Source: Bolinopsis microptera (Eukaryota > Ctenophora > Tentaculata > Lobata > Bolinopsidae). Taken from it: a stretch of DNA of 64,000 nt. Position 1 is the stretch's first letter; each line of letters opens with the position of its first letter. The position numbers were made by a program, and so were the translations under genes. A model generated the notes under the pieces. The model saw only the letters and a program-made list of their open reading frames with translations, made no database searches and was not told the origin of the DNA. Location: contig NC_087084.1 of NCBI RefSeq assembly GCF_026151205.1, forward strand, positions 16,094,227 to 16,158,226. Reading direction: 5' to 3'. Positions 1-64,000 of the stretch are shown piece after piece.

Positions 1-60
1 TTGAATCTTCATTGCTGATTGCCGAGTACAGCTGCCTTTGGGTAGTTCTTCTTAATCTAT

Positions 61-230
61 TACAATTGTAAATGAATGGGAAAAGCGAGCGACCGATTTC
101 ATTCTCGGTATCATTTTGCATTTGAGAACAGTCAATCAAATTAATATCATTTCCTTTTGTTTGAGAAAGAGAGACACTGGCAGCGGTCCACTCTACCCAT
201 GATTATGGGTTTTGGTAAAATATCATCTCT
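61..230. repeat. dispersed repeat, first copy (partner at 52424-52575)
   Basis: This stretch shares a long, imperfect match with 52424-52575. Both contain GCGACCGATT or GAGCGACCGATT, then CGGTATCATTTTGCAT, then a TTTGAGAAC segment, then TCCA-TCTACCCA, in the same order. The copies differ by substitutions and small indels. No coding capacity or terminal repeats are visible, so the class is unknown. Confidence 0.5.
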
Positions 231-1190
231 TTTTGATTATAATGTCCGGGTACTTTATAAAGTCGAAATATAAACTGATATCTTCATTAATAAGGAGGAA
301 GTTTCAACGATTTCGAAATTTTTCCTTTAAAAACATTTCCTTGTGTTTAGGTAAACATATCGGTCGATCACTGACTGAATATGCCACTTAATACTCATTT
401 AAGTTGGCATTAAATTCATATATAATGACATTAAACTGTCGTGGCAAAGCAGAATTTGTTGGAAATCACGAATGAGCAAAATTCTCACCTTTCGCACGTG
501 CAAACTTTGAGCGGACGTTGCGTGCGCATCCAATATTGAATCGCCGTACATTTTTGCATGTAATTGTTTTATATATAGCTTGATAAGCATGCAAAGTTTC
601 AAAGTATTCCAAGAAGAACTGTAATTTTCTATCAATTTGGGCGTGTCCCCACGTGTGCAACTTTTCGATTTTCAACTTTAAAACTAGCCTAATGCACAAT
701 TTATACCTATAGGAAGCAGAACTAAGCTCCACAACCCAAGGCATGGCCCAACACCAGAGAATACTAAATCGCAAAATTGACGTTTTTATAAAATAATTCT
801 TCAAAAAAGCACAAACTTCAATGACGAATATCTTTATGAAGGAGCAAGCTAAAAAACTTTCCGGTAGATTTTCAGAATGCTTGAACAATTATTCAAGGTG
901 AAAATTTCCTCAGATTTTGAATAAAATTACTCCTTAATGGTTTAAAATTAATTTTAAAAGTTATTACTTTGTCAAAAATCAAGTTTTAAAAACGGTTAAC
1001 TTGATGACGTCATCAAGGGGTGTTCATGACGTCAAATAATTTGTTTATACAATGTAAACTAAAGTGTAAACAATTATTTGCAAGACCTGTGGTCGGAAAT
1101 GGCTTTATCTTTTATACTTTTGAATCTATGGACACTTAAATACAGGCTACAATTGACTGGCAAAACGTCTATCCCTGAATATATGTATGT
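231..1190. other. AT-rich non-coding stretch
   Basis: No gene is supported. The reading frame on the minus strand at 466-888 shows no domain or homology I recognise. A palindromic CRE-like site, GATGACGTCATC, lies near 1004-1015, and a second TGACGTCA follows near 1028. Confidence 0.4.
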
Positions 1191-1194
1191 ATCA

Positions 1195-1400
1195 CGACAA
1201 TCTATCGTAAAACAAGGGTTCTAGAAAACCCATTTCCCGATGCTCCTGAAACCTGAAACTTTTTTTGCAGTCGATTTGGTCAACGTCTAGACGGCCTGAA
1301 AAATTTCAGATCTCTAACTCAATTTTAACATGGTTTTTAAGGCACCTGAATATGGCGATTTTGGGTTTTTTACCGTATAACAGTGCTGGCGAGTATTTTA
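1195..1400 (-). repeat. dispersed repeat, inverted relative to 59315-59530
   Basis: The reverse complement matches 59315-59530. Shared landmarks in order are a CAGCACTGTTATACG-type segment, AACCCAAAATCGCCATATTCAG, TTGAGTTAGAGATCTGAAA, and a TTTACGA/TTTTCGTGAAG end. Neither copy has an ORF. Its presence at both ends of the window in opposite orientation fits a dispersed non-autonomous element, but I could not define termini. Confidence 0.55.
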
Positions 1401-1532
1401 TGCAAATTTCTTAAAAATCTCAACATAACTATTTTTTATTCCTGTCATCTTTGACATCAAATTAGAATGTTTTGAACTAAAAATAAATCTGCTGAACGAC
1501 TTCCGATGAGTCTTAATGCCTGGAAAACTCCT

Positions 1533-1590
1533 GCCGGAGGCGGCGGCCTTCGGCCGCCGCCTCCGGCCGGAGTGCACGCTTCGCGTGCAC
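1533..1590. other. two adjacent GC-rich perfect hairpins with TTC loops
   Basis: The first hairpin has a perfect 16-bp stem (1533-1548 with 1552-1567) around a TTC loop. The second, GTGCACGC-TTC-GCGTGCAC at 1572-1590, has an 8-bp stem and the same loop. They stand out in AT-rich surroundings. They could be a structured insertion element or an RNA-level structure. There is no T tract and no associated gene, so I do not call a terminator. Confidence 0.7.
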
Positions 1591-1613
1591 AAAAGAGGCT
1601 TGTAACGTGTACC

Positions 1614-1672
1614 AAAGGGGGTATAATAGTAAAGGGGGCATAATAGTAAAGGGGGTGTAATAGTAAATGGGG
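1614..1672. repeat. 17-bp tandem repeat, about 3.5 units
   Basis: Units of AAAGGGGGTATAATAGT repeat with single substitutions at positions 9-11. The repeat follows the paired hairpins directly. Confidence 0.75.
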
Positions 1673-1925
1673 AACATAGTATACCCACAATAAATGCAAC
1701 GGTCGTGCTTGCCAGCACTGTGATATGTAGCTCATGTTGTAGAGAATTTTCTACTGAACATTTTGATGCCAATATTGTCATATTTCGAAAAATTGGACTT
1801 ACTGCCTTTTCTGAGAAAACGGCAGTATTTATACGTCCAACAAGCCTATATAATAGTGCCTATTTATTTTATTTTTTACTATAAAACACGAATCAAAACA
1901 ACTTAATCAATCAAAACAACTTGAT

Positions 1926-2076
1926 CTACACACTACACACTACACACTACACACTACACACTACACACTACACACTACACACTACACACTACACACTACT
2001 CACTACACACTACACACTACACACTACACACTACACACTACACACTACACACTACACACTACACACTACACACTAA
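1926..2076. repeat. (CTACACA)n microsatellite
   Basis: A 7-bp unit CTACACA repeats about 21 times with one variant (ACTACTCAC). A short echo occurs at 2527-2549. Confidence 0.95.
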
Positions 2077-2844
2077 TAAAACAAATATTTAATAAAACAA
2101 ATATTTATTTTTACGGCACAATCAAACAATATCAATAATAAATAAATCAGGGGAGGTTTGAAGAGGTTTCAAGTGCCGAAGGCCACTGCTTATCTTTAGG
2201 ATTTGAGAGTGACCTGTGCTTGAAACCCCCTCAACCATCCACTACGTCAATATACTTATTATACAAAATATATAGAAAAATATAATAATCTAAAATTACT
2301 TATTGGTTTAGTTTGGTGACATAGGAGAGCCCAGTTGAGTTTTAGTTTAGATTTAGGTTTTAAATCATAGTTTAAAAGGTTAGCCATGTTTCATGGCAGA
2401 GAGAGATATCATGTGTGCAGAGCCGTACCGGATGTAGAATTTGAGATATAATATAGATTAGTTACCATGTATTAGGGTCATCTCGATTTTGGAGGGATAG
2501 CAAGTGCTTTTTAAGGTTAGATTTAATAATACACACTACACACTACACCTAATCTCCTTGTTACGACATCGTCCTCACAACAATCCAAAAAACAACAGTC
2601 TTGGTCTGCATTAGCATAAATTGTGTCATATAATTTAATTAATTTTTCAGATTTGCGGAAATGTTGCTCATTCTTCCAACAGTTCAGGGAATTGCAAATA
2701 ATTTTAAGTGAGTTGAAACAGAAATTTTTATAATGCTACAGTCAGATCCTGTAAAGTGAAGCGGTATTAAGGTATTAGTACTGTTGAAATATGTACATTG
2801 TATCTATACAGTATACATTGTATATATTGTATATTGTATATGTA
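2077..2844. other. non-coding stretch
   Basis: It is AT-rich with TATA/TGTATA simple sequence near 2790-2845. No ORF, RNA gene or terminal repeat can be supported. Confidence 0.4.
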
Positions 2845-3211
2845 TGATATGCGTGCAAGAAATTCCTGAGCTGAATAGGGCCGGTAGCTCAATTGGTAGA
2901 GCACCAGGCATGTAACTCGGAGGTTGGCGGATCATACCCGCCCCGGCACTATGCCGGCCCATGATTTTCCGAATCGCTTACCAGTGGAAATCTAGTCAAT
3001 TCAAATATCTGCTTATATGCTTGGTATTCATGGTCGATAAAATCACAGCCCAACCACATTCTTGACCAGATCACATGTGCATACGACATCCTTGGGAGCC
3101 GTCAGTTGAGCTTGCTCTCTGACTCGTGGGTTGAAAACATCGTGTACAGTACTTCGTGAGTAGTACAGTACTTCACAACGATAATCCGCCTCCCCAATCG
3201 CAAATTAAAAA
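2845..3211 (+). mobile_element. tRNA-derived SINE, copy 1
   Basis: A 367-bp unit is repeated nearly exactly at 3319-3685. Its head, 2878-2949, folds as a 72-nt tRNA-like cloverleaf. It has a 7-bp acceptor stem (6 of 7 pairs), a GCTC/GAGC D stem, a CCAGG/CTCGG anticodon arm with loop CATGTAA, and a perfect GGCGG/CCGCC T stem. The A box TAGCTCAATTGG is good. The B box reads GGATCATACC instead of GGTTCGANTCC, and U33 is missing, so this is not a working tRNA gene. Internal pol III promoters are characteristic of SINEs. The 3' tail ends in a short A-rich tract. Confidence 0.7.
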
Positions 3212-3318
3212 CATTACACACAGTATGCACACTCACAAATATGGCAGTGAGTATCCCAGCTGCATATAATGCAGTGTACTAATAGCAGCAGATATGAGAT
3301 AACGACACGATTGCTTAC

Positions 3319-3685
3319 TGATATGCGTGCAAGAAATTCCTGAGCTGAATAGGGCCGGTAGCTCAATTGGTAGAGCACCAGGCATGTAACTCGGAGGTTG
3401 GCGGATCATACCCGCCCCGGCACTATGCCGGCCCATGATTTTCCGAATCGCTTACCAGTGGAAATCTAGTCAATTCAAATATCTGCTTATATGCTTGGTA
3501 TTCATGGTCGATAAAATCACAGCCCAACCACATTCTTGACCAGATCACATGTGCATACGACATCCTTGGGAGCCGTCAGTTGAGATTGCTCTCTGACTCG
3601 TGGGTTGAAAACATCGTGTACAGTACTTCGTGAGTAGTACAGTACTTCACAACGATAATCCGCCTCCCCAATCGCAAATTAAAAA
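3319..3685 (+). mobile_element. tRNA-derived SINE, copy 2
   Basis: Nearly identical to copy 1, with the tRNA-like head at 3352-3423 and the same degenerate B box. The copies are about 107 bp apart, which suggests a local tandem duplication or two insertions in the same orientation. No clear target-site duplication was found. Confidence 0.7.
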
Positions 3686-3860
3686 TATTGTATATATTGT
3701 ATAATGTATTTTCTAGGGAGCAGCTGCAAGAACACTCAATGCTCGGAATTCCTAAATACATGGAACATTTTATGGAGATGGCAAACTTCCAACAAAAACT
3801 GTAGAGGATAAAGGGAAAGTGACTTCGCTATCACACAAACTTTAGAGATCAAAGTAAAAG

Positions 3861-3980
3861 TGACGTCATCAGAGAGTGACGTCATCAGAGAGTGACGTCA
3901 TCAGAGAGTGACGTCATCAGAAAGTGACGTCGTCAGAGAGTGACGTCATCAGAGAGTGACGTCAGCGACTCTATAAAGTA
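3861..3980 (+). promoter_or_regulatory. seven-unit CRE array followed by a TATA box
   Basis: TGACGTCA occurs at 3861, 3877, 3893, 3909, 3941 and 3957, with a variant TGACGTCG at 3925. The spacing is exactly 16 bp. TGACGTCA is the binding site of CREB/ATF bZIP factors. CTATAAAG follows at 3971-3978, 7 bp after the last site, so initiation near 4000-4008 would be expected. No clear ORF lies downstream, so any product may be non-coding. The array may also be just a minisatellite whose unit happens to contain a CRE. Confidence 0.45.
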
Positions 3981-4587
3981 GGGGATGATTTATGTCACAC
4001 TCACAGAAGTACAGAGACAACATATAAGTGTGGCAAATTTTTGCGAATAGTGCAATATTGAAGATTGTCAATCGTCTTATAGGTACAGCAAGACTCAAGA
4101 GTGCGGAAAATTTGACGATTAATGCATGATTTTTTATGTGCAGCAAAGTATGGGGAATCTTCTTCAATTAGACGTCATAAAAATATGTTGATTATAACCA
4201 TAATTATGGAAATATCGATCTTATGTCTTACCTTAATATAAGGTACACAACAGTACCCACTACCAACTTTTTAAAGCGACAAAAATTAGGCAGAATTATT
4301 CACAAATTTCGGAAAACAACCGATAGTGCAAATAGCACCCAAGAAAAAGTTCGGCAATTTGCAATTCTGCACCCACCGCACTTATACGTTGCAGAAATAT
4401 AATATTGTCATACGTTGAACGACAAGCATGAAAAAATGAATACAGAGATATTTAGACACGATTTTGGGCAAGTTGTCCACAAAACTGTTAATTATTATGC
4501 TAATTTGTATTTTTCCGGTGACTGCTAACGATTTTTAGTGTTTTTTTATTCAAAGAAAATTGTGAACTATAATCTTTGGCCTCGCAA
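3981..4587. other. non-coding stretch downstream of the CRE array
   Basis: No recognisable gene. The open minus-strand frame at 3949-4167 overlaps the repeat and lacks recognisable domains. If the CRE/TATA module is active, its transcript would cover this interval. Confidence 0.35.
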
Positions 4588-4691
4588 TAAACTTCAGAAT
4601 GTTTGATTTGTTATTAAATCACTTTTTTTATTTGTTTTTACTGGAAACTGTACTATAAAAACCAGATTCTTACTCTACTGCAAAGAAACAC

Positions 4692-4809
4692 TTGTATCAC
4701 GTGGTGACCCCCACTGTCGCTTCACTATAGTGAAGCTATACCTGTAGAGTTTCGACGATACAGGGGGAGCCGAGCACTCGTGCGCGGCGGGTCATACAAC
4801 GTATGACAA
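4692..4809 (-). mobile_element. small structured transposable element (118 bp) with 8-bp target duplication
   Basis: Flanked by a perfect direct repeat AGAAACAC (4684-4691 and 4810-4817). The ends are TTGTATCACG and CGTATGACAA, an imperfect terminal inverted repeat. Read on the minus strand the element begins with the hairpin GTCATAC-GTT-GTATGAC, followed by a GC-rich hairpin and the perfect palindrome CTTCACTATAGTGAAG inside a longer C-rich/G-rich stem. It has no ORF. The 8-bp duplication fits a non-autonomous hAT-type element, but the ends do not match a superfamily I can name. Confidence 0.8.
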
Positions 4810-4940
4810 AGAAACACAAGGATGTTCCAGGTAGGTGATATGACAGTAAAATTCACACAAATGGTTCGTCGTGTTGCCTTGCAACTATATCTGGGAAGAT
4901 TAAATGATCAAACAGATCTCGAAATATCTGACTTGAAAGT

Positions 4941-5045
4941 GTAAGGGTAAGGGTTAAGGTTAGGGTTAGGGTTAGGGTTAGGGTTAGGGTTAGGGTTAGG
5001 GTTAGGGTTAGGGTTAGGGTTAGGGTTAGGGTTAGGGTTAGGGTT
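4941..5045 (+). repeat. telomere-type (TTAGGG)n tract 1
   Basis: A degenerate start (GTAAGGGTAAGGGTTAAGG) leads into perfect TTAGGG units. The G-rich strand runs left to right, the polarity of a right-hand chromosome end. Confidence 0.95.
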
Positions 5046-5148
5046 AAACTTCAGAATGTTTGATTTGTTATTAAATCACTTGTTTTATTTGTTTTTACTG
5101 GAAACTGTACTATAAAAACCAGATTCTTACTCTACTGCAAAGAAACAC

Positions 5149-5266
5149 TTGTATCACGTGGTGACCCCCACTGTCGCTTCACTATAGTGAAGCTATACCT
5201 GTAGAGTTTCGACGATACAGGGGGAGCCGAGCACTCGTGCGCGGCGGGTCATACAACGTATGACAA
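5149..5266 (-). mobile_element. small structured element, copy inside the duplicated unit
   Basis: Sequence and 8-bp flanks (AGAAACAC at 5141-5148 and 5267-5274) are the same as at 4692-4809, because the whole surrounding unit is duplicated. It is not an independent insertion. Confidence 0.8.
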
Positions 5267-5397
5267 AGAAACACAAGGATGTTCCAGGTAGGTGATATGA
5301 CAGTAAAATTCACACAAATGGTTCGTCGTGTTGCCTTGCAACTATATCTGGGAAGATTAAATGATCAAACAGGTCTCGAAATATCTGACTTGAAAGT

Positions 5398-5552
5398 GTA
5401 AGGGTAAGGGTTAAGGTTAGGGTTAGGGTTAGGGTTAGGGTTAGGGTTAGGGTTAGGGTTAGGGTTAGGGTTAGGGTTAGGGTTAGGGTTAGGGTTAGGG
5501 TTAGGGTTAGGGTTAGGGTTAGGGTTAGGGTTAGGGTTAGGGTTAGGGTTAG
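5398..5552 (+). repeat. telomere-type (TTAGGG)n tract 2
   Basis: About 23 TTAGGG units after the same degenerate leader as tract 1. The tract stops abruptly at 5552, where sequence equivalent to the inside of the LINE reverse transcriptase begins. Confidence 0.95.
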
Positions 5553-6560
5553 GCTTTGGTATGGTCAGAAGAGATGGCCATATTGTATTGTCAGAACGTC
5601 GCGGGCGCTTTACTCTACTGGTTCGTAGCCTCAATTCGAAAATTGTTCCTTAATCTGGCGCCCTTGTATTAAATCACTTAGTTGATAAATTAGAAAGTCT
5701 CAAAAGAGGCTATAAAATGGATTCTGTCTGATGAGGGCCGCGTTATCCACCTGAGCTATATGTCAAAATGCTGCAATGCTTGTCGACAATTTTCCTTTGT
5801 ATCAAAAGTGTGTCTTGGGAATGATCTTATTTTTTTCACAAAAGTTCTTAACAATTTAATTCCTGCTATCACTGCCTCACTATCTCTCTTTTATTAGGGC
5901 ACTTCGGACTATGACGTGCCACCTCGACAGTTGTCTATTGTGTCATCAATTTTTACTAAGTTAAGTTCAGAATTCACACACCACATGTACCTCAAATAGC
6001 CCAACTGGCTAAATATTTTTCTACAGAACCCATATACTGTGGACATGGACTCCCTTTACAGGGGTAAGACAGATTGTTGTCTACTAGTCTTTTCAAAGCT
6101 GTGGTCACTAGATCTTTGGAAATGTTTATTGGATAGTGAAACAACAGTCTAGCCTTGTCTCTTTGCCTCCACATATTATTTTTTTTTGTTTTACTTAATT
6201 TTTTTTATCTACCTTTCTATACTTTCAACAATCTATCACACTTCACCCGCTCACCGGTCTCACACATTATTGACCATTTCAGACCTTGTATCTAATGTAT
6301 CTGGAATTTGACGTATTGAAATACAATTTTGACTTATATCCACAGTTATTCACCATGGATTGTTTGTTTTATATAGTTTTTCATTAAATTTTTGGATTTA
6401 GATTAATTCGAGTAATGGGTCCAAGTTACTGCGGGACTTAGTTCACTATGTGTTTTACCGTGTTGGTGCCCATCATATTTTACAGATGGGGGCGATATTT
6501 TTGAACGATTCTATTTTATATTCATTCTTTGCTGTACTTGTAAAATTTGAAAGTATTTAA
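5553..6560 (+). mobile_element. LINE (CR1/Jockey-like), 3' part, sense, indel-rich
   Basis: It matches the cleaner copy from 55628 to the 3' end (56640) and begins inside the reverse-transcriptase ORF at the TTAGGG junction. Compared with the 55.6-kb copy it carries many one-base insertions and deletions, so no long frame survives. It forms the left arm of the first palindrome together with 8030-9050. Confidence 0.8.
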
Positions 6561-8030
6561 TAAAAATAAATAAAATTAAATTAACTTAACTAAATCAAAA
6601 ACAAAATCAAACGAAACGAACGAAATGAAGAAAATGAAATACAAGAACAAAACTAAATTATAAATAAAATTCCTAAAAGCATTCTTCAGTAAACTTGTTG
6701 GTGTGCCTAATTTAACTTATGAGTTCCCTCCTCTATTTAATAGGATTGCATCTTTATTTAAAATAATATAAAGTTTATCGTTAGGCACGTGATGGACAAT
6801 CTTGCGTACCCCCTTGTTTCGGAGGAGCATGTTTGATTATTTTCCAAGATATTTAATATGGTGTTTGTTATCTTTCAACTCCTTTTTTTTGATAGCTCCG
6901 TCTGATTTCGTAGCTTCTCGAGTTTGAAAGAGTTTTGTGTGAAATGAAAAACGGGTCTTAAAGTGTTTTCAGTAAGCCCATTTATTGGTGCTCTTTCTTT
7001 TCATTTACCATGCAATAGTTGCTTTATATTTCACTGGCTGCTTCAGGCATTGGTCCGTTCAGTGGGACATTTCGGCTTTCTGCATGCACGTTTTCGATTT
7101 AATTGTGGTTCTTTCTTGAGCTTTGTTCTGGTGCTCGCTAGATGGATCCTACGTTGGTAGGCAACGTATGATTGCTTAATTGTGGTTTCTGTGAACCATT
7201 TTGTGAAATTGGTATCCTCTGGGGAAGTGCTCTTTATTTTCTTTTCACTGCATAGTTGCTTCATATATCATGCTGTTCCAGCATTGTCCGTTCAGTGGGA
7301 CATTTCCGGCTTTCTGCAAATGTAACAACAAACATAGGCAAGAGCTTCCTCCGTTACTAGACATGCACTTCCCAGAGACACCAATTTACAAAATGTTCAA
7401 CAGAATCACAATTAAGCTATTCATCAGTTGCTACCCAACGTAGGATCCATTTAGCGAGCACCAGACACCAAGCTCAGAACAGAATACAATTAAATCGAAA
7501 ACGTGCATTGCAGAAAGCGGAAATGTGACACTGAACGGACAATGCCTGAAGCAAGCAGTGTTATATAGGAGAACTATTGCAGTGGAAAATGAAGAAGGCA
7601 CAAATATATTGGGCTTACTGAAAACATTTTAAGACCGTTTCAGTTCACAACAAGCTATTTCAACTCGAGAAGCTACGAAATCAGAGCGGAGCTATATAAG
7701 AAAATATGGGAGTTGAAGATAAAACAATCCCTATAAAAATCTTGGAAATAATCAAACATGTCATCCGTACAAGGGGGGTACGAAAGATTGTCTCTCTGCC
7801 TTACTGAAAAACTTTATATTATTTTAAATAAAAGATGGCAATCTATTAAAATAGGAGGAGGAACTCATAAGTATATGTAGGCACACCAACAAGTTTCTGC
7901 TGAAGAAATGCTTTAGGAATTTTATTTAAGTTTAGTTTTTGTTTTGTATTTTCATTTTCGTTTCAATTTCGTTTCGTTTCGTTTGATATTTGTTTTTGAT
8001 TTAGTTAAGTTAAGTTAATTTTATTTTTTT
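6561..8030. repeat. palindrome B1 (LINE 3' flanks joined head-on)
   Basis: The left arm to 7230 pairs with the right arm from 7365 (GGGGAAGTGC against GCACTTCCC), leaving a loop of about 134 nt (7231-7364). The loop contains a second copy of an arm segment ending CATTGTCCGTTCAGTGGGAC, followed by a unique stretch containing CTTCCTCCGTTACTAG. The same loop, in the same orientation, returns at palindrome B2. Confidence 0.85.
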
Positions 8031-11000
8031 TATTATAATACTTTTACAAATTTTACAGAAGTAACAGAATAGATGAATATAAAATAGAATCGTTCAAAAA
8101 TATCGCCCCATCTGTAAAAAATATGATGGGCAACCAAACACGTAAAACATCGTGACACTATGGCAGCAGTAACTTGGACCCATTACATCGAATTAATCTA
8201 AATCCAAAAATTTATGAAAAACTATTTAATAACAAACAAATCCATGGTGAATAACTGGGATATAGAGTCAATATTGTATTTCAATACGTCAAATTCCAGG
8301 ATACATGAGATTCAGGTTGAAATGGTCATTAATGTGTGTGAAGTGTGCGGGTGAAGTGGATTTGATGGTGAAAGTATAGGAAGTAGTAAAAAAATTAATA
8401 AACAAAAATAAATTAATAATATGGGGAGCAATGAGACTAGGCTAGGACTGTTGTTTCACATCCAATAAACATTCCATAGATGCTTGGTGACCTCAGCTTT
8501 GAAAATGATAGTTAGACACAATCTGTCTTACTGTAAAGGAGTCCATACCCACAGTATATGGTTTGTAGAAAAAATGATTTTGCAGTGGGTATTTGACGGT
8601 AATGTGGTGTGTGAATTCTGTAAACTTAGGTAAAATGTTGACACAATAGACAGGACTGTCAAGGTGGCTACGTCTTAGTAGAGAAGTGCCCTGTTTATAA
8701 AGAGAGATAGTGAGGCAGTGATACAGGAATTAAATTAGTTATGAACTTTGTGGAAAAAATAAGATCATTATGTCAAACTTTTGAGACATGGGAGAATTGT
8801 CGACAAGCTTGCCTTTTTTGACATATTGCTCAGGTGGATAACTGCGGCCCTCTCCAGACAGAATCATTTAATAGCTTTTTGGAGACTTTCTAATTTATCA
8901 TAAGTGATTTATTACATGGGCGACAGAATTATGGAACAAATTTTCGAATTGGTACGAACCTGGGAGAGGTAAAGCGCCGGCGACGTTTCTGATCAATGAC
9001 AAAATGGCCATCCTTGACCATACAGTTGGTGGCAGGCTTAGTATAAAATTCTGTCGCACTGGATATTTAACTTAGCTTAGGAGTAAACATCGACTCAAGA
9101 TCTTTTTCTACTTTACATACACAAGAGGAGAGCCATCAAGTTGTATGCGATTGGAGGAGATAAAGATGGTTTTCCTGAAACAATAAGCAATTTAATTTTG
9201 CTGGATGGAATCGCATTTTGTTTCTTTGTGCCCAGTCAGAGGATAGTCTATATCATTGGTAATTACGTATTATCTAGAAGATGAATGTTTTACGACCAGA
9301 TTTTTTGTTATCATCGGATACAAACCAATATCAGATTATCCGAAAGGCAAGAGGAATATCATGATAAACAATACAAAAAGTAGGGACCAAGATTGAGAGC
9401 CATAGGGGAACCAGAATTAACTGAGAGGGTAGTTGGATATCATACCAAAACCACTCTTTGGTAACGGCCTTGGAAGGTTATTGGTTAGAAATTTGTGAAG
9501 TTTGTTCCGTCAATGTTATATAAGGTCTTTAGCTTATGAAGAAGGATTCATGATTTACAGAATCAAATGCCTTAGAAAATCAAAATACACAAAATGATTG
9601 ATATGTTTTGTTAAGAGACAATGCAGGCTATCACAAAAGTCAACCATATTGGTTGTGCATGACTTGTTGCTCTAGATAAACCATCGCTGCCTGGGATCAG
9701 AAGGGTACTTGTTCAAAGAAAGCAGTTTACGTTTAACAATGCGTCAAAACTTTCATGATAAACAAGTAAGGGATATTGGTCTATAGTTTTCAACCTCATT
9801 TTTCTTACCTTTCTTAATATTGGGACAACATTTGCAAGTTTCATTTCTTGTGATTGTTGCCGCTGTTGTAGATCACGGAAAAATGAGGTTAGAGGGTATG
9901 CTAACCTACGGAACAATTTTTGAGAATTTTACCGTGTATGCCATTTCTGGTCCCTTGGGCTTTATTGAATTAATATTTGGAAAGAGCATACGAACATCCG
10001 ATGAATCGTAGTCTATATAAAATCAACATCTTTGTCATAGGAGATATCAGTGTCATAAGTGAAAGGATCCGATAAACTGGTTCTAAAAGAAAGAATTGAA
10101 AAGTTCGCTTGAGCCTTTGGGTTGAAACGAAGCTGTCCAGAATAACTAACACAATTAGGAATTGGCAGGAGTTAGATTGATTATTAAACTGTGACCAAAA
10201 ACTTCTTCGTTATTAGCGCTGGATCATCACTATTGAAAAGATTGTCTCTTATTTGGAGATGAAAGCCTCTTAAAAATCTTTACAGGCTAGTAACAAACTT
10301 AACTCATCAGAAATAGAAACCAGAATTTTTAAATTAGATCTGAGTCTATCCTTTTTTACGGCATGAAGAAAATGTTCACTATCGAACCACGGGGTTGAAT
10401 CTCTGATTTAATAGTTCTTTAGGAATAATGTATATCAATATATTCATAATGCAGTCTTTAAAACTAACTTCCAAGACGAATTCAGATCTAGGCATTCTAG
10501 GACTTGCCAATTAATCGAGCATATTCCACGATTAATTCCATGTCAGTTTGCTTTCTTATAATTATAGTTTTACGTTTAGGAGTTTTCTTGCGGGATAGGA
10601 GCTTTTAATTGAAAAAGTGACGGAAAATGATCAGATTTGCACACGGAATGAGGGTCACAGACATTAAGTTATCGATTGTGTTATCATAATTACTGAGAAG
10701 AATGATACTGTTTACCACTTTTATGGGGTGGGTTGATGTGATCAACTGGAGGAGAGAAAGATCACTGAAGAATCTATGAAGGTTTGCTCATAGGTACGGT
10801 ACTGGATGAAGATAGCAGTCTGTATGGGGGAGTTTAAAAATCTCCAATAACATAGATTTTAGGGGGGATTCTTTTGGAAAACTAGCTTGCGTATATAACT
10901 ACTATGACATCATGATTAGGTAACCCAAGAGTTCCTACTCTATAAACAAGTACAGATTACAATTATCTCTTTGTTTGGAAAAGCAATTTTAACGGCAAGC

Positions 11001-12595
11001 ATTTCTGACCTTGGCTAAATGGTAGTCGGGTGTAGTGGCATCGTAGATCAGACCGAAATAGCCAAAGAACACCACTCCATTTTCCCTATACTTTTTTAGG
11101 GTTTTTAGGATCTCCTTTAACCTTCTGGGAGAGTCTTTCTCGGTGCGGTCATTGCGGAAGATGTCTATTGAGAAGAGGGAATGATTCGTTGCCTAGATAT
11201 AGATTTTTTGAGCCAAGTCTATTTAGGGCAATTATGTCAGGCTGTCTATGTTAGCAAAGGATTGAAGTTCGGAAACTTATTACCTATCAAGAAGGGGATG
11301 GGAGGTGCTTAGGTTACTGAAAGGAATAAGACCTTGGAATTTTGGTAGATGTATAGATAGGGAGTTGGGACTGGAAGTATGCATAAAGATTACAAGAGTT
11401 ATTCTCAAAAAAAGTTAAGAGAGAAAAACCCAAAGATGAATAAAGATACTAGACGCCTGAGGCGGCTGGAATACTTGACTCTATTCATCTTTCCTGGAGA
11501 GAAATTTCTTATAAACCATGAGGAGGATAATTACAAGAACAGTTTGATGTGGGAGCAAGCAAGAAATGGTATTAGATAAGTGGGGGCTGTCAAGGAGTAG
11601 AGAGGAATGAATATTAGAATCTAGGGGGGAATTACGGTGTTCATGGCCTAGTGTGGAGGAGAAAGAATTGGAGAAGGTAAGTCATGATGTGAGAATAGAA
11701 GAGAACATATGATTATGATAAGTTGTAGTTGATGTGTGGGGTTGCATGGAGATTTAAATGTGTAATTTTTGTTAGGGTATAAAGTGCTTGATATTGGTAT
11801 ATGTGCATTTCTTGACTGTGTACGAGGCCTTTTGCATGCAAAAAGACCTATTCTAAGTCTAACGATTTCTTTGTCTAAATATGGAAAAATGGGCAAGTGA
11901 CGGAATGTTCTGAAATAGGAGGCATAAATTTGAGAAAAAGATGAAATCGAGATTTGTTTGAGTTTTATTTTTAGCGCAACGTCTTAATCAAAATATTAAT
12001 TGAAAGAAAAGTCAAGATTTAATTCCCAGAAGATTATTTACAACCTTCAAAAACTGTGTTCGTTTACAACAAACTAAAGCAAGTGGACAGTAAACATACT
12101 CCTCTCATGTTGAGATGAATCCAATCATGGTATAGAAGTTTATTACATGTTCTAAGTCTCGAGTTAAAAAGTTTGAGAAACAGTCTTGGAAAACACGCAA
12201 TATTCTTTAGGGCATAAGTTCTTAAGTAGATTGTTAAAATTAGAACATTCTTTGCTTTTGTAGGAATATAAAACACTATAATAGGAAGATCAACTTTGAC
12301 ATTTATATTTGCAGCGGAAATAACTGTAGTAGTGTCAATTAATTCAGAAAGTACTCCTATAGGATCTGAACCCCATACTTTAGAATGTTTATGTCATTAG
12401 TACCAACACTCCAATATTAATTTTTTTCCCAACATCGTCAGCTCTGCAGCTGCATGGTTTTATTGAAAATGATGGAAGGAGCTTGTAAGGAAAACATGGG
12501 ATTTAATTAATTTAATAAGTTATTCTGACACTGTTGATTGCATTTGCATGAAACTCTGGAGTTTGTAGAATCGTTGTGTCATTAATAATATTATA
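8030..12595 (-). mobile_element. LINE (CR1/Jockey-like), antisense, near full length, indel-rich
   Basis: It reads on the minus strand from an AT microsatellite at 12.6 kb (5' side) to an A-rich 3' end near 8.03 kb. Broken frames correspond to an endonuclease region (10.5-11.3 kb) and a reverse transcriptase (8.9-9.9 kb, where the segment LANVVPILRKV is readable). One-base indels interrupt every domain. All are consistent with one element of about 4.6 kb. Confidence 0.75.
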
Positions 12596-13700
12596 TATGT
12601 ATATATATATATATATATATGTTATATATATTTATATATATATATATATATTTTATTTTAAACTTGAGAAAATTTCCCCGGCAACGGGGGACATAGACAG
12701 AAAAAACACGAAAATCGACCTCAAATTGACCCCTTGGTGATGCCAAACCCAGCTCGCAAATGGAGTTGAAACCTCGCCATTTTTAGCAGGGTTGTAGAAA
12801 AGGATAGGATAGGCTATAGGCATTCTTAGGAATTTTGATTTAGGCTTTCGATTTTTTATAATTAACGTCGGAAGTGAGGTTAAATAATCGTTAGATTATG
12901 GCGTTATCTTAGCTAGGGTTTTACTGCGCTGTTGCGTAGCAACGTTAATAATGCACGTGCGCGTGCAACCACAGATTAACATCGCGCGTTGTTATGCTGT
13001 ATGTACGTCATTTATTTCTAAACTAGTCACTTTTACGCTCACGCTATGGACCTTCTTATAAAACTTTGTTTGTGATTGGTATTTTGATGCGGTAAAAAGT
13101 ATCGTTTTGGGAATTCGTATATACAATCGCTGTCGCCATTGTTAGATAAATTCCATTTATGTCGACAGCGTTGTTAGTATTCGGATTCCCAAAACGGGTA
13201 CTTTTTACGCATAAAAATACCATCACAAACAAAGTTATATAGAGTTCATAGCGTGAGCGTAAATGTGGAGCTATTTTGATTTATGAAGTAGCATACTGCT
13301 TATCAACGCGCGTTTGTTAATCTGTGGTTGCTCGCGCACGTGCATTTTTAGTTGCTACGCAACAGCGCAGTAAACCTTTGCTTAAAAACGCCATTATTTG
13401 AACGTTTATTTAACCTACTTTCCGGACGTTAATTATAAAAATCTAAGCCTAAATCAAAATTCTAAGAATGCTATAGCCTTTTTTCCTATCCATTTTCTTC
13501 AACCTGCTAAAAATGGTCGAGGTTTCAATCATTTGCGAGTGGGTTTGCATCACAGAGGTCATTTTGAGGTCGATTTTCGGTGTTGTTTTCTTTCTAGATC
13601 CCCGTTGCCGGAGAAATTTCGTCAAGTTTAAAATTTAATATAGATTTATATATATATATATATATATACTATTATATCTATATAGATATATATATATATA
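12596..13700. repeat. palindrome A1 (LINE 5' flanks joined head-on)
   Basis: Two arms of about 540 bp flank the core CGCTGTCG (13128-13135) and CGACAGCG (13163-13170), with a 27-nt loop. The arms include a (TA)n microsatellite at their outer ends, GCGGTAAAAAGTATCG-type motifs and a GTTGCGTAGCAAC segment. The same core and loop in the same orientation recur at palindrome A2. Confidence 0.85.
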
Positions 13701-16700
13701 TATATAATGAAAACAACGATTCTACATTTCAGAGTTTCATGCAAATGAATCATCAGTGTCAGAATAACGTATTTAATTTAATAAATTCCTGTTTTTCCTG
13801 ACAAGCTCCTTTCATCATTTTTCATAAAACTCATTCTGCCTGCAGAAGCTTGGTCGATATTGATAACATTTAGATTGAGTGTTGGGGTACTAATTGACAT
13901 TAAAAATTCTAAGTATGGGATTCTGTTACTTTAGGAGTTTCTGACTGATTTAATTGACACCACGAAGCAGTTATTTCCGCTGCAATTATATTGTCCCTTG
14001 TTCGTCTTCCTATTAGTGTTTATATTCCTACATAGAAAGGAATGTTCTAGATGATTTTAACAATCTACTGAAAGACTTTTGCTAAAGAATAATTGCGTGG
14101 TTTGAATGTTTCTCAACTTTTTATCTCGAGACTTTAGTTCATGTTATGAACTTCTATACTTGATTGGCTTCATATCAACATGAGAGGAGTTGGTTTACTG
14201 TTCACTTGGCTTAAGTTTGGTTGTAAACGAACTCAGTTTGTAAGGGTTGTTAATATTCTTCTGGGAATTTAATCTTTGATCTTTTTATTTCATTTATTAT
14301 TTTGATTTAGACGTTGCGCCTAAAATTAAAACTCATATCAAATCTGCGGATTATTCGTGTCTCATTGTTAGGCCTCCTATGTCAGGTTCATTCGGTCATG
14401 CCCATTTTTCCATATGTTAGACATGAATCGTTTAGGACTTAGAATAGGTCTTTTTTGCATGCAATAGGCCTCGTACACAGTCGAAATGCACATATACATT
14501 CAACAGTTTATACCTAACTAAATTTACAATTTAATTCTCCATGCACCCCAAAATCACCTACAATTATCATAATCCTTTGTTTCTCTTCTATTCTCTCCAT
14601 CATGACTTACCTTCGCCAATTCTTCCTCACGACTAGTCATGAACAACCGTATTACACTAGATTCTAATATTCATTCTCTTACTCCTTGACAGCCCACGGT
14701 TATCTTATACCATTTGTGCCTTGCTCCACATCAAACTTTTCTTTGTTAATTATCTTCTCAGGTTTATATGAATTGTTCATCTCCACCACGCGTAAGATGA
14801 TTGCTCGTCTAGTATTCCAGCCCGCCTCTGGCGTCTCGTCTCTTTTTTCATTCTTTGGGTGTTCTCTCTTAACTTTCTTTTGTAAACTCTTGTTAATACT
14901 TCTATGGCTTAACTCCAGGTCCAAACTCCTATCTATACTTACCAAATGTCCAAGGTCTTATTTCCTTTCAGTAACTAAGCTCTCCATCCCCTTCTTGATG
15001 GTACATAAGATTGTCCGAACTTTCAATCCTATGCTACATAGAGCAGCATCCTGACCTAATTTCGCCCTAAATGAGACTTGGCTCATATATATTATTCTTG
15101 CAACGAACTTCTTTCCTTCTTCTCAATATGAAATCTTCCGGCAATGACCGCACGAGGAAAGACTCATCTCAAGATTCCTAATAACCCTAAAAAAGTTTAG
15201 GGAAAATGGATGTGGTGTTTCTTTTGGCGTTCGGTTGATCTCGTTGCCACTACAACCGACTAACCAGTTAGTAGTGCAGAATAGCTGCCGTTAAAATTGG
15301 CTTTTCTAACAAAGTGAGTATTGTAATCTGTACTTTGTTATAGAGTAGGAACACTCTTGGGTTACCTAATCATGATGTCATAGTTTGTTATATTCGCAAG
15401 CTAGTTTCCAAAATGAATCCCCCTTAATATCTATGTTATTGGTGATTTTTAATTCCCCCCATTCAGAACTGGCTATCTCTTCCAGTTACCGTACCTATTG
15501 AGCAATCCTTATAGTTTCTCTTCTGTGATCTTTCTCTCTCCCAGTTGATTCACACTCCACCATAAACGAAGTGGTAATACATTAGACATTCTTCTCAGTA
15601 ATTATGATAACACATCGATAACTTGAATTTCTGTGATCCTCATTCCGTGTGAAATTGATCATTTTTCCTGGTCTCTTTTTCAATTAAAAAGCTCCTTTTT
15701 CAGCAAGAAAAATCTAAAGTATAAAATCTATAATTATAAGAAAGCACAAACTGGGACATGATTATCGGGAATTATGCTCGAAATTGGCAAGTCCTAGAAT
15801 GCTAGATCTGATTTCGTCTTGGAAGTTTGTTAAGGACTGCATTATGATTTAGGTGTTATACATTATTCTTAAAGTAATATTAATTCGAGTTTCCACCCCG
15901 TGGTCCGCTAGTGAACTTTTTTCTTCATGCCGTAAATGGATAGACTCAGATCTAAATTTTAAAATTTCTGTTTATTTCTGATGTGTTAAAAGTTTTGTTA
16001 CTAGGTAAGATTTTTAGAGGCTTTCACAGCCAAAATAAGAGGACATCTTTTCAATATTGATGATCCAGCGCTAAAAACTAAGAAGTTTTGGTCACATGTT
16101 AAGTATAAATCTAACTCCTGCCGGTTCCTAATTGTGTTAGTTATTCTGGATCAGCTTCGGTTCAAACCAAAAGCTCAAGCTTGAACTTTTCCATTCTTTC
16201 TTTTAAACCAGTTTTCGGATCCATCACTTTATGACACTGATATCTCCTTTGTAAATGATGGTGATTTTGATATTGACTTCGATAATCGGAGTTCGTTAAG
16301 CTTCCTTTCAAATATTAATTCATATAAAGCCCAGGACCCAGGATGGCATACAGGTATATTCTCAAAAATTGTTCCGGGAGGTTTAGCTTACCCTCTAACA
16401 TGCATTTTTCGTGGATCTGTACAACAGGTACATTCCACAAAAATGGAAAACTTGCAAATGTTGTCCCAATATTTAAGAAAGGTAAGAAAAGTGAGGTTGA
16501 AAAAAACTAAGCCCAATATCCTTACTTGTTTTGTCATTGTGTAAGTTTTTGTGCGCATTGTTAATCGTAATCTGCTTTCTTTGACAATTACCTTCTTGAT
16601 CCAGGCAGCATGGTTTTCTAGAGCACAAGTCATGCACATCCAATATACGGTTTGACTTTTGTGATAGCTGGCATTGTCTCTTAACAAAAATTATCAATCA

Positions 16701-18285
16701 TGTTGTGTATTTTGATTTGCTAAGCCATTTGATTCTGTTAATCATGATATCTTCTTCATTAGCTAAAGACCTTATATTACATTGATGGTACATTCTCAAA
16801 TTTCTTGCCAAGTACCTCAAGGCCGTTACCAAAGTGTGGTTTTTGTAAGGAGATGTCATCTACCCTCTCTGTTAAATTCCTGGTGTCCCCCAGGGCTCTA
16901 TTTTGGTCCCTTACTTTTTGTATTGTTTATCAATGATATTCTTCTTTGGCCTTTCGATTATACTGATTTGTTTTGTTGCCGTTGATACAAAAATCTGGCG
17001 TAAAATACATTATCTTCTGATAATACTAATGTACAATGGATATAGACTATATCTCTGATGGGCACCTAAGAAACAAATGCGTTTCCATCCAGCAAATGTA
17101 AAGTGCTTATATGTTTCAGGAAAACCATCTTTATCTCCTCCATTGCATACATCTTGTTGGCTCTTCCTCTTGTGTATGTAGAGTTAGAAAAAGATCCTTG
17201 GAGTCGATGTTACTCCTGAAGCTAAGTTGGAATCAGTCAGTTGCGACCAGTATTTTATACTAAGGCCTGCCAACAACTTGTATGGGCAGAAAGAGATGGC
17301 ATATTGTCATTGTTCAGAAACGTCGCCGGGCGCTTTATCCTCTCCCTGGTTGTAGCCAATTCGAAAATTGTTTCCATATCTGGGCCCTTGTAATAAATCA
17401 CTTAGTTGATAAATTAGGAAGTCTCCAAAAGAGAGTATTAAATGGATTTCTGTCGGAAGAGGGCGCAGTTATCACTGAGCATTATTTCTAAAAGTCATGC
17501 TTGTGACATTCTCCTTTGTCTCAAAAAGTTTGTCTTGAATGTTCGTATTTTTTTCCACAAAGTTCTTAACAATTTAATTCCTGTATCACTTGCCTCACTA
17601 TTCTCTTCTTTTATCAGGGCACTTCTCGACTAAGACGTTGCCACTCCGTCAGTCTGTCTATTGTGTCATCTATTTCCTAAGTTAAGTCTGAATTCACACA
17701 CCACATGTACTCTATAGCCCACTGGCAAAATCATTTTTTACAGAACCCTATAATGTGGAAGGGACTCCTTTACAGGTAAGACAGATTGTGGTTTTACCTA
17801 GTCTTTTCAAAGCTGAGGTCACTAAGATCTATGGAATTGTTTATAGGATAGTGTAAAACAGTCTAGGCTAGTCTCTTTGCTACCATATTATTATTATTTT
17901 TTGTTTTATTAATTTTTTAATCTACCTTCCTATATTTCAACTCATATCACACTTCACCGCCACACATTCTCGACATTTATGACCATTTCAGACCTGTATC
18001 TAGAATGTATCTGGAAATTTTGACGTATTGAAATACAAATTTTTGATAATCTATATCCACAGTTATTCACATGATTGTTTGGTGTTTATATAGTTTTCAT
18101 AAATTTTTGGATTTAGAGTTAATTCGATTAATGGGTCCAAGTTACTGCGGGACATAGTTCCTATGTGTTACGTGTTTGGGTGCCATCTACTATTTTACAG
18201 ATGTGGGGCGATATTTTGTAGTTTCTATTTTTATTTTTCATCTATTGCTGTTTCTCTGTATAAATTTGGAAAGTATTTAATAATA
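13700..18285 (+). mobile_element. LINE (CR1/Jockey-like), sense, near full length, indel-rich
   Basis: It is the mirror of the 8030-12595 copy. A frame fragment near 15067-15085 reads LNETWL, a typical motif of the APE-type endonuclease of non-LTR retrotransposons. The reverse-transcriptase region lies at about 16.45-17.2 kb, with the equivalent of FAKAFDSVNHD near 16.7 kb broken by indels. The 3' UTR ends in an A-rich tract near 18.28 kb. No intact ORF remains. Confidence 0.8.
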
Positions 18286-19750
18286 AAAATAAATTAAACC
18301 TTAACTTATCTAATCATAATAAAAATCAAACGAAACGGAAACGCAATTTGAAACGAAAAAATGAAATACAAGAACAAAAACTAAAATTAAATTAAAATGC
18401 CTAAAAGCTTTTCTTCAGCATAAATTGTTGTGTGCCTACATTTACTTATGAGTTCCCTCCTCCTATTTAATAGATTGCCATCTTTTATTTAAAATAATAT
18501 AAAGTTTTTCAGTAAGGCAGAGATGACAATCTTTGTACCCACTTGGTACGGAATGGCATGGGTTTGATTATTTCAAGATAAGTTATTTGGTGAATGTTTA
18601 TCTTTCAACTCCATATTTTCTTGAAAGCTCGTCTGAATTCGTAGGTTCTCGAGTTGGAAAAGAGTTGTGTGTGAAACTGTAAGGGTCTAAAGTGTTTTTT
18701 CAGTAAGCCAATATATTTGTGCTCTTTCTTTTCAAATTTTCCACTGCAATTCGTTGCCTTCATATATCACAGCTGTTCCAGGGCATTGCCGTTCAGTGGG
18801 CTAATTTCGGCTTTCTGCAATTTCACGTTTTCGTTTAATAGTGGTTCTTTCTGAGCTTGGGCTGGTGCTCTCTAAGACGGATTCCTTCGTTGGGTAGGGC
18901 AACTGTATGGTAGCTTAATTGTGTTTTTGTTGAAAATTTTTGTGAAATTGGTGTCTCTGGGAAGTGCTTTTCTTTCAGTTTACCACTGCAATAGTTGCTT
19001 CATATATCACTGCTGTTCCAGGCATTGTCGGTTCAGTGGGCACATTTCGGCTTCTGCAAATGTAAACAAACAACTTAGCACGTTCCTCCGATTACTAGGA
19101 CAAAGATTCCAGAGGAACCAATTTCACAAATGTTCAACAGAAAACAATTAAGCTATCTTAACAGTGCCTACCACGTAAGGAATCCATCTTAGCGGCACCA
19201 GACACCAAGCTCAGAAAGAACCTACAATTAATCGAAAAGTGCAATTGCAGAAGCGGAATTGTGCCCTGAACGGACCACTGCTGGAAGCATCAGTGATATT
19301 TGAAGCAAATATGCAGTGGAAAATGAAAGAAAGAGAATTATTGTGGCTGATGAAATCACTTTAAGACCGTTTTCAGTTCACACAAGTCTTCAAACTCGAT
19401 GAAGCTACGATATCAGCGGAGTATTTAGAAAAATATGGAGTTGAAAGATAAACAAACACATATAAATATCTGGAAAAAATAAACTGCTATCGTACAAGGG
19501 GGTACGAAAGATTGTCATCTCTGCTTACTGAAAAACTTTATATTATTTTAAATAATGATGGCAATCTATTAAATGGAGAGAGGGAACTTCATAAGTACTG
19601 TAGGACACCAACAAAGTTTATGCTGTAAGAAATCGTTTAGGAATTATTTTAATTTAGTTTTTGTTCTTGTATTCATTTTTGTTTCAAATTAGTTTCGTTT
19701 CGTTTGATTTTGTTTTGATTTTGTTAAGTTAAGTTTATTTTATTTCTTTT
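18286..19750. repeat. palindrome B2
   Basis: Second occurrence of the B-type centre, at about 19035. The loop again carries the GTTCAGTGGGCAC and GTTCCTCCG..TACTAG segments in the same orientation as B1. The distance B1 to B2 is about 11.74 kb. Confidence 0.85.
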
Positions 19751-22700
19751 TATTAAAAAAACTTTTCAAATTTTACAGAGTTCAGAATAGAGAATATAAA
19801 AATAGGAATCGTTCAAAATATCGCCACCATCTGTAAAATTGATGGGACCCAAACCACGAGTAAAACACATAGTGAAACTATGTCCGCAGTAATTGGAATT
19901 ACATCGAATTAATGCTAAATCCAAAAATTTATGAAGAAATATTCATAACAACATAATATGGTGAATAACTGTGGATATAGAGTCCAAATTTGTATTTTCA
20001 ATACGTCAACTTCCAGATACATTAGATACAGGTCTGAAATGGTCATTATGTGTGAGAAGGTGTGCGGGTGATGTGTGTTTGATGTTGAAAGGTATAGGAA
20101 GTAGATAAAAAAAAATTAATAAAACAAAAAATAATATTATGGGGAGCAAAGAGCTAGGCTAGATGTTGTTTTCACTATCAATAGAATTTCCATAACTGCT
20201 TAGTGATAGCTTGAAAAGATAGTAGACACAATTGTACTTACTGTAAGGGAGTCCCCCACCCCACCCATTCCACAGTATATGGGTTTGTAGAAAAATGGAT
20301 TTTGCCAGTGGGCTATTTGAGGTACATGTGGTGTGTGAATTTGACTTCTTAGGTAAAATTATGGGACTCAATAGACCAGACTGTCGAGGTGGCAAGTCTT
20401 CGTCGAGAAGTGCCTGATATAAAGAGAGATTAGTGAGGCAGTGATCCAGGAATTAATTGTTAAGGGAACTTTGTGGAAAAAAATAAGATCATTCAAGTCA
20501 AACTTTTGAGACAAAGGGAGATGATTGTCGACAAGCTTGCACTTTTTGACATATTGCTAGGTGGATAAACTGCGGCCCTCTTCAGACAGAGTCCATTTAA
20601 TAGTCTCTTTTGGAGGATTTCTAAATTTATCAACTAAGTGAATTTATTACAAAGGGCGCCAGATTATGGAACAATTTTCGAATTGGATAACGACCAGGGA
20701 GAGGTAAAGCGCCCGGCGACGTTTTGATCAATGACATATGGCCAATACTCTTCTGACATCCAAGGTAGGTGGCAGGCATTAGTATAAAATTCTGTCGCAC
20801 TGATATTCCACTTAGGTATGAGTAAATCGACTCCAAATCTTTTTCTAACTTCTACATACACAAGAGGAGTGCCATCAGATTGTATGCGAATGGAGGAGAT
20901 AAAGAGGTTTTTCCTGATAATAAGCACTTTACATTTTGCTGGATGGAATCGCATTTTGGTCATTAGTGCCCAGTAGAGAGATAGTATATATCCATTTGTA
21001 AATTGTATTTATCATGAAGATGATGTATTTTACGCCAGATTTTTGTTTAATCGGCATACAAAACATTATCAGTATTATCCGAAAGGGCAAAGGAATCTCA
21101 TTGATAAACATCAAAAATAAGGGACCAGAATAGAGCCATGGGGACACCAGGATTAACTGAGAGGGTTGATGACATCTCATTACCAATACCACTCTTTGGT
21201 AAATCGGCCTTGAGGTAATTCGGTAAGAAATTTGAGAAGTGTACCCATCAATGTTATATAGGTCTTTAGGCTTATGAAGAAGGATATATGATTTACGAAT
21301 CAAAATGCCTTATGCAAATCAAAATACAAACATGATTGATAATGTTTTCGTTATGAGACAATGCCAGGTATCACAAAAAGTCAACATATTGGTTGTGGCA
21401 TGACTTGTGCTCTAGAGAAACCTTGCTGCCTGGATCAGAAGGGTACTTGTCAAAGAAAGCAGTTACGTTTAACAATGCGTCAAACTTTCAGGACTAAACC
21501 AAGTAACGGGATATTGGTCTATTGTTTCAACTCACTTTTCTTCCTTTCTTAAATATTGGACACATTGCAAGTTTCCATTTTTGTGGATGGTAGCCGCTGT
21601 TGTAAGATCCACGAAAAAATTGCATGTTAGAGGGTAAGCTAACTTCGGAAAAATTTTGAGATTTACGTGTATGCATCTGGTCCCTGGCTTTATTTGAATT
21701 ATATATGAAAGAAGCTTACGGAACATCCCGATGATCGAAGTCAATATCAAAAATCAAACATCATTGACATAGGAGATATCAGTGTCGCATAAAGTGATGG
21801 TTCCGAAAAATGGTTATAAAGAAGAATTGAACAGTTCAGTTGAGCTTTGGGTTTGAACCGAGTGTTCCACGAATTACTAACACAATTAGGAAATACGGCG
21901 GAGTTAGTATTTATATTATAATGTGACAAACTTCTTTGTTATTGCGTGGATCTTCACGATTTGAAAAGATTGTCTCTTATTTTGGTGATGAAAGCATCTT
22001 AAATCTTTAGGCTAGATACAACCTTTAAACTATCAGAAATAGAACAGAAATTTTAAATTTAGATCTGAGTCTTTCCTTTTTACGGCATGAAGAAAAAAGT
22101 TCATATCTGAAACCACGGGGGTTGAAAATCTGATTTAAATGGTACTTTACGGAATATGTATATCAATAAATTCATAATGCAGTCTTTAACTAACTTCACA
22201 AGACGAATCAGGTTTAGGCATTCTAGGACTTGCCAATTAATCGGCATTAATTCACGAATTAATCATGATTCAGTTTGCTTTCTTATAATTATAGATTTTA
22301 CGTTTAGGAGTTTTTTGGGGAAAAGGAGCTTTTATTGAAAAAGGGACAGGAAAATTGATCAGATTTGCCACGGAATGAGGATCACGACATTCAAGTTAGC
22401 GAGTGTGATATCATAATTACTGAGCAAGGGAATGTCTAATGTATTACCACTTTTATGGGTGGGTGTTGTGATAACATGGGAGGAGAAAGAATCACTGAAA
22501 GAATTATGAGGATTGCTCATAGTACGGTATGGATGAAGATAGCAGTCTGGATGGGCGGAGATTAAATTCACAATAAATAGATTTTAGGGGGATTCTTTTT
22601 TGGAACTAGCTTGCGAGTAACTAACTATGGGACATCAAGATTAGGTAACCCAAGAGTTCCTACTCTATTACAAGTACAGATCTTACAATACTCTCTTTGT

Positions 22701-24315
22701 TAGGAAAAGCACTTTTAACGGCAAGCATTTCTGCACCTAGGCTAACTGGTAGTCGGGTTGTAGTGGCATCGAGATAAGACGAAAAGCCAAAATGACACCA
22801 CCTCCATTTTCCCTAACTTTTTAGGGTTATTGGATCTCTGAGGGATGAGTCTTTCTCGTTGCGGTCACTTGCGGAAGATTTCATTATTGAGAGAAGGAAA
22901 GGATTTAGTGTAGAATAGATTTTTTGAGCCAGTCTCATTTGGGCAATTATGTCAGGCTGCTCTATGTTAGCAAGGATTGAAGTTCGGAAAATTTATTCCA
23001 TCAAGAAGGGATGGGAGGAGCTTAGGTTCTTGAATGGAATAAGACCTTGGACTTTTGGTAGAGTATAGATAGGGAGTTGGGACCTGGATTAAGCATAGAA
23101 GGATTTAACAGAGTTATCAAAGAAAGTTAGAGAGAAAACCAAAGAATGAATAAAGATACTGAGCCTGAGGCGGTGGAATACTTGACTCTATTCATCTTAC
23201 AGGTGAAGAACATTTCTTATAAACCATGAGAGATTAATTACAAAGAAAAGTTTGTTTGTGGGAGCAAGCAAGAATGTATAAGATAACGTGGGGGCTGTCA
23301 AGGAGTTAGAGAGGAATGAATAATAGAATTAGGGGGGAATCGGGTTTCATGGACCTAGTGTTGAGAGAAAGAATTGGGAGAAGGTAAAGTCATGATGAGA
23401 GAATAGATGTAGAAAACATATTGATTATGATTAAATTGTGTTGATGTGTGGGGTGCTGGAGATTTAAATGTGTAAATTTTGTTAGGTATAAAACGTGTTG
23501 TATGTATATTGCATGTCTTGTCTGTGTTACGAGTGCTTTGCATGCAAAAGGTCCTTTTTCTAAGTCTTAACGATTATTGTCTAAACATATGGAAAAAGGG
23601 CAGTGACCGTATGTAACCTGAAATAGGGAGGCATAAAATTGAGAAAACAAAAAGGATTTTAAAAATAATCAGAGATTTCGTTTGAGTTTTTAATTTTAGG
23701 CGCAACGTCTTAATCAAAAATTATTAATAGAAAGAAAGATCAAAGAATTAAATTCCAGGAAGGGAGTATTTATAAACCTGTCAATAAACTGTGTTCGTTT
23801 ACATCAATCTTAAGCAAATGTGGCAGTTAAAAACCTACTCCTTCTGTTGAGGTGAAGCCTAATATGGTATTGAAGTTATTACATGATCTAAAGTCTCGAG
23901 TTAAAAGTTTTGAGAATAAAACAGTCTCGGAACACGACAATTATTCTTTAGGCCATAAGTCTTGAAGTAGATTGTTAAAATCTAGAAATTCTTTGCTCTG
24001 TAGGAATATTAAACTTAATAGGAAGACAAACTTTGGACAATTATAATTGCAGAGGGAAAATAAATGCTTAGTGGTGTCAATTAATTCAGATAAGATACAT
24101 TCCTAAGGAACTGAACGCATACTTAGATGTTAATGTCATTAGTACAACACTCTAATAATTTTTTCAATATCCGTCTGACTTCTGCAGCCTGCATGAGTTT
24201 TATGAAAATGATGAGAGCTTGTAAGGAAAACTTGGATTTATTAATTTAATAAGTTATTATGACAGATGATTGCATTTGCATGAAACTCTGAGTTTGTAGA
24301 ATCGTTTGTTTTCAT
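19750..24315 (-). mobile_element. LINE (CR1/Jockey-like), antisense, second near full copy, indel-rich
   Basis: Same content as 8030-12595. Minus-strand fragments include a reverse-transcriptase piece at 20.66-21.3 kb and an endonuclease piece at 22.36-22.57 kb. The indels differ from those in the other antisense copy, as expected of independent sequencing errors or independent decay. Confidence 0.75.
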
Positions 24316-24353
<38 letters not shown>

Positions 24354-25414
24354 TATGTATATATATCTATATATATATATATCTATATTATATTTTAACT
24401 TGACGAATTTTCCGGCAACGGGGACATAGAAGAAAAAACACGAAAATCGACCTCAAAATGACCTATGGTGATGCCTAACCCCAGCTCGACAAATGGAGTG
24501 AAACCTCGCATTTTTAGCAGGGTTGTAGGAAATGGATAGGAATGGCTATAGCATTCTTAGAATTTTTGATTTAGGCTTAGATTTTTTATGAATTAACGTC
24601 GGAATGTGAGTTAAATAATCGTTAGAATAATGAGTTATTTAGTCAAATGGTTTACTGCGCTGTTGCGTAGCAACGTTAAAATGCACTGTGCGCGGCGCAA
24701 CCAAGATTCACAACGCGCGTTGTTTTGCTGTATGTACGTCATAATATTCAAAACTAGCTCAAATTTTACGATCACGCTATGACTCTGATAACTTTGTTTG
24801 TGATTGGTATTTTTGATGCGGTTAAAAAAGTATCGTTTGGGAAATACGATTCTAACAACGCTGTCGCCATTGTTTAGATAAATTCCATTATGTCGACAGC
24901 GTTTGTTTAGTATTCGGATTCCAAAACGATACTTTTTACCGCATAAAAAATACCAATCACAAAAAAGTTATAAGAAGTATAGCGTGAGCGTAAATGTGAG
25001 CTAGTTTGAGATTATGCGTAGCATACAGCATAAACAAGCGTCGTTGTTAATCTGTGGTAGCTTCGCGCACGTGCATTTTAAACGTTGCTACCGCAACAGC
25101 GCAGTAACCTTTGCTTTTTAAATAACGCCATTATTCTAACGATTATTTACCTCACTTCCGACGTAAATTATATAAAATAAAGCCTAAATCAAAATTCTAA
25201 GAATGTATTGCCTATTCCTATCCTTTTTCTAAAACCCTGCTTAAAAATTGGCGAGGTTTCAACTCCATATTGCGAGCGTGGTTTGGGCATCTCCAGAGGT
25301 ATTTTGAGGTCTATTTTCGTGTTGTTTTCTTCTATGTCCGTTGCGGGAAATTTCGTCAAGTGTAATATATAATATAGATTTATTTATATATATTTATATA
25401 TGACTTATATAATT

Positions 25415-25445
<31 letters not shown>

Positions 25446-25450
25446 ATGAA
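24316..25450. repeat. palindrome A2
   Basis: Second occurrence of the A-type centre. The CGCTGTCG/CGACAGCG core lies at 24859-24866 and 24894-24901 around the same 27-nt loop. The distance A1 to A2 is about 11.73 kb, matching the B1-B2 spacing. Confidence 0.85.
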
Positions 25451-28400
25451 AACAACGATTTCTACAAAAAGGGTTTTATGCAAATGCAATCATCAGTGTC
25501 AGATTAACTTAATAAATTAATAAATCATGTTTTCCTTACAAGCTCCTTCTCCATTTCTTCATAAAAACCATGCAGCTGCAAGAAGCTGACGATATTGAAA
25601 AAAATTATATTGAGTTTGGTACTAATGACATTAACATTTAAGTTTGGGGTTCGTTCCTTAGGAAGTATCTTACTGAATAATGGACACCACTAAGCGTTAT
25701 TCCCGCAGCAATTATAATTGTCCAATGTTGTCTTCCTTTTAGTGTTTATATTAGACTTAGCAAAGAAATGTTCTAGATTTTAACAATCTACTTAAAGACT
25801 TATGCCTTAAAGAATATTTGCGTGTTCCTAGACTGTTTCTCAAACTTTTTTTAACGCGTGTCTTTAGATCATGTAATGAAACTTCTATACCTGATTGGCT
25901 ATCTCAACATGAGCGAGGAGGAAGTTTACTGTCCATTGGCTTAAGGTTTTGTTGTAAACGAACACAGTTTGACGGGTTGTAAGATTCTTCTGGGATATAT
26001 AATATAATCTTTGATCTATTCTTTTATTTAATATTTTGATTAAGACGTTGCGCAAAATTAAAACTAAAACAGAACTCTCTGTTTAACTTTTTTCTCAATT
26101 TTTTGCTCCTATTTCGGTACATTCGGTCTATGCCCATTTTTCATATGTTAGACAATGAATCGTTTAGACTTTAGAATAGGTCTTTTGCATGCAAAATGCC
26201 TCGTACACAGTCATGAAATGCACATATACATATCAACACGTTTTTTACCTACAAAATTTTCACATTATTCTCATGCACCCCACACATCAACTACAATTAT
26301 CTAATCTTATTGTTTCTATTCTATCTCTCATCATGACTTACCTTCTCCCAATTCTTTCTCCAACGATAGGTCCATGAAACACGTATTCACCCTAGATTCT
26401 AATATTCATTCCTTTACTCCTTGACAGCCAACGTTAACTTTTACCATTCTTGCTTGCTCCCACGCAAACTTTTCTTTGTAATTATATCCTCATGGTTTAT
26501 TAGATAATGATCTTCTCCTGGGTAAGTGAAATAGAGTTAAGTATTCAAGCGCCTAAGGCGTCTAGTATCTTTATTCCATTCTTTGGGTTTTCTCTCTTAA
26601 CTTTCTTTTGATAACTCTTGTTTATCCTTCTATGCTTAACAGGTCCCAACTCCCTATCTATACTCTACCCAAATGTCCAAGGTCTAATTCCTTTCAGTAA
26701 CTAAGCTCCTCCATCCCCTTCTTTGGTGGTAAATAAGATTTCGAACTTCATCCTTTGTTAAACCATAGAGCAGCTGACATAATTGCCCTAAATGAGCTTG
26801 TCAAAAAATCTATTTCTAGCAACGAATCTTTCTTCTTTCAATATGAATCTTCGCAATGACGCAGAGAAAGACTCATACTCAAGATCTTATACCCTAAAAA
26901 GTTTTTTAGGGAAAATGGAGGTGGTGTTATTTTGCTGTTCGGTCTGATCTCGATGCCACTCAACCGATACAGTTAGCCTAGGTGGCAGAAATGCTTGCCG
27001 TAAAATTTGCTTTTCCTAACAAAGAGAGTATTGTAATCTGTACTTGTTATAGAGTAGGAACTCGTGGTGTTACCTTAATCTTGGATGTCATAGTCTAGGT
27101 ATATTCGAAGCTAGTTTCCAAAAAGATCCCTAATCTTATGTTATTGGTGATTTAATTCTCCCCATAAGACTTGGCTATATTCATCCTGTACGTACTATTG
27201 AAGCAATCTTCATAGATTTTTAGTGATCTTTCTCTCTCCCAGTTGATCACATCAACACCATAAAAGGGTAATACATTAGACTTTCTTTCAGTAATTATGA
27301 TAACACAATCGATAACTTGAATGTCTGTGATCCCATTCAGTGTGCAAATTCTGATCATTTTCTGTCACTTTTCCAATTTAAAAGCTCCTTTTCGCAAGGA
27401 AAAACTCTAAACCGTAAAATCTATAAATTTTAAGAAGCAAACTGGGACAGATTAATCGTGAATTTATGTCGATTAATTGCAAGTCTAGAATGCCTAGATC
27501 TGATCGTTTGAAGTTAGTTAAAGACTGCATTATGATTTAGTTGATATACATATTCCTAAAGTAACTATTTAAATCAGAGTTTCAACCCGTGGTTCGATAG
27601 TGAAACTTTTTTCTTCATGCGTTAAAAAGGATAGACTCAGATCTAATTAAAATTTTGGTGTTTTACCCAGTGTTTATTTTGTGCGTTAAAGTTTGTTACT
27701 AGCTCGTAAGATTTTAAGAGGATTCATCAGCCAAAAATAAGAGACAATCTTATCAATAGTGATGATCCAGCGCTAATACTATGAAGTTTTGGTACATGTT
27801 AAGTCTAAATCTAACTCCTGCCGTATCTCCTAATTGTGTTAGTTATTTGGACAGCTTCGGTTCAACCTAAGTCAAAGCTGAACTTTTCAATTCTTTCTTT
27901 ATAACCAGTTTTCGGATCCTTACTTTTATGAATGTTATCTCCTATGTAATGATGTTGATTTTGATATTGACTTCGATCATCGGGATGTTCGTAAGCTTCC
28001 TTTCAAATATCTTAATTTCAAATAAAGCCCAGGGACCAGATGGCATACACGTAAATTATCAAAAATTGTTCCGTAGGTTTTGCTTACCTCTAACATTGCA
28101 TTTTTCGTGGATCTTACAACAGCGCTACATACACAGGAATGGAAAACTTGCAAATGTTTGTCCCATATTTAAGAAAGGTAAGAAAAGTGTGGTTGAAACT
28201 ATAGACCAATATCCCATACTTGTTAGTATGAAGTTTTTGAGCGAATTTGTTATCGTAAACTGCTTTCTTTGACAAGTACCCTTCTTGATCCCAGCAGCAT
28301 GGTTTTTAGAGCACAAGTCATGCACAACCAATATGGTTGACTTATGTGAGTAGCCTGGCATTGTCATCTTACGGAAACATTTATCAATCATGTTGTTGTA

Positions 28401-28570
28401 TTTTGATTTTGCTAAGGCATTTGATTCTGTAAATCATGATATCACTTCTTCATAAGCTAAAAGACTTATAAACATTGATGGTTTACATTCTCAAATTTCT
28501 TACCAATTTACCATTTCAAGGCCGTTACCAACTGTGTGGTTATTGTATTGAGATGTATCTACCCTCTTCT
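25450..28570 (+). mobile_element. LINE (CR1/Jockey-like), sense, truncated inside the RT
   Basis: It carries the 5' region, the endonuclease (an SDHF motif is readable near 27.34 kb) and the start of the reverse transcriptase, and then stops. The break follows GAGATGTATCTACCCTCTT, equivalent to position 55221 in the cleaner copy. The array therefore starts at the 55628-equivalent and ends at the 55221-equivalent, both in sense orientation. Confidence 0.75.
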
Positions 28571-29297
28571 CGAGTGCCCGGCTCTTTCACCTATACGAAG
28601 TAACCAATTAGGGCTATTAAATGCCGAACACAAGGATATTTCGTATTTGGATCATATGCCTGCAGGCTGTCTGTCGCTTAAGACCATGGTCGCTCTTAAC
28701 TGAGCGATAAGTGACGTTAAGTGAGACCGTGAGCACCACTTCTTGCCAATTTGCTTTTGAATTAACTTAACGAATTATTTCGTTCGAACTTAACTTATCA
28801 GTTAACTCACAAGACTTGAGCGACGCGCAGGACACGAGCGTGCTGAGCCTGGAGAGAAACTCACTCTCGGATGTGGAAACTTCTCGAGGCTCTTCCGGCG
28901 ACTGTGACACTTCTGTTGATGCGGAGTGATCGCGTGTCAGATACCTTCACATCATGTTGATTGTAAAGCCTCATCGTTATTCCGTTCGTTTTGGATTCAA
29001 AGTGATCAAGCAAAAATGTTAAATAATATAGCCAAATCTGAGAACTTTTCATTTCGATTGATTATAATGTCTTCGTGCTAAGAGTCTGAAAGATCTATTT
29101 ATAGATCCTGGGAATGAGAGTGTTTACTCTGTTCGGTACTGCGGCAAGCTGTTTTATTGGTTCTAGTTTTCGTTGTGTATTATTATTGTCACGTGATCAT
29201 GTTGAGGAGCTGCCCCTTTAAGAATATGTGAAATATTGACCTCCAAAGTACAAAGTTTTTTGTTCCTTCAAAATCTGCTTGCAAACCCCCTTGCAAA
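28571..29297. other. non-coding stretch before the long RT ORF
   Basis: Sequence quality looks normal again from here. No ORF is supported. It may contain the 5' leader of the downstream retrotransposon, since that reading frame remains open only back to about 29232. Confidence 0.35.
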
Positions 29298-31967
29298 TTG
29301 CGCATCGTTAATTGTTACAGCCCAACCAATCCAAAGACAATTTCAAACCCAGCAGCTACAGACCAGTTTTACCGTAAACTTCAAGTAGCAGTGGATGTAC
29401 CCGCACGTTATGAACTCTGGATACTGGGGGATTTTAATGCAAAACTTGGTAAACGGTCAGATCAAGACTACAACAGTGGCCTTCATAAGAACTTAGGAAG
29501 GTACGGCGTTGGTAGGAGGAATGAAAACGGTGAGAGGTTGTTGAACTTTCTTGTGTTCAATAACTTATTTGCTGCAAATACTGCTTTCCGCCATTCCAGT
29601 CGTCACATCACTACCAGAACTGGTTGGGTCAAAGATAAAAAGACCAAGAAAAGTTGTCCTTATTTCTCACAGATTGATTTTATTTTGTGCCGGTCTCGCA
29701 GTACTGCTTTTTTGAGTGATGCCAGGGCTTATGGTGGTGCAAAACTACACTCAGATCACAAAATCGTGAAAGCTACCATAGATCTCAGGCAGAAAACTAA
29801 GCTCTACAAAAACAGAAAAACTAAGACCGTAAAATACAACACAACGTCCCTGGTCTGCAACAAGGAGTTACAGAACCAGTTTCACCAAGCTGTCATACAG
29901 CAAATAGACAGCCTACCCACTCCCCCTAACGTTAAAGCAGGCTTTGAGCAGTTATTTGGAACTGTTAAAACTGCTGCGTCTAAAACAGTGGGTATGAGAC
30001 AGAAAAACAGAAGAACTCAACATTCATCAGACCCTCAAGTATGTTGCATGTCAGATGAAAGACACAAGCTGATACTTCAACTGAATGACAACATGCTGCG
30101 TGATAGGACTGAATTGCGACGAAACATCAACAAACTCAAGAACAACATCAACAAACGCCTTAAAGAACTTGAGACAGAACATGCTAACAAGCTAGCAGAT
30201 GCTATCAATAACGCTGACGACACGAAGCGTAAGTTTGAAGCCACACGTGCCCTTGCCACTGATAAACAAGCAGAACCAATATCAGTGTTCAACGCAGACA
30301 ATCAGCTCGTTGGAAACGATGAAGAGAAGGCTGCCATTGTCCGAGAATGGTTCTTGCAACACTATGCCAGTTCAGAACCCCCTTTACAACCCTTCATAGG
30401 ACCTCCTAGACCCCTTCAGACTCCTATAACCTGTGAAGAAGTACAGTATGCAGCCTCAAAGTTGAAGAATGGTAAGGCAGTAGGCCCAGATCAGATTCCC
30501 AATGAGCTTCTAAAATATGCTCCTGAAAATTTCTACAGACAATATGCTACCCTCATTAACCAATCTTTTGAGCGTAATGAACATGTTCCATCTTTTACAG
30601 AGGGATATTTAGCACCACTGCAGAAGCCTGGCAAACCCAAAGGACCAGTTAAGAGTCTCAGGCCCCTATGTCTTCTCAACGGCACTAGGAAGCTCTTGTC
30701 CCTTATAACACTTCACAGGGTCAGGAGACAGATTGCTGAGTATACTGGACCCTGGCAAAATGCGTACAAGGCAGGTCACAGTTGTGCGAATATTGTATGG
30801 ACCCAACGCCTACTTATATCTGTAGTGAAGGAGAAAAGATGGGAATTCTCCAAAATGGGCATCGATATGAGCTCAGCTTTTGACACCATAAAGCGACCAG
30901 TAATTCTTGACTTGCTAAAGGAAGCTGGTTGCTGTGACGACGACATCAGGTTAGCAAGGTATTTGTTGTCAAATACCAAGCTCAGAATTAAAATTGACGA
31001 AACAATCTCTCTGGAGTTTGAAACCTCCAACGGATCTTTCCAAGGTGATGGAGCTTCAGGGGCATTTTTTACTCTATACTTTGCTGGCGCTCTGTACCAC
31101 CTAAGAGTAGTGTTATCATTTCACTTCCTGCGTCCAAACCCTCCTTTTGACCCAGACTCTCTCTTACCAATAGAATGGGAGTATGCAGATGATGCAGATT
31201 TCGGTGATGAAGACGAAGAAAATCTGCATGAGATGCTGCCTATTTGCAGAGAAATTTTGGCTGAATGGGACCTACTTGTTAACGAAGACAAGACTGAATT
31301 TGTCCGTTTCTATATAGCAGACAAAACAGATGTCGACAAGAAAGGAGAGCCATTAAGAGGTAGAGAGCCATGGAGGAAGAGTGTGTCACTGGGATCCAGG
31401 CTTTGCAGCAAATCTGACATACTTCACCGCTGTATCCTAGCTAATGTTGCTTTCGAAAAGTACAACAAAGTTTGGCTGGAAAAGTCCCGAATTTCACTGG
31501 ACACCAAAGTGAAATTATACGAGGCCCTTGTTACCCCAGTACTGCTGTACAACTGCAATAGCTGGGCCGCTCCAGAGAAAATCCTTCAGAAAGTGGATGT
31601 GTGTCAGCGCAAACATTTGAGGCGGATAATGAACTCCACTTATCCCCGAATCATCAGTAACCGAGACCTTTATGCTCGTTGTGGGGTGACTCCATTAACA
31701 GAGAGGGTTGCTAAGTCTCGCTGGAAAATGCTCGGTCATATCCTTAGAAGTGATTGTAACTCCCCACCCCAACTAGCATTGAGTTTTACTGTTGAGAGTA
31801 TGGAGAATATGAAAGGGAGAATTGGTAGACATCAGATCAGTATTTTCAAAACCATTTTAAGTGATTTAAATAAAAGAAATATAAATTTATGTAATTTGAC
31901 AGATTTGACAGAACTTCGACATATAGCCTCGAACAGAAACCATTGGAGAAATTTGTTTAGTTTTTGA
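29298..31967 (+). CDS. non-LTR retrotransposon ORF2: partial endonuclease plus reverse transcriptase
   Basis: An uninterrupted frame of 889 codons, with no ATG at its left edge (29298 is a TTG). The first 165 residues are the C-terminal half of an APE-type endonuclease. It shows LRIVNCYSPT, the catalytic-type ILGDFNAKLG, QIDFIL and LHSDHKIV. The catalytic N-terminal half is missing, so the copy is 5'-truncated or spliced from upstream. The reverse transcriptase follows, with LRPLCLLNGTRKLL, FSKMGIDMSSAFDTI, FQGDGASGA and the active-site YADDADF near residue 633. A C-terminal segment contains LVTPVLLYNCNSW and RKHLRRIMNSTYPRI. The endonuclease style (GRYGVGRRNENG) and tail suggest an RTE-like clade. 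The protein would copy its RNA at a nicked chromosomal target. The intact frame indicates recent activity. It is a different family from the array LINE. Confidence 0.85.
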   Translation: MRIVNCYSPTNPKTISNPAATDQFYRKLQVAVDVPARYELWILGDFNAKLGKRSDQDYNSGLHKNLGRYGVGRRNENGERLLNFLVFNNLFAANTAFRHSSRHITTRTGWVKDKKTKKSCPYFSQIDFILCRSRSTAFLSDARAYGGAKLHSDHKIVKATIDLRQKTKLYKNRKTKTVKYNTTSLVCNKELQNQFHQAVIQQIDSLPTPPNVKAGFEQLFGTVKTAASKTVGMRQKNRRTQHSSDPQVCCMSDERHKLILQLNDNMLRDRTELRRNINKLKNNINKRLKELETEHANKLADAINNADDTKRKFEATRALATDKQAEPISVFNADNQLVGNDEEKAAIVREWFLQHYASSEPPLQPFIGPPRPLQTPITCEEVQYAASKLKNGKAVGPDQIPNELLKYAPENFYRQYATLINQSFERNEHVPSFTEGYLAPLQKPGKPKGPVKSLRPLCLLNGTRKLLSLITLHRVRRQIAEYTGPWQNAYKAGHSCANIVWTQRLLISVVKEKRWEFSKMGIDMSSAFDTIKRPVILDLLKEAGCCDDDIRLARYLLSNTKLRIKIDETISLEFETSNGSFQGDGASGAFFTLYFAGALYHLRVVLSFHFLRPNPPFDPDSLLPIEWEYADDADFGDEDEENLHEMLPICREILAEWDLLVNEDKTEFVRFYIADKTDVDKKGEPLRGREPWRKSVSLGSRLCSKSDILHRCILANVAFEKYNKVWLEKSRISLDTKVKLYEALVTPVLLYNCNSWAAPEKILQKVDVCQRKHLRRIMNSTYPRIISNRDLYARCGVTPLTERVAKSRWKMLGHILRSDCNSPPQLALSFTVESMENMKGRIGRHQISIFKTILSDLNKRNINLCNLTDLTELRHIASNRNHWRNLFSF

Positions 31968-32930
31968 TTCATTAATTTTGTTGGGTTAAATATTTAAGTT
32001 TGTTTTCAGAGTTCTTCACGTAGACTTATCAGATCCCTAGGATGTTTTTATATTACTACTTCGGATTTGTGTAAAGTTTGATAATATCTAGTGTGAAGTA
32101 TAGGTTTGAGATAGGGTTCTTCCTTAAATCACAAACTTTTACTCCGTAATTATTCGTGACGTAGGGTACCGTGTTATTACTGTTACTGTTACTTAAATTA
32201 TCATATTTCGTTACCATCATTTTACAAGCTAAATCTTCATATCAAGACGTGTTAGTTACGTCAATTTCATTACCACCCATTATTGAGGTTTGATTCAACA
32301 TTCAGATTGGCTGTTAAATAGTTACCGTCTCATTCATAATGATAAACTTGTGAGGCTGAGAGTGGGGTTACTCCTTAATCTCTGATCATTTTAAATATCC
32401 AGATCGGCCGCTGTGGTTACAGACCATGTGCCGTGTATAACTTATCGCGTTTAACGCTTATATATGTATAATGTTTCGTTGTTACTTATTTGATCACAAT
32501 ATACTGATGCTGGGTAGGTCTATGATTTTATTTGGCTACAAAACTTAATTTAACCTTCTGGAAGAAGGATTAATTTTTATATTTTTATTAATTTTTCTGC
32601 CGCAAGTTTTGGCGGTATTTTAAAACGTCAACAATTATTGTAAAAATATGTACATCAGGAATCAAAGGACTTTGGATGATGATTTGAAAAACTATTTATA
32701 AGTATAACTTATTTTCAATGTTAAATGTTGTGAAAATTTCAGGCGTCATACTAATTGTAATGTGTAGGCTAAGTTCTTAAGTTTTGCAAAGCAAATGATT
32801 GTGTTTCATTTTCACTGAGATTTAGGTTCAACATGTAACGCTAACAGCTTACCTGCAACATTATTTTATGCGCGGCCCATTGTTAACGGCTGATAGTGAC
32901 ACTCTTGTCCATTGTTAATGGACTAGTATA
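31968..32930. other. AT-rich stretch after the RT ORF
   Basis: Probably includes the retrotransposon 3' UTR. No poly(A), short tandem 3' repeat or target duplication could be fixed. No gene seen. Confidence 0.35.
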
Positions 32931-33180
32931 GCCCGGCGCGCGCTACTTCGTAGCACATTTCGAGAAGAAAGCGCGAGCGGCGCGCGCTACTTCGAAGAAA
33001 TTTAGAAGAGTAAAATCAAAAATACGTCAACGCGCGATTTAATTGACGATTGATGTCAATTCATTGCAGCTCGGCGCGGCACAGTAGCCGATCTCGCTGT
33101 GATTGGTGATAAGCCTCATTGAGTGCGCGGCACGGTATATAAGTAACGCATCGCGCTACAACGCGCGATGTACCATGATT
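32930..33180 (+). promoter_or_regulatory. GC-rich promoter-like patch with TATA box
   Basis: Two copies of GGCGCGCGCTACTTCG occur near 32935 and 32979. They are followed by CpG-rich DNA and CGGTATATAAGTAACGC near 33132-33148, a good TATA box. Downstream sequence to 33.6 kb has only overlapping short frames. It may belong to a dispersed element, because a related GC-rich segment is present at 34.87-35.28 kb. Confidence 0.35.
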
Positions 33181-33344
33181 GTCCACTGAGCCATGTCCAA
33201 GCTTCATCTAACCATGTGCTTTCGCGCCACTGCGGGCGCGCGCTACTGCAAGCGCAAGGGCTCTGGATAGAGCAATGTCCAAGCCGAACTGCGAAGGATT
33301 GACATTTGACATTGACCATCGTTCTTCTTTTGATTGGTCGGCGT

Positions 33345-33480
33345 TAACGGGTGATACTCGTAAAATATCTGTTCCATATAAACGACGGTCCTGTTCCAGG
33401 ACCGTCGAGTCGTCGACGAGTCCAACTCGGCGCGCGTCCTGGTAGGTTGTAAACCTACAAGGTCGGCGTCGCGTCGACAG
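33345..33480 (-). repeat. dispersed repeat, inverted partner at 59213-59312
   Basis: The reverse complement matches 59213-59312. It carries TTGTAGGTTTACAACCTACC, then CAGGACGCGCGCCGAGTTGG, then ACTCGTCGAC, a TATGGAACA segment and the CACCCGTTAA end. The two minus-strand frames here (33208-33567, 33243-33581) are probably frames within this repeat and not genes. Confidence 0.6.
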
Positions 33481-33717
33481 TAAGCCTTCCTTACGGTGGC
33501 TTTCACAACTCGTCCCCATTCTCCAACTCCTGCTGCCGGAGAGAGAGACTCCCAAATTATATACCATAAATATATTAACAATTAAACATAAATATCGACA
33601 ACAGACTCCGAGAGTCTTGAAGTTCTGTTACCACTGCCCCTGGTGCAACCCCGCCGGGTTAACGACGGAGAGACAGGGACTTCCAGGGGAGGTCATGGCC
33701 TGCTACGTGCAACTCGT

Positions 33718-33817
33718 TTGTCATACGTTGTATGACCCGCCGCGCACGAAGTGCGCGGCTCCCCCTGTAGCGTCGTCACTATAGTGAAGCGGCAGTGGGG
33801 GTCACCGCGTGATACAA
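33718..33817 (+). mobile_element. small structured element, independent insertion with 8-bp target duplication
   Basis: 100 bp from TTGTCATACG to CGTGATACAA, flanked by a perfect CAACTCGT duplication (33710-33717 and 33818-33825). It has the hairpins GTCATAC-GTT-GTATGAC and CGCGCAC-GAA-GTGCGCG and the CACTATAGTG core. It is shorter than the 4.7-kb copy by a deletion between the second and third hairpins. The target sequence differs from that of the 4.7-kb copy, so this is an independent insertion. Confidence 0.85.
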
Positions 33818-33854
33818 CAACTCGTAGGAGTATGCAATGTTCCTGTAACGTCAC

Positions 33855-34690
33855 TGTATACCGCTCCTCTATCGTTGTTTTGAGTGTCCGATCCAAAACC
33901 AAATCCTAGGGTACACGAGACGTGGAAGCCTGTGAGCGTGTTAGAGTCTGTTAAGTGTTAGAGTCTTAGGGTTACACGAGACATGGTAGCCTGTGAGCGT
34001 GTAGACCGCTCCTCTATCGTTGTTTTGAGTGTCCGATCCAAAACCAAATCCTAGGGTACACGAGACGTGGAAGCCTGTGAGCGTGTTAGAGTCTGTTAAG
34101 TGTTAGAGTCCTAAGGTTACACGAGACTTGGTAGCCTGTGAGCGTGTTAAATCCTGGGGTTACACGAGACGTGGTAGCCTGTGAACGTGTAAAATCCTGG
34201 GGTTACACGAGACATGGTAGCCTGTGAGCGTGTAGACCGCTCCTCTATCGTTGTTTTGAGTGTCCGATCCAAAACCAAATCCTAGGGTACACGAGACGTG
34301 GAAGCCTGTGAGCGTGTTAGAGTCTGTTAAGTGTTAGAGTCCTAGGGTTACACGAGACGTGGTAGCCTGTGAGCGTGTTAAATCCTGGGGTTACACGAGA
34401 CGTGGTAGCCTGTGAAGTGTGAACGTGTCAAATCCTGGGGTTACACGATACATGGTAGCCTGTGAGCGTGTAGACCGTTCCTCTATTGTTGTTTTGAGTG
34501 TCCGATCCGAGACCAAATCCTAGGGTACACGAGACGCGTGGAAGCCTGTGAGCGTGTTAGAGTCTGTTAAGTGTTAGAGTCCTAGGGTTACAGTTTACAC
34601 GAGACTTGGTAGACTGTGAGCGTGTAGACCGCTCCTCTATCGTTGTTTTGAGTGTCTGATCCAAAACCAAATCCTGGGGTCACACGTCAT
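33855..34690. repeat. higher-order minisatellite (about 42-bp subunits in longer blocks)
   Basis: Subunits share GGTTACACGAGACGTGG, TAGCCTGTGAGCGTGT and AAATCCTGGG. Larger blocks begin with GACCGCTCCTCTATCGTTG and include TTTGAGTGTCCGATCCAAAA. Blocks start near 33857, 34003, 34224, 34464 and 34625. Block length varies by the number of internal subunits, a typical higher-order repeat. Confidence 0.9.
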
Positions 34691-35640
34691 GTGGGCGTGT
34701 TAGTTTCCTGCGGAAGGTGTTATTTGCCTGTGGGAAAAGCGGTTATGCTGCGGTTCTAAGGATAGTAGAGGCTATTAGAGCCTTTCCTTTGTTGTAGAGA
34801 TGGCTAGTCTAACCTTTGCATAGGTTAGAAACATGCTTAAACACCCATGTTGTTAGAAACACCCATGTTGTAGCGCGATGCACTACTGGGTCGCGCGCGC
34901 ATCCAATAATGCTTCTCGCAACCTTCCGTAGATCGGCGAGATGCACCACTGGGTCGCGCCGAGCTAGGAAGGGTTGACATCGTCAATCAACTGCAAGTGC
35001 AAGTGTGTTCATTAAGTATTTAGAGTTCTGTAAAACTGCAGTTACAATTGTGCAAGAGTATTTTTAGTTTAACTAGGTAGTGCGCCATCGACAGTGAGCC
35101 GCGCGTGCCGACTGTAGCTAATTTCGGCCAGCACAGTTTTCTTCAAACAAATAGATACTGAGTTGATTGACGATGTCAATCCGTCGAGATCGTTTCTTTG
35201 CGAAGCAGAGCAACGATCGACGACGCGAAGCAAAAATGCTAGTTCGCGCGGCGCGTCGAAGCGGCGAAGTCCTCCAAATATTGAGTATCCTTCCCAACCT
35301 CCAATTGCAACAAAAATTGGTAAGCTTACTCATAGACTTACAAGGAAAGTGTCCGAAAAATTTAAAGCATATCCAACCATCAGATGCATTATGTTACAGC
35401 TAAAAGCACCGTATTTTGCCCCATTTTGATCACTATATCAACTCCGATATCCATCAAATTTTTCGGACAGTTGTGAAAGTCCTATTGGAAGGTCGTCGCC
35501 AATTTCCAGAATGATCTCATTTAAAGAACTCCCAGCAAAAGTTACTGGCTGGTGGTGGTACTGGATGATAATTAATCACTCTACACTCGACTGTCACGTG
35601 ACTTTTTCAACCCGTTCTCTAGCTGGTCCTGAACGACTAT
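34691..35640. other. GC-patchy stretch without a supported gene
   Basis: Contains paired motifs CACTACTGGGTCGCGC and CACCACTGGGTCGCGC near 34880 and 34943, and TTGACATCGTCAATCAA near 34974 with GATTGACGATGTCAATCC near 35164. The overlapping short frames at 35.16-35.43 kb look accidental. Confidence 0.4.
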
Positions 35641-35725
35641 TCGAAACCCTAACCCTCTTATCTGACCCCAACCCTAACCCTAACCCAATCCTTAACAAAA
35701 GCACATGCTGAAACTCTAACCCTAA
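35640..35725 (-). repeat. degenerate telomere-type repeats (C-rich strand)
   Basis: Several CCCTAA units are interspersed with variants (AACCCTCTTATCTGACCCC, AACCCAATCC). The polarity is opposite to the 4.9-5.5 kb tracts. They may be remnants of an internal telomere repeat. Confidence 0.6.
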
Positions 35726-36329
35726 CGAGAAACTAGACTAACTTCCTTATACGGTCATATCACGTGATCGAGACAGTTTTTCGCCTGTATCTCGTCAGGG
35801 GAGCATTTTAACCCTATGTCATGGGGGGTGATTCGGAATCAGCGTCCGAAAATACATCGATTGAAGTTGGTTTCAACTGTCGGGGGCCCTTTTAGTACAA
35901 TCTCGAAGATCGACTGTAGAGTGATTTAGTACGCTCGGGTGGTACTAGAGGTGGTTTAATTTAAACAGACGGTTTGACCTCGCGCGCGACATTAAGCATG
36001 ATTTGCACGCGGGGCGCATTCCAATCTTCAAGCAGCCAGCACGTGACACAATTCAGCCAATCATAGTAAGGAATCTGCAAAGTTAAAGTTGCAAACTTTT
36101 GATCGGCCCAAAATGACTTTTCTGGAGATTTGTAGATAACTCCTAATTTACGTTGTTTTAAATGTTCCCCCCAATTATTTATACAGCTTCCCTACTGAAA
36201 GCTGTAGCCGGTCATTCTAAAGACAAAACTACCAAAGAGGGAAAGAGAGTAGAGCTAAACTTTAAGATAGCAGTTGATCAAAGCGATCAGAGCGATCAAA
36301 TGGATCAATGGACAACAGTTTGATCACTA

Positions 36330-36540
36330 TAGTGATATTGTATTCTATGAGAAGCAGAAGGAGCTTAAAATTCTACCTATTAGATCTAAGTTCATCCATA
36401 ATTCAATTACGCTCTTCTATAAAATAGTAAATGATTTGGTAAGTATATCTCTACCCGAATATATTACTGTTGTCGAAGCTGGAACAATGAGGTACACAAG
36501 GAGCACGGCGTCAGTCATTGAAGGACTTGACACCAGGCAT
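36330..36540 (+). pseudogene. fragment of a CR1/Jockey-like LINE ORF2 C-terminus
   Basis: The frame reads LKILPIRSKFIHNSITLFYK, IVNDLVSISLPEY and later TMRYTRSTAS. This parallels, at low identity, the tail of the LINE at 55.85-56.0 kb (VDILPLSQKF, FFHKVLNNLIPVSLPHY). No reverse-transcriptase core is present. It looks like an old relic. Confidence 0.55.
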
Positions 36541-36699
36541 ATTCAGGGTATTTGGCTAAATTGGGCCTAATTTGGACCAAATATGGGCGTGGCTGCCCTG
36601 CGGGCACCGTTTGGCTGTTGGGGTCCGGGACTCCCTCAAAAGTTCGGTCACCGCGGTCCTAGTTTGTTGGTCAACTGCTATCTCGAAACCAAGTTTCAC

Positions 36700-37380
36700 A
36701 AAAAAATCAGGTGAAATTATCAGAATAAGTATAATTATCAAAATCAACATAATTAGCAAAATTATTATAATTAGCAAAATTATTATAATTAACAAAATTA
36801 GTAAATTAAAAATAATTAGCATAATAATCTAAATAGTATTTCGTTGACATTATCAAATAGTAAATTACACAACATTGTGGTCGCTTTCTGCCATAAATGA
36901 TTTAAACAGAATATTTTCTCACTCTTTAATTTTGGCCAATAAGTTCATGTCGTGAGCCACTAATTTTGGATCTTATAGTGGCATTTTGTTTAAATGGTGA
37001 GTTTAGAAGCACTTACAGTACCTTGTTCAATTATTTATTTGTTTATCATATATATATGATGTATTATTTTAAGGCCTTGCTGAAATGTTTTATTCGAAAG
37101 AGAGTTGTGATATTACACATTTAATTATTGCATCTGTTTGAAACAAATCATAGTCATTACCAACGAAGTAATGTAAAACTGAAAAGTCAAAAGTAAGAAA
37201 ACTATGTGCTTTTAAATTATTACTTTAAAAAAGTAATGTAAATTGTAAAGTAAAAATGTATTTAAATTTCTTATTTAAAAAAACACCAGTTAAAAATGGT
37301 AAGTAATAATATACACTTAAAGAAAAATAATCACACTTCACACAACATTTATTTTTTAAATTTCAAAATAAATCTCAAAA
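36700..37380. other. AT-rich stretch with AATTATNAAAAT-type simple repeats
   Basis: 36720-36830 is a degenerate ATAATTA/AGCAAAATTA simple repeat. The rest is AT-rich. Frames on both strands here are compositional. Confidence 0.5.
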
Positions 37381-38590
37381 TTTCTCGTTGAATGCCGATT
37401 TATAAAAACGTTCAATATGATTTAAAGTTATATCTCTCAAAAAAATCCGATTCCATTTATCAATCGGTTGCATTTCTTAAAATGTTAAAAGGGACACCGG
37501 TTCTACTGTTCGGTACGTGTACAATGTTTACCATCTTCAGTGGTATGTTGATACTATTACTAGTCAAATTGTTCATTAAGATAGCTTAAAATGTCTGGTT
37601 ACAGCAGTATCTCACAGTGGCGGAGGTCTGTGTCTTTTCTCGTGATCTTTGTTTCAATATCATGAGGCTCGTTCCTGGATTCTGAAATGGTCGAGTGACA
37701 AAAATCTGGTATTATATATATTTACGTCTTCAGTTTACAAATCAGTGAAACACAAACATACTATGCGGTAAAGTCTTTGGTAAACACCACAGTTCGTGTT
37801 TGGAACGTAAAAGTAGAAATGATCACATTTCATGAAATAATAATTATTGAACAGTTTGTAGAAAAATTTAAACGAGAAGAATATTTTTCACTTTTTGTAC
37901 TTACTATCACAGCTGGCTAAAAAGGTTTACAAAGGGTTCACATTTTGTTTTATCAGTTGAAAGGTTCGTTCCTACTGAGTAAGGGTCTGAAATACATTGT
38001 TATAATGTGATATAATAGCAATACATGCAGATTTATCTATTTATGAAAACGTTTAAAATGATTAATCCGGTTCCATTTATCAATCGGTTGTGCATTTCTT
38101 AAAATGTTAAAAGGGACACCGGTTCTACTGTTCGGTACGGTGTACAATGTTTACCATCTTCAGTAGTAGGTTGATACTATTACTAGTCAAATTGTTCATT
38201 AAGATAGCTTAAAATTTCTGGTTACAGCAGTATCTTACAGTGGCGGAAGTCTGTGTCTTTTCTTGTGATCTTCGTTTCAATATCATGAGGCTCGTTCCTG
38301 GATTCTGAAATGGTCGAGTGACAAAAATCTGGTATTATGTAGTTTTTGGTAAACACCACATTTCGTGTTCGGAACGTAAAAGTCGAAATGATCACATTTC
38401 ATGAAATAATAATTATTGAACAGTTTCTACAGTTTATAGAAAAATTTAAACGAGAAGAATATATTTCACTTCTTGTACTTACTATTAACAGCTGCCTAAC
38501 AAGGTTTACAAAGAGTTCACATTTTGTTTTTTTCAGTTGAAAGGTTCGTTCCTGCTGAGAAAGGGTCTGAAATAAATTGTTATAATATAA
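37380..38590. repeat. tandem duplication carrying repeated exon-like segments (minus strand)
   Basis: 37380-37990 is repeated at 38040-38560 with high identity, including TTCCATTTATCAATCGGTTG. Each copy holds a 59-bp minus-strand segment bounded by CAG and GT[AG]AGA (37616-37674 and 38239-38297) that reads GTSLMILK and onward without a stop. These could be duplicated exons of the receptor gene upstream (43-48 kb). Confidence 0.5.
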
Positions 38591-39290
38591 TGTAATAGCA
38601 AAACATCAAAACTTTGTTAAATCTTTGTATAGATTTTGAATTTTGTTTAATGTTAAATACATATTTATAAATAATATGTATTTAACATTGAATAATGTTA
38701 ACAAATGTTTACAAACACAAATATGTCTCACAGTGATGGAGTTTTGTTTCTTTTTCAGGGTATTCATCACTTATCAATGCCATGAAGTTCGTTTCTGTAA
38801 TCTGAAATGGTGATTTTATTGCCGAGTGACACATTATTTCTGGTATTGTACATGTAATTTATGGTGATCAGCACAGTTCATGTTCAAAATTTGATCACAG
38901 TCAAGTTCAAAATAAGTTAGATAATAGCAATGTGTGTTTTAAACAGCAATCGAATTTTAGGAATTCAGCACAATAGAAGTGTTATCACGAAAACGCACTT
39001 TAAAAAGGGTAATTTTTTACTAACCTTCAATTCTCATTGATTGGTTGAAGCTGATATCCTCTCTTTCTTCCTGTTGAACCTTCGTATAGTCTTTATACAG
39101 CATCGTCTTCGTTCCTGGAGTTGTTTAGTAATAACTTAAAATTAAATTAAATTATCATTAATTGACGATATTAAGATCTTCTCGCTTTTGCCATTTGAAA
39201 GGGAAAGCACCGGATTTCCAGTCAGTTTCTAATATTTGCTAGAAAATATCACGAAGCTATCAATGGTGTATGTTATTACAATTAACTAGA
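38590..39290. repeat. duplicated block, partner at 41900-42660
   Basis: Both copies contain a perfect 15-bp hairpin (TGTTAAATACATATT, 7-nt loop, complement; 38651-38687 and 41999-42035) and an exon-like segment reading ETNFMAL (38732-38794 and 42080-42143, minus strand). Further on is a second exon-like segment. The mariner element and a MITE lie between the two blocks. Confidence 0.65.
39025..39114 (-). CDS. putative short exon, 90 bp
   Basis: Bounded by ACTCCAG acceptor and GAAG/GTTAGT donor on the minus strand. In phase 1 it reads GTKTMLYKDYTKVQQEE and onward without a stop. The paralogous segment at 42389-42494 reads similarly (GTMTMMYKVYTNV). Tyrosines in a hydrophilic context would fit a cytoplasmic tail of the upstream receptor-like gene, but no transmembrane exon was found and the linkage is inferred only. 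Confidence 0.3.
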
Positions 39291-39400
39291 TTCTACGTAT
39301 TAATTATATAGACAGTTTTTGGGTTTTCCAAATAGTTTCTGATTATTCTGATTTGCGACAAATGATATTGCACTGTTAGGATAAACGACGTTTCAAAGTA

Positions 39401-41028
39401 CAGGGTGGCCCATAAGTGACTACCCACACGCAACCTCTTAATAACTCACGTAATTCGTCTCCAAATTGCACCAAAATTTCAGAGATTATAGACATGGGTC
39501 AAACTTAGATTTCTTGAAAGTTTCGTAAGCCACGCCCAATTACAGTGGGCGTGGCGTGACACTCCCTCTTTTTCACTATTGTCTTCATAAAATGAGAACG
39601 CTTTAAGCTAAGAACTCAAAATTTTTTGCACACATTTGGCTTGATAATTGAAAACCTTTCCCAAAGTTTCAAGTTCATTGGTTAAAATATGGCTAAGTTA
39701 TGACCATTTCAAAACTCATCGGATACGTGATCCGAGCACTCAGTCAGTGATCTCGTCACTTGGCTAATGGCTCACATGCACCGCTTGATTGGTTGCAGCC
39801 TGCTTATGGGCCGGCCTATACAGCTGACTGCTAAAACGCTATCACACGAATTTATGGTGGTGTCACCATTTCAGGGCTTGTTAGCCCTGCTAGTCACAGG
39901 TTCCTTACAATCAATAAAAAGGAATGAACCATCCATTGAAACATCGAAAATGGTTCACTATCCTCCCTTTACTGCAGAACAACGATTGTTCGTCTACCTG
40001 AAGAAAGAAAATGGGGAGTTCTACCCTCAGATTAAACGACAATTTCAGATGAAATTCAACCGACCACCCCCTTGCCGTAAAAGCTGCTTTGACATTCATC
40101 ACAAGATCAATTTTACGTTTTCTGCACACGATCGGCGAAGAGTCGGCAGAAGACGAACTGCAAGGACTGTAGAAAACATCACGATGGTTGTTGGTGACGT
40201 GATGGACACACCTAAGATTGGCACCCGGAAACGAGCTCCTGCCTTAGACATCAGCAGAACCCTTCAGCGAATCCTAAAGCAAGACCTTTCTAACCGGGCC
40301 TACCGAATCACAAAGAAACACAAACTTTTGGACCGTGATTTCCAATCGAGGATAGATTTCGCCAACACATTCCTGTCCAAGCACAATGTGGATCCCTACT
40401 TTGAGGACGAAATCTGGTACAGCGACAAGGCCATATAAACGGATATGTCAACTCCCAGAATGCAATTCACTGGGGCTCTACTAGACCGGATGAAGTGGTG
40501 GAGAGAACGGCTTTTCCTGAAAAGGTCACGATCTGGTTTTTATCCTAAAAATTTGTGTTTCCCTTTCTAGCAAAGTCATCATCGGTATCCAATCAAAGCC
40601 TAATGAACCTCATTAATACACGCTAACGCCTTACTCTTGATCAGATTGGGTGACGAGATCACTAATTGAGTGCAAATATCACTGACTGAGTGCTCGGATC
40701 ACATATCCGATGGATTTGAAAATGGTCATAACTCAGCCATATTTAAACTAATGAACTTGAAACTTTTGGAAAAGTTTTCAATTATCAAGCCAAATGTGTG
40801 CAAAAAATTTTGAGTTCTTAGCTTAAAGCGTTCTCATTTTATGAAGACAATAGTGAAAAAGAGGGAGTGTCACGCCACGCCCACTGTAATTGGGCGTGGC
40901 TTACGAAACTTTCAGGAAATCTAAGTTTGACCCATATCTATAATCTCTGAAATTTTGGTGCAATTTGGAGACGAATTACGTGAGTTATTAAGAGGTTGCG
41001 TGTGGGTAGTCACTTATGGGCCACCCTG
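39401..41028 (+). mobile_element. Tc1/mariner-type transposon with long terminal inverted repeats
   Basis: A TA dinucleotide flanks both ends (39399-39400 and 41029-41030). The ends are CAGGGTGGCCCATAAGTGAC and its complement. The terminal inverted repeats extend about 350 bp with few mismatches, ending near 39750 and 40680. The 5' arm lacks about 20 bp present in the 3' arm. The interior is 0.9 kb with a broken transposase. Similar arms imply a fairly recent insertion. Confidence 0.9.
39950..40438 (+). pseudogene. mariner-family transposase, frameshifted and internally deleted
   Basis: The family-like start is MVHYPPFTAEQRLFVYLKK at 39950, an N-terminal helix-turn-helix. An in-frame ATG at 39767 adds 61 unlikely residues. 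The HTH is followed by an arginine-rich linker (HDRRRVGRRR) and then FEDEIWYSDKAI, the first catalytic aspartate of the DDE/DDD triad. The frame ends at 40438. The downstream fragment GYVNSQNAIHWG is in another frame, showing a frameshift, and sequence for the second and third catalytic residues is missing before the 3' arm. The copy cannot make active transposase. Confidence 0.85.
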
Positions 41029-41354
41029 TAACAACTTCTTATTCATGCTGACAAAATTGGTAAATATGTGAGAAAACTATTAATTATAGGTACGTACCTT
41101 AATTGTAGCTGCTGATAAACGCTGAAAGTAGGTTTAAAAACGAAGGCAAATAAGTTTGCTTTTCTAAGGTTGTTATATATTAGGGCTGTATAAACTTCAG
41201 CAGTTCAAAACTAATTACAACACTTAACTACGAATCTATTACATTTATTGAGTATTATGTATCGCGATGGAAATATTTTAAGCGGGTAATATTATCCTGT
41301 CCAAACTCAGGATACATAACATGAAGACTTTGTTGTAAATTTGTATGAGAAGTA

Positions 41355-41721
41355 TGGCGGCCGAGATGGCTCACCAAAATTTTCACTGAAAATTTTGAAT
41401 TAAAAAATTAATTAATATCGTTTTTAAAATCAAAATCAATATCGTTTTTAAAATCAAAATCAATATCTTTTTTAAAATCAAAACCAATATCGTTTTCAAA
41501 CTCAAAATCAAAATCAATATCGTTTTCAAAATCAAACTCAAAATCGTTTTAAAAATGAGAATCGTTTTCAACTTCAATATGAAAATCGTTTTTTATTTAA
41601 ATTTTAAAATCATTTTACAAATCAAATTCAAAATCGTTTTTATTTTGCGATTAATTGTATAATTAATTTTTTAATTCAAAATTTTCAGTGAAAATTTTGG
41701 TGAGTCATCTCGGCCGCCATA
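41355..41721. mobile_element. MITE with about 60-bp inverted ends and 8-bp target duplication
   Basis: The direct repeat GAGAAGTA lies at 41347-41354 and 41722-41729. The inverted ends begin TGGCGGCCGAGATGGCTCAC and run through an AAAATTTTCACTGAAAATTT segment. The interior is a degenerate ATCGTTTTNAAAATCAAAATC-type repeat. No ORF of its own. An 8-bp duplication suggests hAT-type mobilisation. Confidence 0.8.
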
Positions 41722-42388
41722 GAGAAGTATTAATATGAGCCTAATAACTTAATATTGTTAAAATTTTTTGGATATTGATTGAGCAGTTTTTTGAAAGATT
41801 TCGACGAATAGAGTAATCCTCCGCTTTTTGTACTTACTGCTCACAGCTCATAACATGGTCAACAAAGGATTCACATCTTTGCAGTTGAAAGGTTTGTTCC
41901 TACTGAGTAAGGGTCTGAAATAAATTGTTATAATATGATATAATAGCAATACATCAAACCTTTGTTAAATCTTTGAATAGATTTTGAATTTAATTTAATG
42001 TTAAATACATATTTACAAATAATATGTATTTAACATTGAATAATGTTTATGAATGTTTAAAAACACAAATGTGTCTCACAGTGATGGAGTTATGTGTCTT
42101 TTTTCAGGGTATTCATCACTTATCAATGCCATGAAGTTCGTTTCTGTAATCCGTATTCTGAAATGGTGATTTTATTGCCAAGTGACACATTATTTCTGGT
42201 ATTGTACATGTAATTTATGGTGATCAGCACAGTTCATGTTCGAAATGTAAAATTTGGTCACAATTAAATTGAAATTAATTTAGATAATATTAAACAGCAA
42301 TTGAATTTTGGGAATTCAACACAATAGGAGTGTTGCAGTATATGATGAAAAAAAACAAACACTTTAAGTGGACATTTTTCTTACTGAC

Positions 42389-42494
42389 CTTGAATTCTCA
42401 TAAATTAATTGGAGCTGATATTCTCTCAGTTTCTTCCTGTTCATCTCTATTCTGTCGACATTCGTATAGACTTTATACATCATCGTCATTGTTC
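42389..42494 (-). CDS. putative short exon, 106 bp
   Basis: An acceptor ending CCCCAG and donor CAAG/GTCAGT on the minus strand delimit a phase-1 frame starting GTMTMMYKVYTNVDR with no stop. It is paralogous to 39025-39114, but their lengths differ by 16 bp, so the two cannot both keep the same downstream frame. Function unknown. Confidence 0.3.
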
Positions 42495-43168
42495 CTGGGG
42501 TTGTTAATTAATAACTTGAGATAGAAGTATATTATCATTAGACCTTATTAAGATCTTCTGGTTTTTGTCATTTGAAATGGAAATCACCGGATGTGCGGTT
42601 AGTTTCTAATATTTACTAAACTATATCATCAAGGGTTTATGTTGTAACATTGAGCTGGATTCTACGTACATCTCACGATTGTATTAAGTGTTTTAGTTTA
42701 AATTTAATGTATTTATGCAACAAAGTGTTTTACTATGTTTTAATGAAAATGCATTCTTTGTTAAATTTTTGAATTTAAATTGATTTTACATTTTATTTTG
42801 CTTTGTCAAATGCTGTTGTGTTGAGATGTAAGAGCAGGTTACCTCGATAACTTTTCTGGGGACTTATGGGTTCTGGGTTTCTGCTGTCATACTTTTCCAC
42901 CCAGAAAACTCAAACATACATTTTCTTATTTGGATATCTAAGTTAGATTGCAGTATCATCTAAGCTATTTGTCATAGCCCATCAACTGTAACATTAAATT
43001 AAATCAGTTTTCTATAGTAATATAACCATTAACCAACTCTCCCCCTTACGACATTATTTTACCCCCTTTCTTCGGTTATGCTGATACTACCCTGGTTATA
43101 TGAAGAATTTAGTTATCCTTTTGTAGTGATGCTATGGTCATTTAGCATATCCGCTTTTACAATTATAC

Positions 43169-43363
43169 CTGTATTTATACACTCGGGTTCATTAAAATCG
43201 AAAATAAATTCCGTTCCTGAGGTGCAGGTCACCTCGCTGCTCCCTTTATTGAGAGCTCTGGATTCAATACAATTCACTTCCACCACGGTTCCCGGGACTA
43301 CTGGGAACTGTGTTGTTGTTCTGATCGCAGTTCTCCACTCAGCCTTCAGTCCCGTACAGCTCA
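43169..43363 (-). CDS. sushi/CCP-like exon of a modular extracellular protein
   Basis: A 195-bp phase 1-1 exon (CGACAG acceptor, ACAG/GTATAA donor). It encodes about 65 residues with four cysteines in a sushi-like order: SCTGLKAEW, VPGTVVEVNC, SSEVTC and EPEC. A Trp-containing start and a PGT-V-V-C strand support a CCP fold. Such domains mediate adhesion or ligand binding outside the cell. It follows the cysteine-rich exons of the same gene. What lies 3' of it is not clear. Confidence 0.6.
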
Positions 43364-43619
43364 CTGTCGATATGTCATATTAAATAACGTTAAACTGATT
43401 AATAAGGGTTATTTTGACGGTTTCTTATGTTCTCTTCCGCAGTTCCGCGATTTAGTTTTCCTGTCCCAACCCGAACCCTTTCAAGCAACCTCAAATATTA
43501 CTATACTATCGTTTGCTCAGGGGTCCAAGTCTCAAATACTATATACAATTTACCATTCTGTAGCACAGTTAAATTAAATTTAAAACATAACAATAATATA
43601 AGATTTAAATTTATCTTAC

Positions 43620-43715
43620 CACAGGCAGTTTTGTTAGTGTTTGGTTTCCATCCAGCGTCACATGTCTCACAGCTTGTCATAGCATCATTCCGATATGTTC
43701 CTTCCCCACACGGCT
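43620..43715 (-). CDS. ephrin-receptor-like (GCC2/GCC3) exon, repeat 7
   Basis: A 96-bp phase 1-1 exon with CCAG acceptor and GTG/GTAAGA donor. It encodes EPCGEGTYRND, TSCETCDAGW and NTNKTAC, a single cysteine-rich ephrin-receptor-like module. In animals such modules form elongated stalks in secreted or membrane proteins. The last G plus the AG of the next exon make a Glu codon, so modules can be joined in any number without a frameshift. Confidence 0.75.
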
Positions 43716-44160
43716 CTGGAATTATAACGTTATATATTATTACAACTGGTAAATCGTTGTGGAAGATAAGGAAATCGTTATTATATAAGTACACTTCAGA
43801 TGTGTTACAATTAAATTAGATTTAAAACAATAGGTGAATAATTAAATATCCACACAACCACGGTTTTGTGATAGAATTATTACCACCCAGACTTTTACGG
43901 TTCTTGTCTTTTCGTACCACAAATTTGCCTTCTTGATTCTAAGCCCTATCTACGCCTTATCCTTATCCCGTCTTAACCCTTAGCCTATCTTTGACCATCT
44001 ATATATAATATAGATATAAGCAGCAATTCGTTTGAACTACCTTATTAATATTAAGAAGTTATTGTAAGTACCAATATCCTTGGTTTTCATTCTATAGCAC
44101 AGTTAATTCAAATTTAAAATATAACAATGATATTAAATATAAACTTTAAATTTATCTTAC

Positions 44161-44256
44161 CACAGGCTGTTTTGTCAGAGTTTGGTGTCAATCCAGCGTC
44201 ACATGTCTCACAGCTTGTCATAGCATCATTCCGATATGTTCCTTCTCCACACGGCT
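44161..44256 (-). CDS. ephrin-receptor-like exon, repeat 6
   Basis: A 96-bp phase 1-1 exon very similar to 43620-43715 and 45577-45672, with conserved flanking intron sequence. It encodes the EPCGEGTYRNDAMTSCETC module. High identity of the introns implies recent segmental duplication. Confidence 0.75.
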
Positions 44257-44592
44257 CTGGAATTAATAACGTTACAACTGGCAAATCGTAGTGGAAGATA
44301 AGAAAATCGTTATTATATAAGTATTTAAGTACAGATTAGATGTGTTACAATTACATAAGATTTAAAACAATAGATGAAAAATTAAATATCCATACAACCA
44401 CGGTTTTTTGATAGAATTATTACCACCCAGACTCTTACGGTTCTTGTCTTTTCGTACCACAAATTTGCTTTCTTGATTCTAAGCCCTATCTGGCGCCTTA
44501 TCCTTATCCCGTCTTTACCCTTACCCTATCTTTGCCCATCTATATATTATACATATAATCATCTCAGCTCAGTTCTTGTTAACAATTCTTAC

Positions 44593-44736
44593 CACATTTT
44601 GTTCTCCCTGAGTTTCGTTCCTGGCCAAATTCACAAGCTGTACACAAGGCTGCTCCTTCTGGACTGATCGTGTTATCGGGACATTCTTCACATGTGTTCA
44701 TTTCAATTTTCTTGTAGCTTCCAGCTGGACATGGCT
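44593..44736 (-). CDS. ephrin-receptor-like exon, repeat 5 (long type)
   Basis: A 144-bp phase 1-1 exon encoding EPCPAGSYKKIEMNTCEECP, then GAALCTACEFGQER and RTKC. It contains six cysteines, so it is a longer module than the 96-bp exons. It is paired with a 96-bp exon, as at 45577-46155. Confidence 0.75.
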
Positions 44737-44748
44737 CTGAACAATTAG

Positions 44749-45419
44749 TAGTCTATGTAATAAGCGCCATGAGCTGGCACAGAATTTTTTGTCTCTGATT
44801 TTGATAAATTTGGTACCAAAAGTTGCCTCTAAGTGTGAATAATGAAAATTCACCGTGTAGCACGATAACGTCGAGCTGTAATATGTGGGCCTTTTGTGCA
44901 TCGCAAGAGTGTACAAAGGACGAAAAATGGGTAATTTATTGCTTAAAATGCCTATAACTCCTAACATATTAAATATTTTGAAATACTTCATACAGGATCG
45001 TAATGAGCTTAGTCAGACGCAAATTTTAATACCAAAATTATAATATTTAAGGCACAAAAATTTGGTCAAAATTTCACACAAGGGGGGACCCTTGTGTTCA
45101 GATTAAAAATGTTTGAAAATAATTTTCCTTTAAATCTTAAAAAATATTAGTACCAAAAGTTCCGTCTCGATGAGCTTATTACGATGCCATAATAATTACC
45201 TGATAATAACTGAAAATGTGAAAGTTATAGGCCAAAAACTAAATATTTGCGCGAAAAAAGCACGCGCGGCGAACAAGCGCCGTGTAGCATTTTTAGCGAA
45301 AATTGCTAATTAACGGTGGATTTATTTTATTCACATTTTTAGACAACTTTTGGTACCAAATTTATCGAAATCGGAGAAAAAAGTTCTGTGCTCGCGCTTG
45401 GCGCTTATTACACTGACTA
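44749..45419. mobile_element. MITE (671 bp) with 3-bp target duplication, inserted in an intron
   Basis: TAG flanks both ends (44746-44748 and 45420-45422). The inverted ends are TAGTCTATGTAATAAGCGCC and its near complement, extending about 70 bp through a TTTGGTACCAAAAGTTG segment. The duplicated intron at 46158-46170 (GAAGAATTAGGAAATC) shows the empty site. A 3-bp duplication fits PIF/Harbinger-type elements. No ORF. Confidence 0.8.
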
Positions 45420-45576
45420 TAGGGAATCTTTAAGCAGCAATTCGTTTGAACTACCTTATTATAATATTAAGAAGTTATTGTAAGTACCAATATCCTTGGT
45501 TTTCATTCTATAGCACAGTTAATTCAAATTTAAAACATAACAATAATATTAAATATAAGCTTTAAATTTATCTTAC

Positions 45577-45672
45577 CACAGGCTGTTTTGTCAGAGTTTG
45601 GTGTCAATCCAGCGTCACATGTCTCACAGCTTGTCATATTATCATTCCGATATGTTCCTTCTCCACACGGCT
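45577..45672 (-). CDS. ephrin-receptor-like exon, repeat 4
   Basis: A 96-bp phase 1-1 exon nearly identical to repeat 6, differing at the NDNMTSC position (ATA-TT against GCT in the others). It forms the duplicated pair with the 144-bp exon at 46012-46155. Confidence 0.75.
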
Positions 45673-46011
45673 CTGGAATTAATAACGTTACAACTGGCAA
45701 ATCGTAGTGGAAGATAAGAAAATCGTTATTATATAAGTATTTAAGTACAAATTAGATGTGTTACAATTACATAAGATTTAAAACAATAGGTGACAAATTA
45801 AATATCCACACAACCACGGTTTTTTGATAGAATTATTACCACCCAGACTCTTACGGTTCTTGTCTTTTCGTACCACAAATTTGCTTTCTTGATTCTAAGC
45901 CCTATCTGGCGCCTTATCCTTATCCCGTCTTAACCCTTAGCCTATCTTTGCCCATCTATATAATATTATACATATAATCATCTCAGCTCAGTTCTTGTTA
46001 ACAATTCTTAC

Positions 46012-46155
46012 CACATTTTGTTCTCCCTAAGTTTCGTTCCTGGCCAAGTTCACAAGCTGTACACAAGGCTGCTCCTTCTGAACTGATCGTGTTATCGGGA
46101 CATTCTTCACATGTGTTCATCTCAATGTTCTTGTAGCTTCCAGCTGGACATGACT
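46012..46155 (-). CDS. ephrin-receptor-like exon, repeat 3 (long type)
   Basis: A 144-bp phase 1-1 exon reading ESCPAGSYKNIEMNTCEECP, then SSEGAALCTACELGQERN. It differs from repeat 5 at a handful of codons. Confidence 0.75.
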
Positions 46156-46311
46156 CTGAAGAATTAGGAAATCTTTAAGCAGCAATTCATTTGAACTACC
46201 TTATTTAGAAGTTATTGTGAGTACCAATACTTCTATAGCACAGTTAATTCAAATTTAAAACATAAAACATAATATTTTAATTAAATTTTATAAGTTTTAA
46301 AGATATCTTAC

Positions 46312-46407
46312 CACAAGCTGTTTTGTCAGAGTTTGGTGTAAATCCAGCGTCACATGTCTCACAGCTTGTCATAGCATCATTCCGATATGTTTTTTCTCCA
46401 CACGGCT
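46312..46407 (-). CDS. ephrin-receptor-like exon, repeat 2
   Basis: A 96-bp phase 1-1 exon: EPCGEKTYRNDAMTSCETC, DAGFTPNSDKTAC. The acceptor is TTGTAG instead of CCAG. It is somewhat more diverged than repeats 4, 6 and 7. Confidence 0.75.
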
Positions 46408-46581
46408 CTACAATTTTAACGTTACAAATGGCAAATCGTTGTAGAAGATAAGAAAATCGTTATTATGTATGTACACTTCAGATATGTTACAATTACATAA
46501 GATTTGAAACAATAGCACAGTTAATTCAAATTTAAAACATAACAATAATATTAAATTTAATAAGCTTTAAAGTTATCTTAC

Positions 46582-46677
46582 CACAGGCTGTTTTATCAGA
46601 GTTTGGTGTCAATCCAGCGTCACATGTCTCACAGCTTGTCATAGTATCATTCCGATATGTTCCTTCCCCACACGGCT
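46582..46677 (-). CDS. ephrin-receptor-like exon, repeat 1
   Basis: A 96-bp phase 1-1 exon: EPCGEGTYRNDTMTSCETC, DAGLTPNSDKTAC. It is the first cysteine-rich module after the large exon at 47789-48223. The phases match, so the large domain would be followed directly by Glu-Pro-Cys. Confidence 0.75.
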
Positions 46678-46689
46678 CTGGAATTAATA

Positions 46690-47780
46690 ACGTTAAAACT
46701 GGCAAATCGTAGTGGAAGATAAGAAAATCTTTATTATATAACTATTTAAATACAGTTCAGATGTGTTACAATAACATTAGATTTATAGAAATATGTGAAA
46801 AATTAGATATCCACATATTCCACGGTTTTTCGAGGAAATTATTGCCACCCAGACTCTTACGGTTCTTGTAATTTTCGTACCACAAATTTTCCTTCTTGGT
46901 TCTAAGCCCAATACTAATTCAAATTGCTATCAGTCATTAGGATTAACGCTAAAAATTCGCCTCATCAACAAATTATGAAGCACAATGCACAATGCACATA
47001 TTGTGTAAACTCTGCAAAATAAATCTTGAACCAAAAAAGTTTTGATTTTGTTTGGTAAAATACCTTTTACTGTTTATGTTCAAGATATTTTGTAAAAACA
47101 TCAGTTTTCAATTGATAATTGTTTCAACCTTAGTAGCTGAAAATGGCTTGTCTCCATGATGTCTACTACAAAATATGCAATATTTCTAAATTATATTTAG
47201 CTATTTTGCAATCTGAAAGAATATGATTTTATTTCATTCGGAGAACAGTAATTGATAAAACCACTTTATTAAGTTACTAGAAAACCCATGGTCACAGGGA
47301 GGAAGCTAATAGTATTTTTTGTTAAGTTGTTAGTAAGTTTAAATCGCGTCAAAAAATATCCTACACAACCGAAGATACAGCCAATTAAAATGTTGCTCGC
47401 ACTAAACACAACGTAATATCAACAAAAACGATTAAAAATGCCGTTTTAACAATCTTTGCACGTGCACGTGCGTGTAACAACCTTCGTTACCATGGTTACT
47501 ACGCAAGTTCATATTTTTCGTTTGTTTTGCACGTGGGCGGTCGTACATACAGACAGATAGACAGAAAGAATCTTTTGAATTATAGTAGAGATAAATAACA
47601 ATATGTACTAACTATCCTATATCCCATATCCTATAATATATGCGTTTATGTTAAATAACTAAATAATATACTTGAAATTTAGACAGAAACGCGTAATCAC
47701 GAGCTTACGAGAGAATCAGCAAGTTGGCTTATTTGTAAATTAAAGTTATTGTTACTTTGTTAAAACAAAGCGTGTTGTTA
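46690..47780 (-). other. presumed intron between the large exon and the first cysteine-rich exon
   Basis: AT-rich, no further exon seen. A GACAGATAGACAGAAAGAAT segment near 47550 looks like a dispersed repeat fragment. Confidence 0.4.
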
Positions 47781-47788
47781 TTAGTCAC

Positions 47789-48223
47789 CTGGTTGTGGTC
47801 CGTAGTAATCAGATGCTGTGTCGCCGGAGAACTCTATCTTTGTCACGTCCCTGTTCCAGTACGTGCTCCACCTACTGTCAGTACAAGTTGATTGAGAGAG
47901 CAGTATGTTGAGCACCTCTACCTCGTTACAGTGTATCACTAGTCTAACACCTGCAGTCCTGGTTAGAGTGAAACGCCACACCTTGTCAGCAGTAGAGGGG
48001 GGTTTAACAGGGAAGTTAGTCAAGGATTGGCTGCAGTAGCCGAGGAAGTGTTGTGGAGTAGAGGTGAACCAGAGCTGGACTCCTCCTGCATCCTCTCCCT
48101 CAGCAGAGAAGAACCACACTTGCACCCTATCGTCACTCCCCAGCACACTATTAGTTTTAATTTCTAAAGGTGTCGACTCAAAATCCCACTCTATTTTCAC
48201 GTTACGTTCGACTGGTAACCAAC
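47789..48223 (-). CDS. 145-residue extracellular domain exon, family not recognised
   Basis: A 435-bp phase 1-1 exon (TTAACAG acceptor; CCAG/GTGACT donor). It encodes a single compact domain with alternating hydrophobic strands (VKIEWDFES, RVQVWFFSAEG, GVQLWFTSTP, KVWRFTLTRTAGVRLVIHCN) and ending TKIEFSGDTASDYYGPQP. Cysteines occur in LGYCSQ, VIHCNE and STCTDS. The pattern suggests a beta-sandwich binding domain. I could not assign a family. The domain precedes the ephrin-receptor-like stalk, so the protein is probably a secreted or cell-surface recognition molecule. The signal-peptide exon was not found and may lie further right or be missing. Confidence 0.65.
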
Positions 48224-48360
48224 CTGTTAATTGTATGTTTAATTCATGACTACTGAGCAACGATTAATGAATATCATGAATTTAAAGAAGAGGTGTTCTA
48301 GCAAAATTGTAAAGGAATTGTATGAATTTCGCCCATAGTTTATTCTCAGAATTTAAGGGC

Positions 48361-48435
48361 CCGACCATACTATGACTGTTGTCACCATGACTGTTGTCAC
48401 CATGACTGTTGTCACCATGACTGTTGTCATGGTGC
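48361..48435. repeat. 15-bp tandem repeat (CATGACTGTTGTCAC), four units, partner in inverse at 50722-50750
   Basis: The first unit is preceded by CCGACCATACTATGACTG. The inverse segment at 50722-50750 reads GTGACAACAGTCATAGTATGG. The two bracket the ORF1-type gene at 49175-50023, which could mean terminal repeats of one element or two unrelated MITE fragments. Confidence 0.5.
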
Positions 48436-49174
48436 GGTCAGATGTAATGACCATATTATGTACGTAGTGTGTTTATAGGGCGTGCCAAGGATACGTGACA
48501 ACTCCTCAGGCACTCGGCTTTTCAAAAGCCGTACCTAGCTGATAATCCGTGCCTGACGTGACTGCAGGCACAGTCTATTCAGTACTCGTGCCAACTGTCA
48601 TGGATAACGTGACGTCACGATTACCTAATAAGGTCAATATTTTGCGTGATATGGACATTTGCAGTGCAGAGTGCAAAGATAGTACTATAGTACAGACAGA
48701 TCCGTCTGAAAAAATCGATATACTGACAGAAGAACCTTCCAGAGGATTTATAAGTTTTTAGGTTCAATTTTAAGTTTCATTCGGGTGGCCAAATTTTCCA
48801 AAATTGTCCACGTGTCTTAAGGCCACTTTTTACCACTTTTGCCACTTTTTACCTCCTTTCTTGTTTGTCAAATATCTTCAGCTTGAACATCGTAGAAGGA
48901 TACGAATTAATTGAGGGTAATTATCATATCGACGAGAAAAACTTTTGTAAGACAAATGTTCATGTCAGACAATTAGATAATTGGATAGTTACTAATTAGC
49001 AAGTAACCAAAAATCATAAAAATGTTTATTGGCTCAAAATGATCGGAATTTCTTCAGTTCAGCCCTACACTAATAGCATACGTTTGATTAATTTGCTATC
49101 TTATCTGCTTTCTTATCTCGCCTTGTTTAACGGTGAGATTTTGTGCCTTTCACCTTGTGGCTTAGCCTCGCATC
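48436..49174. other. non-coding stretch upstream of the ORF1-type gene
   Basis: Contains a CRE-like GTGACGTCACG near 48610. The small open frame at 48549-48761 is unsupported. Expected to hold the promoter or 5' UTR of the downstream ORF. Confidence 0.35.
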
Positions 49175-50023
49175 ATGGCAGCTGTGGACGACACGGAGAT
49201 TGACAGTATTATGTTTAAAGCTGAGGATTGGATGACAAGAGTTATGGATCAGTTCGGTTGTGAAGAACCAATTCACATAACTTCTGTATTGTGCAAACAC
49301 TTTTTGACTAAAAGGACATTGAATCTAGAGGATAAGGAAAAGTTTGCAGCGTTTTTTTCGGAATCGTTTCATTTGGTTCGCTTTCAAAATGAAAATTTGA
49401 AGAAGATGAAAAACAGATTGAGCTCAATCAAGGATCAGTTGATTGAGAATCAGAAATTGGTCATCAGCGCTCAGGAATCAATAATTGACTGCAAAGAAAA
49501 ACAGTTGCAGAAACAGTTGCAGGCAGTGCAGACCGTCGTCAAAGACACGGTAGAAAGTCAGTTTAAATCGTACAGCGATACAGTTCAGGAAAACGTCATG
49601 GTTTGTCAACCTGAAAGTTCAGTTACCGCCGAGACTTTGAAGGAAGTCGTCAAGTCTGTGGTGCAAGCAGAAAACCGGAGCAAGAACATTATGATTTTTT
49701 GTTTGCCAGAAGATTCCAGTAAAGACTTGAACAAAACTGTCGAAGAAATTTTTGAAGAGCTTGGACTGAAACCAGCAATGGAGCTCAGTAGGGTTGGCAA
49801 GTCGAAGGAGAAAACTACTAGGCCAGTCAAGGTTACTCTGTCTAGTTCCAGTACAGCCTATCAAATAATCAGTCAAGCTCGAAAGCTGCGACAATCAGAG
49901 AAGTTCAGCTCAGTCTTCATTAGTCCAGACCGCTCTTTGAAGGGTCGTGTCAAAAAGAAGCTGAGCCAAACAAGCACCACTACATCAAAGGAGGGACAAT
50001 TCATACTGAAGACAAATCAGTGA
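49175..50023 (+). CDS. LINE ORF1-type nucleic-acid-binding protein, standing alone
   Basis: 282 residues, intact, starting at ATG 49175 after CTCGCATC. Residues 1-70 are acidic and helical. About 70-135 is a predicted coiled coil (NLKKMKNRLSSIKDQLIENQ). From about 165 it has the RRM-like C-terminal half found in ORF1 proteins of many invertebrate non-LTR retrotransposons: RSKNIMIFCLPEDSS, DLNKTVEEIFEELGLKP, SRVGKSK, RPVKVTLSSSSTAYQI and FSSVFISPDRS. Such proteins trimerise, bind element RNA and form the ribonucleoprotein. No ORF2 follows within 4 kb, so it is either a 3'-deleted retrotransposon or a retained single-gene derivative. The intact frame without ORF2 is the odd point. Confidence 0.75.
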   Translation: MAAVDDTEIDSIMFKAEDWMTRVMDQFGCEEPIHITSVLCKHFLTKRTLNLEDKEKFAAFFSESFHLVRFQNENLKKMKNRLSSIKDQLIENQKLVISAQESIIDCKEKQLQKQLQAVQTVVKDTVESQFKSYSDTVQENVMVCQPESSVTAETLKEVVKSVVQAENRSKNIMIFCLPEDSSKDLNKTVEEIFEELGLKPAMELSRVGKSKEKTTRPVKVTLSSSSTAYQIISQARKLRQSEKFSSVFISPDRSLKGRVKKKLSQTSTTTSKEGQFILKTNQ

Positions 50024-50454
50024 GATGAGTGTGGCTTTCACAAGAGTGTATTTTTTACAATTCATGTGTTGTTATTTTATTAGGGACGATAGTGTTTGCT
50101 TGAAGATGGGGAATTGTCCCGTTGTGATACAATTTTTTGTTTGATTCAGTCATTCATTCTGGCCGTTAAAGCACAGAAAACTTTAAGTTTTCGCGATATT
50201 TGTCAGATGAGGTTTAAATTCCATCGTAAAGTTGCTGTTCTACACAGTGTGGCATTTTCTTATTAAGAGTGCAGTGCCCTAATTGTGGGGGATTGTTACA
50301 ATTTTCATAATATATTTGTTAAGATTTAAATTAGTCATTAGAACCACCCGGGCACCGTCTCGGTTTACAATCAAACACTGGGAAAGGTAGGTAGTTTTTG
50401 AAAAAACTTTCGAAAATTTAAAATTTTTTTCCGCCAAAAGTTTTTTCGAATAGA
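50024..50454. other. 3' flank of the ORF1-type gene
   Basis: AT-rich and no RT-like frame in any phase. No polyadenylation signal singled out. Confidence 0.4.
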
Positions 50455-50612
50455 AGTTCTAATGAAAACATCAAACCATGGTTTGGTGGCCGAGCTGCAT
50501 CCGACCGAATTAGTCACCACTGAGAACCAGATTGGTCCCCACTGGGAATCGAACCCCAGTCGTCCGTGTGGGAAGTAAATGTATTAAAACCACGTAACCA
50601 CCCGGCCGACGT
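50455..50612 (-). mobile_element. tRNA-derived SINE, second family
   Basis: On the minus strand the head starts near 50612. It has an A-box-like GGGTGGTTACGTGG (about 50591-50604) and a perfect B box GGTTCGATTCC at 50545-50555, flanked by a CTGGG/CCCAG T stem. The acceptor stem does not pair, so this is not a tRNA gene. The body runs through ACTAATTCGGTCGGATGCAG to about 50470. It differs from the SINE at 2.8-3.7 kb. Confidence 0.65.
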
Positions 50613-50619
50613 GACAGCA

Positions 50620-52905
50620 CTCACATTTTACTATTTTCATCCCAATTATCATAGTATGTTTAGAGATCGAGCCTAAAATCATGACAAATGGCACAATGTG
50701 TTAAGAGGCCGTGCCTTTACTCGTGACAACAGTCATAGTATGGCTCTTACTTCCTTTTCCTATTATAGGTACTGGTAGTATACAAATTTGCGAAATTTGT
50801 GACTAAAATTATGGTATTACCAAAATGTTTGTAACCAAATTTATTGTGAACCAAATTTATTGACCTTAATGTATACTTTTATGCGATACATCGCATAAAT
50901 ATCATTATGGTAAACTTTTAATCAGTATATTATGTAATCATTTGATTTAACCTGTTATCCGGTTTGCAGGAACCATGTAATTCAAATTTTTCCCGATTAC
51001 TTCATTTCCCGATTACTTCGCTGCCTATTAGGTGCCTTGCCGTCACTCGATAGGCAGCAGTATTTATGCGACCGGCTCTGTAAAAAATTTTTCTTACAAC
51101 GACATATTATACTATTTTTTATAATCCGGTGACAATGTGTTCAACCTGGTGTCATGCTTAAATTGGTTTTGGACCTCTTCATGCTTTTGATTTATTTATT
51201 ACTGTTATTTGGTATTATGAACTAATATGTACATATAATTATACACACGGTATCTAAAAGTTAAGTGTATAGCGAGCATATTTAACAATTTTTAAGCTAT
51301 AATGAATAATGTATTGCGCGCAGCTGTAACTTTACTGGGCCGCGCTCAGCCTGTCATTCGACATTCCGCCTAATCTCTATAATAGAGTATATTCTGTTTA
51401 TAAAATAAACATGATTGCCTGAGGTCCCCAGGTAACTGTAACTTAATTATCGCATAAAAATCATATAACTCAAAACTAAAATTTTACTGGAATATAGGGA
51501 AAACTAAGATAAAATTAATGTCGGACCCGTCGCCACTCTCAGCAGTCAACCAGGGCTCATAAAAGCTTAACAGCGCCTGGGTCCGTTCACCAACTGTGCT
51601 AATGTGAGTGGTGGTGTGGTAAGACCCATTTTAACAGCGTGTATATTGATCAATTAATACAAGCGCGCTAGCTGCTAGCATACTTGTATCATTTAATTTT
51701 AAATCAAATTTATTCGGATATATATTTATTGAATTGGTGATAGATAATAAAATTGTCTTTTCTCAAAAAAATTGTCTTTTCTCAATATTTTAGAACTTTA
51801 CACCTTGTTGTATTTGCGAAAGATCAAAGCATACAGACTGTTACAATGCTGAAAAACAGCAAACTTTTTTCCCTAGAGCGTTAATTGTATTGACGGAAGT
51901 CACTTAAGATTAAGATCTTAGTTTTAAGTTATATTTAAACAAAACACTTATTTAACAATAGATGTATCTCCAATCAGATAATGTAACTACACAAGCCACA
52001 GCAATTAAGTCTATGATATGTAGGCTGAGACATCTAGAAAATGCCGTTTTGAGTATAAGTTGTTAACTCAGAGTCAGACCCCTGTTTGTTTCAGCTGTTA
52101 GATTTAGCATGAAGCAAACAGAGGAGTGAAGTACCGAGAATTAAACAATTTGAACTTATTGTAATGAAACCAGATGGATTTTCAATGTTTTCATTTAGGT
52201 CTTGATTCTTTTCTGTTTGAATATCCCTGTCACCCTGTGGTCAATTCAAAGATAATACTTTCGACACTTGCACTTCTACTGGATAAACTTCACCTCATTG
52301 GACACACTACCTACAGCTCTTATCCCGACGTACACTAAGTATCAGCCCGAAAGCAGCTCAAAAAGATTTCTACTGAGTTTGATTGATGTAGTAAACCTAA
52401 ATTCGTTACAATTTGCAGGCCGTGAATGAATGAGGAAAACGAGCGACCGATTACATTCCCGGTATCATTTTGCATAAATTTGAGAACGGTAACTTTAATT
52501 GATCTACTTCCTTTGTGTCAAAGGAGATACGGTCGATGGTCCAATCTACCCAATTTTTGGTTTTGGCGAAAAATATTTAATAGTTAATACTATATTATCT
52601 CATTTCACCGGGTATAAGTGGTACTATTTCTATTTTCTATAACGATAAATTATTGATATATTTTTGATCAATGATAAGTAAAATAGCAGCTCATGCATGC
52701 ACATGTTACGTAGCTTACCACAGAGAGATAGCGAGATGATTTGTAGGAATATTAACTTCGTTTGAAGATTCCGCATGTCTGCCATTCTATATTGTTAGAA
52801 AAATCGATGTTTAAACGAAATATCAACAACTGAAGATTGAGGAAAGTACATAATACAAATTTACTAATTAACTCGACAACGTGCTATCACGTGACTTAAA
52901 TGAAT
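50620..52905. other. non-coding stretch
   Basis: Holds the copy of the first dispersed repeat (52424-52575) and a 9-bp-stem hairpin (GCTGCCTAT...ATAGGCAGC, about 51010-51048). GGCCGCGCTCAGCCTGTCATT near 51340 recurs near 54570. No gene supported. Confidence 0.4.
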
Positions 52906-52910
52906 TTGTG

Positions 52911-53190
52911 GACACTACGTCACACACTACGTCACACACTACGCCACACACTACGTCACACACTACGTCACACACTACGTCACTCACTACGTCACACACT
53001 ACGTCACATACTACGTCACACACTACGTCACACACTACGTCACTCACTACGTCACTCACTACATCACACACTACGTCACACACTACGTCACTCACTACGT
53101 CACACACTACGTCACACACTACGTCACTCACTACGTCACTCACTACGCCACACAATACGTCACTCACTACGACACTCACTACGTCACTAA
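52911..53190. repeat. 12-bp satellite CACTACGTCACA, about 23 units
   Basis: Perfect or one-mismatch units, mostly CACTACGTCACA or CACTACGTCACT. Open frames on both strands here are only translations of the repeat. Each unit contains ACGTCA, a CRE half-site. Confidence 0.95.
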
Positions 53191-53310
53191 ATCATTGCAC
53201 TCTTTCAGACACAAGCTGAAGAGCGGTAACTTTGATTTCGGAGTGAAGAAAATCTACTTCTACTGGCTGTGTTCCGACGTTTCTGTATTTGGCTATTCAA
53301 AACATATTTG

Positions 53311-53350
53311 CCCCTATAACACTCCTACAGCTGTAGGAGTGTTATAGGGG
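53311..53350. other. perfect 40-bp palindrome
   Basis: CCCCTATAACACTCCTACAG is followed directly by its exact complement with no loop. A partial third copy (GAGGAGTGTTATAGGAACG) follows at 53353-53371. Such palindromes are usually unstable. Confidence 0.9.
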
Positions 53351-53371
53351 CGAGGAGTGTTATAGGAACGA

Positions 53372-54870
53372 GATACATTTATAACAAAATAATTCTCCCA
53401 AAGCTAGGTTTTGTCACCTTTGTGTGGTAGCATCGGATTGACAAAGCCCTGTACAATAAATAAAAGGATGCAAGCAGTACAAAGACATGCTAGCATCATG
53501 ATAGCTAGATCTCAAAAGCACGGCTCTAGATAATCTGAAGATTATAATAGGGATCAACCCCATTCATCTCGAGAAAATGTCCATACTAACAGCCAGGAAG
53601 TTACAAAAATAGGGAAATGTTCAGGATACTGTGTGATTCGAGATATATAAACAATAAACATACAATTAATATTATATGCAAGGAACAGAGACAAAATTTT
53701 CACACCGAGGCAACTGTGTATTATCGTTTTGACGAACACAGAATTAGAATAATTCTATAATAAGGCAAAAAAAACGTAGGGAATAAGTAATCGGGTTTGG
53801 ATATATAAGGTGGCCCGATGGACCTGCGTTGTCGATAACAGTCTGCTCCTTCGCAATATGGACCACTCCCCTATAATTATGTGTATAAAAAGAGTATATT
53901 TTACGTGCTTGACGCTATAAGCCATGTGTTAATTAATTACAGGCATAGCAACCAGTTTTTGGTGCTTGACGACTGTTACACACGGATCAATCATTAATTT
54001 AAATGTTATTTTGGTGACACAAGCTTAATAAATTACCGAGTGATAAAATTCAGCGATTCAAAACAAATAAAATTATGTTATCAGCTGATAGACCATAGAC
54101 TAGTAGTAGTGGCTGATTATTTCTTTATTTAACAATTAATCGACACTGAATGGTAAAAAGCGAATACAAAGCTGAGAACAGATGGTATTTTACATGTACA
54201 TTGGAGAAGCAACCAATATCAAAATTGCGGTATGCTTTTAATATAATAAAGAATCCTACATCAAATAAAAAGCTCGAAAGTCGATGGTGCTGTAGGAGTG
54301 TCGAGTAAGCATAAAAATGTATTACTCTACGTATTAGTTTATGTTAGATACAAATACTATTAATAACTAAGACGAGACAGAATATTTTATTTCAGTCAAT
54401 AAAATTAAAGTTGGCATACATACAATGCAATAATATGACGTGAAATGATACGCATCGTTATTTTTAACACGAAACAAAACCGCGCAAAGTATAAAATGAT
54501 CATTGATATACAATCAAACCACATACAGATCGACGGCGACACCTTAAAATATGCGCGCTCACTAGGCCGCGCTGAGCCTGTCATTTCGCCGTTTATAATA
54601 ATAAACATGATTGTAGTAGAGGCTCTTACGGGCAAAAAGACGTGTTTTCTGCTACGAGTTTAGAGACCTAACCGCTAATTGGACACAATAGTATGATGTC
54701 TAAGGATCGATAATATGTTAAGAAGTATAAATTTGGCCTTATTAGTCACGTGCTATACCAATGCGCGTTTTAAACTTTGACAGTCTATTACTCTAAGGCA
54801 AATAGAGTAATTATATTCATATTTTGTCAGCAATAAGATCACATTATTTTCTATTTAGTGTGAAAATATG
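53372..54870. other. non-coding stretch
   Basis: No gene recognised. The short frames at 54.40-54.66 kb on both strands lack domain signs. Confidence 0.4.
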
Positions 54871-56650
54871 AGCTTGTTTAGTCATGAAAGTTTTTGAGCG
54901 CATTGTTAAACGTAAACTGCTTTCTTTGACAAGTACCCTTCTTGATCCCAGGCAGCATGGTTTTCTAGAGCACAAGTCATGCACAACCAATATGGTTGAC
55001 TTTTGTGATAGCCTGGCATTGTCTCTTAACGAAAACATTATCAATCATGTTGTGTATTTTGATTTTGCTAAGGCATTTGATTCTGTAAATCATGATATCC
55101 TTCTTCATAAGCTAAAGACCTTATATAACATTGATGGTACACTTCTCAAATTTCTTACCAATTACCTTCAAGGCCGTTACCAAAGAGTGGTTATTGGTAA
55201 TGAGATGTCATCTACCCTCTCAGTTAATTCTGGTGTCCCCCAGGGCTCTATTCTTGGTCCCTTACTTTTTGTATTGTTTATCAATGATATTCCTCTTGGC
55301 CTTTCGGATAATACTGATATTGTTTTGTATGCCGATGATACAAAAATCTGGCGTAAAATACATTCATCTTCTGATAATACTAATTTACAAATGGATATAG
55401 ACTATCTCTCTGACTGGGCACTAAGAAACAAAATGCGATTCCATCCAGCAAAATGTAAAGTGCTTATTGTTTCAGGAAAACCATCTTTATCTCCTTCATT
55501 CGCATATAATCTTGATGGCTCTCCTCTTGTGTATGTAGAGTTAGAAAAAGATCTTGGAGTCGATGTTACTCCTTAGCTAAGTTGGAATAGTCAGTGCGAC
55601 AGAATTTATACTAAGGCCTGCCAACAACTTGGTATGGTCAGAAGAGATGGCCATATTGTCATTGATCAGAAACGTCGCCGGGCGCTTTACCTCTCCCTGG
55701 TTCGTAGCCAATTCGAAAATTGTTCCATAATCTGGCGCCCTTGTAATAAATCACTTAGTGATAAATTAGAAAGTCTCCAAAAGAGAGCTATTAAATGGAT
55801 TCTGTCTGAAGAGGGCCGCAGTTATCCACCTGAGCAATATGTCAAAAAGTGCAAGCTTGTCGACATTCTCCCTTTGTCTCAAAAGTTTGACTTGAATGAT
55901 CTTATTTTTTTCCACAAAGTTCTTAACAATTTAATTCCTGTATCGCTGCCTCACTATCTCTCTTTATATCAGGGCACTTCTCGACTAAGACGTTGCCACC
56001 TCGACAGTCTGTCTATTGTTTCATCAATTTTACCTAAGTTAAGTCAGAATTCACACACCACATGTACCTCAAATAGCCCACTGGCAAAATCATTTTTCTA
56101 CAGAACCCATATACTGTGGAATGGACTCCCTTTACAGGTAAGACAGATTGTGTCTACTAGTCTTTTCAAAGCTGAGGTCACTAAGCATCTATGGAAATGT
56201 TTATTGGATAGTGAAACAACAGTCTAGCCTAGTCTCTTTGCTCCCCATATTATTATTATTTTTGTTTTATTAATTTTTTTATCTACCTTCCTATACTTTC
56301 AACATCATATCACACTCCACCCGCACACCTTCTCACATTTTAATGACCATTTCAGACCTGTATCTAATGTATCTGGAATTTGACGTATTGAAATACCAAT
56401 TTTGACTCTATATCCACAGTTATTCACCATGGATTTGTTTGTTATTAAATAGTTTTTCATAAATTTTTGGATTTAGATTAATTCGATGTAATGGGTCCAA
56501 GTTACTGCGGACATAGTTCACTATGTGTTTACCGTGTTTGGGTGCCCATCATATTTTACAGATGGGGGCGATATTTTGAACGATTCTATTTTATATTCAT
56601 CTATTGCTGTACTCTGTAAAATTTGAAAAGTATTTAATAAAAAAAAAAAA
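54871..56650 (+). mobile_element. LINE (CR1/Jockey-like), 5'-truncated, clean copy
   Basis: Same family as the array at 5.5-28.6 kb, but without the pervasive indels. Homology to array copies begins at CTTGTTTAGTCATGAAAG (54871) and ends in an A tract at 56641-56650, typical of target-primed insertion with 5' truncation. No clear target duplication. It serves as the best reference for the noisy copies. Confidence 0.85.
54884..56227 (+). pseudogene. LINE reverse transcriptase, 5'-truncated with one nonsense codon
   Basis: One frame of about 447 residues is interrupted only by a TAG at 55574-55576. Upstream residues include VYFDFAKAFDSVNHDIL (palm motif A), NSGVPQGSILGPLLFVLF (motif B), VLYADDTKIW (active-site YADD), LRNKMRFHPAKCKVL and DLGVDV. 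After the stop the same frame continues with RIYTKACQQLG, LVRSQFENCSIIW, LQKRAIKWIL and FFHKVLNNLIPVSLPHY. The endonuclease and N-terminal RT are missing. The domain order and tail match CR1/Jockey-type LINEs. Confidence 0.85.
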
Positions 56651-57700
56651 GCTAGAACGGACATAATCTCGCTGAGTTATAGCTGTTTGAAATTTATGAT
56701 GAACGCGCGGGTGCCAATTGATAACAACTAAATGCTTTTGCGCGTAGTGCGCGTCGAAAATTTGGCAAAAACGCTTGCGGAGTGAAAATATTCAAACTTC
56801 GATAAAGTATATGAAGTGGGTACTTCTCGGAAAGGAAAAATTTAGGCAAACACGATGTGACTATTTTTGGGTTGATTTAATACAACTGCAAAAAATTATT
56901 CAAACTTCAAGCAAAAAAGTCAAAATTTTTACCACTTTTTTGGATTTTTACCTCAGAACAAATAGAGGGATTTGTTTTATTTTTATACAATCTTGTGCGG
57001 CTGTCTTTTAGCTATCTTTATGCAAGTTTTGCCGACATGCCAACAAAATTAACTTGCTCAAAATATCAAAAAACATGGTTTTTTGGCCTATTTTTGGCCC
57101 AAAAATCGGTTTTTTGCGATTTTACCCCAGAACAATCAGTCCAATCATCTTGAAACCACTTTCAATCGATTCTACGGTCAAAAATACGTCTAGTAAGGTG
57201 TATCTGGGGTCCCTAACGTATCGAGCAGACAATGCCCGTAAGAGCCTCTACTATTGCCTGCGGTCCCCATGCAGGTAAATGCGCGCAGGATTTATCAAGT
57301 TCTGCACGCCTGATATAATATGAACGATTACTACATGCACGCCAAACATCACTCTGGGCCGCGGATACATAATATAATAAAGTAAAACAATTACATTGTA
57401 TTTGTGTGCGGTAGGGGAATTTGATTGTGGGTGGTGTTACTGTTACCGCGGCAAAATTCTTTCGCCACGGTAACACTAACAGTAACCGTTTAAATTAATG
57501 CGAGCGATTTAGTAGGAGTGCAGCGCTCACTAACAGCAGCAGTTGGAGACATTGTCATTAGATTTAGGACGCATTAGACTAAAAATCAGTTTTTATACCA
57601 AAAACAGTTGTTATCGATTTTACTGTTTACTCGAGGGAAAACGTCCGCGGTAAATTTAGATTTCCAGAGAGCAGGAGTTAAAACCAAACGTCAGGCACAA
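56651..57700. other. non-coding stretch
   Basis: Contains TGCCCGTAAGAGCCTCTACT near 57232, the inverse of a segment near 54615-54634. An imperfect fold-back of GTTACTGTTACCGCGG type lies at 57434-57488. No gene supported. Confidence 0.4.
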
Positions 57701-57719
57701 CTCTAACTCTCTAAAAGAA

Positions 57720-58340
57720 CTCTGGCCAGGTTTGTGTCCGGACATTGGGAGAGGGACTCAGGGACAAATCTTAATATGCTAAACTAATGGTAAGCACCCA
57801 TTAAAATAGGATAAACTATACTCATCCACATGAGATTCCTTGTTCAAACGTTGACCGTTTAGAACTGATTTACATTGCCAACTTGGGGATTTTCCCAAAA
57901 GTGGTTGGTTTCGAGCTAAGGCATTGGGAGAGCAAAGAGGGACACATCTTCATATGCTAAACTAATGGTAAGCACCCATTAAAATAAAATAAACTATGCT
58001 CATCCACATGAGATTCCTTGTTCAAACGTTGACCGTTTAGAACTGATTTACATTGCCAACTTGGAGATTTTTCCGAAAGTGGTTGGTTTCGGGCTGAGGC
58101 ATTGGTTGTCATACGTTGTATGACCCGCCGCGCACGAGTGCGCGGCCGGCTCCCCCTGTATTTTGAGTGCGCAGAATCTATAGTGAAACGACATTGGCCG
58201 GGGGTCACGACGTGATACAATTACAATGCATTGGGAGATCAGCAGAGAGGGACAAATCTTAATATGCTAAACTAACTAATGCATGGTAAGCAGTAAGCAC
58301 CCATTAAATTAGGATAAACTATGCTCATCCACATGGGACT
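57720..58340. repeat. 178-bp tandem repeat, three units, third interrupted by an insertion
   Basis: The landmark CTAAACTAATGG recurs at 57779 and 57957, and (as CTAAACTAACTAATG) at 58267. After subtracting the 129-bp insertion at 58106-58234 the third interval is also about 181 bp. CATCCACATGAGATTCCTTG and GTTGACCGTTTAGAACTG are shared. Confidence 0.85.
58106..58227 (+). mobile_element. small structured element inserted in a tandem repeat (7-bp target duplication)
   Basis: 122 bp starting TTGTCATACG and carrying CGTGATACAA near its end, flanked by GCATTGG (58099-58105 and 58228-58234). Neighbouring repeat units give the empty site GGCATTGGGAGAGC, proving insertion. The middle hairpin is altered (GCGCGGCCGGC) and the CACTATAGTG core is changed to CTATAGTG. 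There is a short extra tail TTACAAT. Confidence 0.85.
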
Positions 58341-58379
58341 CCTTGTCTAACGGACGGTTAACTTTAAGAGCTGCTTTAC

Positions 58380-58983
58380 TAAGAAACTTGGTACCTTGAA
58401 TTATTAAAGTGGTGGAATTGCCGGCCCAGTCTACAAGACGCAGCTTACTGTACTAAATCCTTGATCTGGAAGATAAGTGTGTCCTTTAAGAGTTGATGTA
58501 GAATTACAGGTCACTCTATAATATGCAGAGACCACAGTCCAAACGGTATATTGTATATATCTAAATATGGTCCAGTTATGACCGTTATTTTTATTGTTGA
58601 TTGGGACTGGCCAAAAAGTGCTAACCAATGTTAACGGAATAGAAATTTAATGCACAATAATTTTGTGAGTCGTGAAATTTCTGGAATCCTACACACCTAA
58701 TACTATTTATTCATTATCTTTTCTTAATCTTATTATTGTAAGAAAAGATAATGAAAAAATGATAATATACCTACAATTCTACGTGCTTATTGTCACAAAA
58801 TCTTAATTTAATTTAATTTAATTTAATCTTAATTTATAATTTAATCTTAATTTAAAAGAAAATAATCTGAACATTAAGATTCTAACGAGCCAGTTAGTAA
58901 AAACAGGAAAGGTGTGCAATGGGAGAGCCAAGCTCGCAAGATTCGTCGAATTATTATATGTTATACTTATAGGTACTCATTTT
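58380..58983. other. non-coding stretch
   Basis: Includes TTTAATT-type simple sequence at 58800-58855 and an inverted GAAAAGATAATGA pair near 58716-58757. No gene. Confidence 0.4.
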
Positions 58984-59211
58984 GTGTCATTTCCTTGTAG
59001 CCCAATGCGATTGTTTAACTTTAACTTTAAGTTTATGAAGAATTATGTAATTACAGATAGTGTCATTTCCTTGTAGCCCAATGCTAATGTATAACTTTAA
59101 CTTTAAGTTTATGAAGAATTATGTAATTACAGATAGTGTCATTTCCTTGTAGCCCAATGCTAATGTTTAACTTTAAGATTTATGAAGACTTATGTAATTA
59201 TATAGTATATC
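58984..59211. repeat. 76-bp tandem repeat, three units
   Basis: GTGTCATTTCCTTGTAGCCC recurs at 58984, 59060 and 59136 and each unit ends TTATGTAATTACAGATA. The third is slightly shortened. Confidence 0.9.
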
Positions 59212-59212
59212 A

Positions 59213-59312
59213 CAGTGCTGGTTGTAGGTTTACAACCTACCAGGACGCGCGCCGAGTTGGACTCGTCGACGGTATATGGAACAAATATTCTACGGGTATC
59301 ACCCGTTAAAGT
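59213..59312 (+). repeat. dispersed repeat, inverted partner at 33345-33480
   Basis: Begins with the near-palindrome GGTTGTAGGTTTACAACC and continues through ACCAGGACGCGCGCCGAGTT to a CACCCGTTAA end. It is directly followed by the copy of the 1195-1400 repeat, so the two may be parts of one composite element. Confidence 0.6.
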
Positions 59313-59314
59313 GC

Positions 59315-59530
59315 TGGCAAATTTGCGCAAAATACGCGCCAGCACTGTTATACGAAAGTCGGTAAAAACCCAAAATCGCCATATTCAGATGCCTTAAAAA
59401 CCACGTTAAAATTGAGTTAGAGATCTGAAACATTTTTCAAAACTTCAAACAAGTTTTCAAGTTTCATGAGTATCGGGAAGTGGGTCTTCTGGAACCCCTG
59501 TTTTACAACAAATTTTCGTGAAGTCTATCT
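59315..59530 (+). repeat. dispersed repeat, inverted partner at 1195-1400
   Basis: See 1195-1400. Contains CCAGCACTGTTATACG, CCAAAATCGCCATATTCAG and the ATCGGGAAGTGGGT segment. Confidence 0.55.
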
Positions 59531-59550
59531 ATCTATATATTATAATATGA

Positions 59551-60060
59551 AGTCAGTAGTTGAGTATTCTAACAGTGCTCTATTTGATATCTGAAAGAAC
59601 TATACTGTAGTCAGTAGTTGAGTATTCTAACAGTGCCCTATTTGACAGCTGAAAGAACTAGACTGTAGTCAGTAGTTGAGTATTCTAACATTGCTCTATT
59701 TGATAGCTGAAAGAACTAGAATGTAGTCAGTAGTTGAGTATTCTAACAGTGCTCTATTTGACAGCTGAAAGAACTAGAATGTAGTCAGTAGTTGAGTATT
59801 CTAACATTGCTCTATTTGATAGCTGAAAGAACTAGACTGTAGTCAGTAGTTGAGTATTCTAACAGTGCTCTATTTGACAGCTGAAAGAACTAGAATGTAG
59901 TCAGTAGTTGAGTATTCTAACAGTGCTCTATTTGACAGCTGAAAGAACTAGACTGTAGTCAGTAGTCGAGTATTCTAACAGTGCTCTATTTGACAGCTGA
60001 AAGAACTAGAATGTAGTCAGTAGTTGAGTATTCTAACATTACCCTATTTGATTTTGACAG
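59551..60060. repeat. 58-bp tandem repeat built from an exon edge, about nine units
   Basis: Unit starts are regular (59551, 59609, 59667 and on). Each unit contains TATTTGACAGCTGAAAGAAC then TAGAATGTAGTCAGTAGTTGAG. This corresponds base for base, with a few changes, to the acceptor and first 37 bases of the exon at 60061 (TTTTGACAG/CTAAAAGAGC, TGGAATGTACTCAGTATCTGGAG). In the repeats the frame is closed by TAG. Confidence 0.85.
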
Positions 60061-60276
60061 CTAAAAGAGCTGGAATGTACTCAGTATCTGGAGGTACGAC
60101 CTCATCTGACTCGTTTTAACAACGACAAGAATATGATGGAGAACGTAGCAATGAACATGGACAATGAGGAGGATTCTATCACCACCCTTCCCGGGGTAAA
60201 AACTCGTTTCGGGAGACCCAACTGGTTCAAGGACTTAGTAGAAATTGGAGAGAAGAACCCTTGTCATACGTTGTAA
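60061..60276 (+). pseudogene. NADPH-oxidase-like C-terminal exon fragment (NAD-binding region), cut by an insertion
   Basis: After a TTTTGACAG acceptor the frame reads LKELECTQYLEVRPHLTRF and later EEDSITTLPGVKTRFGRPNW and FKDLVEIGEKNP. The order (a short beta-strand ending HLT, an acidic linker, ITxLPGVKTRFGRPNW, then FKDL) fits the C-terminal NADP-binding lobe of NOX2-like NADPH oxidases, in which the GRPNW segment is conserved. After 60260 the sequence changes to TTGTCATACGTTGTA, the first 15 bases of the small structured element, which supplies the stop at 60274-60276. The usual following Cys-Gly-Pro strand is absent. No other NOX exon is seen in the window, so this is an isolated fragment or the end of a gene starting elsewhere. 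Confidence 0.55.
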
Positions 60277-60316
60277 TTAAACGGAATTAAACGGAATTAA
60301 ACGGAATTAAACGTAA
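60261..60316 (+). repeat. 15-bp fragment of the small structured element plus 10-bp tandem repeat
   Basis: TTGTCATACGTTGTA is followed by four units of AATTAAACGG. The rest of the mobile element is missing, so this looks like an aborted or deleted insertion with expansion at its edge. Confidence 0.65.
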
Positions 60317-60596
60317 AGTTGTCGGAGATGGCACTAACACCATCGTCTCGACTATACATGAATGAATAACATACCTAGAGTAAGTAAAATTCGAATTTCA
60401 AGAATCATGAAAATTTAAAACAAAATCACATAAATTTAACTCCCGTACAAACAACCGAAATAGAAATAATTGCTGAAATAATAATTTACCATAAGAGGAA
60501 GTAGTAAAAGGCAACTTCAATGATCACTAAACTGCGATAACAGTATTCGAGTCCACAAAAGACACATTCATACTCGAACAGTCCTCCCACTCACAG

Positions 60597-61202
60597 TCAC
60601 AACGTACTGGAAACAGTAATCACTAGTGTTCCATGCTCGTACAACAGATCGTGAAATCTGCATAATGATGGTTGATCTGTATTATGTCTGTTGAGTTGGT
60701 AGTCCTGATGGGGTGACAGGCAGTATTGGCGTCTTTTTCGGGTTCCTGATGAGGTGACAGTTGCAAAGGAATTTGCCCACTCTTGCACATGGGCAGAATT
60801 CATGATAGCTCCGTATTCCTTGAGCAGCAAAAGACTCTTAAGGTTTTCCGACAGTGAGAGTCTCGCTGAGTGGTACATTGGACATTCAGTGAGGCAGTGT
60901 TCTTCATTTTCAATGATTGTTCCTTCGAAAAAGGGGAGATATTCTAAGCCTTGAACGTTCTCCTTGTTGCAGCAGAATCTGCAGGCTCTCGTCCACGTTC
61001 CAGTTTCTTTTGTGTATCTCCCTCTCTCAATAAGAAGGTCATGGCTACTGGAGCGGATTTTTGCTATGTGCATGCGACATTGACTATTCTTTAGATTGAG
61101 ATACTGCTCCTCTCCGAATACCTGTTTGATAGTGCAGTAAAATTGCATTTTCTTTTGGGATGCTAAATCTGTTCTCCAGTCTTTTACAAAGTGATCGACC
61201 AA
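60597..61202 (-). pseudogene. C-terminal fragment of a non-LTR retrotransposon ORF2 (zinc-knuckle tail)
   Basis: About 200 open codons, no ATG at the 5' edge. It contains YLNLKNSQCRMHIAKIRSSS, HDLLIERGRYT and then ACRFCCNKE, ENEEHCLTECPMYHSARLSL. The CxxC...HCLxxCPxY pattern is the metal-binding tail found at the end of several LINE ORF2 proteins. The RT core is not present upstream (61.2-61.8 kb). Probably a 5'-truncated relic. Confidence 0.65.
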
Positions 61203-61833
61203 ATTTCCATGTGCAGTTGAGGTCGTTCCTTCTGCTCTGCGTTGGTCAGATCGAGCGAATTTGGCCGCTTTGGATTCAGACTGAGCGATCGAGTTCCAGG
61301 TCTAATTATACCAAGAGAGGTTTAGATTCTTCTGCTCTTGGAACGTCAGTAGTATATGATGCATTTTTCAATAGCCATTTTGGGAAAAAGTGGGGTACAC
61401 ATAATGAAAGTAAGCATATTACGTAATGTTACCGGCGGCGTCCTTGTAATTAGTGGATATCATGTTCCATGTGGAAGCTATATTAGATGTAACTTGATTA
61501 TTACGTCATGTTCATTGCTCGCGGTACTTTTGTGATATTATCGTGTAACGATCTTACCAGATTAAAGTGGGCCAAAGTGAGGTAATAATGTGCCACCTGC
61601 AGCACGCTATCCTTATCCTATAAAGCACTTGAGTGACTTATTTAATCGTTTCTAGTGATTAATTTACACCAGCTGTCAATATAAACTAATTGATGCTGTT
61701 GAAAGTAAAACAAATTATTCGTAACTGGTTAGAAAAATAAATGGAAATGAATAAGTTTTTACGAATAGCATTAGCTGAATATTAATATTATTTACACAAT
61801 ACACATCCAAAAATACGTTTTGACAGAATTGAA
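61203..61833. other. non-coding stretch
   Basis: No gene recognised between the LINE fragment and the compact ORF pair. The plus-strand frame at 61160-61426 is not supported. Confidence 0.4.
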
Positions 61834-62286
61834 TTAGGGTCTTAGTTTAAATCTATAAATATCAAATCGTACGCACACAATTCTTTCCACAGTCCATTTT
61901 GTTGATGGTCTGTGTAGTCGAGCATAGTCAAAGGCATCTTGTTGCTCAATATCCTCAACAAATTGTCTATAATCAGACGGAGTTTCTAATAATCGAGGGA
62001 GTGTAAACAGCATCGTGTTGTTTGACGGATGACAGAACTTTAGTTCGTCTGTAGTCCTGTCCTTGAGAATAAATCCAAACGCCACATTAACTTTGAACTT
62101 CTCGTTGTATTTTGAAACAACTTCTTCAGCTTTTCTTAAGATGGCACTATTATCCATGGTGAGTATAGGAAAATGGTAAACATCTTTCAATCGACCCTGT
62201 CTCACACTCGTTTTAATTGTGTTCCAACTCCTTTTGTAAATATCCTGATATTCTCCAGGAATTTGTGCAAGTGTGGAACGGTCCAT
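61834..62286 (-). CDS. 150-residue protein of a compact virus-like gene pair, possibly truncated
   Basis: The ATG at 62286 (MDRSTLAQIPGEYQDIYK) is preferred to the TTG-started longer frame. No introns. It continues through HFPILTMDNSAILRKAEEVV, FGFILKDRTTDELKF and YRQFVEDIEQQDAFDYAR to WTVERIVCVRFDIYRFK. I cannot name the family with certainty. The W-x-x-ER-(hydrophobic)-DIYR ending recalls the N-terminal part of large uncharacterised proteins in Polinton- or adinto-like elements of invertebrates, where the protein continues much further. Here it stops four residues later, so the ORF may be truncated. A TATAAAAG lies 54 bp before the ATG, after the end of the preceding gene. Confidence 0.5.
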   Translation of the reverse strand: MDRSTLAQIPGEYQDIYKRSWNTIKTSVRQGRLKDVYHFPILTMDNSAILRKAEEVVSKYNEKFKVNVAFGFILKDRTTDELKFCHPSNNTMLFTLPRLLETPSDYRQFVEDIEQQDAFDYARLHRPSTKWTVERIVCVRFDIYRFKLRP

Positions 62287-62340
62287 AACTAATAATATTG
62301 ACAGCAGAAGATTAATTTTGAAAAGCAGTTCTCCCAAATG

Positions 62341-62348
62341 CTTTTATA
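62341..62348 (-). promoter_or_regulatory. TATA box of the 150-residue gene
   Basis: TATAAAAG on the minus strand in the 97-bp space between the two ORFs, 54 bp before the ATG at 62286. Confidence 0.6.
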
Positions 62349-62383
62349 GTCTTTGTTCCGGTGGTCAATTTTATTCATTAATT

Positions 62384-63430
62384 TCAGTCACTTTGATCCT
62401 CAGATTGTGAAATGGAATTATTATCTAGCGTGCTTTCTAATTCTGACGAATCAATTTCACTAATATTAGAATCCGATGAGTACTGTTCTTCTTCCTTGTC
62501 TGATGCCGTTTCAGATTCTGACTGATCAGTCATAGAGTTATTGTCATCAATATCCGATTTCTCTTCTTCATTTACAGATTTTATTTCCTGTTTCTCATAA
62601 TCAGATGGTTCAAATAATTCATCAAGATCAGTTTTCATCCGGTCAAACATGTTCACGAGATGATTAAAATTTTCGTGTATCATTGCTTTTGCCGTTAACT
62701 TCGAAGCATTAGATATTTCATTTAGCAGCTGGATTTCCTCCTCACTCAGTTTACTTAGATCTACCGTTTTCAGTATTAACTTGAGGACGTTACGGAGTTT
62801 AGTAATATCTGCAGTCACTTCGCCTATATCATTTTCAACAAAGGAGTTCCTTATTTCAATCATACCATCGATAAGATCTTCGGCTGCCAGTTCGTTTAAA
62901 TCAACATCAATCTCTTGTCCAACGTTTTTATAGACAATATTATCCATAGTATCTTGAATATCTCTAATATCATTTTTGTTTGATTCTACCGTAAGTTTGA
63001 GTATTCTGAGTTCATTTGATGGAAGAATGCTGTCCTCATATCTATCAAAGTGAGCATTATTACTCACACTGTCATTACTTTTCGTCTCCTCACTCATGTT
63101 CCGGACAAGTCTGTCTAATTCATCGACAGTCGATTGCAGGATATTTAGGTCTGCTTTCATTAGTACAATGTCCGTAACTTTATCCTGTAAATAATCATAT
63201 CCAGGACCATCTGTTGTGAATTCGTTGGCTGCTGGAAGCTTATTCTTAGTAGCGTAATCAGTACCATACTCGTAGTCGAGTTTCACGGAGTCATTGGGTG
63301 AACTGTGGACCTTATCTATATTTCTGCTATCTTTCTGTGCCCTGTGATACGAGTAGCGGTGGGTGCGAAGACTTTTAGAATTTTTGTACTGCCTTCCACA
63401 ACTATCACATGAATATGATTTACTACTCAT
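62384..63430 (-). CDS. C2H2 zinc-finger / coiled-coil / acidic-tail protein
   Basis: 348 residues from the ATG at 63430 (MSSKSYSCDSCGRQYKNSKS). The track start two codons earlier is a TTG. Residues 8-28 form one C2H2 finger (C-x2-C-x12-H-x4-H, ending RTHRYSYHR). The middle (about 90-250) is rich in heptad-like helices such as KADLNILQSTVDELDRLVRN and LSEEEIQLLNEISNASKL. The last 60 residues are a very acidic, serine-rich tail (DNNSMTDQSESETASDKEEE). No intron. A single N-terminal finger plus coiled coil is seen in small DNA- or RNA-binding proteins of mobile elements. Its role is inferred only. It lies just inside an inverted-repeat terminus and is followed after 97 bp by a second ORF in the same orientation. 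Confidence 0.6.
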   Translation of the reverse strand: MSSKSYSCDSCGRQYKNSKSLRTHRYSYHRAQKDSRNIDKVHSSPNDSVKLDYEYGTDYATKNKLPAANEFTTDGPGYDYLQDKVTDIVLMKADLNILQSTVDELDRLVRNMSEETKSNDSVSNNAHFDRYEDSILPSNELRILKLTVESNKNDIRDIQDTMDNIVYKNVGQEIDVDLNELAAEDLIDGMIEIRNSFVENDIGEVTADITKLRNVLKLILKTVDLSKLSEEEIQLLNEISNASKLTAKAMIHENFNHLVNMFDRMKTDLDELFEPSDYEKQEIKSVNEEEKSDIDDNNSMTDQSESETASDKEEEQYSSDSNISEIDSSELESTLDNNSISQSEDQSD

Positions 63431-63486
63431 TTTCAAGCTAGATGAAGAACTATTGAATTCATATTAACTGTTAAAACTTAAAAGCC

Positions 63487-63494
63487 CCTTATAT
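63487..63494 (-). promoter_or_regulatory. TATA box of the C2H2 gene
   Basis: TATATAAG on the minus strand, 56 bp before the ATG at 63430. The distance is nearly the same as for the second gene. Confidence 0.6.
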
Positions 63495-63544
63495 ACCTCC
63501 CAGATACTGAGATACCTCTCAGAAACCTCTAACGACAATGAAAG

Positions 63545-64000
63545 TATTACATTATCAATGATGACGGGTATTAATGACGGCCGACGGGTATTATTATTAA
63601 TGACGGGTATTATTATTAGTGACGGTATTAATGACGGGTATTATTATTAATGACGGGTATTATTATTAATGACGGGTATTATTATTAATGACGGGTATTA
63701 TTATTAATGGCGGGTATTATTGTTAATAATGACGGGTATTATTATTAATGACGGGTATTATTATTAATGGCGGGTATTATTGTTAATAATGACGGGTTTT
63801 ATTATTAATGACGGGTATTATTATTAATGACGGGTATTATTATTATTAATGACGGGTATTATTATTAATGACGGGTATTATTATTCACTAATAATAATAC
63901 CCGTCATTAATAATAATACCCGTCATTAATAATAATAATACCCGTCATTAATAATAATACCCGTCATTAATAATAATACCCGTCATTAATACCGTCACTA
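63545..64000. repeat. tandem GACGGGTATTATTATTAAT repeats folding into an inverted repeat
   Basis: Direct units of about 19 bp (some with an extra TTA, some with GGCGGG) run from about 63560 to 63885. After the loop CACT (63886-63889) the complement (AATAATAATACCCGTCATT) continues to the window end. The left landmark TAGTGACGGTATTAATG (about 63617) is mirrored at 63984-64000, so the right arm has fewer units than the left. The array could be a terminal inverted repeat made of tandem subunits. Confidence 0.85.

Follow-up and report, generated by a model that had tools for sequence, protein, structure and literature searches.

A palindromic LINE array in the Bolinopsis microptera assembly is very probably an uncorrected long read of a dumbbell template

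We found that an array of LINE copies in alternating orientation in the Bolinopsis microptera genome assembly (GCF_026151205.1) is very probably a piece of an uncorrected PacBio CLR read, obtained by reading a dumbbell-shaped template repeatedly and pasted into an assembly gap. The array occupies positions 5554 to 28567 of the window, as we call the whole stretch of DNA analyzed (64,000 nucleotides of contig NC_087084.1, positions 16,094,227 to 16,158,226, here part of C13). On present evidence it is not a chromosomal structure and it is almost certainly absent from the chromosome of the animal; a real array or native hairpin-ended DNA are both unlikely. A raw read in a gap is of an ordinary kind, and this one is unusual in degree.

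A preliminary description of this DNA had reported LINE copies alternating with an 11.7-kb period and two recurring loops, each returning in a single orientation, and had suggested comparing the region against itself. That comparison and the mapping of the LINE bore out both observations. The units alternate as +, -, +, -, + with a period of 11.7 kb, loop A being of 27 nt and loop B of about 133 nt (Table 1). The direct repeat matches 5559-16868 to 17280-28567, and the inverted matches span 5.56-28.57 kb at 82-85% identity, a regularity far beyond chance. Gap openings outnumber mismatches in the longest self-match (1025 versus 794). The segment ends at 5554 on the left and at 28567-28569 on the right, and the self-comparison of the window showed no unit match adjoining either edge. 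The right flank has counterparts in tandem at other places of its own contig, four of them matching at 99-100% over 655 bases and a fifth at 97% over 467 bases. The lack of a unit match next to the C13 gap, on either side, to which the read could have aligned counts against a pasted read.

Table 1. Features of the window and spans matched by the array unit on the contigs of the assembly
Feature	Contig	Position	Strand	Basis or remark
Clean (TTAGGG)n tract, left border of pasted segment	C13 (window)	5401..5553	+	Sequence reading; identity with the C5 read copy starts at 5554
Segment very probably pasted from an uncorrected long read	C13 (window)	5554..28567	+	Strand-bound errors, identical noise elsewhere, exact edges
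LINE piece, pass 1	C13 (window)	5556..6569	+	Positions 3473-4490 of the 4490-base L028 reference piece
Loop B, first copy, about 133 nt	C13 (window)	7232..7364	+	Sense strand, then inner repeat copy, then antisense strand
LINE piece, pass 2, whole 4490-base piece	C13 (window)	8024..12474	-	Comparison with the L028 reference piece
Loop A, first copy, 27 nt	C13 (window)	13136..13162	+	Between CTGTCG and CGACAG
LINE piece, pass 3, whole 4490-base piece	C13 (window)	13811..18289	+	Comparison with the L028 reference piece
Loop B, second copy	C13 (window)	18969..19101	+	Ends approximate owing to errors
LINE piece, pass 4, whole 4490-base piece	C13 (window)	19744..24214	-	Comparison with the L028 reference piece
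Loop A, second copy, 27 nt	C13 (window)	24867..24893	+	Sequence reading
LINE piece, pass 5, LINE positions 10-3064	C13 (window)	25558..28567	+	Comparison with the L028 reference piece
Clean copy of the LINE of the array (3' part), control	C13 (window)	54873..56650	+	RVT_1; compared with the L028 reference
Unit-matched span	C13 (window)	5554-28567		
Unit-matched span	C5	15244855-15360978		
Unit-matched span	C5	9540519-9572504		
Unit-matched span	C7	13891658-13915208		
Unit-matched span	C9	7647444-7672625		
Unit-matched span	C1	26055712-26064383		
Unit-matched span	C11	17863376-17878873		15.5 kb

Five nearly full-length clean copies of the LINE (L025-L029) were used for comparison, with L028 as the reference. 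These are about 99% identical among themselves, with 13-37 substitutions and 1-8 indel events separating the other four from L028 over 4490 bases, and the array units are 9-11% off the clean copies. Compared with L028, the five units carry 3.0-4.5% of substitutions, 2.3-3.1% of insertion events and 3.1-4.6% of deleted bases, and their indels are mostly of a single base. The longest open stretch reaches 1178 amino acids in four of the five clean copies and 1013 in the fifth, and 111-133 in the four longer array units.

The errors are bound to one strand. On the + strand of the window, C was deleted 306 times versus 61 for G in the five units together, and A>T changes numbered 234 versus 41 for T>A. 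From unit 1 to unit 5, the C/G deletions were 14/1, 62/17, 78/15, 79/19, and 73/9 and the A>T/T>A changes 15/2, 61/7, 87/8, 40/12, and 31/12, so that the bias has the same sign in all five, of which units 1, 3, and 5 are sense and units 2 and 4 antisense. A bias borne by the element would flip between sense and antisense units; since its sign is constant, it follows the strand of the window and not the LINE, and old inverted copies that diverged by evolution are thereby ruled out. No such bias is present in the five clean copies examined, each with few differences (the four others plus the copy within the window, which has 11 substitutions but neither deletions nor insertions over 1774 reference bases). 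Private errors tend to be shared more between units read on the same strand (3.3-4.7 times the shifted control in three pairs) than between opposite strands (1.5-3.3 times in six pairs), the ranges overlapping at their edge. Substitutions private to two units are so few (0-5 per pair) that variants specific to a unit are not apparent. Sequencing error, rather than evolution, accounts for the differences between units, and the strand-bound pattern is the mark of an uncorrected single-pass read. A Nanopore origin was considered because the rates of substitution, insertion, and deletion are similar, and was rejected on three grounds: the deletion rate has no consistent rise with homopolymer length (apart from the runs of five in the last unit, where the figure is 6 of 65 bases), A>T is present in all 16 A-centred contexts at rates of 0.021-0.059 (2-6%), and the published methods name PacBio CLR.

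The same noise was found at other loci. Raw pieces of the window match at 100% on C5, near 15.26 Mb and near 9.55 Mb, and the identity was 100% over 3.3-3.6 kb in all seven pairs of noisy loci compared (C13 against two C5 places at three centres, C9 against C5, and C1 against C5). Noisy letters shared unchanged by several loci cannot belong to the local sequence of every one of them. The C7 segment is identical to window 27925-28569 (645 bases) and then runs on past the end of the C13 segment, and so holds the stretch of this read that follows. The pieces linked by identical noise (C5 at 9.5 Mb, C5 at 15.2 Mb, C13, and C7) sum to about 62 kb, and the read would reach about 139 kb if both halves of the C5 array came from it. 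The C5 array is interrupted, one 2-kb piece fetched between its halves reading N, and its right edge adjoins another LINE patch that is more error-rich and of opposite bias; the three edges tested (both on C13 and the left one on C5) have clean flanks. C11 has the structure and the error signature of the array without near-identical overlap with the pieces compared, which leaves room for a second read or molecule, and its loop orientation is that expected from the same strand (chance of 1 in 2). The seven unit-matched spans, sampled at edges and centres, total up to about 244 kb (0.09% of the assembly), and the thirteen contigs C1 to C13 make up about 258 of 264.65 Mb, the largest with 26,206,493 bases.

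The genome of B. microptera has been described as having 265 Mb in 13 chromosomes, the largest of 26.2 Mb (PMC11797021), and the methods text of the assembly lists PacBio Sequel II CLR, wtdbg2, TGS-GapCloser, Purge Haplotigs, and Pilon (PMC10232365). From these published methods, we infer that TGS-GapCloser was the program responsible for the paste-in. As described for this program, several gaps may share one read, gap size is unused, and correction is optional (PMC7476103). Its raw-read fills resemble the array in being error-rich and bordered by clean contig ends; the array differs in that a single concatemer read, or relatives of it, takes up seven places and as much as about 244 kb.

The array unit combines the A repeat with a 5'-truncated LINE that lies between two portions of a terminal-inverted-repeat element, the outer end of that element on one side and a further part of its arm on the other. 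Native copies of the A repeat exist at three loci (L046-L048), and in two clean copies without the LINE (L049 and L050) the two flanks of the unit nearly adjoin, as in an empty site; the repeat family of these two loci forms near-perfect palindromes in the clean genome. CR1-like LINEs are characterized by an ORF1 with an esterase domain and an ORF2 with endonuclease and reverse transcriptase. The clean copy L028 has a GDSL lipase domain in ORF1 and Exo_endo_phos and RVT_1 in ORF2, and the repeated element is, as judged by these predicted domains, a CR1-like LINE. Both turning points sit in the flanking repeats, outside the LINE, which does not itself cause the turns.

At end A, the strand continues along 27 nt of genomic sequence and folds back on a 6-bp stem, CTGTCG/CGACAG. 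Where the read carries GTCGACAG, the two genomic copies compared carry GTCTACAG, and the stem may therefore be a variant belonging to this locus. End B involves two steps: at GTGCT the sense strand moves back by about 250 bases, and after about 100 more it turns antisense at CAA. Genomic repeat copies match loop A together with its arm, and a single genomic element is the source of both parts of loop B; neither junction lies at the centre of the native palindrome. From their sequence, the junctions look like accidental fold-back and template switching. Clean copies of either turning point or of either junction between LINE and flank were not found among the 40 candidates scored in each search (of 352, 44, 618, and 367), only noisy loci spanning them; nor did the 40 scored of 618 and the 40 of 367 include a clean native locus with the entire unit or with the LINE in this place. 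One adapter was tested, with a query that we take to be the standard SMRTbell sequence. It was absent from every turning point. The best fits to the window lie elsewhere, at an edit distance of 15-16 of 45, and 30 shuffles gave fits at least as good, which rules this adapter out in the loops.

A single-stranded circle of about 11.7 kb is the most likely template and would account for the alternation of the read; it would consist of a 5.85-kb double-stranded genomic piece closed by a hairpin at both ends. This piece would carry the A repeat, the 5'-truncated LINE, and part of the arm of the terminal-inverted-repeat element, and the sequencing polymerase would have circled it many times, producing alternating copies. 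End A may have formed as a snap-back on the 6-bp stem and end B by a direct microhomology jump together with an inverted one; the junctions are seen in the read. As the loops lack the standard SMRTbell adapter, synthesis was probably primed from a nick or a free 3' end in the dumbbell. Such an adapterless read requires a special priming route, which counts against this explanation, and our literature search found no matching report of an adapterless dumbbell read by PacBio. Palindromic PacBio reads that arise from missed or missing SMRTbell adapters are alike in that a single pass goes to and fro over one strand, with alternating copies and independent errors (PMC6218980). However, in the array both turning points are genomic sequence and not the standard adapter.

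The preliminary description had offered repeated reading around a closed dumbbell or rolling-hairpin replication as the source of the loop pattern. The former gives the best account of the read, with about 62 kb on the 11.7-kb period tied by identical noise and with a loop orientation that is constant relative to the read strand at all 15 noisy loci (hit strands against error signature), although these are not independent tests, most being parts of one read and only C11 possibly independent. Rolling-hairpin replication in the cell found no positive evidence: the only coding content recognized in the unit is the 5'-truncated LINE, its endonuclease and reverse transcriptase being seen in the clean copy L028, and both flanks match dispersed repeats. 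In rolling-hairpin replication of the parvovirus type, orientation alternates through hairpin turn-arounds, and the array is alike in both respects. It differs in that no replication gene was recognized in the search of L028, that the ends fold inside dispersed repeats, and that B is a two-step jump.

The preliminary description had also named a genomic tandem array of an 11.7-kb palindrome, which finds no support, the noise being letter for letter alike at several loci spread over different chromosomes. As a rival, a genuine array at which the assembler failed, with the gaps filled by raw reads drawn from it, is improbable. An assembler would break at such a repeat and the reads of an array would look alike, but identical noise at several loci cannot all be local and few private substitutions are shared by any two units. 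The native locus of the unit is missing from the assembly among the scored candidates, but so is any clean (multi-read) copy of either turning point. C11 is not tied to the same read by identical noise, but its loops are oriented as the same strand predicts. A single linear read would need an insert of 62-139 kb, which weighs against the array in view of the CLR insert lengths that we take to be typical.

A very small probability goes to hairpin-ended or inverted-concatemer DNA in the animal, an extrachromosomal fold-back product of rolling-hairpin-like origin that was sampled by the sequencer. Snap-back and microhomology junctions also arise in cells, and the neighboring repeat family makes near-perfect palindromes in the clean genome (L049 and L050), but the junctions are off the centre of the native palindrome, there is no sign of more than one molecule, and the protein families searched in L028 revealed no replication gene in the unit. 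It is likewise very doubtful that the dumbbell, instead of arising by accident in the library, existed in ctenophore cells as a closed, hairpin-ended DNA of 5.85 kb, formed by fold-back synthesis beside a LINE-carrying terminal-inverted-repeat element.

Microhomology is a mark of the fold-back chimeras that amplification generates, and the jumps at B would fit such an origin during a whole-genome amplification preceding library construction, which nevertheless appears scarcely credible. Strand-displacing polymerases produce chimeras with inverted junctions and microhomology as at B. Amplification yields palindromic long reads (PMC6218980), but the array has many regular passes versus one fold, a single palindrome read and not many was found among the loci compared, and the methods text for the assembly mentions no amplification (PMC10232365). 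Nearly negligible is an ordinary SMRTbell template with adapters missed by the software, a known cause of palindromic PacBio reads (PMC6218980), but one with which the absence of the queried adapter from every turning point and the genomic origin of loop A, its arm, and both parts of loop B do not agree.

Inserts of this kind appear to account for up to about 244 kb at the seven places, where counts of genes, repeats, or palindromes would be wrong. A simple test for them follows from the pasted read described here: an array whose sense and antisense copies differ with a single strand bias, whichever way the copies point, is a raw read. For B. microptera, a false but striking structure is thus removed from a genome that is used in studies of early animal evolution.

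A clean copy of the LINE repeated in the patch of alternating units (L028, on contig C4 of the same assembly) contains two long open frames, the first coding for a GDSL esterase domain and the second for an endonuclease and a reverse transcriptase; we take this element to be CR1-like. Just right of the patch lies a further reverse transcriptase frame, for which the self-comparison of the window found no match to the array LINE. At the left edge, the telomere-type tract ends exactly where the patch begins; the end of contig C13 is about 250 kb away.

Coordinates of the features described
Feature	Location	Remarks
ORF1 of LINE	L028 (C4), 576-1958	long open frame
ORF2 of LINE	L028 (C4), 2056-5571	long open frame
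Second LINE patch	C5, ~15361100-15363241	adjoins C5 array; pieces L043 (from ~1100) and L061 (to 241)
(TTAGGG)n tract	window 5401-5553	~150 bases
Reverse transcriptase frame	window 29298-31967	889 aa
Direct repeat, 371 bp	window 2845-3689	copies 99.5% identical
164-base element	C7:11710849-11725083	at least 21 copies, spacing ~703 bp

The LINE patch beside the C5 array, one of the other places with such noisy units, has a higher error load, with numerous lengthened homopolymers, and a strand bias opposite to that of the array; it is probably another raw-read patch.

Each copy of the direct repeat in the window includes one tRNA match (2878-2950 and 3352-3424), and the 164-base element on C7 is a relative of the sequence that flanks the patch on its right.

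Long near-perfect palindromes also occur in clean sequence, where two from one repeat family have arms that are 99.9% identical: 1673 bp with a spacer of about 307 bp in L049 (C12:3090900-3095000), and 1069 bp with a spacer of about 313 bp in L050 (C1:19292000-19294600). This family appears to be a transposon of the fold-back or long-TIR type.
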